Below are positions 1-64,000 of a stretch of 64,000 bases of DNA, in pieces. The DNA is taken from NCBI RefSeq assembly GCF_015354445.1, contig NZ_JADKYT010000001.1:248001-312000 (forward strand), written 5' to 3'. Within the stretch, counting starts at the first letter, position 1. Each line of letters opens with the position of its first letter. Under the pieces are notes generated by a model, which made no database searches, was not told the DNA's origin, and saw only the letters and a program-made list of their open reading frames with translations. The stretch is from Methylophilus sp. QUAN (GTDB taxonomy: Bacteria > Pseudomonadota > Gammaproteobacteria > Burkholderiales > Methylophilaceae). The position numbers were made by a program, and so were the translations under genes.

Positions 1-1
1 G

Positions 2-673
2 ATTGAATTTAACGCCGCGGCGTCATTGCTCATGATGCACTTGTCGCGCTTTTCTGAAGAATTGATTTTATGGATGAGCCCACGCTTCGGCTTTATTGAT
101 ATTGCCGACCGTTTTTGTACCGGTTCCTCCATCATGCCGCAAAAGAAAAACCCTGACGTACCAGAGCTGGTACGCGGCAAAACTGGCCGCGTGTATGGCC
201 ATTTAATCGGCCTGCTGACTCTGATGAAAGGCCAGCCACTGGCCTATAACAAAGACAACCAGGAAGACAAAGAGCCGCTGTTTGATGTGGCTGACACCTT
301 GCTGGTGACCTTGCAGATTTACGCCGACATGCTGCGCGGCATCACCGTCAAAGCCGACAATATGCGCCAGGCCGCACTCGAAGGCTTTGCCACCGCCACC
401 GACTTGGCTGATTACCTGGTGAAAAAAGGCATGCCATTCCGTGACGCGCACGAAGTGGTCGCCCACGCCGTCAAAGCAGGCGTGGAATCAGGCCGTGACT
501 TGGCAGAATTCAGCCTGGCTGAGTTGCAAGCTTTCAGTAGCACCATCAGCGACGACGTGTTTGAAGTGCTGACGCTAGAAGGCTCCGTCGCCAGCCGCAA
601 CCACACCGGCGGCACCGCGCCCGAGCAAGTGCGCCGCGCCATCGCCCAAGCCAGGCAGCAATTAGGACACTGA
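2..673 (+). CDS. argH: Argininosuccinate lyase, C-terminal part (5' end outside window)
   Basis: Last step of arginine synthesis in the cytoplasm: argininosuccinate is cleaved to arginine and fumarate. The reading frame is open from base 2, so the N-terminal half of the protein lies before the window. The fumarase/aspartase-superfamily signature [12 protein letters not shown], the flexible catalytic loop with its serine, is clear at 124-159. It is followed by the ArgH-specific stretches [16 protein letters not shown] and [16 protein letters not shown], and the C-terminus ends at the usual family position. The stop codon overlaps the start of the next gene by one base (TGATG), suggesting translational coupling. 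Identification is firm. Confidence 0.96.
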
Positions 674-1383
674 TGCCCCACCGCCATCATCCACCGAGTA
701 AGTGCAAATCACACCCGGTAATGATGGGGCTGGTGTTAGCTATCAGCCTATTAGCGACCCAGCCCACGCAAGCAGCGCTTGGCATCGCCAACCCCAAACA
801 CGAACAAGCCATGCTGTGGCCGCTGTTGCCAGGTGAAAGCGTCAACAGCCTGGCCGCCAAACTTTATCCACAAAGCCCGGTGCTACAGCAGCGCTTTGTG
901 CAGCAATCCATCACCCTCAGCCGTGGGCGCGGTATTTTGTTACGCCCGGATGAACGCAGTGAAACCGCACAACTCATCGCCGTACCCAATGCGCAAACCT
1001 TGCACACCCTCACCCACCGTATTAAAAAAGCCGATGAAGTCGACACCGACGCATTTGTCACACCAGGCTTGGTGATGAGTGTGCAACTCACACAAGCATC
1101 GCAGCAAAACGCGACCGGGTGGCATTTGCCAAAGCTGAACCTGCCAGAAGGACTCGCGTTAAAAGGGTATTCTTTTTCTGTGTCGAATTTGACCGGACGA
1201 ATTGCAGCCGCAAAGTCACATATTGTGGAAACCTATCAGGCCAATGCACGGGCGATTGCGCGGACGCCAGTAAAGAAGCTTTATCAAACACCGCAATTGG
1301 CGGTGATTGTAGTGAGTGCGATCTTGTTGCTGGTGTTGAGTTTGAGTTGGGGTGTTTTGGAAGAGCGGTGTAATAATCGATAG
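673..1383 (+). CDS. Unrecognised exported protein with C-terminal membrane anchor
   Basis: 236 residues, function not recognised. The N-terminus is basic and His-rich, then a hydrophobic segment at about residues 17-35 ends in TQAA, which looks like a signal peptide. Residues 48-105 (LLPGESVNSLAAKLYP onward) resemble a degenerate LysM-like unit, which would suggest contact with peptidoglycan, but this is weak. A second hydrophobic segment at about 209-229 is followed by a short charged tail, so the protein is probably anchored at both ends or released and anchored by the tail. It is coupled to argH by a one-base overlap but has no evident link to arginine synthesis. Transcription probably ends in the repeat-rich gap that follows. 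Confidence 0.6.
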   Translation: MPHRHHPPSKCKSHPVMMGLVLAISLLATQPTQAALGIANPKHEQAMLWPLLPGESVNSLAAKLYPQSPVLQQRFVQQSITLSRGRGILLRPDERSETAQLIAVPNAQTLHTLTHRIKKADEVDTDAFVTPGLVMSVQLTQASQQNATGWHLPKLNLPEGLALKGYSFSVSNLTGRIAAAKSHIVETYQANARAIARTPVKKLYQTPQLAVIVVSAILLLVLSLSWGVLEERCNNR

Positions 1384-1389
1384 CGTTTT

Positions 1390-1513
1390 GTAGCCGTATT
1401 TTTGTAGATAATTGATGTACTTTGGCCGTGATGGCTGGGTGACTTCCTCTTTGGCCACTTTCTGAGGGGCAAGCATCAGAAAGTAGCTCGCCGAGAGGCG
1501 AAAAAACGGCTAC
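1390..1513. repeat. Palindromic intergenic element (REP/MITE-like)
   Basis: The gap between two convergent genes is almost filled by nested inverted repeats. The outer arms GTAGCCGT (1390-1397) and ACGGCTAC (1506-1513) are complementary. Inside are a nine-pair hairpin, ACTTTCTGA/TCAGAAAGT (1457-1484), and a five-pair hairpin, TCGCC-GAGA-GGCGA (1488-1501). The arrangement resembles the short palindromic elements dispersed between genes of many proteobacteria. Only one copy is seen in this window, so repetition in the genome is inferred. It could also act as a transcription terminator for both neighbours. Confidence 0.5.
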
Positions 1514-1525
1514 AGTCGGGAAATG

Positions 1526-1954
1526 TTAGCCTTTAAGCGCACATTCCACACGCTCAGCCACTACCTTTTGTAACTGATCTCTAATCGCAGTACTCAGTGG
1601 CTGCACCTCGGAGTCCCGCACAGGTTCTCCCCAGTGGCTATTCGGAAAGTGCCTATCACTCTCGAATCTAGGCAATACATGCCAATGCATATGCGGCGTT
1701 TTATTGCCCAAACTTGCCAGGTTGATTTTGTCCGGTTGGATGACTTCACGCACTGCGGTTTCCACCGCAAACACCACTTTCATGGTACGGGCGCGGTCAG
1801 CAGGCGGCAGATCGGTCATTTCTTTGACGTGTGCAAGTAACTCGACACGGCAATAGGCAGGGTAGTCTGCGTCATGCAGTAACACCACGCGGCAGAAATC
1901 GTCTTGCCAGAGTAGGTCCTGTGGTGTGGGCGTGCAAAGTGCGCAATCAGCCAT
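1526..1954 (-). CDS. HIT-family nucleotide hydrolase/transferase
   Basis: 142-residue histidine-triad protein. The diagnostic motif H-x-H-x-H is present as HMHWHVLPR at about residues 89-97; in this family the middle histidine attacks the phosphate of nucleotide conjugates such as AMP-lysine or dinucleoside polyphosphates. The N-terminal CALC pair and the length are typical of single-domain proteobacterial HIT hydrolases. The actual substrate cannot be read from sequence. Its ATG overlaps the nadA stop codon by one base (TAATG on the minus strand), so it is probably translated from the nadA message. Confidence 0.88.
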   Translation of the reverse strand: MADCALCTPTPQDLLWQDDFCRVVLLHDADYPAYCRVELLAHVKEMTDLPPADRARTMKVVFAVETAVREVIQPDKINLASLGNKTPHMHWHVLPRFESDRHFPNSHWGEPVRDSEVQPLSTAIRDQLQKVVAERVECALKG

Positions 1955-3051
1955 TACGAGACTGCCAGCATTCTGTCCAAGGTCAGCTTGGCCAGTTTGG
2001 CTTCATGTTCTGGCACTTTGATCTGGTTGACCACATTGCCTTCGGCCAGGTTTTCCAGGCACCAGGCCAGGTGTTGCGGGTCGATACGCGCCATGGTTGA
2101 GCATTCGCAAACGACGTGGCTCATGAATTGCACCAGTTTGTTTTGCGGTTTCATTTCTTCGGCCAGGCGGGTGACCAGGTTGAGTTCCGTGCCTACCAGC
2201 CATTTGGTGCCGGGTTCGGCTTCGCTGACAGTGCGCAGGATATATTCGGTAGAGCCGACATAGTCTGAGTTAATGCAGACTTCGAATGCCGTTTCCGGAT
2301 GGGAAATCACTTTGCCATCCGGGTGCTGGGCGCGGAATTGTTCGATATTCTGTTTGCGGAACATCTGGTGTACTGAGCAATGGCCTTTCCACAACAGGAT
2401 TTTGGCGTCCCTGATTTGTTGTTCTGTGAGGCCGCCCATAGGCAGGTCAGGGTCCCACACTGGCATTTGTTCCAGTGGAATACCCATTTTGTAGCCGCTC
2501 CAGCGACCCAGGTGCTGGTCAGGGAAGAACAGGATTTTTTCGCGCTGGCTAAAGCCCCATTCCAGAATTTTTGGTGCGTTGGTACTGGTGCACACAATGC
2601 CGCCGTGTTCGCCACAAAATGCTTTTAAATCGGCTGCCGAGTTAATGTAGGTGACTGGGGTGATGGTTTCATCAAAGTTGAGCACCTTATTCAGCTCACG
2701 GTAGCTACGCTCGACTTTTGCCAGGTTGGCCATGTCTGCCATCGAGCAGCCAGCAGCCAGATCAGGCAACACTACAATTTGCTCAGGGCGGCTAAGGATG
2801 TCAGCCACTTCGGCCATGAAATGCACACCGAGGAAGACGATGTATTCCGCATCCAGGCTGTCGCAATATTTGGACAGCTTGAGTGAGTCGCCGGAATAAT
2901 CTGCATGTCGGTAGACGCTTTCATGCTGGTAATGGTGACCTAAAATGACCAGGCGTTTGCCCAGTTTCTTGCGGGCAGCCAGAATACGCGCCTGACAGTC
3001 GTCGTCTTGCGCGGCTTGAAATTTCTCAAATTGGATGGTGGCAGTTTGCAT
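1954..3051 (-). CDS. nadA: Quinolinate synthase A
   Basis: Condenses iminoaspartate with dihydroxyacetone phosphate to quinolinate in de novo NAD synthesis; an oxygen-sensitive [4Fe-4S] enzyme of the cytoplasm. Family motifs are in order: LGHHYQHESVYRHADYSGDS near the N-terminus, AAGCSMADMA, VCTSTNAP, HPE, and the C-terminal CECSTMARI. The conserved cysteines needed for the cluster can be seen in the second, third and last of these. I chose the ATG at 3051 (MQTATIQ), seven codons inside the longest frame, because the latter needs a TTG; GGAAAG lies close before the ATG. nadB and nadC are not in the window. Confidence 0.95.
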   Translation of the reverse strand: MQTATIQFEKFQAAQDDDCQARILAARKKLGKRLVILGHHYQHESVYRHADYSGDSLKLSKYCDSLDAEYIVFLGVHFMAEVADILSRPEQIVVLPDLAAGCSMADMANLAKVERSYRELNKVLNFDETITPVTYINSAADLKAFCGEHGGIVCTSTNAPKILEWGFSQREKILFFPDQHLGRWSGYKMGIPLEQMPVWDPDLPMGGLTEQQIRDAKILLWKGHCSVHQMFRKQNIEQFRAQHPDGKVISHPETAFEVCINSDYVGSTEYILRTVSEAEPGTKWLVGTELNLVTRLAEEMKPQNKLVQFMSHVVCECSTMARIDPQHLAWCLENLAEGNVVNQIKVPEHEAKLAKLTLDRMLAVS

Positions 3052-3136
3052 GCTTTCCAGACATCGGGCCAAGCCCGGTTCTCACAAAAATGATATTTTA
3101 CAACCGATTAGGATTTATCCCAATCAAAGCGGTTGC

Positions 3137-3592
3137 TCATAAACTAAGATGGTGGTGCTCCCCTAGTTTTTTCAAGGCGTCGACATTGGTCCAGCTGAAT
3201 ACTTTTTTAGCCGCCTCTCGCCAGTCTACCCATTCGTAACGGGTGTGCTCGTCTGGGGCCAGTGTGACGGGCAGGGTGGCTGGCAAACAGAGCCCAAACA
3301 GGTGCTCGGTGTTTTCTGTCACCCCGGGGGCGTAGCGGTAACGCCAGTGTGGGTAAATCTCATAGAGATTACTGGTTTGCCAATCCTGAAAATCATAAGC
3401 CAGCGCATCAAGGCCGGTCTCTTCTTTCACTTCGCGAATCGCGGCGTCATAGGGTGTTTCACCTGCTTCTATGCTGCCGGTGACTGATTGCCAGAAGCCT
3501 GTTTTGTCAGCGCGCTCGAGCAGCAGTACCTGCAAATCCGGAGTGTGAATCAAAATCAGGGCTGAAACGGGAATCTTATAGGGGTGTGTCAT
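3137..3592 (-). CDS. nudB: Dihydroneopterin triphosphate diphosphatase (Nudix)
   Basis: Removes pyrophosphate from dihydroneopterin triphosphate in folate synthesis. The Nudix box G-x5-E-x7-R-E-V-x-E-E-x-G is complete (GSIEAGETPYDAAIREVKEE), supplying the Mg-binding glutamates. The flanking NudB-type motifs FWQSVTGS and RYAPGVTENTEH match the family closely. The 151-residue form starting MTHPYK (ATG at 3592) fits the family N-terminus; the longer frame adds a poorly conserved extension. It lies upstream of nadA on the same strand with an 85-base gap and may share its message. Divergent from the metal efflux operon. Confidence 0.9.
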   Translation of the reverse strand: MTHPYKIPVSALILIHTPDLQVLLLERADKTGFWQSVTGSIEAGETPYDAAIREVKEETGLDALAYDFQDWQTSNLYEIYPHWRYRYAPGVTENTEHLFGLCLPATLPVTLAPDEHTRYEWVDWREAAKKVFSWTNVDALKKLGEHHHLSL

Positions 3593-3732
3593 ACAAATAT
3601 TGTCTATAAATGCCAGCTTCTTGTCCATGGCGGCATGCGATTGAATATTTGATGTACTGAAAGATTGTCGTAAGCCGTAGTCAGTATTATCATCAAAAAA
3701 ACAACATCATAGAGAACATAGGGAATGATTCA

Positions 3733-5064
3733 ATGTTGAGGCGTCAGCTAGGCTGGGCATGCGTGATGCTGATGATGAGCGTGCAATGTTTACTGGCTGC
3801 AGATGCCGCAGCGGGCGGTATTGGTGATCTCGTTGCATTAAATCAATTGTCTTTACAGCAGGCAGAGCAGCTATTTGCTGGAGGCAACCGTGAATTGCTC
3901 GCCGCCAAGCGTGCCGTGGAAGGGGCTGAGGCGGATACCCTCATTGCGGGCCAACGTCCTAATCCTGTCTTATCGCTGGGGCTCTCCAGCGTCAATGTCA
4001 ATCGCGGCCAGGGTAATCAAAACCAAAGTGGTGCCAATGGCCTCTGGGACAAAACCTATAACTCCGCTTTACAGGTCAGCCAGCTTTATGAGCGCGGCAA
4101 CAAGCGCGAGCTGCGTACGGCGGTCGCCGAAAGTGCGGTCAAGGCCTCTGGTTTTGACCTGAAAGAAACTTACCGCCAGCAGGCACTGGCGATGGCCACC
4201 GCTTATTTTGACCTCAAGCTGGCACAGGAAACCCTGTTAATACAGCAGGCCAATGTGGGCTCTTATGACAAGACTTTGCAGGCTGCGCAGTTGCGGCTCA
4301 AGGCAGGTGATGTGGCCTCTGCCGATGTTGCGCGTATCCGTGTTGATGCCTTGCGTGCCAGCAATGATTTACGGCAGGCGCAAGCTACCTTGCAAAAGGC
4401 GCAAGCCATGCTGGCCTATTTGCTGGGTAAAGACCAGGATGCTTCTAAACTTTATGTGACCGACCCTTGGCCTAGCCTGCTGGCCGACCAACTGGCCGCG
4501 ACAGAAAACAGCTGGTTGCCGCAACGCTCAGACGTGCAAGCCGCAGAGGCGCGCATGGAGCAAGCGCAACAGGCAAGAAAACTGGCTGAATCCCTTAAAA
4601 CCCGTGACCTGACCTGGTCGCTGGCTTACCAACACTTTCCAGGGCAGGAGCCAGGCTCTGCACCAGATACGGTGGGCGCCTCGGTGAGTATTCCCTTGTT
4701 TACCAATTATCAATATGAAGGTGAGGCGGCGCGCGCCGAGGTCGGTTATACCAGCGCGATGGAAGCCAAAGAACAGGTCAGAGCCGCTGCCGTGGCTGAA
4801 ATGCGCAGGGCCAAAGCCGATTTAGAGGCGGCCGTCGATAAAAACCGCCGCTTTGATCAGAGCATCCTCAGTGAAGCGCAACAGGCAGCAGATGCTGCCG
4901 AATTTGCTTACCAGCATGGTGCCATGAGTGTGATGGACCTGCTGGATGCGCGACGTATTTTGCGCGCCTTGCAACTGGAGTCTGTCAGTGTCAAAGCCGA
5001 CTATGCCAAATCCCTCTCTGCCTGGCTGGCAGCCACCCGCCAGGCGTTCATCCCTCAAGACTAA
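3733..5064 (+). CDS. czcC: Outer-membrane channel of RND metal efflux pump (CzcC-like, TolC family)
   Basis: 443 residues with a signal peptide at about 1-23 (ending LLAADA). The rest is typical of the outer membrane efflux protein family: two long alpha-helical repeats rich in Ala, Gln and Leu, with the conserved AGQRPNPVLSLGLSS segment that begins the first beta strands. With the next two genes it would form a tripartite pump spanning both membranes. The spacing is six bases to czcB, so the genes are co-transcribed. The promoter should lie in the 140-base gap shared with nudB. No metal regulator gene is adjacent, so the inducing metal is unknown. Confidence 0.88.
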   Translation: MLRRQLGWACVMLMMSVQCLLAADAAAGGIGDLVALNQLSLQQAEQLFAGGNRELLAAKRAVEGAEADTLIAGQRPNPVLSLGLSSVNVNRGQGNQNQSGANGLWDKTYNSALQVSQLYERGNKRELRTAVAESAVKASGFDLKETYRQQALAMATAYFDLKLAQETLLIQQANVGSYDKTLQAAQLRLKAGDVASADVARIRVDALRASNDLRQAQATLQKAQAMLAYLLGKDQDASKLYVTDPWPSLLADQLAATENSWLPQRSDVQAAEARMEQAQQARKLAESLKTRDLTWSLAYQHFPGQEPGSAPDTVGASVSIPLFTNYQYEGEAARAEVGYTSAMEAKEQVRAAAVAEMRRAKADLEAAVDKNRRFDQSILSEAQQAADAAEFAYQHGAMSVMDLLDARRILRALQLESVSVKADYAKSLSAWLAATRQAFIPQD

Positions 5065-5070
5065 CTGCCT

Positions 5071-6222
5071 ATGACCATGCCCAAATTCAATCCTGACACG
5101 ACATTGACCGCCGCAGCCAAACGCAGCGTTGCGTTGGCCGTACTGGCTCTGGTGATTGCCGGTCAGGCAACTGCCGCAGACAAAAATGCTGGGAGTGCCC
5201 GTGACGCCAATGAAATCGTGCTTACCGCAGGGTCGCCACAGTTGAACAGTCTGAAAGTGGAACCTGTGAATGAGATTCCGGTGCCCGTGACTGAACCGTT
5301 GAACGGCAAGATTGTATTTGATGAAAATCGGACAGCACGCATTTTTTCCCCGGTGGCCGGGCGGGCGTTGAGCATTAAGGCCCAGGTTGGGGATGCCGTA
5401 AAAGCGGGTCAGACTTTGCTGGTGATGGACTCACCCGATGTAGGTGGCGCGGTAGCCGATGTGCGTAAAGCCCAGGCTGATATGCAACTGAAACAGCAGG
5501 CGCTGGAACGTAGCCGCATGCTGGTGGATCACGGCGTGCTGGCGAAGAAGGAAGTAGAAGTAGCGCAGGCCGATTGGGCAACGTCACGTGCAGAATCGGA
5601 GCGGGCCGGTGCGAGATTAAAAAACCTGGGGGTTTCAACCGCAGCCAATGATAATTATGCGGTGCGCTCGCCGATTGCTGGCATTGTGGTCGACCGTAAA
5701 ATCAATCCTGGCAGTGAGGTGCGGCCGGATGGTACAGATCCTTTATTTATTGTCACGGATCCTGGCTATTTATGGGCCAGTATCGACCTGCCTGAGCGAG
5801 AGTTGAGCCGGATTTCGCAAGGGCAGAAGCTAAGTGTGCAGGTCGATGCTTATCCTGACGAAGTGTTTAATGGTGAAGTGAAAACCATAGGTGTCATGGT
5901 CGACCCGACCACACGTCGCATCCCCGTGCGTTGCACGGTAGATAGTAAAGGCAAACTCAAGCCGGAAATGTATGCGCGCATCACGCCGCTGGATAATAGC
6001 CAGCATCGCGTGATTCGTTTACCCAACAGTGCGCTGATTACTGAAGGTTTATACAGCTATGTGTTTGTGGAAGAGCGGCCGTTGCACTTTAAAAAGCGCA
6101 AAGTCACGCTGGACTTGCAACGTCGGGAATACGCTACGGTGAAAGACGGCTTGAAAGCGGGGGAGCGTGTGGTGGTCGGTGGTGCAATTTTATTGAACTC
6201 TGATCTGTCGGTGAGTAAATAG
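5071..6222 (+). CDS. czcB: Periplasmic adaptor (membrane fusion protein) of RND metal efflux pump
   Basis: 383 residues of the HlyD/CzcB adaptor family, which bridges the inner-membrane RND pump and the outer-membrane channel. A basic N-terminus and hydrophobic segment (about residues 18-36) form a signal or anchor. A split biotinyl-lipoyl domain follows (SPVAGRALSIKAQVGDAV, then VRSPIAGIVVDRKINPGSEV), separated by a short coiled-coil hairpin at about 128-185, and then beta-barrel domains. The N-terminal His/Met-rich metal-binding extension of some CzcB proteins is absent. It sits between czcC and czcA with six- and three-base gaps. Confidence 0.88.
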   Translation: MTMPKFNPDTTLTAAAKRSVALAVLALVIAGQATAADKNAGSARDANEIVLTAGSPQLNSLKVEPVNEIPVPVTEPLNGKIVFDENRTARIFSPVAGRALSIKAQVGDAVKAGQTLLVMDSPDVGGAVADVRKAQADMQLKQQALERSRMLVDHGVLAKKEVEVAQADWATSRAESERAGARLKNLGVSTAANDNYAVRSPIAGIVVDRKINPGSEVRPDGTDPLFIVTDPGYLWASIDLPERELSRISQGQKLSVQVDAYPDEVFNGEVKTIGVMVDPTTRRIPVRCTVDSKGKLKPEMYARITPLDNSQHRVIRLPNSALITEGLYSYVFVEERPLHFKKRKVTLDLQRREYATVKDGLKAGERVVVGGAILLNSDLSVSK

Positions 6223-6225
6223 AGC

Positions 6226-9200
6226 ATGCTAAGAGGCTTAATTACTTTCTCGCTGCAACAACGGGTATTTTTACTCATAGGCGCAGTCGTGCTGACCATT
6301 TTTGGTTGGGTCGCGGTGCAAAACCTGCCGATTGAAGCGTTCCCGGATGTAGAAGATGTACACGTGATTATTGTGACGCAGTCACCCGGCATGGCACCCG
6401 AAGAGGTAGAGCGCGTCGTCTCGCTACCCATAGAGCACGGCATGAGCGGTGTGCCTGGCCTGGCACAAATCCGTTCGGTGTCTATCACCGGCCTTTCCGT
6501 GGTCACGCTGACATTTGCCGAGCGCACGGAAGATTATTTTGCCAGGCAGCAGGTGCTGGAGCGCTTGCAGGGCGTGAGCTTGCCAACTGGCCTGCAACCC
6601 ACCTTGGCGCCGTTGACAACCGCGGTCGGTGAGGTCTACCGCTACCTGGTCGAAGCGCCTAAAGACATGCCACAACGTGAGATCCGCGCCATACAAGACT
6701 GGAAAATTATTCCACAATTGCGCATGGTGCCTGGCGTCGCCGATATCACCAGTTTTGGTGGCACGGTCAAAGAATACCAAATCAAGCTCGATCCTTACCG
6801 ACTGAAAAAATTTGCCGTCAGCATAGACCAGGTGAACCAGGCGGTTGGTAACAACAGTAGCAATGTGGGTGGTGGCCTGATGCACCGGGGCGATGAGTCG
6901 CTGGTGGTACGCGGTATCGGGCTCTATCACAGCCTGGATGATATTGCGCAGTCGGTGGTGGATACGCGCGATGGCAAGCCTATCCTGGTGAGTGATCTTG
7001 GCCAGGTGGTGATTGGCGACCGGCCGCGTTCGGGCATTGTCTCGTTTAACCAACAAGATGACATTATCGAAGGCATTGTCTTGATGACCAAAGGCCAAAA
7101 TGCGGCCAAGGTGATTGAAGCGTTGCGCGAAAAAGTGGATGTGGTGAATCAATCCCTGCCAGCCGGGGTCAAGGTGGTGCCTTTTTATGACCGCACTGGC
7201 CTGGTGCAGCACACCGTGCATACCGTGTCTGAAAACCTGGTTGTTGGCGCTTTGCTGGTGGTGACGATTCTGGTGGTGTTTTTGCGTAACTGGCGGGCTG
7301 CGCTGATTGTGGCTTCTGTCATCCCGTTGTCTTTGTTGTTTGCGTTTATCGTGATGGACCTGCGAGGCGTTTCGGCCAATCTGATTTCGCTGGGGGCGGT
7401 CGACTTTGGCATTATTATCGACAGCGCGGTGGTGCTGGTCGAGGCGCTTATGGTGCGGCTGGCTATGGCAGAAGTGGATAAAAACCCGACGCACACGGGC
7501 CTGGCCTGGCGCATGCAAACCCTTAAAAGCACGGCTATTGATATGGGGCATCCCATCCTGTTCTCCAAGGCTATTATCATCACTGCCTTTCTGCCTATTT
7601 TTACCTTTCAGCGGGTGGAAGGCAAAATTTTTTCCCCTATGGCGTTTACACTCAGCTTCGCTTTACTAGGCGCGATTATCCTGACCCTAACCCTGGTGCC
7701 CGCGTTGCTGTCCTACACCATGAGCCGCGAAGACATGGCTGAAAAACATAGCGACTGGATGCATCGCCTGCAGGAAGCCTATCGCAATATCCTGCTCAAA
7801 AGCAGCCAATCCCGGGCACTGGTGGTGATTGCCTCAGTCGCCATTCTTGGCGTGTCTGTGGTCTCTGCCCCTATGCTGGGGTCTGAGTTTTTGCCCAAGC
7901 TGGACGAAGGTAATATCTGGCTCACGGTCGATTTACCGCCTTCTGCCAGTCTCGAGAAAACCAAGGACGTCGAGCGCGAAATCAGGAAGATTCTCAATAG
8001 CTACCAGGAGGTACGTCTGGTGGTGGCGCATGTCGGGCGGCCAGATGATGGCACGGATCCTAAAGGGCCGTATCACATGGAAATTCTGGCTGATCTCAAG
8101 CCGCATAGTGAGTGGAAGTTCGTTGATAAAGAAGCGCTGATTAAAGATATGTCGCGCCGCATCCATGAGATTCCTGGCGTGCCGACCAACTTTTCACAAG
8201 TGATTCAGGATAGCGTGGAAGAGGCGCTGTCTGGCGTGAAGGGCGAAATCGCGGTCAAGATTTTTGGCCCCGATTTGGCGATTCTTGAGCAAAAAGCCGC
8301 TGAGGTCGTTGATGCCATGAATACCGTGCAGGGGGCAACCGATGTGGCGGCGGTGCGTATTTCAGGTAATTCAGAACTGGATATCACGCTCAACCGTAAT
8401 CAGTTATCACGTTATGGTTTGATGGTGGGCGACGTGAATACTACTGTGCAAACGGCACTGGCCGGTAACCCAGCCAATACGTTTTACGATGGTGACCGCC
8501 ATTTTGATGTGACCCTGCGCCTGGATAGGCCTTTCAGGGATTCTGTCGATGATATTGATGAGTTACCGATTGCTTTGCCTAATGGCGGCGGCAGTATCCC
8601 GTTGAGCGAAGTGGCAGAGGTGACGATCAAGCAAGGTGCTTCGCGCGTCAGCCGTGAGGCGGGCGCACGCATTGTGTCGATCAAGGCCAATATCACAGAC
8701 AGGGACCAGGGCAGCTTCGTCAAAGAGGCGATGCAAACGGTGAAGGCGCAGGTCAAATTGCCGCCTGGCTATACCATGACCTGGGGCGGCCAGTTTGAAA
8801 ACCAGCAACGTGCCATGAAGCGCCTGATGGTGATTGTGCCATTGTCTGTGCTGCTGATTTTTGTGTTGTTGTTCTGGGCGTTCAAGTCGGTGAAAAATGC
8901 CTTGCTGGTGTTATTGATGATTCCGTTTACGCTGGTGGGTGGTTTGGCCGGTTTGGCTGTGGCAGGCCTGCATTTGTCAGTGTCAGCGGCGGTGGGTTTT
9001 ATTGCGCTGGCCGGTATTTCGGTGCAAAACGGTGTGATTATGGTCGAACAGATTAAAAACCTGATGCGTGAAGGGCGCAGTGTGGCGGAGTCCGTGATTG
9101 ATGGTGCCGTGGCCAGGTTGCGGCCGATTTTAATGACAGCATTGATGGCCGGGCTGGGCTTGATGCCAGCGGCGCTATCGCATGGCATCGGCTCTGAAAC

Positions 9201-9318
9201 ACAGCGGCCTTTTGCCGTGGTGATTGTCGGCGGTTTGATCACGGCCACCTTGTTCACCTTGCTGCTGCTGCCTTTGTTGTTCCCACTATTCTCAGATGTA
9301 CGTCGTCGCAAATCCTGA
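6226..9318 (+). CDS. czcA: Heavy-metal RND efflux pump, inner membrane (CzcA/CusA family)
   Basis: 1030 residues with the two-fold RND architecture: TM1 at residues 10-30, a large periplasmic loop, TM2-6 at about 335-500, a second loop, and TM8-12 near the C-terminus. The proton-relay helix TM4 reads DFGIIIDSAVVLVE (about residues 393-406), the DFG-x3-D pattern of the divalent-cation HME group rather than the CusA-type pattern. The usual Gly after the second Asp is Ser, and the Glu is followed by Ala, not Asn. It exports metal ions using proton motive force. Zinc, cobalt, cadmium or nickel are possible; the sequence does not decide. Confidence 0.9.
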   Translation: MLRGLITFSLQQRVFLLIGAVVLTIFGWVAVQNLPIEAFPDVEDVHVIIVTQSPGMAPEEVERVVSLPIEHGMSGVPGLAQIRSVSITGLSVVTLTFAERTEDYFARQQVLERLQGVSLPTGLQPTLAPLTTAVGEVYRYLVEAPKDMPQREIRAIQDWKIIPQLRMVPGVADITSFGGTVKEYQIKLDPYRLKKFAVSIDQVNQAVGNNSSNVGGGLMHRGDESLVVRGIGLYHSLDDIAQSVVDTRDGKPILVSDLGQVVIGDRPRSGIVSFNQQDDIIEGIVLMTKGQNAAKVIEALREKVDVVNQSLPAGVKVVPFYDRTGLVQHTVHTVSENLVVGALLVVTILVVFLRNWRAALIVASVIPLSLLFAFIVMDLRGVSANLISLGAVDFGIIIDSAVVLVEALMVRLAMAEVDKNPTHTGLAWRMQTLKSTAIDMGHPILFSKAIIITAFLPIFTFQRVEGKIFSPMAFTLSFALLGAIILTLTLVPALLSYTMSREDMAEKHSDWMHRLQEAYRNILLKSSQSRALVVIASVAILGVSVVSAPMLGSEFLPKLDEGNIWLTVDLPPSASLEKTKDVEREIRKILNSYQEVRLVVAHVGRPDDGTDPKGPYHMEILADLKPHSEWKFVDKEALIKDMSRRIHEIPGVPTNFSQVIQDSVEEALSGVKGEIAVKIFGPDLAILEQKAAEVVDAMNTVQGATDVAAVRISGNSELDITLNRNQLSRYGLMVGDVNTTVQTALAGNPANTFYDGDRHFDVTLRLDRPFRDSVDDIDELPIALPNGGGSIPLSEVAEVTIKQGASRVSREAGARIVSIKANITDRDQGSFVKEAMQTVKAQVKLPPGYTMTWGGQFENQQRAMKRLMVIVPLSVLLIFVLLFWAFKSVKNALLVLLMIPFTLVGGLAGLAVAGLHLSVSAAVGFIALAGISVQNGVIMVEQIKNLMREGRSVAESVIDGAVARLRPILMTALMAGLGLMPAALSHGIGSETQRPFAVVIVGGLITATLFTLLLLPLLFPLFSDVRRRKS

Positions 9319-9322
9319 TGGG

Positions 9323-9340
9323 CTGGTTTTAAGAAACCAG
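9323..9340 (+). terminator. Weak hairpin after czcA
   Basis: Seven-pair inverted repeat CTGGTTT-TAAG-AAACCAG starting four bases after the czcA stop. It is followed by TATGG rather than a T-run, so it is at best a weak intrinsic terminator or an mRNA 3' stabiliser. Confidence 0.35.
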
Positions 9341-9432
9341 TATGGTGGTTTATTTCAGCCAGTCAGCGCGCTTGAATATGCATGAAAGTAATTAATTGTC
9401 TAAAAATCAATGGGTTGCGGTTTTTGGGGAGT

Positions 9433-9448
9433 TGGCACGTTAAATGCA
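9433..9448 (+). promoter_or_regulatory. Sigma54 (RpoN)-type promoter before candidate sRNA
   Basis: TTGGCACG-TTAA-ATGCA matches the -24/-12 consensus TTGGCACG-N4-TTGCA with one mismatch. The invariant GG (9434-9435) and GC (9446-9447) are exactly ten bases apart. Transcription would start near 9459. No protein-coding gene follows on this strand before a strong terminator at 9579-9606. No convincing NtrC-type activator site was recognised upstream. Confidence 0.7.
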
Positions 9449-9458
9449 GTAAGGAAGA

Positions 9459-9606
9459 TAGTCACTCAGCTTGCAGGTTGGGCGATCATCTCCAAAATGT
9501 CAGTATTGAAGCAACTGCATATAACCATAACAACGAGCAATCTTTCCCCGATTATCCTTTCCCGAGGATATTGCTTGCCCCAAGCTCTCGAGCTTGGGTT
9601 TTTTTT
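9459..9606 (+). ncRNA. Candidate sigma54-dependent small RNA (about 148 nt)
   Basis: Inferred transcript from the sigma54-type promoter to a perfect intrinsic terminator, within a 306-base stretch without a credible gene. Inside it, AGCAAT (9536-9541) pairs with ATTGCT (9570-9575), stacked on ATCCT/AGGAT (9554-9569), giving a stem-loop with a 12-base bulge. The bulge and loop expose pyrimidine runs (CTTTCCCC and TTCCCG) that could pair with purine-rich ribosome binding sites. An A/C-rich single-stranded segment (about 9520-9535) could bind Hfq-like proteins. I do not recognise a known RNA family. Open frames through this region run past the terminator and lack ribosome binding sites. Confidence 0.5.
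9579..9606 (+). terminator. Strong intrinsic terminator of the candidate sRNA
   Basis: CCCAAGCT-CTCG-AGCTTGGG, an eight-pair perfect stem with a four-base loop, followed by eight T residues. The T-run is only on the plus-strand side, so it does not serve ispH, whose end lies 19 bases further on the opposite strand. Confidence 0.9.
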
Positions 9607-9624
9607 GCCCAGAATGCGGGTGAA

Positions 9625-10599
9625 TTACCCGTTTGACTGACCTTGATTGCGTTTTTCGGCGTTGACCAGGTTTTTGGGTAACTGGAATACGACGTTTTCA
9701 ACCACGCCTTGCAGCTCTTCAACGTGGGCCGCCCCCATGTTTTGCAAGGCTGTAATCACTTCTTTCACCAGCACCTCAGGCGCAGACGCCCCCGCAGAAA
9801 TGCCGACTTTGCGTTTGCCTATGAGCCACTCGGCTTGCAAATGGCTGGCGTTGTCGACCATATAGGCTTCCACGCCCTGGTTTTTGGCGACTTCGCGCAG
9901 GCGGTTAGAGTTTGAGCTATTGGGTGAGCCGACAATAATCACCAGATCGCAATCTTTGGCCATGATTTTGACCGCATCCTGGCGGTTTTGCGTGGCGTAA
10001 CAAATGTCATCGCTTTTAGGCGCTTTGATCGTTGGAAAGCGTACTTTCAAGGCATTGATGACCTGGGTAGCGTCATCCACTGACAGTGTGGTTTGTGTGA
10101 CATAAGCCAGTTTGTCAGGATCTGCCACTTGCAGTGCGTCCACATCTTCCGGCGTTTCGACCAGATGCATGCCTGCTTCAGACTGACCCATGGTGCCTTC
10201 GACCTCGGGATGGCCTTTGTGGCCAATCATGATGATTTCCAGACCATCTTTGCGCATCTTGGCGACTTCGATGTGCACCTTGGTGACCAGCGGGCAGGTG
10301 GCATCAAAGGCAGTCAGTCCGCGCGACTCTGCCTCTGCGCGCACGGCTTTGGACACGCCATGGGCACTGAAAATGACAATGCTGCCTGCCGGAATCTTTT
10401 CCAGTTCATCGACAAAAATGGCCCCTTTGTCACGTAACTGGCCGACGACAAACTTGTTGTGTACCACTTCATTACGCACATAAATCGGTGCGCCGAATTT
10501 CTCCAGTGCTTGTTCAACAATAATGATGGCGCGGTCCACGCCAGCACAAAAGCCGCGTGGGTTGGCGAGTACGATGTCGGGTGTAGCGTGTGTTTGCAT
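9625..10599 (-). CDS. ispH: 4-hydroxy-3-methylbut-2-enyl diphosphate reductase
   Basis: Last step of the MEP isoprenoid pathway, forming IPP and DMAPP; an iron-sulfur cytoplasmic enzyme. 324 residues, normal length. The three conserved cluster cysteines are visible: PRGFCAGV near residue 18, [11 protein letters not shown] near 101, and [10 protein letters not shown] near 199. The conserved histidines (VVHN, SAHGVS) and the glutamate in [10 protein letters not shown] are also present. The start ATG at 10599 matches the family N-terminus. It is divergent from purU, with the shared control region at 10600-10715. Confidence 0.97.
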
Positions 10600-10715
10600 A
10601 AATCAATTCCGTGAAGGATGCTGCTGCATCGCGCGGGTGAAAACCAATGTCAACCACAAGGTCTGGCAGGCATCAGGTATAATCTGCATTTTTGTCGCTC
10701 GTTGAAGCCCATGTT

Positions 10716-11570
10716 ATGAAAAACACTGCTACTTTGCTGATTACCTGCCCGGATACCAAAGGGATTGTGGCGGCGATTGCGCAATTTTTATATGAGCACA
10801 ATGCCAATATTTTACACGCAGACCAGCATCAGGATGCGGAAAATAATCTGTTTTTGATGCGCGTGGAATGGGATCTGAGCGATTTCAATGTCGCCGTGGC
10901 CGATTTTGAACAGGCGTTTGGCCCGGTAGCGCAACGTTTTGACATGACCTGGCAACTCAAATTGTCTGAGCAGAAAACACGCATGGCGATCATGGTGTCG
11001 CAATACGATCATTGTCTGGTTGACTTGTTGCATCGTCATCACAGTGGTGAGTTAGCGTGTGATATTCCGCTGATTATCAGTAATCACCGTGATACAGAAA
11101 AGCTGGCGCAATTTTACGGCATTGATTTCCACTATCTGCCCATGACCAAAGATACCAAGGTCGAGGTCGAAGCGCAGCAATTTGCCTTGTTTGACCAATA
11201 TGGTGTGGATTTAATTGTGTTGGCACGTTATATGCAGATTTTGTCGCCGGACTTTGTCGCGCGTTATCCGCAAAAAATCATCAATATTCACCACTCATTC
11301 CTGCCCGCGTTTATTGGTGCACGCCCTTACCACCGTGCATTTGAACGTGGGGTGAAGTTGATTGGGGCGACCAGCCACTATGTGACGGAAGTGCTGGATG
11401 AAGGGCCGATTATTGAGCAGGATCTGGCGCGTATTTCTCACCGCGACCAGGTAGAAGACCTGATCCAAAAGGGTAGAGACTTGGAGCGTGTAGTACTCTC
11501 CAAAGCTGTGCGCTGGCATATCGAGCACCGTATTTTGCTCTACGCGAACAAGACGGTGATTTTTGATTAA
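10716..11570 (+). CDS. purU: Formyltetrahydrofolate deformylase
   Basis: Hydrolyses 10-formyltetrahydrofolate to formate and tetrahydrofolate, balancing the one-carbon pool. An N-terminal ACT regulatory domain (residues about 5-80, TCPDTKGIVAAIAQFL) is followed by a formyltransferase-fold domain with the catalytic motif NIHHSFLPAF and the distal Asp in VLDEGPIIEQD. The chosen start is the ATG at 10716 (MKNTATLLITCPD); the longer frame needs a TTG. In a methylotroph this enzyme may also move formyl units between folate and formate, but that is inference. A possible -10 box (TATAAT) lies at 10678-10683. It ends at a bidirectional terminator. Confidence 0.95.
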   Translation: MKNTATLLITCPDTKGIVAAIAQFLYEHNANILHADQHQDAENNLFLMRVEWDLSDFNVAVADFEQAFGPVAQRFDMTWQLKLSEQKTRMAIMVSQYDHCLVDLLHRHHSGELACDIPLIISNHRDTEKLAQFYGIDFHYLPMTKDTKVEVEAQQFALFDQYGVDLIVLARYMQILSPDFVARYPQKIINIHHSFLPAFIGARPYHRAFERGVKLIGATSHYVTEVLDEGPIIEQDLARISHRDQVEDLIQKGRDLERVVLSKAVRWHIEHRILLYANKTVIFD

Positions 11571-11593
11571 ATCATATGTATTGCAAATAAAAA

Positions 11594-11622
11594 AACCGAA
11601 GCTTAAAGCTTCGGTTTTTTTA
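11594..11622. terminator. Bidirectional terminator between purU and lysA
   Basis: AACCGAAGCTT-A-AAGCTTCGGTT, an eleven-pair perfect stem flanked by A-run and T-run, so it works on both strands for the convergent genes purU and lysA. Confidence 0.93.
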
Positions 11623-11638
11623 TTGGGTGCCGTGCGTC

Positions 11639-12883
11639 TTATGGCAGCGTGCGTTCCAGTTTAAACAGGTCAGCAATCTGCTCGCGTTCGCGGATCACAT
11701 GCACCTGGTCACCATCCACCAAGACTTCTGCCGCACGGGCACGCGTGTTGTAGTTGCTGGCCATGCTCATGCCATAGGCGCCAGCAGAATGAATCGCCAG
11801 GTAATCGCCTTCCTCAATTGACAATGTGCGGTCATGACCTAAAAAGTCACCGCTTTCACACACCGGGCCGACAATTTCATACACTTGCGCGGTAGCCGTT
11901 GATGGCGCAATGGTGGTGATGTTGTGGAATGCGTCATACAGGGCAGGGCGCATCAGGTCGTTCATGGCCGCATCGACAATGGCGAAGTTTTTCGATTCGC
12001 CCGGTTTGAGGTACTCGACCTTGGTCAGCAATACACCGGCATTGCCGACCAGTGCGCGGCCTGGTTCAAACAGCACTTTCACGTTTCTGCCCGCCAGTTT
12101 TTGCAAAATAGCAGCGGTATAGGCAGCAAAGTCTGGTGGCGTTTCATCGCTGTAAGTAATGCCGACGCCGCCGCCCACATCAATATGCTGGATATGAATG
12201 CCTTTGGCAGCCAATGCATCTACCAGGCCTAGTACTTTATCCAGTGCATCGAGGAAAGGCGAGAGCTCGGTGATTTGCGAGCCGATATGGCAATCCACAC
12301 CATGTACTTCAATGTTAGGCAGTTGCGCCGCCTTTTCATACAGGCTCAGCGCATCTTCAAACGCCACGCCAAATTTGTTGTTCTTCAAGCCGGTAGAAAT
12401 ATAAGGGTGGGTTTTGGCATCCACATTCGGGTTCACCCGCAATGAAACCGGCGCTTGTTTGCCCAGGCTGGCCGCAACTTGCTGGATGCGATCCAGTTCA
12501 TTCACGGACTCGACGTTAAAGCAAAAAATACCCGCTTCGAGTGCGGCTTTAATTTCAGCATGTGATTTGCCTACGCCCGAGAACACCACTTTTTTCGGGT
12601 CACCGCCTGCTGCCAATACACGCGCCAATTCGCCGCCAGACACAATATCAAACCCGGCCCCTAACCTGGCAAACAGGTTCAAAATTGCCAGGCTGGGGTT
12701 GGCTTTTACGGCAAAACATATCAAATGATCGTGGCCGACCAAGCCAGCCTGAAAGCGCTCGAAGGCCTGAGTTAATGCGGCACGTGAATAGACGTACGTT
12801 GGTGTTTGATGGGCGTGTGCAATGTCACGCAGGGCTACATTCTCGGCATGCAGCAAGCCTTGTTGGGTCAAAAAAGCGGTCAC
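11639..12883 (-). CDS. lysA: Diaminopimelate decarboxylase
   Basis: PLP enzyme that converts meso-diaminopimelate to lysine, the last step of lysine synthesis. 414 residues, normal length for the fold-III decarboxylase family. Visible motifs are the PLP-lysine segment FAVKANPSLAIL (about residues 56-67), the HIGSQI segment, the glycine-rich GGGVGITY phosphate site, EPGRALVG, and CESGDFLG, whose cysteine is catalytic from the partner subunit. The ATG overlaps the lptM stop by four bases (ATGA). The lptM-lysA order is conserved in proteobacteria; the usual dapF neighbour is not next here. Confidence 0.97.
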   Translation of the reverse strand: MTAFLTQQGLLHAENVALRDIAHAHQTPTYVYSRAALTQAFERFQAGLVGHDHLICFAVKANPSLAILNLFARLGAGFDIVSGGELARVLAAGGDPKKVVFSGVGKSHAEIKAALEAGIFCFNVESVNELDRIQQVAASLGKQAPVSLRVNPNVDAKTHPYISTGLKNNKFGVAFEDALSLYEKAAQLPNIEVHGVDCHIGSQITELSPFLDALDKVLGLVDALAAKGIHIQHIDVGGGVGITYSDETPPDFAAYTAAILQKLAGRNVKVLFEPGRALVGNAGVLLTKVEYLKPGESKNFAIVDAAMNDLMRPALYDAFHNITTIAPSTATAQVYEIVGPVCESGDFLGHDRTLSIEEGDYLAIHSAGAYGMSMASNYNTRARAAEVLVDGDQVHVIREREQIADLFKLERTLP

Positions 12884-13014
12884 GATGTTGAGTTACTTGG
12901 TTGAGGTTGAGGGTATTGGCGTTCAGGAATGTACAAGTCTCCCTTGAGGCCGCAGGCACTCAGTTGGGCCAATAACAGGGCCATTGCCAAGAGTCGTATC
13001 CAGCCGGAGCACAT
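12880..13014 (-). CDS. lptM: LPS translocon maturation chaperone LptM (small lipoprotein, YifL-like)
   Basis: A 44-residue lipoprotein when started at the ATG at 13014 (MCSGWIRLL); 13023 is an alternative. A short hydrophobic signal ends in a lipobox with Cys (LSAC), followed at once by the LptM hallmark CGLKGDLYIP and a Pro/Gln-rich tail. In E. coli this protein helps the LptD beta-barrel form its disulfides. The longer frame upstream adds an implausible N-terminus. It overlaps lysA by four bases, so both are translated from one message. Confidence 0.85.
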   Translation of the reverse strand: MCSGWIRLLAMALLLAQLSACGLKGDLYIPERQYPQPQPSNSTS

Positions 13015-13217
13015 GATATGCATGTCCAATATAAACCAAAGACTGAATTTTACCACTAAACCCATGCCTGACCGATTGAAACACATTTGAGGGGATTAAC
13101 GCTGTGTAGATCGGATAGGACGACCGTTTGTCGGCCAGATGTCACCACTGGTCGGCTAACACTGGACATGACAATGTCAGCTTTGCATGATAAGCCTATC
13201 TAAATAGGGAGCCTATC

Positions 13218-13628
13218 ATGCAGCATACAAGCCAACAGGGATTCAGCCTGATCGAAGTCATGATTGTGGTCGCAATTATCGGCCTGCTGGCCAGTATTGC
13301 AGTGCCTGGCTATCAGGACTATGTGAAGAGTGGCAATGCCGCAGAGGCCCCTGCAAATTTGGCAAATTGCCGAGTACAGGCCGAGCAGTTTTATCAGGAT
13401 AACTTTACCTATGTGGGATTTGTATGCAATCCAGCAGATGCCAAATTTTTTGACTACGCGGTGAATGACCAGACGGCGACCACCTACACTTTGACTGCGA
13501 CAGGAAAGTCCACACAAAACATGGGTAATTTTGGGTTTACTGTGAATCAGGACAACCTTAAAACTTCCACCTATGATGGAACCGCGGGCGCAAGCTGCTG
13601 GTTGACCTCATCTTCTGGGAGTTGCTGA
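13218..13628 (+). CDS. pilE: Type IV pilin-like protein (PilE-type minor pilin)
   Basis: 136 residues. The class III prepilin signal [19 protein letters not shown] is perfect: cleavage after Gly, N-methylated Phe, Glu at position 5, then the hydrophobic spine. Two cysteine pairs (CRVQ...CNPA and C-terminal CWLT...C) can make disulfides typical of PilE. It heads a six-gene operon of minor pilins and the tip protein PilY1, so it is more likely a minor pilin than the main subunit. The start follows AGGGAG at good spacing. Its stop overlaps fimT by one base. Confidence 0.88.
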
Positions 13629-14140
13629 TGCGGCAGCATGGGTTCACGTTGATCGAGATGGTCGTCACCGTGGCGGTACTGATCGCGGTGAGTACCATTG
13701 CGATTCCTGCTTTTCAAACCTCGATAGGCAATGCGCAAATCCGTACCGTTGCCGAGTCCATACGGAATGGCTTGCAACTCGCTAGGGGGGAGGCTATCAA
13801 GCGCAATGGTCGGATCAGATTTACATTACAAAACAGCGGTGCTTGGCAAATTGGTTGCGTCACCGTCGCGGCAGATTGCCCCGCGGTAATTACCCAGAAA
13901 AGTGCCGTTGAGGGGGCATCAAGCAATACAACAGTGAGTGCCGATAACAATAGCGTCGTGTTTAGTGGCTTTGGAACCCGTGACCTTGCTGCGGCGGCTG
14001 CTTTAACCGTCGTCAATGTCACGAATGCACAAGTAAAAAACGAGGAGCGAAGAGCCTTGCGTGTCATGTTGAATGCCGGTGGCTATGTCAAAGTCTGCGA
14101 TCCCACTGTCACTGCAGCGGGGGATACAAGAGCATGTTAA
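13628..14140 (+). CDS. fimT: Minor pilin FimT/GspH family
   Basis: 170 residues beginning at the ATG that overlaps the pilE stop (TGATG). Prepilin signal HGFTLIEMVVTVAVL with Glu5, then the GspH/FimT core (QLARGEAIKRNGRIRF around residue 50), a region that links helix to beta-sheet in this family. Minor pilins of this type prime pilus assembly; some FimT proteins bind DNA for uptake. Two Cys pairs are visible. It overlaps pilV by seven bases. Confidence 0.87.
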   Translation: MRQHGFTLIEMVVTVAVLIAVSTIAIPAFQTSIGNAQIRTVAESIRNGLQLARGEAIKRNGRIRFTLQNSGAWQIGCVTVAADCPAVITQKSAVEGASSNTTVSADNNSVVFSGFGTRDLAAAAALTVVNVTNAQVKNEERRALRVMLNAGGYVKVCDPTVTAAGDTRAC

Positions 14141-14538
14141 AACATATTGCAAAAGCCGTGCCGACCACACCTGGTACGCAAACAGGGTCGATTCTAATTG
14201 AGGCCATGGTGGCGGTGACCATTTTTAGTATGGGCGTGCTAGCGTTGGTTGGTTTGCAGAGCGCCATGATTAAAAATAGTAGTGATAACCGCTATCGTGC
14301 TGAAGCGCAACTGATCGCTCAAACACATATTGCTAACATGATGGCCTACGGCGCAGATGCCGCCACTTATATTGCTCAGGTCGATAAAGATAAAATCAAA
14401 ACCCAATTGCCCAATGGTACGCTCACCTTTTCTGCACTCACCAATAGCATGGTGACGGTGAGTGTGGCTTGGCAAGTACCCGGCGGCAACCGCCATCAAG
14501 TGAATGCCTCCAGTTATCTGTTTGAGGTGATGCCGTGA
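14134..14538 (+). CDS. pilV: Minor pilin PilV
   Basis: 134 residues. After an unusually long 17-residue leader comes the PilV-type signal TGSILIEAMVAVTIFSMGVLAL, with Ser rather than Phe at the mature N-terminus and Glu at position 5. The following segment (GLQSAMIKNSSDNRYRAEA) matches the PilV family helix. Its likely role is priming of the type IVa pilus together with PilW, PilX and PilY1. Start and stop overlap both neighbours. Confidence 0.86.
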   Translation: MLKHIAKAVPTTPGTQTGSILIEAMVAVTIFSMGVLALVGLQSAMIKNSSDNRYRAEAQLIAQTHIANMMAYGADAATYIAQVDKDKIKTQLPNGTLTFSALTNSMVTVSVAWQVPGGNRHQVNASSYLFEVMP

Positions 14539-15689
14539 TGGGGTCTATCAATATTATGCGCTGTCAATCACGGGCGCACAGGCAGGCTGGCATGAGCCTG
14601 GTAGAGCTGTTGGTTGGTCTTCTGATCGGGTTGGTAGCCACCTTGGCCATCAGCAACCTCTTCAGTGGTTTTGAGGCGCGTAAACGTGTGATTGCCGGCG
14701 GTGCTGATGCTCAATCCAGTGGCGTATTAGCCATGTATTACATGCAGCGTGATGCGCAGAATGCCGGTTTTGGTTTGCCTTTATATAACAGCAGCGATCC
14801 GTCGCCATTGCTGTGCCCTATGGACACCTCTATCAATCAGGCGGGGGTCGTCATCAATTTGTCACCCGTGGTGATTGTAGATGGTGGAGCGGGTAACGAT
14901 ACGCTACGTATCCGTTACGGTAATCCTGCCAGCGGCGGTGCATCCTTGCGCGCGACAGGCAACATGGCTGCGCCAACATTGGATGGTCGTTTGATTGGTT
15001 GCCAAGAGAACGATGTTGTCCTGTTTCATCAGACACCGGATAACCCGAACTGCAGCATGGCACGTTTGCAAAAACTTAATCCTGACCGGGCAATTAATGC
15101 ACTCTCAGAGTTAAATACCATGCCTACCGAAAGGCCCGTGACGGATCTGAACGGCGCAGATTGGGTCAGGTTCTCGTGTCTCGGTGTGTGGAACCAATAC
15201 GAATATACCGTCAATGCCAATTTTGAGTTAAACAGAACGGGGGGCACAGCTGGTACTAATCCTTTTCCAAACAGCGCACCTGTCCCTGTAGCAAGTGACA
15301 TTGTCTCTTTGCAAGCACAATACGGCGTCACTACGACACCCGATCCTGCGTCTACCTCCGCCACAGGCGCGGGCTTTTTAAATCGCGTAGATCAGTGGAT
15401 GGACGCCACCGGCACCTTTGGCCCAGGCATGGCGCTGATTGACAGAAACCGGATTCGTGCGATCAGGATTGCAGTCGTGTCCAGGGATGGCAATTTGCAA
15501 AAAAACAATGTCAGCCAAGCGTGTAATGGCAACGAGGCCGGCTTGAGCAGGGTCTGTATCTGGCGCTCTGATGCGACGCCAGCCAATGTCAACTTGGCGA
15601 CGATTCCTAACTGGCAACGCTATCGTTATCGTGTGTTTGAAGCCACGATTCCCCTCCGAAATATTCTTTGGAATCGCGATGCACTATAA
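14538..15689 (+). CDS. pilW: Minor pilin PilW
   Basis: About 383 residues. Prepilin signal QAGMSLVELLVGLLIGLVA near residue 18-36, with Met at the mature N-terminus and Glu at position 5. A long PilW-type globular region follows, with several cysteines. The ATG at 14538 overlaps the pilV stop and follows GAGGTG; a second ATG at 14556 is possible. PilW is part of the pilV-pilW-pilX-pilY1 tip or priming complex. It overlaps the pilX start by 11 bases. Confidence 0.86.
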   Translation: MGSINIMRCQSRAHRQAGMSLVELLVGLLIGLVATLAISNLFSGFEARKRVIAGGADAQSSGVLAMYYMQRDAQNAGFGLPLYNSSDPSPLLCPMDTSINQAGVVINLSPVVIVDGGAGNDTLRIRYGNPASGGASLRATGNMAAPTLDGRLIGCQENDVVLFHQTPDNPNCSMARLQKLNPDRAINALSELNTMPTERPVTDLNGADWVRFSCLGVWNQYEYTVNANFELNRTGGTAGTNPFPNSAPVPVASDIVSLQAQYGVTTTPDPASTSATGAGFLNRVDQWMDATGTFGPGMALIDRNRIRAIRIAVVSRDGNLQKNNVSQACNGNEAGLSRVCIWRSDATPANVNLATIPNWQRYRYRVFEATIPLRNILWNRDAL

Positions 15690-16359
15690 ACATTCAAATT
15701 TCATTCATTACCACCAATCCGGAATTGTTTTGTTTTTTGCATTGCTGGCGCTGGCGGTGATGTCTATTGCAGCTGTTGGGCTCATCCGTAGTGTGGATAC
15801 AAACGCACTGCTGTCTGGCAACCTGGTCTTTAGGCAATCAGCGAACACAACGACCAACGTTGCCCTTGAAGGTATCACCGAGACCATTGCTACAAATGTG
15901 TCACTCACCGCCAGTACCGCCAATCACCCAGCTCAGGGGTATTACGCTAACTGCAGCCAGTTTGATACCCAGCCTGATGCGCAAGCCTGCGATGGTGCCA
16001 GGTTGACCACGGTGACCTGGGATAACAGCAATAGTGCGATCGTCCCTACGCAAACAGATGGCAATGACGAAATCCGCAATGGAGTGGATCGGCAGGGCAA
16101 CCAAATCCGCTATGTGGTAGAGCGCATGTGTAACTACACGCAAGCAGAGTTAAATAACGGAAACGCGTTAAGTGATGCCTCACGCTGCATGATGGCGAGT
16201 TCACCAAGTAACGGCCAGAAATGCTCTCACAATGCTAACAATCGCGAGCTTTTCAAGCAGTGCATTACCAGCTCGGACTCCCCGCTTTATCGCGTGACCT
16301 TGCGCATCACAGGACCTAAAAATACTGTGACTTACATGCAATCCTTTATTTCCAACTAA
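15679..16359 (+). CDS. pilX: Minor pilin PilX
   Basis: 226 residues from the ATG at 15679 (MHYKHSNF), inside the end of pilW; the longer frame is an artefact. The N-terminal PilX domain HQSGIVLFFALLALAVMSIAAVGLIRS is clear. As in other PilX proteins the Glu at position 5 is missing, in line with its position at the pilus tip, where no later subunit stacks above it. Eight or so cysteines are spread over the C-terminal half. It lies 12 bases before pilY1. Confidence 0.85.
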   Translation: MHYKHSNFIHYHQSGIVLFFALLALAVMSIAAVGLIRSVDTNALLSGNLVFRQSANTTTNVALEGITETIATNVSLTASTANHPAQGYYANCSQFDTQPDAQACDGARLTTVTWDNSNSAIVPTQTDGNDEIRNGVDRQGNQIRYVVERMCNYTQAELNNGNALSDASRCMMASSPSNGQKCSHNANNRELFKQCITSSDSPLYRVTLRITGPKNTVTYMQSFISN

Positions 16360-16371
16360 ACAGGTGGAATG

Positions 16372-19300
16372 ATGACTAAACATTTTACGATTCCTACACT
16401 CATCTGGCTGGGTACTTTGTTGCCTCTGCTCGCGCAGGCTGAATTTCTTGACCTAGCAAGTACACCGCTGCAAACCTCTGGTAGTTCAGATGTGAAGCCC
16501 AACCTGATGTTTATTTTGGATGATTCGGGGAGTATGGGTAATACGTACACCCCTGACTGGGCTTCTACCAGTTACAACCCGTTATTTGAGAACGCATCGT
16601 ATAACACCCAATACTACAATCCTAATGTGACTTATCTGCCAGCAGTCACTGCAAATAATGTCTCTATGGGTAGTCAAACTACTTTTACCGCTGTAAAAGT
16701 AGATGTGACGGATACTGGAGCAGCCAAAGGCGGCACGGTGAATTTAACAGGTAGCGCAGACTATTTTGGGTTTGTGGCCGGAGAGTATTGCACGACTGCA
16801 GCCTTGACCAGTTGCCAAAAAAACAGCCAGCAAACCGCGGCGAATATGTTTCCAGCAGACGTTCGCTGGTGCAACTCCTCTGCTGAGGCTAGAGCTGCCA
16901 CTCCAACTGGCTCGTTGACATGCCAAGGTATTAATGATCAGAGCACCTACAAATACTTAAGACAGCCACGTGCAGCCTACACGCTGAGAATTACAGGTGT
17001 CAGTGGGCAGGTCTATGTCGATAGTATCAAGATTAATAATATTGAGCTATTGTCCGGTACCGTTTCGGCAAGCAGTAACAACAACCTCGCAAATGCAATC
17101 GTGCAATCAGCTTCAAATAGTACGAGAGGGTTGTGTGACTCTGCCAGTTCGTCTGCCGTGACTGCGACATCCACCATCAGAGTGTATGGTAATTGTCAGG
17201 CTGCCCAGACGGCTGTCAGCAGTAATTCGTCAGGGGTCATTAAATTTACGACCATTGTTGGCGCACCGATCAATCCCAATACACCTGTACAGATTACATT
17301 CAGGGGAAACGCATCCATCGTGGGTACCTGGGATCAATCAAGCGCAGATGTACCAGGCAGCCTGGTGTACGTCAAAATTGCTGATACCTTAGATAAATAC
17401 ACGGCACCAGGTTCGGTAGAGAAGAGTCCAGATCGGACTGATTGTAAGGGGGCTACTTGTACCTATCAGGAGGAAATGGCTAATTATGCAAACTGGTATA
17501 CGTATTATAAAACCAGATTGCAGGCAATGAAAACAGCTGCCAGCTTGGCATTTAGTAACATGGACTCGCGCTATCGTATTGGTTTTATGAGAATCTGCGA
17601 TCCAGGCAATTCCAGTACTTTTTTGCCCGTTGCACCATTTGATAGTACACAAAAGTCGACTTGGTATAACAGATTATATGCAGCCTCTGATGTGTGCGGT
17701 TATACGCCGATTAGGATTGCCTTGTCGCAGGCAGGACGCTATTTTGCTGGCGAAAAAAAACTGAATTCTGTTGACCCCATGCAGTATGCATGCCAATCAA
17801 ACTTTACGTTGTTAACAACGGATGGTTATTGGAATGAGGATAGCTGGAGTGGTAAACCCACTCCAAAAAAAATCTTGGGCTTGGCAGATATAGGTAATTT
17901 AGATGGTGGTTCCACGCCTAGCCCTCAATTTGATAGTAGTAGTGCAGCCAACACGCTCGCGGACACTGCCAAGTATTTTTATGACACTGATATCAGAGAT
18001 GTTTCACTCTCAAATTGTAATGGGGCTTTAGGCAGTTCTGTATGCGGCACTACAAATGATTACCCTAAACAAAATATGGTTACACTCACATTGGGGCTAG
18101 GTATTGATGGTACCTTGGTCTATACAGATAATTATAAAAACCAATCAGTGGGCGATTACAACGACTTGAAATTAGGGAATAAAAACTGGCCTAACCCCTT
18201 GCCTAGAGCCGATGGTACCCGTATTGATGACTTGTGGCATGCCGCAGTCAATGCAGGGGGCACTTACTACAGTGCTAAAAACCCTAAATTACTACGCGAA
18301 TCACTGGCTAAAGGCTTGTCTGAAATTAAAGCCATACAAGGGGCGAGTGCCGCCGCTGCCGCCAGTAGCCTGGCCCCTACCACAGGCGATAACTTTCAAT
18401 ATGTGGCGAGCTATCAAACCGTCAAATGGATAGGTAATCTTGAGGCGCGCACCGTTGATGTGAAGTCTCTAGAAACTTCTACAAATGCGGTCTGGTGTGT
18501 TGAGAATGTCACTGCTACTGCATGCCCAGCCACCACAGAAGAAGCGCGTATTACTGGTAACGGCAGTACTTCTATTTACTGTAAATCCAGTAATTCAGAT
18601 CAATCCAGTTGCGATAAAGCTGGCGGTATTTTAGGGGCTGTGCTTGGCACAAGCGAGACATCTTCTTGTTATGTAGAGGTCGCGGGTAGTTGTAAAGGCC
18701 GCTTGCAGACACAGGTAGCAAATGGCACACGTAAGATATTATTTAATTCAGGCAATAGCCTGGTGCCGTTTACCGCAGATAGTTTGTCGGCTGATCAGCG
18801 GGACACTTTATCTAAAGGATATCTGGCTTTGAGTCAGATGAAAGGCCTGCCAGATTCAGATACGAAGATTAAGGATCCTAACAAGGTCTCTAAACTGGTT
18901 GACTACCTGCGCGGCAATAAAACCTATGAGGACACCAGCATCAACACTGTGGCCGCCAACCGTCTCTTCCGTGAAAGGCAAGCCACTCTGGGGGATATCT
19001 CGCAGTCTCGCCCGAATTATTTCAAGACCTCTAATGTTGGATATCTTGATGGTAATTACAAAGCGTTTAAAGCATCTACCGTTAGCCGCACCCCCGCGGT
19101 TTATGTAGGGGCCAACGACGGCATGTTGCATGCATTTAATGCTAATACGGGTGATGAACTGTGGGCGTTTATTCCGACACCGGCCATCGCTAACTTGGCT
19201 AACTTAGCCGACAAAGAGTATGGCGCTAGTTACCACACTAATTTTGTAAATGGTAATCCTGAAGTCGCAGATGTGTGTGTATCAGGTTGCAGTGGAGGTA

Positions 19301-20478
19301 GTGCCGTATGGCGCACTATTTTGGTGTCAGGATTAAATGGCGGTGGTCGTGGTTATTTTGCACTGGATGTCACTGTGCCTGAGGCCCCTGTGTTTCTATG
19401 GGAGTTTAATGCGCAACCCTCTGGTGCAAATAGCAATCTGGGCTTTACTTATGGTAATCCTGTGATCACTAAAATGCTGGATGGTCGCTGGGTTGTTGCA
19501 TTTACCTCGGGGTATAACAATGGTGATGCCGCTGGTAAGCTTAGCGATGGCAATTTAAAGCCTAACAGCCCTAAAGGGGATGGTCGAGGGTATTTGTTTG
19601 TGCGCGATGCTAACACAGGCGCAGAAGTTAAAACCCTGACCAGCAGTGAAGGCAATGCAGCTGCGCCTAGTGGCTTGTCGCGCATTTCAGCATATGCAGA
19701 CCAGATGTTTGAGAATAATACTGCTGTCAATATCTATGGAGGTGATTTGAATGGTAATGTCTGGCGCTTTAACATTAACACCGGTGCCGTGACCAAAATT
19801 GCAACGTTGTCTATAGGTACAGAGGCGCAAAAAATCACCACTCAACCTGAGCTGGGTAAAGTCGACAAGAGTGTGGTGTTGATGATAGGCACTGGTAAAT
19901 TCTTAGAGCCTGCAGATTTAACCAATACCCCCGTTAACTCAGCGTATGTCATTAAAGATAGTGGTCAAACTTCACCTATTTCGCGTGCGCAGTCCAACGC
20001 ATTGACTCCTGTTTCGCTGAGTGCTGACCGTAAGGTGACATCTAGCAAAACGCCAGATTTCGACACCGGATATGGCTGGTATGTTGACTTTCCGGCAGGT
20101 GAGCGGGTCAATCTTGATCCGTTATTATTAAACGGTGTGCTGCTAATGCCTACTTTAGTGCCTAGTAGTCAAGCATGCAGTGGCGCTGGCTATGGATGGT
20201 TTAACTATTTTGATTATAAAAAAGGCAGCTCATTATTAGCGAGTGGCATTGTCTCTGAGAAAATGACCACGCCAGCTGTAGGCTACAATATTGTGTATGA
20301 CAGTAAAGGAGTGCCGCATGTGGTGGTCACTGGAAGCAATGATCCTACGCCGCAGCAATTATCCATGGACGATCAAGTGTTTGGATTGTCTGGTGCAGGC
20401 ACTACGACTGAAATCTTCAAGCAAAAAGCCAATGGCAGTTATGGCACCAAGCAAAGCTGGCATGAGCTCATACAGTAA
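16372..20478 (+). CDS. pilY1: Type IV pilus tip adhesin/biogenesis protein PilY1
   Basis: About 1368 residues with a signal peptide at 1-25 (ending LLAQAE). A von Willebrand A-like domain begins at about residue 45 with the MIDAS motif DDSGSMG (D-x-S-x-S). It is interrupted by about 300 residues rich in Ser, Asn and Thr before the vWA fold resumes (ANWYTYYKTRLQAMKTAAS near residue 370). The C-terminal half is the PilY1 beta-propeller (VYVGANDGMLHAFNANTG near 905; IYGGDLNGNVWRFN near 1120), the Asp-rich site binding calcium in homologues. It promotes pilus extension, adhesion and surface sensing. The first half uses more A/T-ending codons than neighbouring genes. ATG 16372 is preferred over 16369 by spacing to AGGTGG. 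Confidence 0.92.
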   Translation: MTKHFTIPTLIWLGTLLPLLAQAEFLDLASTPLQTSGSSDVKPNLMFILDDSGSMGNTYTPDWASTSYNPLFENASYNTQYYNPNVTYLPAVTANNVSMGSQTTFTAVKVDVTDTGAAKGGTVNLTGSADYFGFVAGEYCTTAALTSCQKNSQQTAANMFPADVRWCNSSAEARAATPTGSLTCQGINDQSTYKYLRQPRAAYTLRITGVSGQVYVDSIKINNIELLSGTVSASSNNNLANAIVQSASNSTRGLCDSASSSAVTATSTIRVYGNCQAAQTAVSSNSSGVIKFTTIVGAPINPNTPVQITFRGNASIVGTWDQSSADVPGSLVYVKIADTLDKYTAPGSVEKSPDRTDCKGATCTYQEEMANYANWYTYYKTRLQAMKTAASLAFSNMDSRYRIGFMRICDPGNSSTFLPVAPFDSTQKSTWYNRLYAASDVCGYTPIRIALSQAGRYFAGEKKLNSVDPMQYACQSNFTLLTTDGYWNEDSWSGKPTPKKILGLADIGNLDGGSTPSPQFDSSSAANTLADTAKYFYDTDIRDVSLSNCNGALGSSVCGTTNDYPKQNMVTLTLGLGIDGTLVYTDNYKNQSVGDYNDLKLGNKNWPNPLPRADGTRIDDLWHAAVNAGGTYYSAKNPKLLRESLAKGLSEIKAIQGASAAAAASSLAPTTGDNFQYVASYQTVKWIGNLEARTVDVKSLETSTNAVWCVENVTATACPATTEEARITGNGSTSIYCKSSNSDQSSCDKAGGILGAVLGTSETSSCYVEVAGSCKGRLQTQVANGTRKILFNSGNSLVPFTADSLSADQRDTLSKGYLALSQMKGLPDSDTKIKDPNKVSKLVDYLRGNKTYEDTSINTVAANRLFRERQATLGDISQSRPNYFKTSNVGYLDGNYKAFKASTVSRTPAVYVGANDGMLHAFNANTGDELWAFIPTPAIANLANLADKEYGASYHTNFVNGNPEVADVCVSGCSGGSAVWRTILVSGLNGGGRGYFALDVTVPEAPVFLWEFNAQPSGANSNLGFTYGNPVITKMLDGRWVVAFTSGYNNGDAAGKLSDGNLKPNSPKGDGRGYLFVRDANTGAEVKTLTSSEGNAAAPSGLSRISAYADQMFENNTAVNIYGGDLNGNVWRFNINTGAVTKIATLSIGTEAQKITTQPELGKVDKSVVLMIGTGKFLEPADLTNTPVNSAYVIKDSGQTSPISRAQSNALTPVSLSADRKVTSSKTPDFDTGYGWYVDFPAGERVNLDPLLLNGVLLMPTLVPSSQACSGAGYGWFNYFDYKKGSSLLASGIVSEKMTTPAVGYNIVYDSKGVPHVVVTGSNDPTPQQLSMDDQVFGLSGAGTTTEIFKQKANGSYGTKQSWHELIQ

Positions 20479-20490
20479 GTAGCAAATAAA

Positions 20491-20514
20491 AAAGCCCCGA
20501 AAGGGGCTTTTTTT
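20491..20514. terminator. Bidirectional terminator after pilY1
   Basis: AAAGCCCC-GAAA-GGGGCTTT, an eight-pair stem with a stable GAAA loop, flanked by A-run and T-run. It serves pilY1 on the plus strand and the tiny gene at 20526-20618 on the minus strand. Confidence 0.93.
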
Positions 20515-20525
20515 ATCTCAGCGAG

Positions 20526-20618
20526 TTACTTCACTCGTTTTGCAAACACATACAAAATCAGACAAATCGCTACAACAACGCCAATCAGGGTATAGATGCC
20601 TACCGCGCCTAAAAACAT
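20526..20618 (-). CDS. Small single-span membrane protein, 30 residues
   Basis: An intact 31-codon frame with a strong ribosome binding site (GGAGG five bases before the ATG). It encodes one hydrophobic helix (FLGAVGIYTLIGVVVAICL, then ILYVF) and a basic tail AKRVK, the topology of a small regulatory membrane protein with its C-terminus in the cytoplasm. A terminator follows after only 12 bases. No known family was recognised; size and shape recall small subunits such as KdpF or CydX but the residues do not match them. The ribosome binding site, codon phase and terminator support a real gene. Confidence 0.65.
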   Translation of the reverse strand: MFLGAVGIYTLIGVVVAICLILYVFAKRVK

Positions 20619-20663
20619 GGTTGCCTCCAGTGATGGTGATGGTCGAAGGTTTATTTTAGGCAA

Positions 20664-20678
20664 ACACTGAGTCAGTGT
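20664..20678. promoter_or_regulatory. Perfect 15-base inverted repeat upstream of the 30-residue gene
   Basis: ACACTGA-G-TCAGTGT lies 46 bases upstream of the minus-strand start codon at 20618, where an operator for a dimeric regulator would sit. No T-run follows on either side, so a terminator is less likely. Function is inferred from position only. Confidence 0.35.
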
Positions 20679-20781
20679 CTAGGCGTGGTCGAGACGCGTG
20701 GATGGAAGGCTGTGTGGCAGAGGTGCTACGTGGGTTTGGTACGGATTAGCCGCGGCTGGTTGCCGGGCAACACTCTGGGTG

Positions 20782-20937
20782 TTATACCACTTCCAGAGAG
20801 AGCTCTGCAGGTTTGTAAATTGCTTGAATATTATTGTCAGCCACAATATCTTCTGCCAAGTACATAATGTCCTGTGCAGTCATCAGCTCAGGCATGCTGG
20901 CGGTGTAGGTCAGTGGCTCATCTTGCCATTCGCTCAT
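20782..20937 (-). CDS. Small acidic protein of unknown function, 51 residues
   Basis: From the ATG at 20937 (MSEWQDEPLTYTASMPEL) the frame encodes a soluble, strongly acidic 51-residue protein with no Cys and no signal peptide. AAGGA lies seven to eleven bases before this ATG, which decides against the longer frame from 21027. No family recognised. It is transcribed in the same direction as the 30-residue membrane protein 163 bases downstream; the gap between them holds a perfect palindrome GTTGCC-G-GGCAAC at 20759-20771. Confidence 0.5.
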   Translation of the reverse strand: MSEWQDEPLTYTASMPELMTAQDIMYLAEDIVADNNIQAIYKPAELSLEVV

Positions 20938-21170
20938 GATTTTTCCTTTATTGGCGGGTATGTATAACTGTATTAACGTCATGCTTGCTCCATTCTTAAG
21001 TCGGGCATCCTGATTTATGGCGGTCATTCATGTCGCCATCGGTTAAAACTATGTTAACCAGCCTGTGTGACGCTTTCGTGAAGTGCATGCATTGTTTAGA
21101 TGACAATTCCCTTGCTATCTATCTGCCATGAAATGGCGCACAATAAATGCAATTGGAGCGAGGGTTGGCT

Positions 21171-21581
21171 ATGAAAACTGCAAGAGTGTTGGTTGTGCTG
21201 GTGATTGGTTTGCTGGGTTATGCCGGGTTTTGGTACTGGCAATCGCTGGCCGAGGTTGAGCCAGCTCACCAGCAGAGTGATGTCGCGCAGGCGATTAATC
21301 AGTGTGATTTGATTGCCAGCAAGGCAGCGGCTGAGCTGCCTGAAGTGTTGCCGTTTCAAAAGCTGGAAAAAGCGGCACGGCAGTCACGCGTACTGGATCG
21401 CTGCATGCAAGATCGCGGGTATGCGCAGAATCCAGCCTGGGTGACTGAGGCCAATCAGCAAGCGCAGCGTATCGCGCACGAGCAAGGGGTTTCCGAGGCT
21501 GAGGCGTATGAAACGCTGCGGCGCCAGGCCATGTTAAAAGCGCAGCCAAACGTCGTTGGCTATTGGCGCAAACCTGCTTGA
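21171..21581 (+). CDS. Hypothetical membrane-anchored periplasmic protein
   Basis: 136 residues from the ATG at 21171 (MKTARVLVVLV), preceded by GAGGG; an upstream ATG at 21147 gives a less likely N-terminus. One hydrophobic segment at residues 5-22 lacks a clear cleavage site, so it is probably a bitopic anchor. The remainder is Ala/Gln/Glu-rich and helical, with two cysteines (NQCDLIA and DRCMQDRGY). The segment CMQDRGY recalls small lipoprotein-like hypotheticals with an RGY motif in proteobacteria, but no function can be given. It is convergent with the DUF1993 gene with a four-base gap. Confidence 0.6.
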   Translation: MKTARVLVVLVIGLLGYAGFWYWQSLAEVEPAHQQSDVAQAINQCDLIASKAAAELPEVLPFQKLEKAARQSRVLDRCMQDRGYAQNPAWVTEANQQAQRIAHEQGVSEAEAYETLRRQAMLKAQPNVVGYWRKPA

Positions 21582-21585
21582 GCGA

Positions 21586-22089
21586 TTAGCGTTTTTGGCC
21601 GAGGTAGTCGGTTTTACCAAGCGGCACGCCAAGGTGGCGCAATATGTTATAGGCCGTGGTGGTGTGAAAGTAGACGTTCGGCATCACCCATTTCTCCAGA
21701 TAGTCGAGCCCGGTAAATGTCAGGTCGACCTTGCGGATTGTCAACACGACTTCTTTACTGGCCGCGCCTTCCAACTGTTCTGGTTTGATTTGCGCCAGAA
21801 AATCTACGGTTTTATCAATTCTGACATAAAGCGTCTCGAAGCTGGTTTCATCATCGGCATATTGCGGAATCTCTAATCCGGCCAGTCTTGCGCCCGCGCC
21901 TTTGCTCATATCGCTGACCAGTTGTACTTGTTTGATCAGTGGGTACATATCGACAGCTAGGCGGCTATCCAGCACGACTTCAGGCGCCACTTTTTTCTGC
22001 TCAGCGTACAGCTCGCCTTGTTGCAGGATGTGTTTCAGGTTTTGTAAGGTGCGCAACAATGGCGTGATACTGACGTCGTATAAATGCAT
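21586..22089 (-). CDS. DUF1993 family protein
   Basis: 167 residues matching the DUF1993 family, a helical, DinB-like four-helix-bundle group of unknown function. Visible hallmarks are the N-terminal LYDVSITPLLRTLQNL, the central MYPLIKQVQLVSDMSKGAGARLAG, and the C-terminal MPNVYFHTTTAYNILRHLGVPLGK with histidines that could bind metal. Cytoplasmic; no signal. It lies 12 bases downstream of comM on the same strand and may be read through from it, though a functional link is not known. Confidence 0.85.
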   Translation of the reverse strand: MHLYDVSITPLLRTLQNLKHILQQGELYAEQKKVAPEVVLDSRLAVDMYPLIKQVQLVSDMSKGAGARLAGLEIPQYADDETSFETLYVRIDKTVDFLAQIKPEQLEGAASKEVVLTIRKVDLTFTGLDYLEKWVMPNVYFHTTTAYNILRHLGVPLGKTDYLGQKR

Positions 22090-22101
22090 GGCGTAACTCC
22101 T

Positions 22102-23601
22102 TTAATAGTCATAACGCCGATATTGTAACGCTTCTGCAATGTGGGCATCGCTGATGTGTTCTGTGCCTGCCAGATCGGCGATAGTTCTGCCAACCTTGAG
22201 AATGCGATGATAACTACGGGCAGACAGGGAAAATTTTTGCATGGCGCTTTGTAGTAGCTGGCTGGCTTGTTCGCCGAGTTGGCAAACCGCTGAAAGCTCC
22301 AGTGGTCCCAGTGTTGCATTGGGTTTTTGCTGGCGTTGCATTTGCCGCTGTCTTGCCAGCATTACGCGGGAGCGCATGCTGGTACTGTTTTCTCCGGGAT
22401 GATGCTGGCTCAATTCCTCAGGTTTCAGCGCGGGCACATCAATATTCATGTCAATGCGGTCTAGAAGCGGCCCGGAAAGTTTGTTTTTGTAACGTAAAAT
22501 TTGCTCTGGCGTACAGCGGCAGCGTTGGTTGTAATGGCCAAAATAGCCGCAGGGGCAGGGGTTCATGGCGGCAATCAGTTGAAATTGTGCCGGAAAAGTC
22601 GCCTGCCTGGCGGCACGCGAAATCGTAATGTGGCCGTTTTCCAGCGGCTCGCGCAATACCTCCAGTACTTTGCGGTCAAACTCCGGCAACTCGTCCAAAA
22701 AAAGCACGCCATGATGTGCGAGGCTGATTTCACCAGGGCGAGGCACGCTGCCACCGCCAACTAATGCGACGGCGGAGGCGGTATGGTGTGGTGCGCGCGA
22801 GGGGCGTTTTTTCCAGTCTGCTACCGGAAATTGTCCGGACAGTGACAATATGGCCGCGCTTTCCAGCGCTTCCTGCGTCGTCATCTCGGGCAAGATGCTG
22901 GCGAAGCGGTGGGCCAGCATGCTCTTGCCTGTGCCGGGTGGCCCACTCATGAGCAAACTATGCTGGCCTGCTGCCGCAATTTCCAGTGCGCGCTTGGCAC
23001 GTAGTTGCCCTTTGACCTCGTTGTAGTCTGGCTGCTCGTGTTGCGGGTCGGTAGTGACTGCGGGATGCTGGGGTAGAGATTGCTTGCCTGACAGGTGGGC
23101 GCACACCTCGAGCAAGCTGTTCGCTGCAAAAATGGTGCAGCCTTCTACTAAACTGGCTTCGTATGCACTCTCTTGGGGCAGAATGGCTGCTCTGGCGTTG
23201 GATTTATCCTGAAGCAGTTGATAAGTCATGGCTAATGCGCCACGAATCGGCCGCAGTTCACCTGTCAGCGCTAACTCGCCAGCAATCACATAGTTGGCAA
23301 GATGTTGCCTCGGTAATTGCCCGGAAGCGGCCAGTATGCCCAGTGCAATGGGTAAATCATAGCGACCGCCTTCCTTGGGTAAGTCGGCAGGCGCCAGGTT
23401 GACCGTAATGCGGCGGGCAGGAAACTCAAATTGTGCGGTCTGTATCGCTGCACGCACACGATCCTTGCTCTCTTTGACTTCTGTTTCAGGGAGTCCGACG
23501 ATCGTAAAACTAGGCAAGCCATTTGCCAGATGCACTTCTACCACCACCTCTGGCGCGTCCATGCCGCTCAATGCACGACTGTATAGCACCGCCAGACTCA
23601 T
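22102..23601 (-). CDS. comM: ComM/YifB family Mg-chelatase-like AAA+ ATPase
   Basis: 499 residues, normal length. In naturally competent bacteria ComM is a hexameric helicase that drives branch migration during recombination of incoming DNA. Domains: N-terminal Lon-like fold (PSFTIVGLPETEVKESKDRV, DLPKEGGRYDLPIALGIL), AAA+ domain with Walker A GPPGTGKSML (about residue 218) and Walker B LFLDELPEF, a CPCGYFG zinc-ribbon-like motif, and a C-terminal Mg-chelatase domain (LSARSYHRILKVGRTIADL). Presence alongside complete type IV pilus genes is compatible with DNA uptake. It is adjacent to ubiK, a common proteobacterial order. Confidence 0.93.
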   Translation of the reverse strand: MSLAVLYSRALSGMDAPEVVVEVHLANGLPSFTIVGLPETEVKESKDRVRAAIQTAQFEFPARRITVNLAPADLPKEGGRYDLPIALGILAASGQLPRQHLANYVIAGELALTGELRPIRGALAMTYQLLQDKSNARAAILPQESAYEASLVEGCTIFAANSLLEVCAHLSGKQSLPQHPAVTTDPQHEQPDYNEVKGQLRAKRALEIAAAGQHSLLMSGPPGTGKSMLAHRFASILPEMTTQEALESAAILSLSGQFPVADWKKRPSRAPHHTASAVALVGGGSVPRPGEISLAHHGVLFLDELPEFDRKVLEVLREPLENGHITISRAARQATFPAQFQLIAAMNPCPCGYFGHYNQRCRCTPEQILRYKNKLSGPLLDRIDMNIDVPALKPEELSQHHPGENSTSMRSRVMLARQRQMQRQQKPNATLGPLELSAVCQLGEQASQLLQSAMQKFSLSARSYHRILKVGRTIADLAGTEHISDAHIAEALQYRRYDY

Positions 23602-23645
23602 GTCGCATCCTTCATATCAGAATGCTAACAATTGTAAATTAATTT

Positions 23646-23894
23646 TTACTTTTTGGCTGCGTGCGCCTGTTCCAGCTGGGTGATTTTTTCTTCAAGTGTT
23701 TTTAATTGCTGCTGAGTACGTGCCAGTAATGCGGATTGAATATCGAATTCTTCCCGCGAAACAAGTTCCATTTTGGTGAGCGCGCCCTGAAATAGTGCAT
23801 TCAAATTGGTTTCTAGCTCTGAAATGGGGCTTGAATCCACTAGTTGTTTGATTTTAAAAGATAATTCTTTGATTTTTTCATTGGTGAATAGCAT
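23646..23894 (-). CDS. ubiK: Ubiquinone biosynthesis accessory factor UbiK (BMFP family)
   Basis: 82 residues from the ATG at 23894 (MLFTNEKIKEL), preceded by GGAG. A small helical protein with a C-terminal coiled coil (LARTQQQLKTLEEKITQLEQAHAAKK), as in E. coli UbiK/YqiC, which works with UbiJ in the aerobic ubiquinone complex and binds membranes. The segment SREEFDIQSALLARTQ is the family signature. Located between comM and the glnK-amtB region, as in many beta- and gammaproteobacteria. The AT-rich gap beyond it holds the torF promoter region. Confidence 0.88.
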   Translation of the reverse strand: MLFTNEKIKELSFKIKQLVDSSPISELETNLNALFQGALTKMELVSREEFDIQSALLARTQQQLKTLEEKITQLEQAHAAKK

Positions 23895-24062
23895 GATGAA
23901 GGCTCCTTTGCACAATATTTTAGCATGTATGACGGGCTTGAAAATATAATTACCTCAATATATAAACGTCATTTTCAATTAAAAACAATTTATTGCGATG
24001 TTATTTTAATATTTTAGATGTAATTTATTATTTAAATATATGATTTAATTTGTTTATATGGA

Positions 24063-24079
24063 TTGGCACGTGCCTTGCT
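24063..24079 (+). promoter_or_regulatory. Sigma54 (RpoN) promoter of torF-glnK-amtB
   Basis: TTGGCACG-TGCC-TTGCT is a perfect match to the -24/-12 consensus, with GG (24065-24066) and GC (24077-24078) ten bases apart. Transcription should begin near 24090, about 60 bases before torF. The 120 bases upstream are very AT-rich, as expected for a bendable activator region, although no clear NtrC dyad was recognised. Nitrogen-limited, NtrC-activated expression is expected for glnK-amtB. Confidence 0.88.
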
Positions 24080-24151
24080 TTGTGGTCAATGTTGTTTCAT
24101 TCTCGTTTACAACAATTCGATCAAAGATTTTCACAGAGAGAGGACTCATAA

Positions 24152-25063
24152 ATGCGTCAATCTATTTTGCTCACAGCAGTTTTGGGTGCATTATCTTTTG
24201 CACAAAGTTCATATGCAGCTGAAGAAGCTGCGCCAGCGTCCAATTGGGATGCGACAGCAAACATCAGCTTTGTATCTGACTACTACTTCCGTGGTTTGTC
24301 ACAAACATGGCACAAACCAACCGTACAAGGCGGTATGGATATTACTCACTCCAGCGGTTTCTATGCCGGTATCTGGGGTTCAGGTGTAACACCAAACACT
24401 TATCCTGATGCACAAACTGAAATTGACGTGTATGCAGGTTACAACGGTACGATCCCAGCTGTAGAAAAGTTAGGCTATACCGTTGGTGTATATTCATATA
24501 TGTATCCGGGCGGTTCCTGGAAAAAGTATGATGGCTTGACTGCTGACCAAGGTAAAAAATCCGGTGGTAAATGGGATACGACCGAGTTGAACTTCGGTTT
24601 GTCTTATGACTGGATCAGCGCTAAAGTTTCTTATACATTAACAGACTGGTTTGGTGCTGAGAAAGCAACTGGCTGGGATGGTAGCACCAAAGGTTCTATG
24701 TATTTGGAGTTGAACGCGGCTTATCCATTGCCATGGTGGGATCTGACATTGGTCGCTCACGTGGGTCATATGAATGTTGCTGGTAAATTGCAGGCAAGTG
24801 GTTTCCCAACTGCAAACGGTGCGCCAGGCACATATGAAACCAACCCTGACTACACTGACTGGAAACTGGGTTTGAGCAAAAGTTTTGCAGTGGGTAAGTC
24901 TGAGGGCTGGTCTGCTGGTTTATACTGGGTTGAAGCCAGTAACGACAAATACTGGGGCGGTGGCTACGGCGGTACAAGCTTTAGCCGTTCCATCAACGGT
25001 ACTACCGAAACTAAAGACCTGAATGATGGTCGCTTGGTGTTCACATTGGGCCGTACATTCTAA
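24152..25063 (+). CDS. TorF family putative porin
   Basis: 303 residues with a signal peptide at 1-22 (ending SSYAAE) and then alternating amphipathic strands rich in Tyr, Trp, Gly and Asn, ending with Phe (LGRTF) as in outer-membrane beta barrels. The N-terminal pattern ANISFVSDYYFRGLSQT and the closing GRLVFTLGRTF are hallmarks of the TorF/Gcw_chp family. It lies directly behind a sigma54 promoter and before glnK-amtB, so it probably lets a nitrogen source cross the outer membrane under nitrogen limitation; the substrate is unproven. Codon use suggests high expression. Confidence 0.88.
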   Translation: MRQSILLTAVLGALSFAQSSYAAEEAAPASNWDATANISFVSDYYFRGLSQTWHKPTVQGGMDITHSSGFYAGIWGSGVTPNTYPDAQTEIDVYAGYNGTIPAVEKLGYTVGVYSYMYPGGSWKKYDGLTADQGKKSGGKWDTTELNFGLSYDWISAKVSYTLTDWFGAEKATGWDGSTKGSMYLELNAAYPLPWWDLTLVAHVGHMNVAGKLQASGFPTANGAPGTYETNPDYTDWKLGLSKSFAVGKSEGWSAGLYWVEASNDKYWGGGYGGTSFSRSINGTTETKDLNDGRLVFTLGRTF

Positions 25064-25121
25064 AAGTTAGTCAGAAGTAAGTAAGTTTAGATCTGGCGGG
25101 CATTGTGTCCGTCAGAGTTAA

Positions 25122-25475
<354 letters not shown>

Positions 25476-25490
25476 GAAAGGGCTTCAGCT

Positions 25491-26891
25491 ATGAAGAAAA
25501 TTCTTTCCATGTTATCGCTGGTTGCCTTGATTGGCCTGGCGGCAACCCCAGTCAGCTATGCTGAAGAGACTGTGACAGAAACCATCACAGTACAAGAAAC
25601 AGTTACTCCTGATGCAGCACCGGCGGCTGAAGCCCCTGCTGCTGCAGAAGCTGCACCTGCTGCCGCAGAGGCTGCACCAACCTTGGACGTGGGTAATACC
25701 GCATTCATGATTGTCGCTACTGTGTTGGTGATTTTGATGACTATCCCTGGCCTGGCTTTGTTCTACGGTGGTTTGGTGCGTCAGAAAAACATGCTTTCCG
25801 TGTTGATGCAAGTCTTCGTGGTGTTCTCTCTGGTGTCTGTGCTGTGGGCGGCTTACGGCTACAGTATGGCGTTTAGTGAAGGCAATGCCATTGTTGGTGG
25901 CTTGAGCAAGGCATTCCTGTCTGGCATTACGACAGATAGTTTGTCTGGCACGATCCCTGAGTATGTGTTCCTGACTTTCCAGATGATTTTTGCTGCGCTG
26001 ACACCTGGCCTGATCGTAGGTGGTTTTGCTGAGCGTATGAAGTTCTCTGCTGTCTTGTTGTTCACAGCATTGTGGGTGACTTTTGCTTACATCCCAATCG
26101 CACACATGGTGTGGGGTGGTGGCTACCTGGCTGAGCTGGGTGCTAAAGACTTTGCTGGTGGTACGGTTGTGCATATCAACGCTGGTGTGGCTGCGCTGAT
26201 TGGTGCCTTGTTGTTGGGCAAACGTATCGGTTACGGTAAAGAAGCGATGCCTCCGCATAGCCTGGTGATGACCATGATTGGTGCTTCATTGCTGTGGGTG
26301 GGTTGGTTCGGTTTCAACGTCGGTAGCGAACTGGCTGCGGATGCGACTGCCGGTATGGTATTGGTCAACACACAGTTGGCAACGGCTGCTGCGGTATTGG
26401 GCTGGATTTTTGCCGAGTGGTTGTTCAGAGGCAAGCCTAGCATGTTGGGTGCTGCATCCGGTGCGGTTGCTGGCCTGGTTGCGATTACGCCTGCTTGTGG
26501 TTTCATCGGACCGATGGGTTCCATCATCCTCGGTTTCACCGCCAGCTTTGTCAGCCTGTGGGGCGTGACCAAGTTGAAAGGTGCGCTGGGTTATGATGAC
26601 TCACTGGATGTATTCGGTGTGCACGGCCTGGCCGGTATCTGGGGTGCGGTGGGTACTGGTGTACTGATGTCTCCTGGCCTGGGTGGTGTGGGTTATGCCG
26701 AAGGCGTGACCATGGGTGGTCAAGTGACGACTCAAATCATCGCTGTGGTGGTGACATTGATCTGGACTGGTATCGTTAGCGTCATTCTTTACAAAGTTGT
26801 AGACGCTGTTGTAGGCTTGCGTGTAAGTGAAGAATACGAGCGCGAAGGTCTGGATACGACAGAGCATGGTGAGCGTGCTTATAGCATCTAA
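25491..26891 (+). CDS. amtB: Ammonium transporter AmtB
   Basis: 466 residues. A cleavable signal peptide (residues 1-24, ending VSYAEE) is followed by an Ala/Pro/Glu-rich periplasmic stretch of about 45 residues (repeats of the type AAPAAAEA) before the eleven transmembrane helices begin near residue 72. The Amt signature (DFAGGTVVHINAGVAALIGAL) and both pore histidines (VVHINAG and DVFGVHGLAG) are present, as is the ALFYGGLVRQKNMLSV segment. It conducts ammonium into the cytoplasm and is gated by GlnK encoded just upstream. The operon ends at a strong terminator. Confidence 0.96.
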   Translation: MKKILSMLSLVALIGLAATPVSYAEETVTETITVQETVTPDAAPAAEAPAAAEAAPAAAEAAPTLDVGNTAFMIVATVLVILMTIPGLALFYGGLVRQKNMLSVLMQVFVVFSLVSVLWAAYGYSMAFSEGNAIVGGLSKAFLSGITTDSLSGTIPEYVFLTFQMIFAALTPGLIVGGFAERMKFSAVLLFTALWVTFAYIPIAHMVWGGGYLAELGAKDFAGGTVVHINAGVAALIGALLLGKRIGYGKEAMPPHSLVMTMIGASLLWVGWFGFNVGSELAADATAGMVLVNTQLATAAAVLGWIFAEWLFRGKPSMLGAASGAVAGLVAITPACGFIGPMGSIILGFTASFVSLWGVTKLKGALGYDDSLDVFGVHGLAGIWGAVGTGVLMSPGLGGVGYAEGVTMGGQVTTQIIAVVVTLIWTGIVSVILYKVVDAVVGLRVSEEYEREGLDTTEHGERAYSI

Positions 26892-26910
26892 TCCATGATG
26901 TGAAAAAGAA

Positions 26911-26936
26911 AACGGCTCATTGAGCCGTTTTTTTTT
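26911..26936 (+). terminator. Terminator after amtB
   Basis: AACGGCTCA-T-TGAGCCGTT, a nine-pair stem followed by eight T residues, 19 bases after the amtB stop. Confidence 0.93.
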
Positions 26937-26995
26937 GAACTTAATAAAATACATTGTTATCCATGTAGTGGGCCTGAACTAAAATAACTCTTACC

Positions 26996-28672
26996 ATGGC
27001 AAATCTGACTCCCTCCTTGTTGAGCCCCGTACAACGGGTATTAAAACTCGCCACCTTTGAAAAGCAGGATATTCTGCTGCTGGTTTACCTGACGCTTGCC
27101 TATGGGGTGTTGGGCATCGCGACGCCGGTGGCGGTGCAGACCATGGTCAATATCGTCACCATGGGCGGTGTGCTGCAGCCATTGTATGTGGTCGGCTTTA
27201 TCCTGTTTTGTCTGCTGGCTTTGTCGGGGGGCATTTACGCGATTGAGAGTTTCCTGGTTGAGCTGATTCAGCGCCGGGTATTTGTGCGGCATAGTTTGCT
27301 CATTGCGCAAAACACACAACAGATTCATGTCTCTGTTTATGACCAGCACAATCCAGTCGAGCTGGTAAACCGCTACTTTGATATCCAGACCGTGCAAAAG
27401 TCTGTGGCGACGCTGCTGACTGTTGGTCTGACCGCCTTGCTGCAAGGCCTGATCGGCAGCGTGGTATTGCTGTTTTACAGCTTGTATTTCGGCATCCTGG
27501 TGATCCTGATGCTGATCGTATTGTGGGCGGTCGTATTTCTGCTGGGCAAACAGGCAGAAACCACCGCACTCAAGGAGTCCAAGGCCAAGTACGATATGGC
27601 CGCCTGGCTGGAAAACATTGCACGTAATAAATGGTTATCCAAATTTTATGGTGCCAAGCAACGCACCACAACCAATACCGAGGTGCTGGCGCAGGACTAT
27701 CTGGATGCCAGAGTACAACATTTCCGCGTATTAATGACGCAGTTGATCGGCGCGGTGGGTATGTATGCGGTCATAGGTACCGGCATGCTGATTCTCGGCG
27801 GGACGCTGGTGATCAAGGGGCAGATTAACCTGGGCCAGTTTGTGGCGGCAGAGCTGATTATTTTTGGCGTATTGTCTGCTTTTGTGCGTTTTGTGACCAA
27901 GCTGGAGTATTTCTACGATTTACTGGCTGCGGTTGATAAATTGGGCGTGCTGGAAACGTTGCCAGTAGAGGCCGCAGGTGAGCATCAATCCAGCCTGGAG
28001 GGGTATCACCCGCTGAAAGTGGCCGGCTTGGGATTTAGCCATCATGGCCAGCCAACCTTGATGAGTCAGGTCAGTTTTGAATTGCAGCGTGGCCAGAGTC
28101 TGGCCATTCTGGGCGCATTGGGCAGTGGTAAAAGTACCCTGCTCGAATTACTGACCGGCCTCAGGCAACCGGTGCAAGGCTATGTCAGTTATAGTGGCAT
28201 AGACCTGCGCCAATTGAACCTGGATCACCTGCGTGACCATATTGGTATTGCCAACAAGGTGGAGTGGCAGCACGGCTCGATTCTGGATAATCTGCGCCTG
28301 ACCCGCACGGAGATCCCTCTGGATACCATGGTTGATATATTGCAAATGCTGGGCTTGTGGGAGGATATCAGTCAGTTACCTAAGGGCATGGATACGATAT
28401 TGACTGATTATGGTGCACCCATGACCTATACCCAATTGCAACGCCTGATGCTGGCCAGGGCGATGATAGGGCGCCCGGAGTTGCTGATGATTGATGGCTT
28501 GCTGGATGGGCTCGGTCAGCAGGAGCTGGATCAGGTGCTGACCTTGCTTAAGCGTCACCAGTCAAATTGGATGTTGATTGTGACCACCCGTTTCCCCCAT
28601 ATTGCACAGCAATTCCAGCAGGTGATGACGCTGGATAGCCCGCGCGGCCAGGCGGGAGACCAGCATGCATAA
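26996..28672 (+). CDS. ABC-type exporter (membrane plus ATPase half-transporter) with degenerate ATPase site
   Basis: 558 residues: six-helix ABC exporter membrane domain (about 20-310), then a nucleotide-binding domain (about 335-550). No N-terminal C39 peptidase. Walker A is intact (GALGSGKST, near 372). The other catalytic motifs are not: the signature LSGGQ reads MTYTQ, the Walker B Asp is followed by Gly in place of the catalytic Glu (LLMIDGLLDG), the Q-loop glutamine is not at its usual place (IGIANKV), and the H-loop reads TTRFPH. ATP binding is likely, ordinary hydrolysis doubtful. Downstream HlyD and TolC genes, overlapping by 4-8 bases, show it belongs to a type I secretion-like complex. 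Confidence 0.85.
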   Translation: MANLTPSLLSPVQRVLKLATFEKQDILLLVYLTLAYGVLGIATPVAVQTMVNIVTMGGVLQPLYVVGFILFCLLALSGGIYAIESFLVELIQRRVFVRHSLLIAQNTQQIHVSVYDQHNPVELVNRYFDIQTVQKSVATLLTVGLTALLQGLIGSVVLLFYSLYFGILVILMLIVLWAVVFLLGKQAETTALKESKAKYDMAAWLENIARNKWLSKFYGAKQRTTTNTEVLAQDYLDARVQHFRVLMTQLIGAVGMYAVIGTGMLILGGTLVIKGQINLGQFVAAELIIFGVLSAFVRFVTKLEYFYDLLAAVDKLGVLETLPVEAAGEHQSSLEGYHPLKVAGLGFSHHGQPTLMSQVSFELQRGQSLAILGALGSGKSTLLELLTGLRQPVQGYVSYSGIDLRQLNLDHLRDHIGIANKVEWQHGSILDNLRLTRTEIPLDTMVDILQMLGLWEDISQLPKGMDTILTDYGAPMTYTQLQRLMLARAMIGRPELLMIDGLLDGLGQQELDQVLTLLKRHQSNWMLIVTTRFPHIAQQFQQVMTLDSPRGQAGDQHA

Positions 28673-29972
28673 TCAACTGCAGCAAACATTGATGGGCACG
28701 GTGCAAACGCCGCAGCGTTTGCGCGTCTGGATTAAACGACTGGCCTGGTTGCTGGTTGGTTTACCGACGATGTTCCTGTTTTTACCCTGGCAGCAAAACG
28801 TAACAGCCTTGGGTAAGGTGACCGCCTACTCGCCTTCTGAACGTGTGCAGACCATTGATGCGCCGGTGAGTGGCATGATTAATCGCTGGCATGTGCAAGA
28901 AGGCTCGCAGGTCAAAGAGGGCGATTTGCTACTGGAGATTGCCGATACTGACCCTAATTTTAAGCAGCGTCTTGAAGCACAGCGGGATAATTTGCAAAGC
29001 AAGCTGGGTGCGAAACAGGATGAGTTGCGTAATTACGAGTTACAAAAACAGAACCTGGCCGCTGCGCGCGATGCCAAGATTTCTGCGGCGCAATACAAAC
29101 TGGATGTGGCTAACCAGAAAATCCGCAGTAGTCAGGAGGCGGTGAATTCGGCACAGGCAACACTGGATGCTGCCAGCCAGCAAGTGCAGCGCCTGCAACG
29201 CCTGTTTGGCGATGGCCTGGTATCCAAGCGTGACCTGGAAGTCGCCGAGCGTGACCATATTATCGCCAGTCGCAGTCTCAACAGTGCGCAAGCGCAATGG
29301 CAGTCGGCTAAAGCGGAGGCCAGCTCTGCCGCGGCGGATATCCAGCAAACCCGTTCTGATACCCAGGCATACCTGGACTCGACGTCTGCGGTGATCAACA
29401 AAATCCGTGGCGAAACCGCAGACAGTGAAAATAGCCTGCACAACTCCGAGATCTCACTGGCGCGGCAAAATATGCAGCGTATTGTTGCCCCCAGGGATGG
29501 CACGATTTTCAGGCTGCCAGTGAATTCACAATCGCAAATCATCAAGCAGGGCGATCCCTTGCTGGTGATTGTGCCGCATACCTCTCAGCGTGCGGTCGAG
29601 TTATGGGTCGATGGCCGCGATGCGCCGTTAATCACTTCCCGCAGCAGTGTGCGATTGGAGTTTGAAGGCTGGCCTGCGATACAGGTGCCGGGTTGGGCAC
29701 AGGTTGGCGTCGGCACTTTTGAAGGCGAAATCTCCTTTGTCGACCCGACGGACAATGGCTCTGGCCATTTCCGTATCATGGTAGTGCATAAAGCCGGTAC
29801 GCCTGAGTGGCCGTCTGCCAGGTTTTTGCGCCAGGGCATCAGTGCCAAAGGCTGGGTGTTGCTTGAGCGTGTGACCATAGGCTACGAGTTGTGGCGCTTG
29901 CTGAATGGCTTCCCGCCACGCATCCCGCCAGAGCCTGTACCTTTGCAGCAGGCCGGAGGCAAAGCCGCATGA
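28665..29972 (+). CDS. HlyD-family membrane fusion protein of type I secretion-like system
   Basis: 435 residues. One membrane span at about 23-42, a first half lipoyl motif (IDAPVSGMINRWHVQEGSQVKEGD), a long coiled-coil hairpin at about 98-260 rich in Gln, Ala and Lys, the second lipoyl half (IVAPRDGTIFRLPVNSQSQIIKQGDPLLVIVP), then beta domains to the end. It should link the inner-membrane ABC protein to the outer-membrane channel. It overlaps the ABC gene by eight bases and the channel gene by four. No substrate gene (such as an RTX protein) is visible nearby. Confidence 0.87.
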   Translation: MHNQLQQTLMGTVQTPQRLRVWIKRLAWLLVGLPTMFLFLPWQQNVTALGKVTAYSPSERVQTIDAPVSGMINRWHVQEGSQVKEGDLLLEIADTDPNFKQRLEAQRDNLQSKLGAKQDELRNYELQKQNLAAARDAKISAAQYKLDVANQKIRSSQEAVNSAQATLDAASQQVQRLQRLFGDGLVSKRDLEVAERDHIIASRSLNSAQAQWQSAKAEASSAAADIQQTRSDTQAYLDSTSAVINKIRGETADSENSLHNSEISLARQNMQRIVAPRDGTIFRLPVNSQSQIIKQGDPLLVIVPHTSQRAVELWVDGRDAPLITSRSSVRLEFEGWPAIQVPGWAQVGVGTFEGEISFVDPTDNGSGHFRIMVVHKAGTPEWPSARFLRQGISAKGWVLLERVTIGYELWRLLNGFPPRIPPEPVPLQQAGGKAA

Positions 29973-31690
29973 CGCGCTTGCTGGTCACCCTGTTAGCCCT
30001 TGCCTCGCCATGGGCGACGCTGTGGGCGGATGACGTCACGGATACGCGGGCGCGGCAACGCCTGGAAAAAACAGAGGGGCGTTCACTGGAAACCTATAGC
30101 CCGCAACCGGGCGTGCCGCTGCACGATGCGGTCAAGCAACAGCAGCAACGCAAATCGTCGGTGACGGTTGATTTAAAAAGTGCGTTAAAGCCGTTTGATA
30201 GCCCGGAAAGTGAAAGTATTGTGCCAATGGCGCAAGGCTCTCAAGTCAGCATTGCCGATATTCGCCAGCGCGCCCTGCAAAACAATTTGCAAATCAAAGT
30301 GGCAAAAATGGACCCTGAGCTGGCGAGGCAATCGCTACGAGAAGAGCAGGCCAAGTTTGACCAGGTGATTTTTGCCTATGCCAAATATGCCGAAAAAGAC
30401 ACGCCCGCCATGTCTGGGGATAAAATCATTATCAAGTCAGACAATGCTTTGCTGAATGGCGAGCTGGCCAAGCTCAACCTGGATGCGCAGAAAAAGGAAT
30501 TCTGGGATGTGGAGGCGGGGGTCAAAGTACCTTTGCGTACCGGCGGCACGGTGACTTTAAGTGCACCGTTGGAAAACCGGCAAAGCCTGGGCAAGTTTGC
30601 CAGCGACCAGTACCGCAGTGCCTTGCGTTTCTCGTTTAGCCAGCCTTTGTTGCGTAATGCTGGCACGCAGGTCAATGAAGCCAGCATCCGTGTTGCCGAG
30701 CTGGACCGTGACAGCGTACAACTGAAAACGCGATTGCAGACGATACGCATTGTGGCAACCGTAGATAAGGCCTACTGGGAGCTTTACGAGGCGTGGGCGG
30801 CACTGGATGTACGCAAGAATCAGTATGAATATGCCAGCCAGAACCTGGCCATGGTCAAGCGCCGGGTGCAAGAAGGCTTGACCGCGGCGGTTGAAGTGAA
30901 CCGGGCGCAAATTGGTGTCGCTGACCGTATGGAAGCGCTGATTGTGGCTGAAACCAATCTCAAGCTGGCACAACGGCAATTACAGTTTTTGCTTAATGAT
31001 TTGCCTGACGATCAGGCAGGACAGTCACCCTGGGTGCCGATGACAGCACCTAACCTGGTTAGGTTTGAATTTGACCGCGCGCACTTGATCCGCGATACGC
31101 TGGATAGCCGTATTGAGTTGCTAGACCAAGAGTTGAAGTTAAGTGCTGATCTGGTGCAGATTGATTACCTGCAAAACCAGACCTTGCCATTGTTTACCCT
31201 GGATTATCAATATGGTGCCCTGTCAGGTTCTGGCGAGCGGTTTGGTGATATTGGCCAGGACTTATTTGATGGCCGCTATCGTGACTGGTCGGTGGGCTTG
31301 AAGTTTGAAATGCCAGTGAGTAACGAGGCCCGCAAAGCCAAGCTGGACCGGGCCGTGGCACAACGCATGCAACGCCTGACGACCAAAACGCTGCAAACAT
31401 TAACCGTGAAACGCGAGATTCATGACGCGCTGGATAAAGTCGAGCAAAACTGGCAGCGCATTATTGCGGCGCGCCAGCAGGTACTGGTCGCCGGGATTAA
31501 TTACGAGGCTGAACTCAAACAGTTTAATGAAGGCTTGCGCACCATGACCGAGGTGCTGGAAACGCTGACGCGTTTAGGCGAGGCACAACTGAAAGAAATC
31601 CGCGCGATCAGTGATTATCAAGTCTCTTTGGTCGATATGGCCTATGCTACCGGCACTGTGCTTGGGCACGGCCAGATCAGCTTGCAGTAA
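29969..31690 (+). CDS. TolC-family outer-membrane channel of type I secretion-like system
   Basis: 573 residues from the ATG at 29969, which overlaps the HlyD stop (ATGA) and follows GGAGG. Signal peptide at about 1-20. About 90 residues with no TolC similarity (polar, RARQRLEKTEGRS, KQQQQRKSS) precede the outer membrane efflux domain that starts at VSIADIRQRALQNNLQIKVAKMD. Two helical OEP repeats follow, separated by the strand segment GLKFEMPVSNEARKAKLDRA. It would form the exit channel for the ABC/HlyD pair. It is convergent with the next gene with a three-base gap. Confidence 0.87.
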   Translation: MTRLLVTLLALASPWATLWADDVTDTRARQRLEKTEGRSLETYSPQPGVPLHDAVKQQQQRKSSVTVDLKSALKPFDSPESESIVPMAQGSQVSIADIRQRALQNNLQIKVAKMDPELARQSLREEQAKFDQVIFAYAKYAEKDTPAMSGDKIIIKSDNALLNGELAKLNLDAQKKEFWDVEAGVKVPLRTGGTVTLSAPLENRQSLGKFASDQYRSALRFSFSQPLLRNAGTQVNEASIRVAELDRDSVQLKTRLQTIRIVATVDKAYWELYEAWAALDVRKNQYEYASQNLAMVKRRVQEGLTAAVEVNRAQIGVADRMEALIVAETNLKLAQRQLQFLLNDLPDDQAGQSPWVPMTAPNLVRFEFDRAHLIRDTLDSRIELLDQELKLSADLVQIDYLQNQTLPLFTLDYQYGALSGSGERFGDIGQDLFDGRYRDWSVGLKFEMPVSNEARKAKLDRAVAQRMQRLTTKTLQTLTVKREIHDALDKVEQNWQRIIAARQQVLVAGINYEAELKQFNEGLRTMTEVLETLTRLGEAQLKEIRAISDYQVSLVDMAYATGTVLGHGQISLQ

Positions 31691-31693
31691 AGC

Positions 31694-32335
31694 TTATTCA
31701 CTGGCGGTTTTACCTGGGGATAGAGCTTCGGTCAGTTGCAGCAGGTTCATGCGATGTATGCCAGCCTTTTCGCCATTTTTACGCGGTGAGGTGCGGATAT
31801 CATCGGTTTCAAACACACTGATGCGTTGCGTACCAAAACGCGTCTCCACCAGTAACACCGGCACCCGTTTGCGTACCAGGTCATGCTTTTGCTTGCCAGG
31901 GCGGTCAGACATGCGGAATTGCTGTTCATCCAGCCGGTAAGGCACGTTCTGGTTGAGCAGGTAAATCTCCAGTTCTTTACCACTTTCAGCAAATACATGA
32001 ATGTCGGTGTCTGCGTAAGGGCCAGCCGTGCCCTCCATCACCGAACCAATCAGGTGTGGGTTAAACTTTTTGAGTAACTGCATGGTGTGCAAGGCGGCTT
32101 GCCTTAACTCCAGCAGGTGCGCTGCATCATTTTCATCAGCGTATAAGGCGTGATACTCGCGCAACGCTGAGTCAATTTCGGCATTGGTCGGCAGCGGGGC
32201 ATCCTGTTGTATGCCCATGAGCTTGACCGCCTTACGCTTGGCGCGGCCATAGTCACTGATGCCTTCCTCAAACATCAGGCGTGCGGCGGACTGTGCTATT
32301 TCTTGCCTTAGATCACTTGAAAAGTCGTCAAACAT
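31694..32335 (-). CDS. Putative nucleotidyltransferase-fold protein
   Basis: 213 residues, cytoplasmic. The only recognisable motif is of the nucleotidyltransferase superfamily: GSVMEGTAGPYADTDIHVFAE (about residues 96-116), i.e. G-S followed by D-x-D, the metal-binding pair. The N-terminal 90 residues are helical and charged. Specificity is unknown; such domains may add nucleotides to RNA, proteins or small molecules. No antitoxin or partner gene is adjacent, so a MNT/HEPN pair is not supported. It lies between the secretion operon and mrcA, 28 bases downstream of mrcA. Confidence 0.6.
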   Translation of the reverse strand: MFDDFSSDLRQEIAQSAARLMFEEGISDYGRAKRKAVKLMGIQQDAPLPTNAEIDSALREYHALYADENDAAHLLELRQAALHTMQLLKKFNPHLIGSVMEGTAGPYADTDIHVFAESGKELEIYLLNQNVPYRLDEQQFRMSDRPGKQKHDLVRKRVPVLLVETRFGTQRISVFETDDIRTSPRKNGEKAGIHRMNLLQLTEALSPGKTASE

Positions 32336-32363
32336 CGCATCAGGCTTTAAGTTGAATTCGTTT

Positions 32364-34805
32364 CTAATTAGGGCTGAGTAACTTTGCTGCCGGGTTTACC
32401 TGCAGCTTTTTGTCCTCATTGTTGCCACCGCTATGATCGCCAATCAGACGCTCCAGAAAAGATGGTTCGTTGTCCTCTGGCGCATGCTCTGCCTCTGGGT
32501 CAAATAAGCCTGGCAGGTTTTCCGGTTGTGATTGCGGCAAATGTTCTTCGTAAAAGTATTCATAAATGCCAGGGTCATCTTCACCGACTTGCGTGCCAGT
32601 GTAAGCATCCACTTTCAGTTGCAATACGCCATCAGGCACTTTGTACTGGTAGATCGGCAAGCCGGTCAGGGTTTGCTGCATATAGTTGATCCAGATTGGT
32701 AATGCGGCACGGCCGCCAGTCTCACCACGCCCCAGGTTGTGCGGATTGTCATAACCGACCCAGGCCACGGCGACCTCTTTCGGATGGTAACCCGCAAACC
32801 AGGCATCAAACTGGTCATTGGTGGTGCCAGTTTTACCGGCAATGTCAGGGCGACGCAATGACAGCGCGGCCCTGGCAGTGCCGTCACGGACCACGTCTTG
32901 CAACATGGTGGTGATGATAAAGGCGTTACGCTGGTCGATCACACGTTGTTGCGACACATGTTTGCCAGCCTGTACTGCTTGAATGACTTTGCCGCGGCTG
33001 TCGATAATCTTTTCAATCAGGTAAGGATGCACCTGGTAACCGCTGTTGGCAAAAGTGGCATAGGCAGCCGCCATTTGCCAGACCGAGGAAGAGCCCGCGC
33101 CTAAGGCGGTCGACAGGTAAGCCGGATGATCTTTGGGGTCAAAGCCGAATCTGCGCAGGTAGTCTTGGGCATAGCGGGCACCAATGGCATTCATCAGGCG
33201 GATGGAAATGGTGTTTTTTGACTGTGCCAGGGCTTCGCGCAAGCGCATCGGGCCTGCGTATTTCTCATCGTAGTTACGCGGCTCCCAGCTGCTATTGCTA
33301 CCGGTTTCGGTAGAGGTGAAGCTGATAGGCGCATCTTCAAATACGCTGGCCGGACTATAGCCTTTTTCGAGTGCCGCCGAGTAGATAAATGGCTTGAAGC
33401 TGGAGCCAGGCTGGCGGCGGCCTTGCGTCACATGGTTGTATTTGTTGCGCTGGAAGCTGAAACCGCCAATGAGGGCCTGTACCTGCCCGGTTTCAGGGTT
33501 GAGTGCCATAAATCCGCTTTCCACCTCGGGTAATTGCACCACTGACCAGCTGTCATTTTGCTGATAAACACGGATCACCGCGCCAGGCACCAGCGACAAT
33601 GGCGTGCGTTTGGCGGGTGGCATATGGTTTTTCACCAGCAAAATGGCTTTGTCCTGCAATTTGAGCACTGTGCCACGGTTAGTGACCAAAGTGAGCAGGT
33701 TGGGCTCAACCTTGGTGACCAAGGCGGGCACAAACTGGTTATAAGTGACAAAATCCCGCAATAGTTCGCTGGCACCGCTGGCGGTCAGTTTGCCGGTTGG
33801 CAGGGAAATGACCTGCTCTGCACCACGGAATCCATGGCGCAATTCAAAATTGATAATGCCCTGGATCACGGCGGTGTTCGCCGCTGCCTGGTGCTTGTTA
33901 TTGATGGTGGTGTAAACACGCAGGCCGCTGGTATAGGCCTTCTCGCCATAACGTTTATAAAGGGTCGCCCGCACAATCTCAGCCACGTATTCCCCTCCCA
34001 GGGCTTGCACTTGTCGTCTCGACGACTGGAACTTGAGTGGCGTATTCATCGCCTGCTCGAATTCACGGTCGCTGATCATGCCGTAGCGGTGCATATCGCG
34101 TAGCACTTCATGCTGGCGCTTGATCGCGTAGTCGGGGTGAATATACGGGTCGTACTTGCTCGGTGCTTTCGGCAAGCCTGCCAGCAGGGCGGCCTCCGCC
34201 AGGTTGAGTTGCTTCAGGTCTTTGTCGTAATAGGTTTTGGACGCCGTGGCAAAGCCATACGCGCGCTCACCAAGGTAGATCTGGTTCAGGTAAAGCTCAA
34301 GAATTTTGTCTTTGCTGATGGCGTTTTCAATCTTGATTGCCAGCATGGCCTCTTTGATCTTGGTCCAGATATTACGCGGTGTATCCGGGCTGCTGAAGAA
34401 GTTCTTTGCCACCTGCATGGTGATGGTGCTGGCGCCTTCATGGCCGCGGCCGGTCAGGTTGTTGCGGATGGCGCGCAAGATACCGGTGGTATCAATACCG
34501 TTGTGCTGGTAAAAACGACGGTCTTCAATGGCCAAGATCGCGTCTTTCATGACCTTGGGAGTTTGCTCAATCGGCACAAAGGCGCGGCGTTCCTGGCCAA
34601 ACTCGGCAATCAGGCCACCTTCGGCATCGTAAATGCGCAACGGTAATTTCGGATGGTAATCCGTGAGGGCATCCAGTGAAGGCAGTGACGGATAGAGGAT
34701 GCTGATCATCAGCACCAGCAGGGCGGCGACGATCAAGCTGCCGGTAATGGAAAGAAAAAGAAGGGACTGCAACCAGTTTCTTGAGTTCATGCGTCTTGCT
34801 GCCAT
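32364..34805 (-). CDS. mrcA: Penicillin-binding protein 1A (bifunctional peptidoglycan synthase)
   Basis: About 813 residues. An N-terminal membrane span at about 14-36 is followed by a GT51 glycosyltransferase domain with EDRRFYQHNGID (catalytic Glu) and GASTITMQVAKNFF, an OB-like linker domain, and a transpeptidase domain with GSSFKPF (the catalytic Ser-x-x-Lys), SKN and KTGTTND. It polymerises and cross-links peptidoglycan in the periplasm. The start is uncertain: ATG at 34805 or 34790; neither has a strong ribosome binding site and the longest frame needs a TTG. It is divergent from pilM, the classic proteobacterial arrangement. Confidence 0.94.
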   Translation of the reverse strand: MAARRMNSRNWLQSLLFLSITGSLIVAALLVLMISILYPSLPSLDALTDYHPKLPLRIYDAEGGLIAEFGQERRAFVPIEQTPKVMKDAILAIEDRRFYQHNGIDTTGILRAIRNNLTGRGHEGASTITMQVAKNFFSSPDTPRNIWTKIKEAMLAIKIENAISKDKILELYLNQIYLGERAYGFATASKTYYDKDLKQLNLAEAALLAGLPKAPSKYDPYIHPDYAIKRQHEVLRDMHRYGMISDREFEQAMNTPLKFQSSRRQVQALGGEYVAEIVRATLYKRYGEKAYTSGLRVYTTINNKHQAAANTAVIQGIINFELRHGFRGAEQVISLPTGKLTASGASELLRDFVTYNQFVPALVTKVEPNLLTLVTNRGTVLKLQDKAILLVKNHMPPAKRTPLSLVPGAVIRVYQQNDSWSVVQLPEVESGFMALNPETGQVQALIGGFSFQRNKYNHVTQGRRQPGSSFKPFIYSAALEKGYSPASVFEDAPISFTSTETGSNSSWEPRNYDEKYAGPMRLREALAQSKNTISIRLMNAIGARYAQDYLRRFGFDPKDHPAYLSTALGAGSSSVWQMAAAYATFANSGYQVHPYLIEKIIDSRGKVIQAVQAGKHVSQQRVIDQRNAFIITTMLQDVVRDGTARAALSLRRPDIAGKTGTTNDQFDAWFAGYHPKEVAVAWVGYDNPHNLGRGETGGRAALPIWINYMQQTLTGLPIYQYKVPDGVLQLKVDAYTGTQVGEDDPGIYEYFYEEHLPQSQPENLPGLFDPEAEHAPEDNEPSFLERLIGDHSGGNNEDKKLQVNPAAKLLSPN

Positions 34806-34941
34806 CGTGAGAATTACCCATGAATTGTAATCTTTTTTTGCCAATTCAATGGCAGTTAATTATGGAATCATGTAAATAATCAGCATTCTTCTGGCTACCA
34901 TGAAGGCCGGGAATTTGCTTGTCGCCATGAAATGGTGTGAG

Positions 34942-34958
34942 TTGGCATGGTTGATGCA
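34942..34958 (+). promoter_or_regulatory. Sigma54-like promoter upstream of pilM
   Basis: TTGGCATG-GTTG-ATGCA resembles the -24/-12 consensus with GG (34944-34945) and GC (34956-34957) ten bases apart; two positions differ from TTGGCACG-N4-TTGCA. Predicted start near 34969, 31 bases before the pilM start. This would put the pilMNOPQ operon under RpoN control. Confidence is lower than for torF because of the mismatches. Confidence 0.5.
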
Positions 34959-34999
34959 TAAGCCAACGAGCATCCAAATATTAAAAAAGGGCAATACAG

Positions 35000-36073
35000 T
35001 TGAGTCTGGGCTTTTTACAACGCAAAAAAACCAGTTTTATTGGTGTAGATGTCAGCGCAACCGCCATCAAAATGGTGGAACTGAGCGCCGTGGGCAAACA
35101 ACAATTCCGACTGGATGGCTACGCCAATGTGACCCTGCCTAAAGGGGTCATCAGTGATGGCAATATTAACGATTTAGCGCTGGTGGCTGACACCATGCGC
35201 TCAGCTTGGCGTTTACTCGGGTCGCGCGCGCGACAGGTGGTGCTGGCATTGCCAACTGCTGCGGTGATTTCCAAACGTGTGATCATGCCAGCTGGCATGC
35301 GTGACGAAGACCTGGAGTTGCAGGTGGAGTCAGAAGCCAATCAGTATATTCCTTTCCCGCTTGAAGAAATGAACCTCGATTTTCAGGTGCTGGGTCCTAT
35401 GGGCAAAAGCACAGATGAAGTTGAAGTGTTGATTGTGGCGGCCAAGAAAGAAAAAATTGATGACCGGGTTGCCGTGGCAGAGGAAGCTGGTCTGAAGGTG
35501 AGCATTATGGACGTGGATGCTTATGCCACCGAAACTGCCTATCGTCAGATTCTCAAACAGTTGCCGCAACACAGCAAAAAGACCGTCACCATGATTCTGG
35601 ATATCGGTGCGCATGTGACACATGTCAATGTCATGGTCGGTACACAGTCGATTTATGCACGGGAACAGGCCTTTGGTGGCGCCATGCTGTCGCAAGAGAT
35701 ACAGCGCCGCTTTGGCCTGTCGCCTGAAGAGAGTGAAATCGCCAAGCGTCAGGGCGGTTTGCCTGAGTCTTATGAGGCGGAGGTATTGCAACCTTTCCTG
35801 CAAAACCTGGCGGGTGAGGCGGCGCGTGCCGTCTCCTTTTTCACCAACTCTACCCAATATAACAAGGTCGACCATGTGTTGCTGGCCGGTGGCGTTTCAG
35901 CGACCGAAGGCCTGGCGCCATTGATAGAGCAGAAAACCGGTGTGCATACGCTGGTGGCCAATGCTTTCAAGGGGATGGCGCTGGCAAACAAGATCAAGTC
36001 TTCACAGCTTGAAACAGATGCGCCAGCACTGATGATTGCCTGTGGCCTCGCCCTGCGGGGAGTGGACGCATGA
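35000..36073 (+). CDS. pilM: Type IV pilus assembly protein PilM
   Basis: 357-residue actin-like cytoplasmic ATPase of the pilus inner-membrane platform. Family motifs: IGVDVSATAIKMVELS at the N-terminus (phosphate-1 loop), ILDIGAHVTHVNVM (phosphate-2), and VLLAGGVSATEGL (adenosine site). It starts with TTG at 35000, about ten bases after AAGG; no upstream ATG fits. It binds the N-terminal tail of PilN, whose gene overlaps it by four bases. Confidence 0.95.
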   Translation: MSLGFLQRKKTSFIGVDVSATAIKMVELSAVGKQQFRLDGYANVTLPKGVISDGNINDLALVADTMRSAWRLLGSRARQVVLALPTAAVISKRVIMPAGMRDEDLELQVESEANQYIPFPLEEMNLDFQVLGPMGKSTDEVEVLIVAAKKEKIDDRVAVAEEAGLKVSIMDVDAYATETAYRQILKQLPQHSKKTVTMILDIGAHVTHVNVMVGTQSIYAREQAFGGAMLSQEIQRRFGLSPEESEIAKRQGGLPESYEAEVLQPFLQNLAGEAARAVSFFTNSTQYNKVDHVLLAGGVSATEGLAPLIEQKTGVHTLVANAFKGMALANKIKSSQLETDAPALMIACGLALRGVDA

Positions 36074-36663
36074 TTAAAGTGAACCTGTTACCTCACCGTC
36101 AGATCAAGCGTGCTGAGCGCCAACGCGAGTTTGGGCTTATGGCGTCGCTGGTGGCCATTGCCGCTGCGGCCATCCTGTTTGTGAGTTGGAGCTATATTCA
36201 TAGCAAAATTGATGCGCAGCAGACACGTAACCAGCGCTTGCAAGATGAGATGGCGCGCCTGGACAAGGAAATTGCCATTATCAGTAATCTGAAAGAGCAG
36301 ATTAAACATGTGTTGGAGCGCAAGCAAATTGTCGAGGGCTTGCAGAGTGACCGTAACCAAGCAGTGTCGATTCTGGATGAGTTGGCCAGGCAGTTGCCAG
36401 AAGGTGTTTTTCTCAAAAGCGTCAAACAACTGGAGGATGAGATTGAACTCAAGGGGGTGGCTGACACCAATGCCAGGATTGCCACGCTGGTACATAATCT
36501 GGGGAGCTCGCCAATTATGCACAACCCTAACCTGGTTGAAATCAAGGCCAACACCAATGCACTCTCTGTTAAAGAGTATGAGTTTGTGTTGCGGGTGTAT
36601 TTAAAACGCGAAACTGCCAAAGAGGACCCCGCTAAACATAAGCCTGTCGGGGCCAAAGGATAA
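36070..36663 (+). CDS. pilN: Type IV pilus assembly protein PilN
   Basis: 197 residues. The conserved N-terminal tail MIKVNLLPHR that docks into PilM is perfect. A single membrane span follows at about 22-41, then a periplasmic coiled coil (MARLDKEIAIISNLKEQI) and a ferredoxin-like domain. It forms a heterodimer with PilO. Overlaps pilM by four bases and is separated from pilO by seven. Confidence 0.95.
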   Translation: MIKVNLLPHRQIKRAERQREFGLMASLVAIAAAAILFVSWSYIHSKIDAQQTRNQRLQDEMARLDKEIAIISNLKEQIKHVLERKQIVEGLQSDRNQAVSILDELARQLPEGVFLKSVKQLEDEIELKGVADTNARIATLVHNLGSSPIMHNPNLVEIKANTNALSVKEYEFVLRVYLKRETAKEDPAKHKPVGAKG

Positions 36664-36670
36664 GCGAGAA

Positions 36671-37315
36671 ATGCAACTTTCAGATTTTAATAATATTGAC
36701 TTAAAAACGGCCGGTAATTTACCGCTGCCGATGAAAGCCGTGTTGCTGGCCATTTTGGCTGGTGCATTGCTGGTATTGGGCTATGTGTTTTTGCTCAGCC
36801 CTAACCTGAAGGCATTGAAAGCCGAACAAGAAAAAGAGCAGGGCCTGCGTGACGAATACCTGGCTAAAAAAGTACAGGCAGTCAAAATTAAAGCCTATGA
36901 GCAACAGGTCGTTGATATCCAGCGCACCTTTGGCACCCTGCTCAAGCAGTTGCCGGACAAGTCTGAAATGGATGGCTTGCTGACCGATATTAACCAGGCT
37001 GGCTTGAGCCAAGGCTTATCGTTTGAAGGCTTTGTGCCGATGCCAGAAATTTTTGCCGATTTTTATGCCGAGAAGCCCATCAATATCAAGGTGTTGGGGC
37101 ATTACCACGAGCTGGGGGCTTTTGTGACAGAGGTGGCCAAGCTGTCACGTATCGTGACACTACACAATTTGCAGATACAGCCTGCCGGTAAAGAGGATAA
37201 GCAGCCACACAAGGATATGCTGGTGATGGAGGCTGTGGCGAAAACTTACCGTTACCTGGATGCAGAAGAGGTTGCTGCACGTAAGGCCCAGGAGAGTAAG
37301 GCAGGGAAGAAATGA
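36671..37315 (+). CDS. pilO: Type IV pilus assembly protein PilO
   Basis: 214 residues. A short cytoplasmic tail, one membrane span at about 19-38, a periplasmic coiled coil (LKALKAEQEKEQGLRDEYLAKK), then the PilO fold with the conserved GHYHELGAFVTEVAKLSRIVTLHN segment. With PilN and PilP it connects the cytoplasmic platform to the secretin. Overlaps pilP by four bases. Confidence 0.95.
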   Translation: MQLSDFNNIDLKTAGNLPLPMKAVLLAILAGALLVLGYVFLLSPNLKALKAEQEKEQGLRDEYLAKKVQAVKIKAYEQQVVDIQRTFGTLLKQLPDKSEMDGLLTDINQAGLSQGLSFEGFVPMPEIFADFYAEKPINIKVLGHYHELGAFVTEVAKLSRIVTLHNLQIQPAGKEDKQPHKDMLVMEAVAKTYRYLDAEEVAARKAQESKAGKK

Positions 37316-37842
37316 TGCGTAACCAGTACTTAATTGCCCTGATCCCAACGCTATTGCTGTCTGCATGCGGGTCATCACAAGATGACGATTTGACCCGCTT
37401 TATGGAAGAGGCAAGCCAGACCATGGGGGCACCGGTAGAGCCGTTGCCACAAGTGCAAGGGTTTGCCCCCAAGCAGTATAACGCGGATAGCACGCTGCAT
37501 GACCCGTTTGTGCCCCGCAAAGCGGCAGTGCAGAACACTAACCAGCCTGACCTGACGCGGCGCAAGGAGCCCTTGGAGGCTTATCCGCTAGAGAACCTCA
37601 AGTTTGTCGGCGTATTAAGCAAAAAGAACAGCATGTTTGCCACTATCCAGACCCCGGATAACCTGGTGTATCAGGTCAAACCTGGCTCGCACCTGGGGGA
37701 GAAGTTTGGCGTCATTACGGCACTGACAGAAAACCGTCAGACCTTGAAGTATGAATTAAAAATCAAAGAGACGATTCAAGACCCTGGGAGCGGTGAGTGG
37801 TCTGAGCAAATGACAACATTGGAACTGCAGGAACATCAATGA
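37312..37842 (+). CDS. pilP: Type IV pilus assembly lipoprotein PilP
   Basis: 176 residues. A lipoprotein signal with lipobox LSAC near residue 20 is followed by a disordered linker and the PilP beta-sandwich (LENLKFVGVLSKKNSMFATIQTPD), which contacts the N0 domain of PilQ. The conserved DPF motif of the linker is seen in HDPFVPRK. It overlaps pilO and pilQ by four bases each. Confidence 0.94.
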   Translation: MMRNQYLIALIPTLLLSACGSSQDDDLTRFMEEASQTMGAPVEPLPQVQGFAPKQYNADSTLHDPFVPRKAAVQNTNQPDLTRRKEPLEAYPLENLKFVGVLSKKNSMFATIQTPDNLVYQVKPGSHLGEKFGVITALTENRQTLKYELKIKETIQDPGSGEWSEQMTTLELQEHQ

Positions 37843-40106
37843 TGAAAAATTTAAGCTATTTTATGGCCAGGGTGGCATTCTTGTCTGTGGCGCTGGCGCT
37901 ACAGGGTGTTGGCATGGCGGCAGAGGTGTCCACGGCCAGTAACCAGTTGCAGGCGGTGGATGTCACAGCACAGCCAGGAGGGCGCCTGGATGTGCAACTG
38001 CAAATGTCGCAGCCATTGGCGGCGGCACCGGTCAGTTTCATCTTGAGTAATCCGCCCAGAATCGTGTTTGATATTCCCAATACCATCAACGCTACCGGTA
38101 AAAATGTGTTGCCGGTGAATCAGGGGGTATTGAAGTCAGTACAGGTTGCACAGGCGAGTGATCGCAGCCGTGTTGTATTAAATTTATCCAAGCCGGTCCA
38201 GCATCAATTACAGTTGCAGGAGCAAACCTTGCTGGTAGGCCTGACCCAAGAAGGCGCTGAGGTGCCTGTTGCGGCTGTGGCCGCCAAGCGCTTTTCTGAG
38301 CGGGAAGTGTCCGCTGGACACAAAATCCAGAAAATTGATTTTGTGCGCGGTAAAAATGGCGAAGGTCGCATTTTGGTAGACCTGTCTGATAGCCGTGTGG
38401 GGGTTAATGTACGCAATGCAGGCAAAACAGTGGTGATTGATTTTGCCGATACTGAGTTACCAGAAGCCTTGCAGCGTCGCCTGAATGTGATTAACTTTAA
38501 TACGCCTGTATTATATGTGGATGCTTTGCGGCATCACAATCAGGCACAAATCGTGATTGAGCCGCAAGGTGATTGGGAGCAGTCTGCATACCAGACTGAT
38601 AAGCGCCTGGTGGTCGATATCCGCCCATTGGCAAAGGACCCTAACAAACTCATTCAGGGCTCCAAGCAAGGCTATGCTGGTGAAAAATTGTCTCTGAACT
38701 TCCAGCGTGTAGATGTCAGGGATGTATTGAAAGTGATCGCTGACTTCACCGGTAAGAACATCGTCGTCAGTGATTCAGTGTCTGGTAGCGTAACCATCGG
38801 CCTGAAAGATGTGCCATGGGACCAGGCGCTGGATGTGATCATGAAAAGCAAGGGCTTGGACATGCGCGTCAACGGTAGTGTGATTTCGATCGCGCCAGCA
38901 GAGGAGTTTGCCGCCAAAGAGAAAGCGCAGCTCACTGCTGAGGCGGAGCGCGAGACGCTGGAAACCTTGCGTACAGAGGTGTTTTCATTGAAATACCAGA
39001 AGGCAGTGGACTTCAGGAATATGCTGCTTGGCGGCGGCACCAGTGGTGCAGGTGGCTCGACGTCTGGCACGTCTACCGGTTCGTTAGGTGGCGCATCGGC
39101 TGGCCGTATGAACCGCATTCTGTCGCAACGTGGTAGCGTGACATTTGATGCGCGCACCAATACGATTTTTGTGCAGGATACGCCAAGAAAACTGGAGGAA
39201 ATCCAGACTATCATCAACAAAGTGGATGTGCCTGTGAAGCAGGTCATGATCGAGTCACGTATGGTGATTGCTTCCAATACCTTCTCTAAAGCATTGGGTG
39301 CGCGATTTGGTATTTCGCAAACTGGCACGCCAGGAAGTAATAGTGCTTTGTCGATCGGTGGGTCGCTGGGCAATAAAACCACTGCAGTGAGTTCGACAGG
39401 CGGTTATACCATGGGTAACCAGGGGGGGACTGTACAGGCAGTCACGGGCCTAGACAAGATCACTGGTACAGGCCAAGTTGATCCAAATGCTTATTTGGTA
39501 AGTTCAAATGGTCAGCCTGATTTGATGTCCAACCTGCCAGTGACCAACGCTTATGGCGGCATTGCGCTGAGTTTGCTTAAGTTGTCGGCCAATTTATTGC
39601 TGAACCTTGAGTTATCCGCTTTGGAAGCAGATTCACGTGGTAAGGTGATTTCCAGTCCGCGCGTGACCACGGCCAACCAGCAGAAAGCGCGTATTGCGCA
39701 GGGGGTGGAGATTCCTTACCAAAGTGCCACCAGCAGTGGTGCAACTGCGGTCAGCTTTAAAAAAGCTGAGCTTAGTTTGGAGGTGACCCCGCAAATCACG
39801 CCAGACCAGAAAATTATTATGGATCTTGATGTACGCAAAGACAGTCGTGGTGAAACCTTGCCCGGTGGTGTGGCGATTAATACGCAAAACGTACAAACGC
39901 AGGTCCTCGTTGGCAACGGCGAGACAGTGGTACTGGGCGGGATTTACGAACAGGTTTCCCGCAAATCTACCGACAAAGTGCCTTTCTTTGGCGACTTGCC
40001 TGTGGTCGGTTATGCGTTTAAACGCAACACCAAGCAAGAAGATAAAACCGAGTTGCTGATTTTTATCACCCCTAAAGTGATGGATGAAACGCTGGCTTTG
40101 AACTAA
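37839..40106 (+). CDS. pilQ: Type IV pilus secretin PilQ
   Basis: 755 residues forming the outer-membrane gate of the type IVa pilus. Signal peptide at about 1-27; two AMIN peptidoglycan-binding domains (about 30-260); the secretin/TonB N0 domain (LNFQRVDVRDVLKVIADFTGKN near 285); an N1 domain interrupted by a Gly/Ser/Thr-rich linker (about 400-425); and the C-terminal secretin barrel ending VPFFGDLPVVGYAFKRN and ELLIFITPKVMDE. All parts match beta- and gammaproteobacterial PilQ. Last gene of pilMNOPQ. Confidence 0.96.
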   Translation: MMKNLSYFMARVAFLSVALALQGVGMAAEVSTASNQLQAVDVTAQPGGRLDVQLQMSQPLAAAPVSFILSNPPRIVFDIPNTINATGKNVLPVNQGVLKSVQVAQASDRSRVVLNLSKPVQHQLQLQEQTLLVGLTQEGAEVPVAAVAAKRFSEREVSAGHKIQKIDFVRGKNGEGRILVDLSDSRVGVNVRNAGKTVVIDFADTELPEALQRRLNVINFNTPVLYVDALRHHNQAQIVIEPQGDWEQSAYQTDKRLVVDIRPLAKDPNKLIQGSKQGYAGEKLSLNFQRVDVRDVLKVIADFTGKNIVVSDSVSGSVTIGLKDVPWDQALDVIMKSKGLDMRVNGSVISIAPAEEFAAKEKAQLTAEAERETLETLRTEVFSLKYQKAVDFRNMLLGGGTSGAGGSTSGTSTGSLGGASAGRMNRILSQRGSVTFDARTNTIFVQDTPRKLEEIQTIINKVDVPVKQVMIESRMVIASNTFSKALGARFGISQTGTPGSNSALSIGGSLGNKTTAVSSTGGYTMGNQGGTVQAVTGLDKITGTGQVDPNAYLVSSNGQPDLMSNLPVTNAYGGIALSLLKLSANLLLNLELSALEADSRGKVISSPRVTTANQQKARIAQGVEIPYQSATSSGATAVSFKKAELSLEVTPQITPDQKIIMDLDVRKDSRGETLPGGVAINTQNVQTQVLVGNGETVVLGGIYEQVSRKSTDKVPFFGDLPVVGYAFKRNTKQEDKTELLIFITPKVMDETLALN

Positions 40107-40109
40107 TTA

Positions 40110-40127
40110 GCGCACGCAAACGTGCGC
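40110..40127 (+). repeat. Hairpin after the pilQ stop
   Basis: GCGCACG-CAAA-CGTGCGC, a seven-pair perfect GC-rich stem three bases after the pilQ stop. There is no T-run; it may protect the 3' end of the pil message or pause transcription before the terminator 35 bases on. Confidence 0.5.
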
Positions 40128-40161
40128 GATTACTGACAGCCGACAGGCTTTGCCTTAAAAT

Positions 40162-40188
40162 GCCCAACTGAAACAGTTGGGCTTTTTT
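40162..40188 (+). terminator. Terminator or attenuator abutting the aroK start codon
   Basis: GCCCAACTG-AAA-CAGTTGGGC, a nine-pair perfect stem followed by TTTTTT, directly followed by the aroK ATG at 40189. The only purine-rich sequence that could act as aroK ribosome binding site (TTGGG) is inside the 3' arm, so the hairpin could both stop pilQ transcripts and hide aroK translation start. Confidence 0.82.
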
Positions 40189-40731
40189 ATGGGTGCGCAA
40201 ATACCAAACAACATATTTTTGATCGGTTTGATGGGGGCAGGCAAGACCACGGTTGGCAAATTGATTGCCAAAAGTCTGGGCAAGACCTTCTACGACACGG
40301 ATCATGTGATTGAGCAGCGCACCGGCGTCAAGATACCGACTATTTTTGAGCTGGAAGGGGAAGCCGGCTTCCGTAAGCGCGAAACCTCGACCCTGGAAGA
40401 GTTTGCGCAGCAGGATAACATTGTCCTTGCCACTGGCGGAGGGGCGATTATCGCGCCGGAAAACCGTGACATTCTCAGACGTTATGGCTATGTGATTTAC
40501 CTGCGGGCCAATGTCAATGAGTTGTATCTGCGCACGCGCAACGATAAAAACCGTCCTTTACTGCAAAATGTGGATGTGAAAGCCAAGCTGGAGCAATTGT
40601 TTCACGCACGCAATCCACTTTATACCGAAACTGCACACCTGATTGTTGATACCGGACATCAACCGGTGTCGGTGATTATCCAAAAAATTGAAAACGCCCT
40701 CAATGCGTTGGAGCCATCATGCAAACCTTAA
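40189..40731 (+). CDS. aroK: Shikimate kinase
   Basis: Phosphorylates shikimate on the way to chorismate. About 180 residues with P-loop [12 protein letters not shown] (residues 12-23), the shikimate-binding DTD ([13 protein letters not shown]), GEAGFRKRE and the glycine-rich ATGGGA. The start is the ATG at 40189 ([13 protein letters not shown]); an upstream in-frame TTG lies inside the terminator stem. It overlaps aroB by 13 bases, the classic aroK-aroB pair behind pilMNOPQ. Confidence 0.95.
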
Positions 40732-41798
40732 CTGTCAGCCTGGCTGACCGTAGCTATCCTATTCATATCGGCAGTGGCCTGCTGGGGCAGGCAGAGCTTA
40801 TTTTGCCCTACCTCAAACGCAAGCAAGTGGCCATTGTCAGTAACACCACGGTAGCGCCATTATATATGCAAGCGATTGCGCAGCCCTTGCGCGATGCCGG
40901 TGTCAGCGTGATTGAAATTATTCTGCCGGATGGTGAGGCGCATAAAAATAACCAGACCTTGCAAATCATCTATGATCATTTGCTGCAAAATCGCTGTGAG
41001 CGGAATACCACTCTAATCGCCTTGGGCGGTGGTGTGATTGGAGATTTGACCGGCTATGCCGCGGCCACTTATTTGCGAGGCGTGCCGTTTATCCAGGTGC
41101 CGACGACCTTGTTGTCACAAGTGGATTCCAGCGTCGGTGGCAAAACCGGCATCAATCATCCACTGGGCAAAAACATGATAGGTGCGTTCTATCAGCCCAA
41201 ACTGGTGTTGGCTGATATTGATACCTTGAAAACATTGCCACAACGCGAGTTGTCAGCCGGGATCGCCGAAGTGATCAAGTATGGTCTGATTCGCGATGCG
41301 GATTTTTTTGACTGGCTGGAAATCAATATGTCCGCCCTCATGAATTTGGACACTGCTGTTGCCAGTTATGCGATCTATCGCTCGTGCCAGAATAAAGCTG
41401 AGGTGGTGGTGGCTGATGAGCATGAGCAGGGTGAGCGAGCGTTGCTCAACCTGGGCCATACTTTCGGTCATGCCATTGAGAATGCCATGGGTTACGGGGT
41501 TTGGTTGCATGGTGAAGCTGTGGCGACAGGCACGGTGATGGCGGCAGATTTGTCGCAGCGTATGGGCTGGCTCAATGCGGCGCAAATTGCTCGCATTAAA
41601 ACCATTATGCAGGCAGCAAAGTTGCCCATAGACGCGCCAGACCTGGGGGCGGACGAGTATCTGCGCCTGATGCAGCTGGACAAAAAAGTGTCCGATGGCC
41701 GCATCCGGCTGATCTTGCAGCAGGATATTGGCAAGGCGGTGATGACGGCAGATTATGACGCTGATAAATTAAAACAGACGCTGTCACTCGCAGTGTAG
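40719..41798 (+). CDS. aroB: 3-dehydroquinate synthase
   Basis: Cyclises DAHP to 3-dehydroquinate, the second step of the shikimate pathway, using NAD and a divalent metal. 359 residues, normal length. Motifs: LPDGEAHKN, the NAD-binding [41 protein letters not shown], and metal ligands in [10 protein letters not shown] (Glu), [12 protein letters not shown] (His) and WLHGEAVA (His). Overlaps aroK and lies 15 bases before dgt. Confidence 0.97.
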
Positions 41799-41813
41799 TC
41801 ACAGAGACTCGAC

Positions 41814-42938
41814 ATGACCTTAGCCCGCTTTGCCGCCCATCCTGAACAGACGCGAGGCCGCAAGGTCGGTGAGCAAGAGTCACCATTGCGTAATGTGTTT
41901 CAGCGCGACCGCGACCGTATTATCCACTCCACGGCTTTCCGCCGCCTGGAGTATAAAACACAGGTGTTCGTCAATCATGAAGGCGACCTGTTCCGCACCC
42001 GGCTCACTCATAGTATCGAGGTAGCACAACTCACCCGGGGGATTGCGCGTACACTGGGGCTGCATGAGGACCTGGCCGAAGCGATTGCGCTGGCGCACGA
42101 CCTCGGTCACACGCCATTTGGTCACGCCGGGCAAGATGCACTCAATCATTGCATGCGCGACTACGGTGGCTTTGAACATAACCTGCAGTCCTTGCGCGTC
42201 GTAGATGTGCTGGAAAACCGCTATGCCAGTTTTGATGGCCTGAACCTCACTTTTGAAGTGCGTGAAGGCATCCTCAAGCATTGCTCACGCAAAAATGCAC
42301 AGTTGCTAGGGGATGTCGGCGAGCGTTTTTTACGAGGCGAATCACCCAGCCTGGAGGCGCAAGTCACCAATTTTGCCGATGAAATTGCTTATAATAATCA
42401 TGACGTAGACGACGGTCTTCGCTCAGGCTTGATTACAATTCAACAGTTGTCCGGTATCCAGCTATTTGCCGAAAACATGGCCGAAGTGAAAAAGCTGTAT
42501 GGTGACATAGAAGAAAAACGGCTGGTGCATGAAACCATACGCCGCATGATTAATGTGCTGGTGGTCGACTTATGCCAGCACAGTCAGCAGGCCATTGCCG
42601 CTTTGAATCCAGACAGTATTGAAGATGTACGCAAGGCGCCTGACTACCTAGTTGGGTTTAGCCAGGCGCTGGATGAAAAAAATCTGGAGCTCAAGCAGTT
42701 TTTGCGCAAGCATCTTTACCAGCACTACCGAGTCAATCGCATGAGCGCCAAGGCGCGCCGCATTATTGAAGAACTGTTTACGGCGTTTATGGATAATCCA
42801 GCCTTGATGCCGGATGAATATCAATTAGCTGCCAAGCAGAATCAGGCGCGTGCCGTCGCTGACTATGTGGCTGGCATGACTGACCGCTACGCAATTCGGG
42901 AGCACCGCCGCTTGTTTGCAGTGGAAGAAAGCTGGTAG
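41814..42938 (+). CDS. dgt: dGTPase-like HD-domain deoxyribonucleoside triphosphate triphosphohydrolase
   Basis: 374 residues of the deoxyguanosinetriphosphate triphosphohydrolase-like family. The HD metal site is complete: [17 protein letters not shown] (His), [13 protein letters not shown] (His-Asp) and a distal Asp in [18 protein letters not shown]. The N-terminal HRD-type segment [18 protein letters not shown] is the family hallmark. It hydrolyses dNTPs to nucleosides and triphosphate. It sits in the aro operon and ends at a bidirectional terminator. Confidence 0.92.
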
Positions 42939-42954
42939 CACGGCATTAATAAAA

Positions 42955-42986
42955 AAAGGCTGCAATACATTGCAGCCTTTTTTATG
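42955..42986. terminator. Bidirectional terminator between dgt and dksA
   Basis: AAAGGCTGCAA-TACA-TTGCAGCCTTT, an eleven-pair stem flanked by A-run and T-run, serving dgt on the plus strand and dksA on the minus strand. Confidence 0.94.
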
Positions 42987-43004
42987 ATGGATTGCTTATT
43001 GGCG

Positions 43005-43427
43005 TTATTTTGCGACTTGTTTTTCGCGCATTTCGTCCAGTGTTTTGCAATCAATACACAAGGTGGCCGTCGGGCGGGCTTCCAGGCGTTTGAGGCCAAT
43101 TTCAATGCCACAACCTTCGCAGTAACCATAGTCGCCACTGTCGATATTGCGCAGGGTCTCGTCAATTTTCTTGATCAGTTTGCGTTCGCGGTCGCGGTTA
43201 CGCAATTCCAGCGCCATGTCAGACTCCTGGCTGGCGCGGTCATTCGGGTCAGCAAAGCTGGTCACTTCGTCCTGCATGGTATGCACGGTACGGTCAATAT
43301 CGTGACTCAGTTCGGATTTCCAGTCATTCAGGATTTTGCGGAAGTGATCCTGCTGCTTTTTGTTCATGTATTCCTCACCGGCGGCTGGCTGGTAAGGGGT
43401 GAAGGATTTGTTAACGGTATCTGCCAT
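43005..43427 (-). CDS. dksA: RNA polymerase-binding transcription factor DksA
   Basis: 140 residues from the ATG at 43427 (MADTVNKSF), with GGAACC before it. It binds the RNA polymerase secondary channel and with ppGpp drives the stringent response. The coiled-coil tip DxxDxA motif is present ([11 protein letters not shown]), and the four-cysteine zinc finger is intact (CEGCG ... LCIDC). The length and C-terminal helix match canonical DksA rather than the shorter TraR-like forms. Confidence 0.96.
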
Positions 43428-43571
43428 GATGGTTCCAAACAACGAAACTACTGAATAGTTATTGCCAAAAAAGGCGTGGTTTACTGCATTACGTCAATCA
43501 ACAATCGCGCGAGTGTACACCAGTTTAACCACCATGCAAAGTTTCTTTTATGGGCGTTAAACTGGCAGCGG

Positions 43572-44429
43572 CTAGACTTGCTCGCGCAGTTCCAGCGCTT
43601 TTAATGTGTTTTCCATCAATGTGGCAACGGTCATCGGGCCAACGCCGCCTGGCACCGGGGTGATATGGCTGGCACGCTGGCTGGCAACAGCAAAATCCAC
43701 GTCGCCGGTAATCTTGCCATCTGGCAAGCGGTTAATACCAATATCGACCACAATCGCGCCAGGTTTAATCCACTCCCCTTTGATCAGGCCGGCTTTGCCC
43801 GCTGCGGCCACAATTAAATCTGCGCGGCCAATATGCGCAGCCAGGTCTTTGGTGTGGCGGTGGCAACTGGTCACGGTGCAACCGGCCAATAGCAACTCGA
43901 GGCCCATGGGGCGGCCGACATGATTGGATACGCCCACCACTACGGCATCCAGGCCCTTGAGCACGATGCCACTGGCTTGCAGCATCTTGATCACACCATA
44001 AGGTGTGCAGGAGCGCAGTAAAGGCTGGCGTACCGCCAGGCGGCCAATGTTATAAGGGTGAAAACCATCGACATCTTTGGCTGGATCAATCAGGGCCAGG
44101 ATTTCTGTTTCATCTATATGGTGTGGCAAGGGCGATTGCACCAGAATGCCATCCGTTTCATTGTCCGTATTCAACTGCCTGATCAGCGCAAACAATTCTT
44201 CTTGTGACGTGCTGGCAGGTAAGTTGTGTGCGACTGAAACGATGCCTGTTTTTTCGCAAGCCAGGCGTTTGTTGCGCACATAAATAGCAGAAGCAGGATC
44301 GTCACCTACTAAAATCACCGCGAGGCAGGGCGCACGTTTTCCGGCCTGCACACGTTGGGCGATGTTGGCTTTAATATCCTCTAGCAGTTGACCGGCAATT
44401 TGTTTGCCATCAATAATATGAGCGCTCAT
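43572..44429 (-). CDS. folD: Bifunctional methylenetetrahydrofolate dehydrogenase / cyclohydrolase
   Basis: Interconverts methylene-, methenyl- and 10-formyltetrahydrofolate using NADP. 285 residues from the ATG at 44429 ([12 protein letters not shown]); the longer frame is false because it would read antisense through tRNA-Pro. Motifs: catalytic Lys in [37 protein letters not shown], the NADP loop [13 protein letters not shown], and the C-terminal [18 protein letters not shown]. Together with purU it handles formyl units. Divergent from the tRNA cluster. Confidence 0.96.
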
Positions 44430-44474
44430 GAACAAAATATTTGTCGTAAAAAATAGAATTTTATCACATCGACA

Positions 44475-44504
44475 TTGACACAAATTCAGAAAATCGGTTA
44501 TATT
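44475..44504 (+). promoter_or_regulatory. Sigma70 promoter of the tRNA cluster
   Basis: TTGACA (44475-44480) and TATATT (44499-44504) are separated by 18 bases; transcription would start about seven bases later, just before tRNA-Pro at 44513. The perfect -35 box fits strong stable-RNA expression. Confidence 0.8.
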
Positions 44505-44512
44505 TCCGTCTT

Positions 44513-44589
44513 CGGCGTGTAGCGTAGTCTGGTAGCGCGCCTGCTTTGGGAGCAGGATGTCGGGAGTTCGAATCTCTCCACGCCGACCA
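44513..44589 (+). tRNA. tRNA-Pro (anticodon TGG)
   Basis: 77 bases with complete cloverleaf: acceptor CGGCGTG/CACGCCG, anticodon stem CCTGC/GCAGG with loop TTTGGGA (anticodon TGG), T-arm GTTCGAATC, and an encoded CCA end. First gene of a three-tRNA cluster. Confidence 0.97.
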
Positions 44590-44629
44590 GTTTTCTCTGG
44601 ATTGCCTGATCGGCATGTAACTACTTTAT

Positions 44630-44706
44630 CTGCTCGTAGCTCAACTGGATAGAGCACCAGCCTTCTAAGCTGGGGGTTACAGGTTCGATTCCTGTCGGGC
44701 AGGCCA
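44630..44706 (+). tRNA. tRNA-Arg (anticodon TCT)
   Basis: 77 bases: acceptor CTGCTCG/CGGGCAG with one G-T pair, anticodon stem CCAGC/GCTGG with loop CTTCTAA (anticodon TCT, reads AGA/AGG), T-loop GTTCGATTC, discriminator G and encoded CCA. Confidence 0.96.
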
Positions 44707-44720
44707 AAATCTTTCCCAGT

Positions 44721-44797
44721 GGTGGCTATAGCTCAGTTGGTAGAGCCCCGGATTGTGATTCCGGTTGTCGTGGGTTCGAGCCCCATTAGCCACCCCA
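44721..44797 (+). tRNA. tRNA-His (anticodon GTG)
   Basis: Acceptor GTGGCTA/TAGCCAC with the extra G at position -1 (44721) facing discriminator C, as required in tRNA-His; anticodon stem CCGGA/TCCGG with loop TTGTGAT (anticodon GTG); T-loop GTTCGAG; encoded CCA. Confidence 0.97.
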
Positions 44798-44910
44798 TTC
44801 TTATTTTCTCCTGTCTTAAATTCAAAAATAGTCACTAAAATTGGCTCTGTTTACCAATAGGTCAACGCCATGCTTTTGATAAAGTGTTCGAAAAAACAAT
44901 TGTCGCGAAC

Positions 44911-45918
44911 ATGAATACACCTTTGAATTTGAAAAAATTTATGCAAAGCCTGATTGACCTGACCAAGGTCAGGGAAAGCCTTGCACTCGATCCGGCGCTG
45001 CTATCATTAATGCAGCACTGGATGTCCGTGTTTGCGGCCCAGGCACAGCCGGTCAGGATGCAGGTGTTGTCCAAGCGGCAGCTTGTCTCGGTGATGGATA
45101 CTCAGGAGTCCAGTACTGACCCAACCTTTGAAGCCTGGCCGCCAGAAGTGTATACCATGCTATTGGGTTATTTGAATCAAGAGCATCGTCAGCATGCCTG
45201 TTTTGATACCGTCAGCGGTAAGCTGCATGTGTTCCCGCTCAAACAAAGTATCTCTCATAAAAATGCCATCCTGCTGATCCAGCACGAATCGCTCTCGGCT
45301 GAAGAGATTGACCTGGTAGAACAATGCTTGCAGATGTTCCAGCATTACGCCGGGTTGATTATTGAAAACGAACGCGATGCCTTAACCGGCCTGCTCAATC
45401 GCAAAACATTTGATCAATGCGTTGGCAAAATTCTGCTTAATGACTATAAGCCGGAATACAGATTCCCTTTGCACCACTACCTGGTAATCTTCGATATTGA
45501 TTTCTTCAAGAGAATTAACGATACCTACGGCCACTTGATTGGTGACGAGGTGCTGCTGCTGTTATCGCGTCTGATGCAAGAGGCTTTTCGGGATGGTGAC
45601 TTGCTGTTCCGTTTTGGCGGGGAGGAGTTTGTCGGCGTATTCTCTTGTGCCGAAGAGCATGACATCGTCGCATTGCTCGACCGGTTTAAAGAGGCGCTGG
45701 CAGCATATACATTCCCACAGGTAGGGAAAGTCACAATCAGTATCGGCTGCTCAAAAATGGCGCTGAATGTGTTGCCGAATACGGTGCTTGAGCACGCAGA
45801 TGAAGCTTTGTATTACGCCAAAGAGCACGGTAGAGATCAAATTTGCTACTATGAAACGCTGATTGCGCAAGGCCTGCTCACAGACAGTGTGATTACCGGC
45901 GAAATCGAATTGTTCTAA
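44911..45918 (+). CDS. Diguanylate cyclase (GGDEF domain)
   Basis: About 335 residues from the ATG at 44911 (MNTPLNLKKF); a GTG at 44884 is an alternative, and neither has a clear ribosome binding site. The N-terminal 150 residues have no membrane span and look GAF-like. The catalytic domain starts at DALTGLLNRKTFD and contains the active loop RFGGEEF. Five residues before it is RDGD, the R-x-x-D inhibitory site for product feedback. The enzyme should therefore make cyclic di-GMP. It lies just upstream of the pilus operon whose ATPase has a cyclic di-GMP-binding domain. Confidence 0.9.
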   Translation: MNTPLNLKKFMQSLIDLTKVRESLALDPALLSLMQHWMSVFAAQAQPVRMQVLSKRQLVSVMDTQESSTDPTFEAWPPEVYTMLLGYLNQEHRQHACFDTVSGKLHVFPLKQSISHKNAILLIQHESLSAEEIDLVEQCLQMFQHYAGLIIENERDALTGLLNRKTFDQCVGKILLNDYKPEYRFPLHHYLVIFDIDFFKRINDTYGHLIGDEVLLLLSRLMQEAFRDGDLLFRFGGEEFVGVFSCAEEHDIVALLDRFKEALAAYTFPQVGKVTISIGCSKMALNVLPNTVLEHADEALYYAKEHGRDQICYYETLIAQGLLTDSVITGEIELF

Positions 45919-45927
45919 TTTCTCACT

Positions 45928-45959
45928 GCCATACTTTTAGTATGGCCACTAAAATAGTG
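45928..45959 (+). terminator. Two short hairpins after the diguanylate cyclase gene
   Basis: GCCATACT-TTT-AGTATGGC (45928-45946, eight pairs) directly followed by CACTA-AAA-TAGTG (45947-45959). No long T-run, so termination is probable but not strong. They separate the cyclase gene from the pilus operon, which has its own promoter. Confidence 0.45.
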
Positions 45960-46020
45960 TCTGTTGACTGACAATTGATCGACACTTTCGCCAGAAGCCT
46001 GCGTTTTCTCTCATGATGAT

Positions 46021-46067
46021 TTGACATTGCATATTGATTTTAATTAATATGTGTTAAAAAATGTCAA
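46021..46067 (+). promoter_or_regulatory. Sigma70 promoter with flanking inverted repeat, before the MSHA-like operon
   Basis: TTGACA (46021-46026) and TAATAT (46045-46050) are 18 bases apart in AT-rich DNA, 38 bases before the operon start. The -35 region is part of an inverted repeat TTGACATT (46021-46028) / AATGTCAA (46060-46067) that brackets the promoter, which could be a regulator site. Confidence 0.55.
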
Positions 46068-46087
46068 TATCGTAACGGGGGACGTGG

Positions 46088-48001
46088 ATGCGCTTCGCTA
46101 TCATCCTGCTTTGTGTTTGGCTTGCTGCATGCGTACGGCAGCCGCTGGATGCGTCTACTCACGCTGCATTACATTTGCCAGATATCAGCGTGTCAGAAAC
46201 GCCACCTGTAGCAACTTACCCTGAAGTCGATATCTCTGAAATTGAATCCGCCCGCATTATTAAGCCACCATTAAAGTCGGCCACCCCCACCTTACTCATT
46301 AACCTGGTCGTGCATGATGCGCCCGTTCAGGAGGTATTGCTGGCGATTGCGCGTGAAAGCGGGTTGAATCTTGATGTGCATCCAGGCTTGCGAGGCAAGG
46401 TGAGTTTGAATGCGATCCAGCAGTCAGTGCCGTCCATTCTGGCACGTATATCTAAGCAGTTGGATATGTACTACGAGTGGTCGAATGGCGTGTGGTTAAT
46501 TACGCCAGACATGCCTGTCATCCGTAGTTATAAATTGAATTACGTCAATATGAGTCGGGACACTACTGGCTATATCGGGGTCGCCAGTGAAATCAATAGC
46601 GCTGGCAGAGCTGCGACAGGTGCTGCAGGTAATGGTGGCGCGCAAGCCGTAGTGGCGCAGCAGGGCGGTAATAGTAATAGCTCAAGAACGGCTGTCACTT
46701 CACAATCGCGTTATCACTTGTGGGAAAGCATCGTTGAAAATATACAGACGTTGTTAGAGGAGACGGATAAGGCCAGTATCGCCCGTGACGAGGTATTGGA
46801 GAGCGCGGCATCAGGCCTGGACTTACCAGCACAAGCTAATGCCGCAGTCGAAAGCATGCAGGCCATCCGACAACCACGTGAAGCGTCAGATCAAGTATCG
46901 GGCAGTGCGCCTATTGCCTCTGAAAAAATCAAACAGGCGCATGTACGTTGGCATGCTTCGCGACTGATTGCCAATCCTGAAACCGGCATTTTGACGATCC
47001 GGGCATCGCAAAGCCAGCAGGCACAAGTCAGGTCGTATCTGGAGTCGGTGATGCAGGTCGCCGCCAGGCAAGTACTGATTGAAGCCACGATTGTAGAAGT
47101 TGAGCTGGGTAAAAGTTTTCAGATGGGCATAGACTGGAGCCGGTTGTCAGCCTCTGCGCAGCAGCGTGGATGGCAGTTGGCGCAATCGCTGGGCAGTGAT
47201 GCGGCACAGTTCAATCGCGCTGCAGGTACCTGGGAAAGTAATAACAGTAAGAATGCACTAGGCCAGAATAATGGCAGCGTGGCATTCATGCTCGGTTACT
47301 TTAATCCGCTTAGTCGCCTGGGTAATTTAAGCGCCAGCGTGACCTTGCTTGAGCAATTTGGCAAAACACGCGTGTTATCCAGCCCTAAATTAATGGTGCT
47401 CAATAATCAGACCGCGATTCTCAAGGTCGTCGATAACTTGGTGTATTTCACGATTCAGTCGCAAATTTCCCAAAGTAGCAGCAATAGCGGCAGCAACTTA
47501 CAGGCAGTCACCACGACTGCCAATACAGTCCCGGTAGGGCTGGTGATGGCCGTTACCGCACAAATTAACAGCCATCAGCGGGTGAATCTGAATGTACGCC
47601 CTACGGTGTCCAAGGTGTTGCGTTATATCGAAGACCCCAATCCGCAATTGGGCAGCGGCAGTACGCGGATCGTCAGCAGTATTCCTGAAATACAGGTGCG
47701 TGAAATGGAGTCTGTGCTGAATATTGCCAGTGGCAATATCGCTGTCTTGGGCGGCCTGATGCAGGAGGATCAACGCGAATTCACCGACCGCGTGCCTGGC
47801 GTATCCAGGTTGCCAGTGCTCGGGCAAGTGTTTACCGGCAAAAATCAGGCAGCGAGAAAGACGGAGTTGATTGTGTTTCTCAGGCCGACGGTCATCGGGC
47901 GAGCCGATGTGCGGTCTGGGGATTTGCAATCGTTTCAGCCATTATTGCCTGATGAGTTACCTGCCGATGCATTTGAAACCAATGTGGGGGAGCCATCATG
48001 A
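46088..48001 (+). CDS. mshL: Secretin lipoprotein, MshL-like (second type IV pilus/pseudopilus system)
   Basis: 637 residues. The lipobox LAAC at residue 15 marks a lipoprotein, unlike PilQ. The short secretin N-terminal domain is at about 70-130 (INLVVHDAPVQEVLLAIARESG), an Ala/Gly/Ser/Asn-rich linker at about 170-205, and the secretin barrel from about 325, ending in VPGVSRLPVLGQVF and ELIVFLRPTVIG. It lacks AMIN domains. This layout is that of MshL-type secretins of type IVb/MSHA pili. First gene of an eight-gene operon with overlapping ends. AACGGGGGA before the ATG is a good ribosome binding site. Confidence 0.85.
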   Translation: MRFAIILLCVWLAACVRQPLDASTHAALHLPDISVSETPPVATYPEVDISEIESARIIKPPLKSATPTLLINLVVHDAPVQEVLLAIARESGLNLDVHPGLRGKVSLNAIQQSVPSILARISKQLDMYYEWSNGVWLITPDMPVIRSYKLNYVNMSRDTTGYIGVASEINSAGRAATGAAGNGGAQAVVAQQGGNSNSSRTAVTSQSRYHLWESIVENIQTLLEETDKASIARDEVLESAASGLDLPAQANAAVESMQAIRQPREASDQVSGSAPIASEKIKQAHVRWHASRLIANPETGILTIRASQSQQAQVRSYLESVMQVAARQVLIEATIVEVELGKSFQMGIDWSRLSASAQQRGWQLAQSLGSDAAQFNRAAGTWESNNSKNALGQNNGSVAFMLGYFNPLSRLGNLSASVTLLEQFGKTRVLSSPKLMVLNNQTAILKVVDNLVYFTIQSQISQSSSNSGSNLQAVTTTANTVPVGLVMAVTAQINSHQRVNLNVRPTVSKVLRYIEDPNPQLGSGSTRIVSSIPEIQVREMESVLNIASGNIAVLGGLMQEDQREFTDRVPGVSRLPVLGQVFTGKNQAARKTELIVFLRPTVIGRADVRSGDLQSFQPLLPDELPADAFETNVGEPS

Positions 48002-48714
48002 ATCAAGCCTTTCATCGTTACATGAGGTCGCTGGTTTCGTGGCGGGTGCCAAGACGCGCAGCCCTGGACGCTTACCGCAACGCATTGATACACACTGGCC
48101 TTAAACGCATTGAGGTGGGATTAAGTTACTTGTCATGGGCTTGTGTGGTGTTGATGAGTGGCCTGGTCTGGCCAGCGGGCTATCACTTCTGGTTTGGTGG
48201 TGACGATGGCCTGGCCGGAAAAAGACCTGCTGGCTTGAGTCAGTCTGTCAGCGGGTTTAACCCACCCCAAGTCCCCGTGTTGGCAAAGGTCGCTCTATCC
48301 AATCAATTGCCCAGCCTGTTTAGATTTAAACCCGTGGGCGCACATTCTCCTGTGGCCGCCAGCCTTCCAGCACTTGAGGCTCAGATGGTGCATCCAACAG
48401 CAAAGCCTGTCGCACAACCACTGCATCTGGCGTTGCATATTCAAACGCTGCCGCAATTACACGCCAGCCTAAAACCAGCACTCAATATAGCGGTACAACA
48501 ACTGCTTTCAGGCCAATTGGCGCAGGCGAGTGACTCGTTTGAGCGGGTGTTGCAGCAAGATCCGCATCAAGTGATTGCCCTGGCGGGCATGCTCGTTGTC
48601 ACCAGTCAGCGCGGTGAGATTCAGCAGCGTGAAGACTACTTAAGCAGAATCCGTAGTGAGATTCCGGATTATGCGCCCGATGACGACCTGTTTTTAATGC
48701 AGTTGGAGGAGTGA
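47998..48714 (+). CDS. Bitopic TPR-like protein (MshN-like) of the second pilus system
   Basis: 238 residues. A basic cytoplasmic N-terminus, one membrane span at about 40-64, a Pro/Ala-rich periplasmic linker, and a C-terminal helical segment (about 160-210, LNIAVQQLLSGQLAQASDSFERVLQQDP) with tetratricopeptide character. Position between the secretin and the motor ATPase and the topology match MshN, but sequence similarity is weak, so the symbol is withheld. Overlaps the secretin gene by four bases. Confidence 0.7.
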   Translation: MNQAFHRYMRSLVSWRVPRRAALDAYRNALIHTGLKRIEVGLSYLSWACVVLMSGLVWPAGYHFWFGGDDGLAGKRPAGLSQSVSGFNPPQVPVLAKVALSNQLPSLFRFKPVGAHSPVAASLPALEAQMVHPTAKPVAQPLHLALHIQTLPQLHASLKPALNIAVQQLLSGQLAQASDSFERVLQQDPHQVIALAGMLVVTSQRGEIQQREDYLSRIRSEIPDYAPDDDLFLMQLEE

Positions 48715-48716
48715 GC

Positions 48717-50441
48717 ATGTTGGCCGCCGCAGACAAAACCCGTCTTGGAGAGTGGATGTTGGCAAAAGGCATGATTACCGCAGATCAACTGGAGATCGCT
48801 TTAATTGAGCAACAAAAACACCAGCTTCTGTTAGGGCAGCAGTTAGTCAGACTGCATTTTGTCACAGACGCCATGATCCGGGATGTGTTGGCGCAGCATC
48901 ACGCGCAGGAAAGCATTGACTTACAGCAGGTGATTGTGGATCCCGAAGCGCTGGCGCTAGTGCCGGAAGCTTTTGCCCGCCAGCATAAATTGTTACCGCT
49001 GGATTTATCCGCAGACAAGCAGGTCATGCGTGTGGCCCTGTCTGGCCACAATCATATGCTGGTGTTAGATGCGCTGCGGCATATGTTGGGCGGCAGCATA
49101 CAGCTTAAATCGGTATTGGCAACCGAAGCACATTTGGAGCAGGCGCTGGATAAGTGTTATGGGCATAGCTTGTTGCTGGACAGTCTCTTGCGTGAAATTG
49201 AGCAGGAAGGTAACGCGCCAGCCTCGCTCGCCGCGCAGCAGGCATCCCGGCCAGTGATCAGGCTGGTCAATGCCGTGTTGATTGATGCAGTCAAACAAGG
49301 CGCGTCGGATATCCATTTTGAGCCTGAACATGCTTTTCTGAGGATACGTTACCGAATCGATGGTGTGTTGTGGCAGATTCGCTGCTTGCATGACCGCTAT
49401 TGGCCTGCCATGTGTGTACGGTTAAAAATATTGGCGGGGATGGATATTGCCGAGCAGCGCACGCCACAGGATGGCCGGGTCAATATGTTTTTATGTGGGC
49501 GGCAAATTGATTTCAGGGTGTCCAGCCACCCGACATTGCATGGTGAAAATCTTGTATTGCGGGTATTGGACCGCGACAAGGCAATTATCCCGCTGGCGTC
49601 CATGGGGTTACGCGCGCCACAATTGCTGCGTGTCAAAAATATGCTGGAAAAGCCGGAAGGCTTGCTGATTTTAACGGGCCCGACGGGCAGCGGGAAAACG
49701 ACCACTTTGTACTCCATGCTGGGGTACCTTAATCATGAGCACGTCAATATCATGACGCTGGAAGACCCGGTCGAGTATCCCCATTCGCTCATGCGGCAGA
49801 CCTCGGTCAATGCGGCAAACAAAGTCGATTTCATTAATGGTATCCGGGCCATTTTACGGCAGGATCCTGACATCATCCTGATCGGCGAAGTCCGCGATGA
49901 GTCTACCGCGGCTATGGCCGTGAGGGCGGCAATGACTGGCCATTTGGTGATGACTACCTTGCATACTAATAGTGCAACCGCTGCTTTTTCGCGGCTGCAA
50001 GATCTGGGGGTCAGCCCGCATATGATGGCGGGTTGTCTGGTGGGGGTGATTGCGCAACGCTTGCTAAGACGTTTATGCCGTCACTGCAAGCGCCAAATGG
50101 TGGCTGATCGTGCGCTGGAGCAGTTGTTACGCCACACTTGCGCGCCAGCACAGACCTGGTCAAGGCCAGTGTTTGAGGCAGAAGGGTGCGTGCATTGCCG
50201 TATGAGTGGATATCACGGCAGGTTGGTCATTATGGAGGTGCTGACCATGCACGCCGAGATGCATGCCATGCTGGCGCAACCCATGGCCATGTCGCAAATA
50301 CAGCAACAGGCGCGGCTGCATGGCTATACAACGCTGGCTGAAGAGGGGCTGCAACTGGTCAACGCGGGAGAGACCAGTGTGCAGGAACTGCGCCGGGTTG
50401 TCGATTTAAGTGCGCTTGAGACTGGGGTGGCTAGTCCATGA
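48717..50441 (+). CDS. mshE: Pilus extension ATPase MshE-like, with cyclic di-GMP-binding N-domain
   Basis: 574 residues of the GspE/PilB ATPase family. The N-terminus carries the MshEN cyclic di-GMP signature: RLGEWMLAKGMITADQLEIA followed by LIEQ (R-L-G-x2-L-x3-G-x-I ... L-x2-Q), with a second half LLGQQLVRLHFVTDAMIRDV about 20 residues later. Then Walker A GPTGSGKTTT, Asp box MTLEDPVEYP, Walker B ILIGEVRDE, His box TTLHTNSA, and a four-cysteine zinc site (CRHCKR ... CVHCRM). The ATG at 48717 follows GGAGGAG. It powers assembly of the filament, probably on cyclic di-GMP binding. Confidence 0.9.
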   Translation: MLAAADKTRLGEWMLAKGMITADQLEIALIEQQKHQLLLGQQLVRLHFVTDAMIRDVLAQHHAQESIDLQQVIVDPEALALVPEAFARQHKLLPLDLSADKQVMRVALSGHNHMLVLDALRHMLGGSIQLKSVLATEAHLEQALDKCYGHSLLLDSLLREIEQEGNAPASLAAQQASRPVIRLVNAVLIDAVKQGASDIHFEPEHAFLRIRYRIDGVLWQIRCLHDRYWPAMCVRLKILAGMDIAEQRTPQDGRVNMFLCGRQIDFRVSSHPTLHGENLVLRVLDRDKAIIPLASMGLRAPQLLRVKNMLEKPEGLLILTGPTGSGKTTTLYSMLGYLNHEHVNIMTLEDPVEYPHSLMRQTSVNAANKVDFINGIRAILRQDPDIILIGEVRDESTAAMAVRAAMTGHLVMTTLHTNSATAAFSRLQDLGVSPHMMAGCLVGVIAQRLLRRLCRHCKRQMVADRALEQLLRHTCAPAQTWSRPVFEAEGCVHCRMSGYHGRLVIMEVLTMHAEMHAMLAQPMAMSQIQQQARLHGYTTLAEEGLQLVNAGETSVQELRRVVDLSALETGVASP

Positions 50442-51637
50442 CCAGTTATCGCTATATTGCCATCGACCAATATGGCCAACGGCACCGTGGGGTGCTGGAG
50501 ATGCCCAATGAGCAGATGCTCACGGCGAGTTTGCAGCAACAGGGCCTGGAGTTGCTGACTTTCAGGATGGGCCAGCCATGGTTTTGGCGGCAACCCAGGG
50601 TCAATACGCAGACGCTGATTTTATTTTGTGTGCAAATGGAGCAATTACTGCAAGCAGGAGTGCCGTTGTTGCAGGCGCTTGCCGATCTTGATGAGCAAAA
50701 CGAACATCAAGGCATGAAGGCGGCATTGCGCAACGTACAACGTGATCTTGAAGCTGGCAAGTTATTGTCGCAAGCGTTGCAAGCGCAACCCAAAATCTTT
50801 CCGCCTTTGCTGGGTCAGCTGATTGATGCGGGTGAGCGTACTGGCCAGTTACCCGAGATTTTCGGGCATTTGACACGTACATTATCGTGGCAGGCCGAGC
50901 TGCGGTCACAGGTCCGTCGTGGGCTGACTTACCCGGCGGTGTTGTGTGTCATGGTGGCAATTGCTGCCTATGTCATGTTGACTTTTCTGGTGCCGCAAAT
51001 GGCCAGTTTTTTACAAAGCCTGGGCCAGGCACTGCCTTGGTCTACCCGTTTATTGCTGGCACTGTCTGACGGAGTGATGGCTTATGGTGGATGGTTGTTG
51101 CTAGGCATCATCGCCATGGTGACTGTATTCACGCTGGCGATACGCCGTTCACCGGTCTTTGCCTTTTTTCTGGACCAACAGCTGTTGCGGTTACCGGTGG
51201 TTGGGCGGTTGGTGCATCAACTGGTGTTGGCCAGGCTTTGTCGCTTTCTTGGCTTGATGTATCAGACGGGAATCCCTTTATTACAAGCCTTGGCCTGGTG
51301 CCAGCCCTTGTTGCAACAGCGCGTCATGGAGCAGGCGCTGGCTGAGGTCTATCAGCGCGTTCAGGCCGGGGAAAGCCTGACTGCAGGGTTTGCCGCCACC
51401 CAGCAGTTCCCGCCCCTGATGTTGCGTATGTTGAGTGTCGGTGAAACAACGGGTGCGCTAGATCGCATGTTATTCCAGCTGGCAATGGTTTATGACCGGG
51501 AGGTGCAGTCACAACTGCAGATGTTATTGCGGTTGCTTGAGCCTGCACTCACCATCGCACTGGGCATGATGTTGTTGTTTTTAATGGCCGCAGTGATGTT
51601 GCCGGTGTATGACAGCTTTTCAAGCCTGCGCTATTAA
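50438..51637 (+). CDS. mshG: Inner-membrane platform protein, GspF/PilC/MshG family
   Basis: 399 residues with two copies of the GspF domain (about 65-190 and 265-390), each starting with a helical cytoplasmic region (FCVQMEQLLQAGVPLLQAL; LARLCRFLGLMYQTGIPLLQAL) and three membrane spans in total. It is the rotor or platform that the ATPase acts on. The two domains also contain the conserved GERTGQLPEIF and GETTGALDRML motifs. Overlaps mshE by four bases. Confidence 0.92.
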   Translation: MTSYRYIAIDQYGQRHRGVLEMPNEQMLTASLQQQGLELLTFRMGQPWFWRQPRVNTQTLILFCVQMEQLLQAGVPLLQALADLDEQNEHQGMKAALRNVQRDLEAGKLLSQALQAQPKIFPPLLGQLIDAGERTGQLPEIFGHLTRTLSWQAELRSQVRRGLTYPAVLCVMVAIAAYVMLTFLVPQMASFLQSLGQALPWSTRLLLALSDGVMAYGGWLLLGIIAMVTVFTLAIRRSPVFAFFLDQQLLRLPVVGRLVHQLVLARLCRFLGLMYQTGIPLLQALAWCQPLLQQRVMEQALAEVYQRVQAGESLTAGFAATQQFPPLMLRMLSVGETTGALDRMLFQLAMVYDREVQSQLQMLLRLLEPALTIALGMMLLFLMAAVMLPVYDSFSSLRY

Positions 51638-51639
51638 AT

Positions 51640-53145
51640 ATGGCAAGCCATCATTTCATTGTCCTGGTCGATCAAACGTGCTGGCGTGTGGTGCATGTGC
51701 GCGGTCAGCAAGCGTTAGCCATGCGCACGTTTGAGTGTGACGATAGTAGTCGCCAGGAAATCTTGCGTTGGTGGCAACAGTTTCCGCAGGCAAGAGTCTC
51801 GTTCCTGGCCAATCATGCGGATGAACATTATCACGTGGAAACCTTGCCGCAGGTGCGTGGGTCGGCCGGGCGCCAGTTGTTACTGCGTAAGCTGGCAGCA
51901 TGGCCTTTTTCGCAAGGCATGCATGCGGTTTGTCGTTTGGGCCATGTGAAAACATTACGCCGGGAGAGCCGCTTCCTATTCGTGGCACTCACTTATCCAA
52001 CCCTGGTTCACTGGCTGTCGGTGTTGCAAGCACAGTCTATTCGCGTCCAGGGGGTATACACACAAGCCCTGTGCCTGGTTTGCTGGCTACCCGCGACACT
52101 GCAAGTGATGCGCGGGTTGTGTGTGCAATATATGGCACAACAAGTCCGTATCAGTTATATCTACCAGCAGCGCTTATTCTTTAGCCGCCTGATTTCGTTG
52201 CCGTCAGATACGCTTTCTACGCCAGAGGATTTTGTGAATCGGATTGTGTATGAGGTGGCGCAAATACGTATGACTTTAATTCACCAGCATTGGCTACAAG
52301 AGGCAGATGTATTATCGCTTGTCTGGCTGGGCCAGGTGCCTGTAGATCTGCCATTGTTAAAAGCGCAGTTGCCTGCTGGGTGTATATGGGCTGAGGACTC
52401 AGGGGTGGCGGGACATTTCAGTGGCAGCGACTTGCCATCGGGGCTGCATGCCATGGAATGGGCGGCGATACAGCCTATATTAAAGGGTCGGCCGTTACCT
52501 AATCTGGCCCCTGAGGCTGTGTTGTTGCTGGATAGCAGCGCGCGTATAAAGCGTCACTTGCATTGGGCAGGGGCAACGATGGTTTGTTTGATGATCCTGA
52601 TCTGCTGGGTCAGCATGCAGGCTACCCACCAGGCGCAGGTGCAAATGCAGCAGGTGAAGCGCCAGCTACAAGTTGGGCGGCGTACACCCGCTGTGCATAT
52701 CAATCAGGCACAGTTGTCAGGCATGCGCGCATTGACGCAAGCAGTGCAAGGGTTACAGGCTTCCGTGCGATTGCCAGAGCGTGCCTTGGCCCTGATGCAG
52801 CAGGCGTTAACGGGCATCTCTCACTGGCAGGTAGCCGCACTGGCGTGGGATTTTTCAGAGAGATCTTCGCAGGCTGATGCCGTCACTCAGCATCCCTCTC
52901 GTTGGCGGGAAACGCTCACTGTGACATGGTCGCAGGGTGGTCTTAGCGAACAGGCGGCGATGGAATGGCAGCAATTGCTCACGCGATTACGAGGGTTGCC
53001 TGAGATCGAAAAAGTAGAGCTGCTCACGCCTTCAGCATCCGCAAGCAGCGCTCAGCGGCAAGGCAATACAGGTCAGGCGCCAGCGCCGGATCACCCACCC
53101 GTGCTTAAGCTATATCTGCGGGATGTGAATGAGGCGGCCACCTGA
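51640..53145 (+). CDS. PilM/PilN-like fusion protein (GspL- or MshI-like) of the second pilus system
   Basis: 501 residues in three parts: a cytoplasmic region (1-303) that occupies the position of PilM/GspL-cyto but lacks recognisable actin-type nucleotide motifs, one membrane span (about 307-327, GATMVCLMILICWVSM), and a periplasmic helical then globular region like PilN (328-501). One polypeptide thus seems to replace the PilM-PilN pair, as GspL does in type II secretion. Assignment rests on topology and gene position. It begins two bases after the mshG stop. Confidence 0.65.
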   Translation: MASHHFIVLVDQTCWRVVHVRGQQALAMRTFECDDSSRQEILRWWQQFPQARVSFLANHADEHYHVETLPQVRGSAGRQLLLRKLAAWPFSQGMHAVCRLGHVKTLRRESRFLFVALTYPTLVHWLSVLQAQSIRVQGVYTQALCLVCWLPATLQVMRGLCVQYMAQQVRISYIYQQRLFFSRLISLPSDTLSTPEDFVNRIVYEVAQIRMTLIHQHWLQEADVLSLVWLGQVPVDLPLLKAQLPAGCIWAEDSGVAGHFSGSDLPSGLHAMEWAAIQPILKGRPLPNLAPEAVLLLDSSARIKRHLHWAGATMVCLMILICWVSMQATHQAQVQMQQVKRQLQVGRRTPAVHINQAQLSGMRALTQAVQGLQASVRLPERALALMQQALTGISHWQVAALAWDFSERSSQADAVTQHPSRWRETLTVTWSQGGLSEQAAMEWQQLLTRLRGLPEIEKVELLTPSASASSAQRQGNTGQAPAPDHPPVLKLYLRDVNEAAT

Positions 53146-53765
53146 TGAAAGCCACTGCTTACCGGCCAGTGTTACGCGCGACTTTGATCAGTTGGCTGGT
53201 CGTACTATGCCTGCTTGTCGCTGTGATGGCCATCACATTAAATGACCAACGGGTTGCTGAAGATGGCTTGAGTCAGGCCAGACGTCAATGGCGGCAACAG
53301 CAGCAGCAAACAGAGCTTGAAGCTAGTTATCAGCCTGATATGCATTACTTTCTTGCGCATCGTATCGGTTGGCAAGCCCATGGCTTAATGCAGTCGCCGG
53401 ATTTCGATCGTTGGGATGGCGATTTGGTCTCCATGCAGCAACGGTTTACCTTGCCACATGTTGCTTATGAAATTGCACCGACGGTGTCGTGTCCGGCAGA
53501 TGCCTGTCGGGTGCAATGGCCGACCAGCCAGCCGCCGACCTTGAATTTCACGGTGACGTCCATACAACTGCGTTGGTCAGTGCCTCATGAGTCTGCTGTC
53601 ATAGATTGGTTGCAGCAGCTTGAGCATGCATATGGCGGATTGTTGCTGGTGCGTCGTTGCAGTTGGATATTGGCGGAAGGCGCCGAAATGATCGCTGCGC
53701 AATGCGATCTGGACCTGTTTAATTTTCCTCATGTGTTGCCCGCTGAGCTGATAGGCGCGCAATGA
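53145..53765 (+). CDS. PilO/GspM/MshJ-like bitopic protein
   Basis: 206 residues. Short cytoplasmic tail, a membrane span at about 13-32 (TLISWLVVLCLLVAVMAI), a Gln/Arg-rich coiled coil (about 42-60), and a periplasmic globular domain with two pairs of Cys (CPADAC; CSWILA...C). Topology and location after the PilM/N-like fusion fit a PilO or MshJ role in the alignment complex. The sequence itself is divergent. Overlaps neighbours by one and four bases. Confidence 0.62.
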   Translation: MKATAYRPVLRATLISWLVVLCLLVAVMAITLNDQRVAEDGLSQARRQWRQQQQQTELEASYQPDMHYFLAHRIGWQAHGLMQSPDFDRWDGDLVSMQQRFTLPHVAYEIAPTVSCPADACRVQWPTSQPPTLNFTVTSIQLRWSVPHESAVIDWLQQLEHAYGGLLLVRRCSWILAEGAEMIAAQCDLDLFNFPHVLPAELIGAQ

Positions 53766-54961
53766 TAAGGTCTGCCCATGTTGCTCGAGGAGTGCAAACC
53801 GGTGTCGCTATCTGGATGGTGTTGCTGTTGTTGTCTGGCATGGGTACATGGATGCTATATAAAGTACCTGGAAGTTATCCTGCCCGGCAGCGAGCGATGC
53901 AACAAACAATCGCAGCATTGGCGATGGCGCAGCAAGCCTTATTGTCTTATGCACAGCAGTCTTTGGGGACGACTCCGTGTGAATTGAATTGTCCGCGACC
54001 TGGTGATTTGCCCTGCCCGGACCGCAATAATGATGGCATTGCTGAAACCTCATGTAGCAATACCTCACGTATGGGGCGGCTGCCGTGGAAAACACTGGGG
54101 GTGGGCGATGTGCGCGATGGCAGTGGCGAGCGCTTATGGTATGCCGTCTCCGAGCGCTACAAAAACAATCCGCGCCTGCGACCCTTAAATCTGGATACGG
54201 CAGGCACATGGAGTGTGGTTTCGTCAGGAGGTGTGGTGTGGGATGCGACACAAGGCAATGGGGTGGTTGCCGTGTTAATTGCGCCCATGCAGCCGCTCAC
54301 GCGGGAGGATGGCTGGGTACAGCAACGTATAGACGCGACCAGTGAGGTAGCAAAGCATTACCTGGATATACAGGGGGCTACCGATAATGCCAATCCGCAG
54401 GAAAACGCAGCACGTAGCTTTGTCAGTACATCATCCAGCATACATTTCAACGATGTTGTCTGGCCAATCACCACCAGTCAAATGCATCAGGTCATGCAAA
54501 AACAAGTGCTGGCAGAGGTGAGGCGCAGCCTGCGCTGTGTTGCGTTATCTTGCCTTAGTTACCCGCCGCCCGCCGCCGTTGGCGATAGTAGTTGTTTGGG
54601 CAACCAAGCCTTGAGTGCCGGACAATGCTTTTCTGCGGCGGTCAGTATCGGCCGCTTACCGCTCGATGCGAACGCGCACTGGCCATGGGCGACACAGCAT
54701 GTGCTGGACGGTAACCCACAACATCATTGGTTTCAGCAGAATGCATGGCGCGAACAAGTGTTTTACCTGCCAGGTCAAACGCAGGCCAGTATTATCCTGG
54801 CGGGTGAGCGCTTGGCCGGGCAGATCCGTGACAGTGCTACGGATAAACTGCATCTGAACGCCTATCTTGAGGCATCCACCTTGCTTGCGCTGCATGTGCA
54901 AGATGCCTCTGTGCTTAATCTGCCGAGCAATGACTTGCAGGATAAGGCGAGTCGGCCATGA
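53762..54961 (+). CDS. Large pseudopilin-like protein with LPCPD/LPW motif (PilX/MshP-like N-terminus)
   Basis: 399 residues. The N-terminal hydrophobic helix (about 11-33, GVAIWMVLLLLSGMGTWML) resembles PilX-type minor pilins and has no Glu at position 5. Next comes GDLPCPDRNNDGIAE (about 81-95), a DxNxDG calcium-loop-like sequence, then RLPWKTLGVGDVRDGSGERLWYAVS. The same LPCPD and LPW pattern returns in the next gene, so the two are distant paralogues. Eight or more cysteines suggest a rigid exported domain. Possibly the tip or cargo-binding subunit. Overlaps both neighbours by four bases. Confidence 0.6.
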   Translation: MIRSAHVARGVQTGVAIWMVLLLLSGMGTWMLYKVPGSYPARQRAMQQTIAALAMAQQALLSYAQQSLGTTPCELNCPRPGDLPCPDRNNDGIAETSCSNTSRMGRLPWKTLGVGDVRDGSGERLWYAVSERYKNNPRLRPLNLDTAGTWSVVSSGGVVWDATQGNGVVAVLIAPMQPLTREDGWVQQRIDATSEVAKHYLDIQGATDNANPQENAARSFVSTSSSIHFNDVVWPITTSQMHQVMQKQVLAEVRRSLRCVALSCLSYPPPAAVGDSSCLGNQALSAGQCFSAAVSIGRLPLDANAHWPWATQHVLDGNPQHHWFQQNAWREQVFYLPGQTQASIILAGERLAGQIRDSATDKLHLNAYLEASTLLALHVQDASVLNLPSNDLQDKASRP

Positions 54962-55686
54962 ATCTGGCGCCGCAAACTCGCCCAATTTGCCTCAGGTCCG
55001 TCATTTCTGGGTTTAGCTTGCTAGAAATGGCGCTGGCATTGGTGATTTTAAGTTTGATGATGGGCTGGCTGATGACGCCATTGCGTGTGCAGCAAGCCTT
55101 GCAAAAATATCAGCAAACAGAGCAACGGCTTTATGCAGCACAGCAGGCATTGCTTGGCCACGCGATTATTTATCATTACTTGCCCTGCCCGGATACCGAC
55201 CAACCGCCAGATGGCTTGGAAAATGTATCGGCAAACCAAAGTTGTGTAGGGGATGAAGGTGTGCTGCCATGGCTACAACTAGGCCTGGTGGCGACCGATG
55301 CCTGGGGACGTTTTTTGCGCTACCGTGCTGATAGTACCTTTACGCACCACGCACAATGGTTCTCTGTGTCCGCGGCCGAGAATGCCAGCAATATTCAAGT
55401 GGTGGGGGACGCCGGAGCGTTAATCAGTGCGCCCAGCCGCCCCGCAGCTATTATCCTTTCGCATGGCGAAAACGGGCTGGGTGGCATACAATCGGTGTCT
55501 GGCGGGCAAGCCTTTGTGATGACTGCCCCTGTGCATGTAGATGAGCAGGAAAATGTTGATGGCGACCTGGTTTTTGTCGATAAAGCCCAGCAGCAGGCGG
55601 GTGGTGCGGTGTTTGATGACCGCTTGGTCATGTTGTCGCCCAAAGTGTTAATTCAGCAAATGGTGCAGGCGCAGCGCCTGCCTTGA
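54958..55686 (+). CDS. Prepilin-like protein with LPCPD/LPW motif
   Basis: 242 residues with a class III prepilin signal: SGFSLLEMALALVILSLMM (cleavage after Gly19 or so, Phe1, Glu5). The globular part carries YLPCPDTDQPPDG and GVLPWLQLGLVATDAWGRFLRYR, matching the pattern of the preceding gene. It is much longer than a major pilin and is the only protein of this operon with a canonical prepilin signal. The substrate of the system or the filament core remains open. Last pilus gene; moeB follows after 15 bases. Confidence 0.72.
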   Translation: MNLAPQTRPICLRSVISGFSLLEMALALVILSLMMGWLMTPLRVQQALQKYQQTEQRLYAAQQALLGHAIIYHYLPCPDTDQPPDGLENVSANQSCVGDEGVLPWLQLGLVATDAWGRFLRYRADSTFTHHAQWFSVSAAENASNIQVVGDAGALISAPSRPAAIILSHGENGLGGIQSVSGGQAFVMTAPVHVDEQENVDGDLVFVDKAQQQAGGAVFDDRLVMLSPKVLIQQMVQAQRLP

Positions 55687-55701
55687 ATAAACGGATTTTT
55701 A

Positions 55702-56448
55702 ATGCAAGACGATTTATTGTTACGTTACAGTCGGCACATCATGTTGCCGCAGGTTGAATACGCCGGGCAGGAAAAGCTCACGCAAAGCCATGCGCTGATT
55801 ATCGGCGCCGGAGGCTTGGGTGCGCCAGTTGCCATGTATCTGGCTGCTGCTGGCGTGGGTACTTTAACCATTTGCGATTTTGACCACGTGGATTTAACCA
55901 ACCTGCAACGGCAGATTATTCACACCACTGCTGCGGTCGGGCAGAACAAAGCCCTGTCTGCGCAGGCGACGATTGCTCGCCTGAATCCTGAGGTCAAAGT
56001 GAATGTCGAGACAACGCGGCTTAATAATGACGCGCTTGCCGCACGTGTTGCCGAGGCAGATGTAGTGATTGACTGCTCGGATAATTTTGCTACGCGCTAC
56101 TTGCTGAACCAGCTTTGCTTTAGCCACAAAACACCACTCGTTTCGGGCGCTGCCATCCGTTTTGAAGGGCAGTTAAGCGTATTTGATTTTCGTCATGACG
56201 AAAGCCCTTGTTATCACTGTCTGTATCCCGATGTCGGGGATGATCAGGCCTTGCGTTGTGCCGATAACGGGGTTTTTGCGCCGCTGGTGGGCATGATAGG
56301 CACCGCGCAGGCGGCGGAGGCGATCAAGGTTTTGCTTAATATTGGCCAAACCATGCAGGGCCGATTGCTGCTGCTGGATGCGCTGAGTGCCGAATGGCGC
56401 ACGATACGCCTGAAAAAAGACCCGTCTTGCACGGTGTGCGCGCATTAG
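55702..56448 (+). CDS. moeB: MoeB/ThiF-family adenylyltransferase (molybdopterin-synthase or ThiS activating)
   Basis: 248 residues. Activates the C-terminus of a ubiquitin-like sulfur carrier (MoaD or ThiS) with ATP. Motifs: N-terminal RYSRHIMLPQV, GAGGLGAPVAMYLAAAGVG nucleotide-binding loop, the Arg/Gln/Asn site DLTNLQRQI, VIDCSDNFATRY, and two zinc-binding pairs (CYHC near 170 and CTVC near the end). MoeB and ThiF are hard to separate by sequence. It may be read through from the pilus operon but is not functionally related. Its stop overlaps the end of the convergent next gene. Confidence 0.9.
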   Translation: MQDDLLLRYSRHIMLPQVEYAGQEKLTQSHALIIGAGGLGAPVAMYLAAAGVGTLTICDFDHVDLTNLQRQIIHTTAAVGQNKALSAQATIARLNPEVKVNVETTRLNNDALAARVAEADVVIDCSDNFATRYLLNQLCFSHKTPLVSGAAIRFEGQLSVFDFRHDESPCYHCLYPDVGDDQALRCADNGVFAPLVGMIGTAQAAEAIKVLLNIGQTMQGRLLLLDALSAEWRTIRLKKDPSCTVCAH

Positions 56449-56663
56449 GTCTTGGGTGCTTGTGTGGGGTGTTTTGCGTTGAGGGCATTCACCAGTTCGG
56501 TAATCTCCCATTCACAGCCGCCACAGCCGCTGAGGGCACCCGAGTAGCGTGAAATGCCTTCAATATCTTTGCCTTGCGCGACCAGGTCGGTAATTAGCCC
56601 GCGCGTCGTCCCGCTGCAACTGCACAGAACTTCTTTCGGGTTTTCTTCGTCTGCTTCAGGCAT
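56445..56663 (-). CDS. BFD-like [2Fe-2S] protein
   Basis: 72 residues. The pattern CSCSG near residue 14 and GCGGC near residue 47 (C-x-C ... C-x2-C) with the helix-turn-helix-like middle is that of the bacterioferritin-associated ferredoxin or NirB/NasB BFD domain, which binds a [2Fe-2S] cluster. E. coli Bfd releases iron from bacterioferritin; this copy has no bfr gene next to it, so the partner is unknown. Overlaps the moeB stop in convergent orientation by four bases. Confidence 0.8.
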   Translation of the reverse strand: MPEADEENPKEVLCSCSGTTRGLITDLVAQGKDIEGISRYSGALSGCGGCEWEITELVNALNAKHPTQAPKT

Positions 56664-56779
56664 CTTGCTATCCTTTAAAACATCATTTTAACGGCAGATG
56701 CTGGGCTTGTGTCAGACTTTGGCTTGCTGCTGGGCTCAAAGCCCGTTAGCATCGATAAACATCCAATCAGGAGCTGCTG

Positions 56780-57811
56780 ATGAATAAAGGTGTTCGTTTA
56801 TCCGAAAAGTGGTTTAACCGTGCATTGTGGGCGGTGGCTTTTATCTTCGCCTGGTTTTTAACCGGTTTAGGAAAGAATATTATCGGCGACCTGCCGCGGG
56901 TGGAGGCTGAGTACACCACCGAGCACTTTGTTAACCATCGTGCCATGGAGCCTTTGCGCACTGAGTTGGGCGATCTTGTTCAGCAACGGCAACGATTGGC
57001 AGATCAACTGGAGCAAGCCAGTTTACAGCTCACAATTCGACAAAAGGATTACCAAGCGGCGCGCAGTACTTTTGATAATTGGGTAGCCACGCGAGACGTG
57101 ACGCAGTTATCAACGCAGGATGATGAGTTGGTCAGGCGCACACAGCAATTGGATGCGCTGAAAGTGCAGGAGCGCAACGCTGAAAAGGCGGTAGAGCATA
57201 TTCAGCAGAAGCAAACAAACCTGTTTCAGCATGAGGCGCAACTGCAAACACAGATCAATGCCATGGAAGAGGTGGCGCGTAAAAAATTCGATGAGGCTTA
57301 CCAACACAAGGCAACGCGGGTATTTTTGTATAGGCTGTTGCTGACGCTGCCTTTGCTGGGGCTCGCCGCCTGGTTGTTTGTGAAACAGCGCAAATCCCAG
57401 TACTGGCCTTTCGTATGGGGCTTTATTATCTTTGCATTGATGGCATTCTTCGTTGAACTGGTGCCGTATTTGCCAGATTATGGTGGTTATGTGCGCTATC
57501 TGGTAGGTATCTTGCTCACGGTGGTGGGTGGGAAATATGCCATTGCTGCCCTGCAGCGTTATCTGGCGCAGCAGCAGTTGGCAGAGTCGCAACCTGAATT
57601 TCAGCGTCGTGAAGAGTTGGGGTATGACACCGCGCTAGAGCGCTTGGGCAAGGGTATTTGCCCAGGGTGTGAGCGGCAGGTAGACCTGAAAAATGAACAT
57701 AATGATTTTTGTATGCATTGTGGCATTTGTTTGCACAATTATTGCGGTGGCTGCAACGCAAGAAAAAATGCCTTTGCCAAGTTTTGCCACAAGTGCGGCA
57801 CCGTCGCCTGA
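56780..57811 (+). CDS. Unknown membrane protein with coiled coil and C-terminal zinc ribbon
   Basis: 343 residues, not recognised as a named protein. A membrane span at about 14-35, a periplasmic coiled coil (about 60-165, rich in Gln, Leu and Arg), three further spans (about 178-200, 208-228, 238-258), and a cytoplasmic C-terminus with a cysteine-rich zinc module: CPGC ... CMHCGICLHNYCGGC ... CHKCG, enough for two zinc sites. This looks like a sensor or chaperone-type architecture. GGAG precedes the ATG. The stop codon lies in the loop of a long hairpin. No functional neighbours. Confidence 0.65.
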   Translation: MNKGVRLSEKWFNRALWAVAFIFAWFLTGLGKNIIGDLPRVEAEYTTEHFVNHRAMEPLRTELGDLVQQRQRLADQLEQASLQLTIRQKDYQAARSTFDNWVATRDVTQLSTQDDELVRRTQQLDALKVQERNAEKAVEHIQQKQTNLFQHEAQLQTQINAMEEVARKKFDEAYQHKATRVFLYRLLLTLPLLGLAAWLFVKQRKSQYWPFVWGFIIFALMAFFVELVPYLPDYGGYVRYLVGILLTVVGGKYAIAALQRYLAQQQLAESQPEFQRREELGYDTALERLGKGICPGCERQVDLKNEHNDFCMHCGICLHNYCGGCNARKNAFAKFCHKCGTVA

Positions 57812-57826
57812 GGCGGCAACGGTGCC
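57797..57826. terminator. Large hairpin enclosing the stop codon, between convergent genes
   Basis: GGCACCGT ... ACGGTGCC (eight pairs) with an inner CGCC-TGA-GGCG stem, the TGA being the stop codon of the zinc-ribbon gene. There is no strong T-run (GGTGTGTTT follows), so it may act as an intrinsic terminator of moderate strength or as a 3' stabiliser for the zinc-ribbon gene and valS. Confidence 0.5.
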
Positions 57827-57838
57827 GGTGTGTTTACA

Positions 57839-60736
57839 TTATTTCAATTTTGCCAATTGCGCTTGCAGCTTATCCAGGTTGGCACTGAACTCTGCCAGGC
57901 GGGCTTTCTCCTGATCAACCACGGCCACAGGTGCTCGGGCGACAAAGCTTTCGTTGCCCAGTTTGCTGTTGGCTTTGGTAATTTCACCCTGCAAACGCGC
58001 AATTTCTTTACCCAGACGCTCTTTTTCAGCGGCAACATCAATTTCCACTTTGAGCATCAGCTTAAAGTCAGCCGCCAGCATCACTGGCGCATCGGCTTCT
58101 GGGAGTTCAGCCACAATGTCGACGTTCTCCAGCTTGGCCAGTGACTTGAGGTAAGGCGCAAAAGCGGCCAGTTGTTCAGCGTCACCAGCGGCAATCAATG
58201 GCACTTTGGCAGCGGGTGAGATGCTCATTTCACCACGCAAGCTCCGGCAAGCCTCAACCGCCGTTTTCAGGGTGGCCACCCAGGCTTCGGCCTGCACATC
58301 AATTTTTTCCAGGTCCGCTTTCGGGTAGGCTTGCAGCATGATGCTGTCAGTGCCGCGTGACTTGTCTTTCAGCTCAGTCATCGGCGCGATGGTCTGCCAG
58401 ATTTCTTCGGTAATAAACGGAATAATTGGGTGCGCCAGGCGCAAGATCGTTTCTAATACGCGCAGCAAGGTGCGGCGTGTAGCACGTTGCTCAGCCTCAC
58501 TGCCGCCCTGGATCTGTACCTTGGCGATTTCCAGGTACCAGTCGCAATACTGGTCCCAGACAAACTCGTAAATGGCCTTGGCAGCCAGGTCAAAGCGGTA
58601 ATCGTTAAAGGCACGCTCGACTTCAGCTTCAGTGCGCTGCAGCAGTGAGACTATCCAGCGGTCTGCCTGGCTGAACTTGCGGCCGCCATCCTCACAACTT
58701 TCCACGCCAAAGCCATTGTCTTGGCCTTCTGTGTTCATCAGCACAAAACGGGTGGCGTTCCACAGTTTGTTGCAGAAGTTGCGATACCCTTCGCAGCGTT
58801 GCAGGTCAAATTTGATGTCTCGGCCAGGCGAAGCCAGGCTGGCAAAGGTAAAGCGAAGTGCATCGGTGCCGTAAGCGGCGATCCCTTCCGGGAATTCCTT
58901 ACGCGTGCGCTTCTCGATTTTTTCGGCATCTTTCGGGTTCATCAGGCCGGTGGTGCGTTTTTTCACCAATGACTCCAGGTCGATACCGTCAATTAGATCT
59001 ATCGGGTCCAGCACATTGCCTTTGGACTTGGACATTTTCTGGCCTTCCGCATCGCGGATCAGCCCGTGCACATAGACGTGCTTGAACGGGATTTTGCCGG
59101 TGATGTGCTTGGTCATCATGACCATGCGCGCTACCCAGAAGAAGATAATATCGAAACCGGTGACGAGCACTGATGATGGCAGGTATTGCTGTAAAGCCTG
59201 GTTTTGCGCGTCAACCGCGTCATTGCCCGTCCAGTCCAGTGTAGAGAATGGCCACAGGGCAGACGAGTACCAGGTATCCAGCACATCGTTATCACGTGTC
59301 AGGGCCCCGGTGTCACCGTCTTTAGCGGCTATGGCTTTTGCTTCAGCCTCATCGTGCGCTACATAGACTTTACCGTGTTCGCTATACCAGGCCGGGATCT
59401 GATGCCCCCACCACAGCTGGCGAGAAATACACCAGTCTTGAATGTTGTTCAGCCACTGGTTGTAAGTATTCACCCAGTTTTCCGGGTAAAACTTGATTTC
59501 GCCATTAGCAACCACTTCTAGCGCTTTTTCGGTGATGCTCTTGCCGTCATCTCCGGCTTTGCTCATTGCCACAAACCACTGGTCGGTGAGCATGGGCTCA
59601 ATCACCACATTGGTGCGGTCGCCACGTGGCACTTTCAGTTTGTGTTTTTCCACTTTCACCAAGAAGCCGGCGGCTTCCAGGTCGGCCACAACTTGTTTGC
59701 GCGCAGCAAAACGCTCCAGCCCGACCAGGTTGGCTGGTAGGTTGATCGCTGCTTTGGCGCTGCCGTCAGCGGCGTAGACTTCAGCGCTTGCAGGCACAAA
59801 GCCTTGCAGGTTGAGGATGACGACTTTGTCCAGGCCCTGGCGTTGACCGACCATATTGTCGTTAAAGTCGTGGGCTGGCGTGACTTTTACCACGCCGGTA
59901 CCAAATTCTTTGTCCACATACTCGTCGGCGATGACCGGAATTTCGCGGGAGCACAACGGAAGAGTGACATTTTTGCCAATCAGGTGTGCATAGCGCTCAT
60001 CTTCCGGGTGCACCATCACGGCGACGTCGCCCAGCATGGTTTCCGGACGAGTTGTCGCCACGGTCAGTGAGCCTGAGCCATCCGCCAGTGGGTAATTGAT
60101 ATGCCACATGGAGCCGTCTTCTTCTTCCTGGACTACTTCCAGGTCGGACACGGCAGTGCCCAGTTTCACATCCCAGTTAACTAATCTTTTTCCTCTGTAG
60201 ATCAGGCCTTCGTTATAGAGGCGTACAAAAGTTTCGGTGACGACTTTGTTGAGGCCTGCGTCCATGGTGAAGCGCTCACGCTGCCAGTCAGGCGAGGTGC
60301 CCAGGCGACGCATCTGTTTGGTGATGGTGCCGCCGGAATATTCTTTCCACTCCCAGACCTTTTCCAGAAACTTTTCACGACCCAGGTCATGGCGGCTCAC
60401 GCCTTGTGCATCGAGCTGGCGTTCCACCACAATTTGCGTGGCAATGCCTGCGTGGTCTGTGCCTGGTTGCCATAAGGTGTTGTCGCCACGCATGCGGTGG
60501 TAGCGGGTCAGCGCGTCCATGATGGTCTGGTTAAAGCCATGGCCCATGTGCAGCGTGCCGGTGACGTTGGGTGGGGGCAGCAAAATGCAGAAGTTATCCT
60601 GCACTTGCGGGTTCATGCCGGCGGCGTAAAAGCCTTTACCCTCCCAAAAAGCATACCATTGGCTTTCTATGGTTTTTGGGTCGAATGATTTTGCGAGTTC
60701 GCGGTTGGTTTGAGTGTTTGATGTCGGAGTATTCAT
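57839..60736 (-). CDS. valS: Valyl-tRNA synthetase
   Basis: About 965 residues from the ATG at 60736 (MNTPTSNTQ). Charges tRNA-Val; class Ia synthetase. The HIGH motif reads HMGHG ([17 protein letters not shown]), KMSKS is perfect ([14 protein letters not shown]), an editing CP1 domain lies between ([13 protein letters not shown]), and the C-terminal coiled-coil arm is present ([19 protein letters not shown]), typical of bacterial ValS. Full length, no anomalies. Confidence 0.97.
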
Positions 60737-60784
60737 GCGCGGGATTTTACCACGCCACACAGGCTCGCAGCGCAGGCGCAGGCG

Positions 60785-62011
60785 CTAGTTTGTGCAAAGG
60801 CCGCGCGTGAGGGTGGGTTCTACCGCTTTCCAGTAACGGCTGAAACGCATGAGTTGGTGGTCGCTTAACGGTGTTTCTGTCAAAACAGGCTCGGTACGCC
60901 ACTCAATATCAAGTCCTGCTGCTGCTTGTTTGAGTGCCTGTTGCGGAGTGTTTTGGGTGATGATGCGTCCCTGCGCGAGCCGCGCCAGTACTTGATTGGT
61001 CTGTCCTATCCAGATATCTACCCCTGGCATTTCAGCCAGGCAGTCAGCCATAAATTGCAAGCGCTTGAGTGGCCAGTGCTGGTACAGTGCCGGGTCGAAT
61101 ATAAATACAGCGGGCAGGTTAAAGACGCATAGCGCATGCGTTGGTGACAGCATCTCGTCGTGTATCCATACCAGGCTCGCGACGCCTTTGGGCGTGGGTT
61201 CAGGCGGGTTCAGATGATGGACGGGTTTTTTTGCGACCACTGCATCAGTAAACAGTTGTTGGTGCAATTGTTCATAACTGCCTTCAAACGGGCAGGTGAC
61301 CCGGCATTGCTGGCACCAGGATTCACCGCCAAACTTGATCAGGTTTTCTTTGTTAAAAAGATAAGGTTTATTACTGAAACTGGAGGCGATCCATTGCCAG
61401 GACAGATGGTTGGATGCCGTGTCGCCATCCAGTAGTTGTGTTTCAAACCAATCCGCAGCCTGTCGCCAGTCTACTTTGAGCCAATGCACGACATAAGCCG
61501 CAAACCACATGCGTGCGTGGTTGTGTAAATAGCCATGTTGCTGCAATTGACGCACGATTTCATCCATGCATACCAGCCCGGTGAAGCCTTGTGCAATAAA
61601 GTCTGGCATGGGCCTATCGCCTAAGCCCACTTTGGGAGACTCCATGGGCTGCATGATAGCTTCACCAAACCGGTACCAGACCTGGCGGAAATAATCGCGG
61701 TAACTCAATTCGGCGGCGAGTTTGTGCGCGTGTTTGCCAAATCGTGCCCGCACGTCCGCCATGGTTTCTGGTAGCGACAGGCAGCCATGGCGCAGGTAGG
61801 GCGATAACCCGGTCACTGCGCCTGTGAGCTGGTTGCGGCTACGCGCGTAGTCTTCAGCGTCCACTGACGATAGCCGTGCTAATGCAGACGCACGTCCGCC
61901 TTGCCAGGCCGGGGACAAGTCTGGCCCCGAGGCTTGCGGAAAATATTCCCTGATTTGCTGCAGGCGCGTGACGCGGTCTGCAGCGAGCGTGATGAGGGCT
62001 GGCGGGTTCAT
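60785..62011 (-). CDS. Photolyase/cryptochrome-family protein with reversed domain order
   Basis: 408 residues from the ATG at 62011 (MNPPALITLAA). Unlike classical photolyases, the FAD-binding helical domain comes first (about 15-240): GLSPYLRHGCLS, LAAELSYRDYFRQVWY, NHARMWFAAYVVHWLKVDWR, DGDTASNHLSWQWIASSFS. A Rossmann-like segment resembling the usual N-terminal antenna domain comes last (from about 273: SLVWIHDEMLSPTHAL, VFIFDPALY, LKRLQFMADCLAEM). A cluster WCQQCRVTC lies between them. A light-driven DNA repair or sensory role is possible but unproven; no partner gene is adjacent. Confidence 0.8.
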   Translation of the reverse strand: MNPPALITLAADRVTRLQQIREYFPQASGPDLSPAWQGGRASALARLSSVDAEDYARSRNQLTGAVTGLSPYLRHGCLSLPETMADVRARFGKHAHKLAAELSYRDYFRQVWYRFGEAIMQPMESPKVGLGDRPMPDFIAQGFTGLVCMDEIVRQLQQHGYLHNHARMWFAAYVVHWLKVDWRQAADWFETQLLDGDTASNHLSWQWIASSFSNKPYLFNKENLIKFGGESWCQQCRVTCPFEGSYEQLHQQLFTDAVVAKKPVHHLNPPEPTPKGVASLVWIHDEMLSPTHALCVFNLPAVFIFDPALYQHWPLKRLQFMADCLAEMPGVDIWIGQTNQVLARLAQGRIITQNTPQQALKQAAAGLDIEWRTEPVLTETPLSDHQLMRFSRYWKAVEPTLTRGLCTN

Positions 62012-62074
62012 AGCGCACCATTTTGACACAACTAGTGATACCATGAGTTGCAATTTCGTTGGAAAGGTGTGCGA

Positions 62075-62512
62075 ATGACGACATTATGGTGGTGGTGTGG
62101 GCTGGGGCTTATACTGCTGTGCATGGAAATGCTGTTAGGAACCCTGTATTTTTTGTGGCTAGGCATCGCTGCTTTGGTGATGGCGATGTTGTGCGCTGTT
62201 TTTACCGAGATGCCATTAGCGTTACAGGCATTGAACTACGCGGTGTTGTCTGCGGTTGCCCTCGGCGTGATGCGTAAGCTGGAAAAGCGTAAGCCTGCGT
62301 TACGTGTGGGCCAGGCACAAGGAGAGGAAATCGGTCGTGAAGGCATTGTGACGGTCGCGATTTCACCCCAGCAAGCAGGCAAGATACGCTTCAGCCAGGG
62401 GGTGCTAGGCAGCCGCGAGTGGGTGGCCTATGCCGATACTGCAATTGCCGAACAGCAAGCAGCGAAGGTCGTTGCGGTAGAGGGTAACAGTTTGCGTGTG
62501 GTGCCTGTCTAG
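62075..62512 (+). CDS. NfeD-family membrane protein
   Basis: 145 residues from the ATG at 62075 (MTTLWWWCGLG), preceded by GGAAAGG. Two or three membrane spans in the first 75 residues, then a C-terminal OB-fold domain (GREGIVTVAISPQQAGKIRFSQGV, GSREWVAYAD) characteristic of short NfeD proteins (YbbK-partner type). These interact with stomatin-like proteins, and the next gene is one, 35 bases downstream, so the pair forms the usual membrane quality-control module. Confidence 0.9.
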   Translation: MTTLWWWCGLGLILLCMEMLLGTLYFLWLGIAALVMAMLCAVFTEMPLALQALNYAVLSAVALGVMRKLEKRKPALRVGQAQGEEIGREGIVTVAISPQQAGKIRFSQGVLGSREWVAYADTAIAEQQAAKVVAVEGNSLRVVPV

Positions 62513-62547
62513 CCAAGCATTAACTTAATTGAATCAAGGGAGTAGTC

Positions 62548-63393
62548 ATGACCGAAGTCAGTGTCATTGTGATCGTATTAGTAGTGATTGCCATCGTTAA
62601 AGGCGTACGTATTGTGCCGCAGGGCGAGGAGTGGGTAGTTGAGCGCCTGGGTAAGTTTGCTGGCATTTTAACGCCAGGGTTACATGTGATTAACCCGATT
62701 TTGAGTACTGTCAGCTACAAAGTGACTACCAAAGACATTATTCTGGATGTGCCAGAGCAGGAAGTGATTACGCGCGATAACGCGGTGATTCTGGCCAATG
62801 CGGTGGCGTTTATCAAAGTCACCAATATCGAACGTGCCGTGTATGGCATTGAAAACTTCCGCGAAGCCATGCGCAATATGGTCCAAACCAGTTTGCGCTC
62901 GATTATTGGTGGCATGGACTTAAACCATGCATTGACCTCGCGTGACCGCATCAAGGCAGAGTTGAAAGAGGCGATTGCCGATGAGGCGCTGGATTGGGGG
63001 CTGACCGTGAAAAGCGTTGAGATTCAAGACATCAAGCCCTCTGCCAATATGCAGGATGCCATGGAGAGGCAGGCCGCTGCTGAGCGTGAACGTGTGGCGG
63101 TGGTGACCGAGGCTGAGGGTGCCAAACAATCCCTGATTTTGAATGCAGAGGCGCGCCTGGAAGCGGCGCGCAAAGATGCAGAAGCGCAGATGGTCGGTGC
63201 CAAGGCGTCGGCCGAGGCGATCAAAATGATTACGGAAGCGGTGAAAGAAAATAACGCCTCGGCGACGTTCTTGCTCGGTGACCGCTATATTCAATCCCTG
63301 CAAAAAATGGCGGATTCCAATAACAGCAAAATCGTGGTCATGCCGGGTGATGTCGTCAGCGCTGTGAAAAGCCTGGTGGGTGGCGGCAAATAA
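62548..63393 (+). CDS. Stomatin/prohibitin-like SPFH-domain protein (QmcA-like)
   Basis: 281 residues. One N-terminal membrane span (about 3-18), then the SPFH/band-7 domain (VPQGEEWVVERLGKFAGILTPGLHVINPI; LDVPEQEVITRDNAVI; LRSIIGGMDLNHALTSRDRI) and a C-terminal Ala/Glu-rich coiled coil (about 185-240) that drives ring formation. Such proteins build large cages in membrane microdomains and modulate FtsH-type proteases. Partner of the NfeD gene upstream. Confidence 0.92.
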   Translation: MTEVSVIVIVLVVIAIVKGVRIVPQGEEWVVERLGKFAGILTPGLHVINPILSTVSYKVTTKDIILDVPEQEVITRDNAVILANAVAFIKVTNIERAVYGIENFREAMRNMVQTSLRSIIGGMDLNHALTSRDRIKAELKEAIADEALDWGLTVKSVEIQDIKPSANMQDAMERQAAAERERVAVVTEAEGAKQSLILNAEARLEAARKDAEAQMVGAKASAEAIKMITEAVKENNASATFLLGDRYIQSLQKMADSNNSKIVVMPGDVVSAVKSLVGGGK

Positions 63394-63427
63394 GCCATCC
63401 CTCACTTTCGCCTGTTTCTTGTGTTTT

Positions 63428-63461
63428 CCAGCTGCGTCGTGGCCTGTTTGCCCGCAGCTGG
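63428..63461 (+). terminator. Terminator-like hairpin after the stomatin gene
   Basis: CCAGCTGCG (63428-63436) pairs with CGCAGCTGG (63453-63461), nine perfect pairs with a 16-base loop. Only CATATTTCC follows, so termination efficiency is uncertain. Confidence 0.45.
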
Positions 63462-63514
63462 CATATTTCCTGCATCTTCACTGCCTAAAATCATAATTCC
63501 TAAAAGGAGTGGCA

Positions 63515-64000
63515 GTGGCTATCCGTGTCGCTTTACATCACCGCACGCGTTATCAGTTCGACCGACTGGTCAATTTATCTCCACATGAAGTCCGCTTAAA
63601 GCCTGCCGCGCATGCGCGCACGCCTGTGCTGTCATATTCATTGACGGTGAATCCGGAAAAGCACTTTATCAATTGGCAGCAAGACCCTTACGGCAACTAT
63701 ATTGCCCGTTTTGTATTCCCCGAAATGGTGCGTGAGCTCGATTTTACGGTCGATTTGGTGGCAGACATGACCGTCATCAACCCGTTTGATTTCTTTGTGG
63801 AGAAGTATGCTGAGCACTTTCCATTCAGCTACGCCGAGCAACAGGCTTTTGAACTGACCGCCTATTTGCAAGCGGAGCCCATGGGGCCTTTGCTCACGGA
63901 ATGGATGGACGTCATACGCAGTGAGGTGGTGCAGCCGGAGGTTGGTATTGTCGATTTCTTGGTGGCGGTGAACCAGCGCCTGCAAGGGGCGATTGGTTAC
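63515..64000 (+). CDS. Transglutaminase-family protein, N-terminal part (runs off window)
   Basis: Open from a GTG at 63515, with AAAGGAG at ideal spacing, to the window end: 162 codons visible. The start VAIRVALHHRTRYQFDRLV and the following SPHEVRLKPAAHARTPV and DPYGNYIARFVFPE match the bacterial transglutaminase-like N-terminal region found at the head of the large (about 1100-residue) transglutaminase/DUF2126 proteins. The catalytic Cys-His-Asp part would lie beyond the window. A GTG start explains why an ATG-only search misses it. Confidence 0.85.
   Translation, partial: MAIRVALHHRTRYQFDRLVNLSPHEVRLKPAAHARTPVLSYSLTVNPEKHFINWQQDPYGNYIARFVFPEMVRELDFTVDLVADMTVINPFDFFVEKYAEHFPFSYAEQQAFELTAYLQAEPMGPLLTEWMDVIRSEVVQPEVGIVDFLVAVNQRLQGAIGY

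Follow-up and report, generated by a model that had tools for sequence, protein, structure and literature searches.

A Methylophilus operon for the envelope machine of a probable separate family of type IV filaments, unnamed and related to MSHA and T4aP

The operon at positions 46088-55686 of the window (the whole stretch of 64,000 nucleotides of Methylophilus sp. QUAN that was analysed) raises the question of what kind of filament its eight genes serve. A sequence-only reading had described it as a reduced hybrid of a type IVb pilus (T4bP) and type II secretion (T2SS), devoid of a major pilin and perhaps exporting or displaying two proteins with an LPCPD motif. We now think it likely that its products form the envelope part of a type IV filament machine, one that belongs to a distinct and as yet unnamed family with relations to MSHA and T4aP. 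Its eight ORFs (Table 1), all on the + strand and with the same coordinates as in that reading, meet in overlaps of 1-4 bases or gaps of 2 bases, and the operon is real and intact.

Table 1. Positions in the window of the operon genes and of neighbouring features
Feature	Positions	Strand	Description
PilMNOPQ (T4aP) operon	35000..40106	+	neighbour, outside the eight-gene system
GGDEF gene	44884..45918	+	upstream neighbour of the operon; PF00990, 111.3 bits
D	46088..48001	+	lipoprotein secretin, MshL-like; PF00263 and TIGR02519
N	47998..48714	+	238 aa, bitopic, TPR-like C-terminus; TPR models below cut-off
E	48711..50441	+	assembly ATPase with N-terminal MshEN c-di-GMP-type domain
F	50438..51637	+	inner-membrane platform, GspF/PilC/MshG family; T2SSF PF00482, 165.6 bits
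MN	51640..53145	+	501 aa; GspL-like layout by eye
O	53145..53765	+	bitopic protein at the PilO/GspM place
P1	53762..54961	+	two predicted tandem pilin-like domains after a single N-terminal membrane helix; LPCPD motif; no Glu5
P2	54958..55686	+	putative minor pilin; GFSLLEMALALV class III signal and LPCPD globular domain

The secretin D, which has a lipobox (LAAC, by eye), matched the Pfam Secretin model with 116.7 bits (cut-off 27.5). Its nearest NCBIfam model was MshL (239.1 bits; cut-off 250.2), and nine of the ten secretins of relatives that were scanned exceeded this cut-off; among the window-type parts scanned, only the secretin reached a specific NCBI pilus model (MshL, in relatives). 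E scored 408.6 bits with T2SSE, 49.7 with MshEN (cut-off 23.1) and 52.7 with the c-di-GMP motif model NF053729 (cut-off 38), and its Walker motifs were intact by eye. N matched no domain model apart from the TPR models; the protein at its position in relatives often has 310-610 aa, and in some relatives the gene is missing there. By eye, MN consists of about 300 aa followed by one membrane segment, a coil and a periplasmic part, and its domain search gave a single chance-like match, under the cut-off. O and P1 had no domain-model match, and P2 scored 20.1 bits with N_methyl (cut-off 21.2) in one scan and 23.5, over the cut-off, in another. The components found (ATPase, platform, class III pilins, peptidase and secretin) are those of the type IV filament superfamily, the peptidase and the probable major pilin being unlinked. 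In front of D, at the place of the GGDEF gene, an ORF of 343-356 aa was present, judged by length, in 7/10 Methylophilus-clade loci.

The host genome also contains an MSHA locus (L031) about 270 kb from the operon, with an mshA-D/O/P/Q pilin block by ORF reading, as well as T4aP genes and other filament systems. The PilMNOPQ system lying 6 kb upstream was observed as previously described, its PilQ scoring 512.1 bits (cut-off 284.35). The operon is thus a second machine, as had been proposed, distinct from T4aP and also from the MSHA locus. The observation that genes for a small pilin, MshM, a K/PilP-like protein, a retraction ATPase and a prepilin peptidase are all missing from the cluster was also correct; a pilin, three Peptidase_A24 genes and two PilT/PilU-family ATPases over the cut-off occur elsewhere in the genome. 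According to the available parts of the sources, MSHA loci normally lack a linked prepilin peptidase (PMC6668835), and in Vibrio cholerae the MSHA pilus is retracted by PilT, which serves another pilus as well (PMC7096442).

In a tree of E and F from 50 loci, 20 window-type loci formed one clade and 19 MSHA loci another (UFBoot 100 for each), and the MSHA clade, 14 loci of which came from a class-wide sample, excluded the window clade with UFBoot 100. The MSHA rows were typed by likeness to the host's own MshE and MshG, with no named Vibrio sequence among them. The sister group of the window clade had a UFBoot of only 59. A larger E+F tree agreed; it includes the MSHA rows L284, L287 and L289, which the 50-locus tree omits together with L305, L311 and 17 window-type rows. 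The window clade was also apart from the PilB/PilC loci in the ATPase and platform trees, and E scored 487.7 bits with the PilB model (cut-off 675.65), against 809.1 for the host's own PilB. This separate clade does not fit the proposed T4bP/T2SS hybrid, with the proviso that T4bP was represented by one IVb-like ATPase of the host, as outgroup in an earlier tree, and not among the placed rows. Compared with T4aP, the operon has the same core parts and probably PilD and PilT/PilU in common; it differs in its MshL-like rather than PilQ secretin, in having no PilMNOP by sequence and in its clade.

The genes of MSHA are ordered mshIJKLMNEGFBACDOPQ. The operon shares with MSHA the MshL-like secretin, a TPR-type gene, the MshEN ATPase and the platform in the order L-N-E-G, an unlinked peptidase and, in many relatives, an mshM-like gene. 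It differs in that the alignment genes follow the platform and MN is one protein, that E and F form a separate clade beside an MSHA locus in the same genome, and that there are just two LPCPD minor pilins, one of them double, with the mshA-D/O/P/Q block absent. The published MSH search model, in the available part of its description, accepts mshA as a loner (PMC6668835). An ordinary MSHA pilus, merely rearranged, with the separate clade a sampling artefact, would agree with the complement of the relatives (mshM-like, mshL-like, TPR, mshE-like and mshG-like genes, three alignment genes and pilins), with nine of their ten scanned secretins scoring over the MshL cut-off, and with a secretin tree of 57 loci that joined window-type and MSHA secretins (0.992) against T2SS-type ones; PilQ was left out of this tree, and its row W_L217 is the secretin of an adjoining MSHA locus. 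Rearranged MSH-like clusters also have precedent in Sideroxydans ES-1 and Gallionella ES-2 (PMC3770913, available part). We nevertheless hold this explanation to be improbable, as the MSHA clade excludes the window clade, the alignment proteins showed no relation to MshI/J/K by hhalign, and both systems occur together in the host and in 32 of 78 class-sample genomes positive for P1, in tandem in one (G279).

A type II-style secretion system is another, unlikely, possibility; the pilin family would then form a short periplasmic pseudopilus with P1 as a GspK-like cap, and folded proteins would be exported. GspK has no Glu5, and GspG is smaller than pilins of 200-280 aa. With T2SS the operon shares the GspL-like layout of MN and one minor pilin without Glu5, while P2 resembles EpsG in fold (Z 5.4) and, weakly, GspG/GspH at its N-terminus. 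Against secretion stand the nearest secretin model, which is MshL, the size of the family's pilin (200-280 aa), and the scores of E, F and D with the T2SS models (480, 317 and 167 bits; cut-offs 630, 424 and 351). The last point is weak evidence, because the two T2SS-like loci of the host fail as well (GspE 489.5 and 509.4 bits, cut-off 630.25; no GspD match at E <= 1e-60). In the trees the window clade was apart both from the group labelled T2SS (L032, L033, L293-L295), which is T2SS-like, and from L290 and L291 (rows T4x_L290 and T4x_L291), the only two loci with true GspE scores (705.4 and 673.3 bits); relabelling the T2SS rows left it in place.

The alignment proteins MN, O and K, the last a small periplasmic protein encoded before the LPCPD genes in most relatives, were compared by hhalign with the alignment proteins of the host's MSHA and T4aP systems, and none gave a probability above 20, the lowest value printed. 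No sequence relation to PilM/N/O/P, MshI/J/K or GspL/M/C appeared by hhalign, PDB profiles or Pfam. The best PDB and Pfam matches of MN look like chance, as do those of O (MJ0480 in the PDB, E 0.021; DUF4381 in Pfam, E 2e-4 in 1/19 members); those of K in the PDB were designed Ig proteins (E 2.6e-4 and 0.0021), which we leave uninterpreted. The former labels "PilM/PilN-like fusion" and "PilO-like" therefore hold for size, order and the single membrane segment, not for homology.

The two halves of P1 are alike (hhalign probability 97.8, E 1.2e-12), and each resembles P2 (99.7 and 96.0). P1 gave an AlphaFold2 model with a pLDDT of 87.7. In VIA-align comparisons restricted to candidates proposed by Foldseek, all four chains with Z of at least 2 for P1 and all five entries listed for P2 were pilins or pseudopilins, at low best Z (4.2 and 5.8, respectively); Foldseek itself found no PDB match for either at E <= 0.001. 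GspK was absent from the P1 fold matches listed, which is no evidence against likeness to GspK. Among MSHA minor pilins, hhalign matched P1 with mshP only (probability 22), and a search of the host genome with P2 returned, besides P2, weak pseudopilin-like matches only. P1 thus looks like a pilin of two domains that arose by internal duplication and lacks Glu5, the duplication being evident by sequence and the pilin folds being predictions, and P2 like an ordinary minor pilin. Likeness to pilin subunits speaks against the proposal that the machine exports or displays the LPCPD proteins. The tandem-pilin-domain architecture was not described in the literature searched. The available part of PMC8179133 describes a modular pilin, PilB of Streptococcus sanguinis, likewise a pilin module extended by a further C-terminal one and probably placed at the tip; P1 differs in that its added module is itself a divergent duplicate of the globular pilin domain. 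The pattern PCPDx[ND]xDG, which may form a calcium loop, was seen in 51/72 P1 sequences in a motif survey whose P1 rows were selected by LPCPD, and its P2 and pilin rows by the class III motif.

Relatives of P1 were encoded in 536 contig stretches, of which the best 80 were kept for locus comparison. P2 was beside P1 in 75/78 of these loci, and D, E, F, MN, P1 and P2 were together in 43/80, many contigs being short. A P1 profile, which also catches P2-like proteins, matched in 79/369 sampled genomes of the class, with machine genes by P1 in 14 of 15 loci picked; the block thus recurs throughout the order and in the class at large (Gammaproteobacteria as defined by GTDB). One of the loci (L130) is that of Methylophilus methylotrophus ATCC 53528, a laboratory methylotroph that is harmless. 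K and, often, an mshM-like gene in front belong to the usual layout. With presence scored by BLAST and absence meaning not found at that threshold, K was found in 0/10 Methylophilus-clade loci versus 48/49 others, and the mshM-like gene in 0/9 versus 30/43; the latter was counted in 30 of 52 non-redundant related loci in which 1300 bases or more precede D, and none was found in the window. This count excludes repeats (L077, L078, L079, L080 and L082 equal L141, L162, L173, L168 and L186), which remain in the 98-ATPase motif set, the 57-locus secretin tree and the earlier ATPase and platform tree. A search for K elsewhere in the host genome gave a best E of 0.42. Judged from these sequences Methylophilus has lost K, and the absence of both genes could mean a weaker function. 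"Reduced" is apt to that extent, but not for the major pilin, which the genome probably does not lack. That the locus is decaying in Methylophilus after these losses would also suit the shortened N and a P1 in two frames in a MAG contig (L133); we find this scarcely credible, given that all eight genes are open in 9/10 Methylophilus-clade loci (N being assigned by position in L135 and L136, and the contig of L133 being cut), that E is 60-99% identical across them and that the window's E keeps its Walker motifs. The c-di-GMP motif RLGxx[LM], present in 43 of the 98 window-type ATPases (a set holding repeats), is not steady; a stricter pattern matched none of the 98, which says nothing because the window's E itself fails it.

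An unlinked gene at C1:466270, 164 kb from the operon, probably encodes the "missing" major pilin; its product, a pilin of 213 aa, is one of 20 N_methyl matches in the host genome. The gene lies beside an mlaF-like gene, as in 5/5 genomes of the host's own family. In relatives a pilin of 200-280 aa often stands behind the LPCPD genes, directly after P2 in four loci (L217, L226, L227 and L230), and in 58 of the 90 genomes for which places were listed the family was within 15 kb of a P1/LPCPD gene; some "unlinked" pilins may be contig breaks. Among 200 genomes, 96 had both the pilin family and P1, 3 P1 alone, 22 the pilin alone and 79 neither; the co-occurrence is strong, but its Fisher test ignores kinship among genomes. 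A P1 profile, applied to the 22 with the pilin alone, then recovered P1 in 15, leaving 7 pilin-positive genomes without it. The genome search suggested earlier thus turned up a pilin, contrary to the view that there is none. The hybrid as originally conceived has the bare cluster in its favour, which holds no pilin gene, peptidase or retraction ATPase; we regard it as very improbable, since all three occur unlinked, the LPCPD proteins look like pilins and relatives often have the pilin nearby.

For the distinct filament machine that we prefer, c-di-GMP may open E by binding at the MshEN domain, and E would drive F to polymerise the major pilin, putatively the 213-aa protein in this host, through D. 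MN and O, plus K in most relatives, would align the inner and outer parts, and N may help the secretin. P2 and the double-domain P1 would, as minor pilins, initiate the filament and occupy its tip, P1 being the probable tip protein and its second pilin-type domain perhaps facing outside as an adhesive binding head. PilD and PilT/PilU would be borrowed from other systems.

More tentatively, this may be an unrecognised type IV pilus family that ranks with MSHA and T4aP and occurs widely in Gammaproteobacteria (GTDB). Its alignment complex would be its own, and its tip would consist of LPCPD pilins, one of them two-headed through internal duplication of the pilin domain. It was unnamed in the literature searched, including the available parts of PMC3728764 and PMC10734482, a search whose scope excluded most subscription journals and preprints. 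In its available part, a survey of the superfamily from 2019 suggested that hardly any families combining ATPase, platform and pilin are still to be discovered (PMC6668835). Set against this expectation, the window-type loci fall, with the present sampling, into a clade outside MSHA, T4aP and T2SS, and their occurrence in harmless methylotrophs offers a genetic test of machine-pilin pairing where several filament systems share a cell.

The sequence-only reading had described the operon as a compact eight-gene cluster, and both the gene layout and the domain scans bore this out. The gene ends overlap or almost touch, and the scans recognized a secretin (D), a T2SSE ATPase with an MshEN domain (E), a T2SSF platform (F) and, at the end of the operon, a pilin signal in P2. 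The remaining four products (the TPR-like N, the presumed alignment proteins MN and O, and P1) matched no family above cut-off in these scans. The closest named relatives of P1, which like P2 is an LPCPD protein, were from Methylophilus strains (best segment 94% in Methylophilus sp. 14), and 99 of 200 genomes from the order, our own included, gave a match to P1. Ahead of the operon lie three tRNA genes (Pro, Arg and His), the first covered and the second entered by an opposite-strand open frame that is probably spurious.

Features in the window and elsewhere in the 3.15-Mb genome of Methylophilus sp. QUAN (C, contigs; L, loci)
Feature	Location	Size	Remarks
Window	C1:248001-312000
Operon	window 46088-55686, + strand		eight genes
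tRNA genes	window 43572-44797		with opposite-strand open frame
Minor pilin and PilY1-domain genes	window 13218-20478
Family pilin	C1:466270	213 aa	sole such protein in the genome; alignment A3
MSHA locus L031	C1:571.7-586.6 kb		E, G, pilins, large Q-like protein, PilM/N/O-like genes, K-like gene, MshL, MshM-like gene
TfpB-type ATPase	L034:9087-10913 (C3:277734)		879.3 vs cut-off 850
L032, L033			two T2SS-like loci
L035			IVb-like locus
Peptidase_A24 gene	C1:932993	290 aa

We determined the gene order in relatives from larger regions of 20 genomes and from 80 related loci (the best 80 of 536). It was D-N-E-F-MN-O-K-P1-P2, with O frequently assigned by position alone and N absent from some related loci (e.g. 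L141, L143 and L162). K is a gene of 74-221 aa (over 50 rows); its product has a signal peptide, and alignment A2 shows the motifs RLF and TVWING. Among loci with MN and P1, it was present in 48 of 49 outside the Methylophilus clade and in none of the ten within it; in the Methylophilus-clade loci among those listed, O and P1 overlap where K would stand, and a search for K elsewhere in our genome found none. An mshM-like AAA gene (Pfam AAA_22 in L087) occurred in 30 of the 52 distinct loci having at least 1300 bases before D (0/9 in the Methylophilus clade versus 30/43 in the others), and was at most 250 bases from D in 30 of the 32 rows listed. Machine genes stood beside P1 in 14 of 15 loci sampled class-wide, two of which (L225 and L226) were strongly diverged; the exception, L223 of genome G252, has three consecutive LPCPD proteins with no recognised machine genes adjoining. 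In L133, on a MAG contig, P1 is split over two overlapping frames, which could be an assembly error.

In many relatives P2 is soon followed by a pilin of 200-280 aa, with GFTLVEIAIVLVIIGLLLGG, then KGQELI and PGD. One-query BLAST placed it near P2 in 16 of 65 non-Methylophilus-clade loci with P2, a low count since flanks stop at 10 kb or earlier; it comes immediately after P2 in L080, L217, L226, L227 and L230. The operon had been read as having no major pilin, and a search of the genome found an unlinked protein of this family, whose gene has a cytochrome c assembly gene on one side and, on the other, a gene for an ABC ATPase that we take to be mlaF. In our own family the pilin is unlinked, yet adjoins the mlaF-like gene in 5/5 genomes having it. 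Over the 200 genomes of the order, the pilin family was found in 118, together with P1 in 96 and alone in 22, while 3 had P1 only and 79 neither (p 4e-31 in a Fisher test that ignores kinship); searching with a P1 profile recovered P1 in 15 of the 22 pilin-only genomes. Pilin and P1 were at most 15 kb apart in 58 of 90 genomes, among those with places listed. Because of this co-occurrence, the linkage in relatives and the kept place, we take the 213-aa protein as the probable major pilin of the window machine, a pairing that we infer. Arrays of the family were seen among the matches listed, on contigs C73 (at least 5 matches) and C12 (at least 4) of genome G118 and on C135 of G157.

P2 carries a standard class III signal. 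Structural Z-scores were low for both proteins. For the predicted P2 model (pLDDT 86.6), each of the five structures reaching Z >= 2 was a pilin or pseudopilin (EpsG, 5.4; the ETEC type IVb pilus, 5.8; PilA1, 5.1; and two pilins of Pseudomonas, 3.7 and 3.6). The predicted P1 model (pLDDT 87.7), a single N-terminal membrane helix with two domains, matched the ETEC pilin over residues 37-237 (4.2) and the pilin-like TTHA1219 over residues 240-399 (3.1), the two remaining rows being pilins as well. Profile comparison related the P1 halves to one another (probability 97.8, E 1.2e-12) and each to P2 (99.7 and 96.0); it agrees with the model in showing an internal duplication of P1. By a crude pattern, Gly precedes an apolar stretch in 59 of 72 P1 rows, and Glu stands at +5 in none. 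Both LPCPD proteins, earlier proposed to be exported or displayed by the machine, thus look like pilins by predicted fold and profile comparison. P1 would have the layout of a tip subunit carrying an extra head. Modular pilins, in parts of PMC8179133, have a tip-type layout with an added head; in P1, by contrast, the added head would be a second pilin domain.

A tree of E and F from 50 loci (960 columns) placed 20 window-type loci, 19 MSHA loci and four PilB/PilC loci in separate clades, each with UFBoot 100. L290 and L291, with true GspE scores, and five T2SS-like loci were likewise separate; sister relations of the clades had UFBoot 59 only. A second E and F tree (37 window-type and 8 MSHA loci) and an ATPase-only tree concurred, the latter with FastTree support of 0.996 with L225 and L226 and 0.904 without them. 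Secretin D was closest to MshL (model scores, relatives' scan and secretin tree), and profile comparisons and PDB and Pfam searches found no sequence relation of MN, O and K to known alignment proteins. The window machine would work MSHA-style, but since its ATPase/platform clade and gene block differ from those of MSHA we did not class it as such. In genome G279 (C1:80000-110900; L217 and L299), a window-type locus and its pilin are directly followed by an MSHA-type locus, whose secretin exceeds the MshL cut-off (272.5 bits). Of the earlier interpretation, the second, separate machine is supported and the pilin-less exporting hybrid is not favoured.

The labels of our own MSHA locus come from ORF reading and gene order, except MshL, which was above its cut-off; the stretch stops short of any MshN. 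PilB (809.1 bits versus a cut-off of 675.65), PilQ and two PilT/PilU-family ATPases also exceeded their cut-offs. The ORF list showed no platform or pilin gene adjoining the TfpB-type ATPase. The ATPases of L032 and L033 were below the GspE cut-off and their secretins had no NCBIfam match at E <= 1e-60; both loci grouped with loci of other genomes in a separate clade (E and F tree, ATPase tree). At two further places ATPase, secretin and peptidase matches lie together in the style of Tad loci. With 8 secretin and 14 T2SSE-type ATPase matches (contigs C1, C2 and C3; L009-L035), this methylotroph genome holds about eight filament or filament-like systems. Given the separate MSHA locus and these other systems, the window cluster is not this strain's MSHA pilus. 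Elsewhere in the window, FimT/PilV/PilW-looking minor pilin genes precede a gene whose 1369-aa product contains a PilY1 domain (PF05567, 106.2 bits), which fits T4aP.

The c-di-GMP motif of window E exceeds its cut-off, and a GGDEF gene lies directly upstream of the operon. As the RLG form of the motif was present in just 43 of 98 window-type ATPases (several loci repeated), c-di-GMP control of E may apply in Methylophilus and is doubtful for the family. The window machine would share PilD and PilT/PilU with the other systems.

The text of PMC6668835, in part, reports MSH from Gamma- and Epsilonproteobacteria and Chrysiogenetes, gives no MSH locus with a peptidase and permits mshA as a loner. 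In a part of PMC3770913, MSH-like clusters of Sideroxydans ES-1 and Gallionella ES-2 are described as showing 'a significant gene rearrangement'; since Gallionellaceae are among the carriers of the window-type locus, these clusters may be the window-type system. The portions searched of the literature on such filaments gave no name for the window-type family. There is a fair case that the window system represents an unnamed filament family, and a role of the machine in surface attachment would be a guess by analogy.
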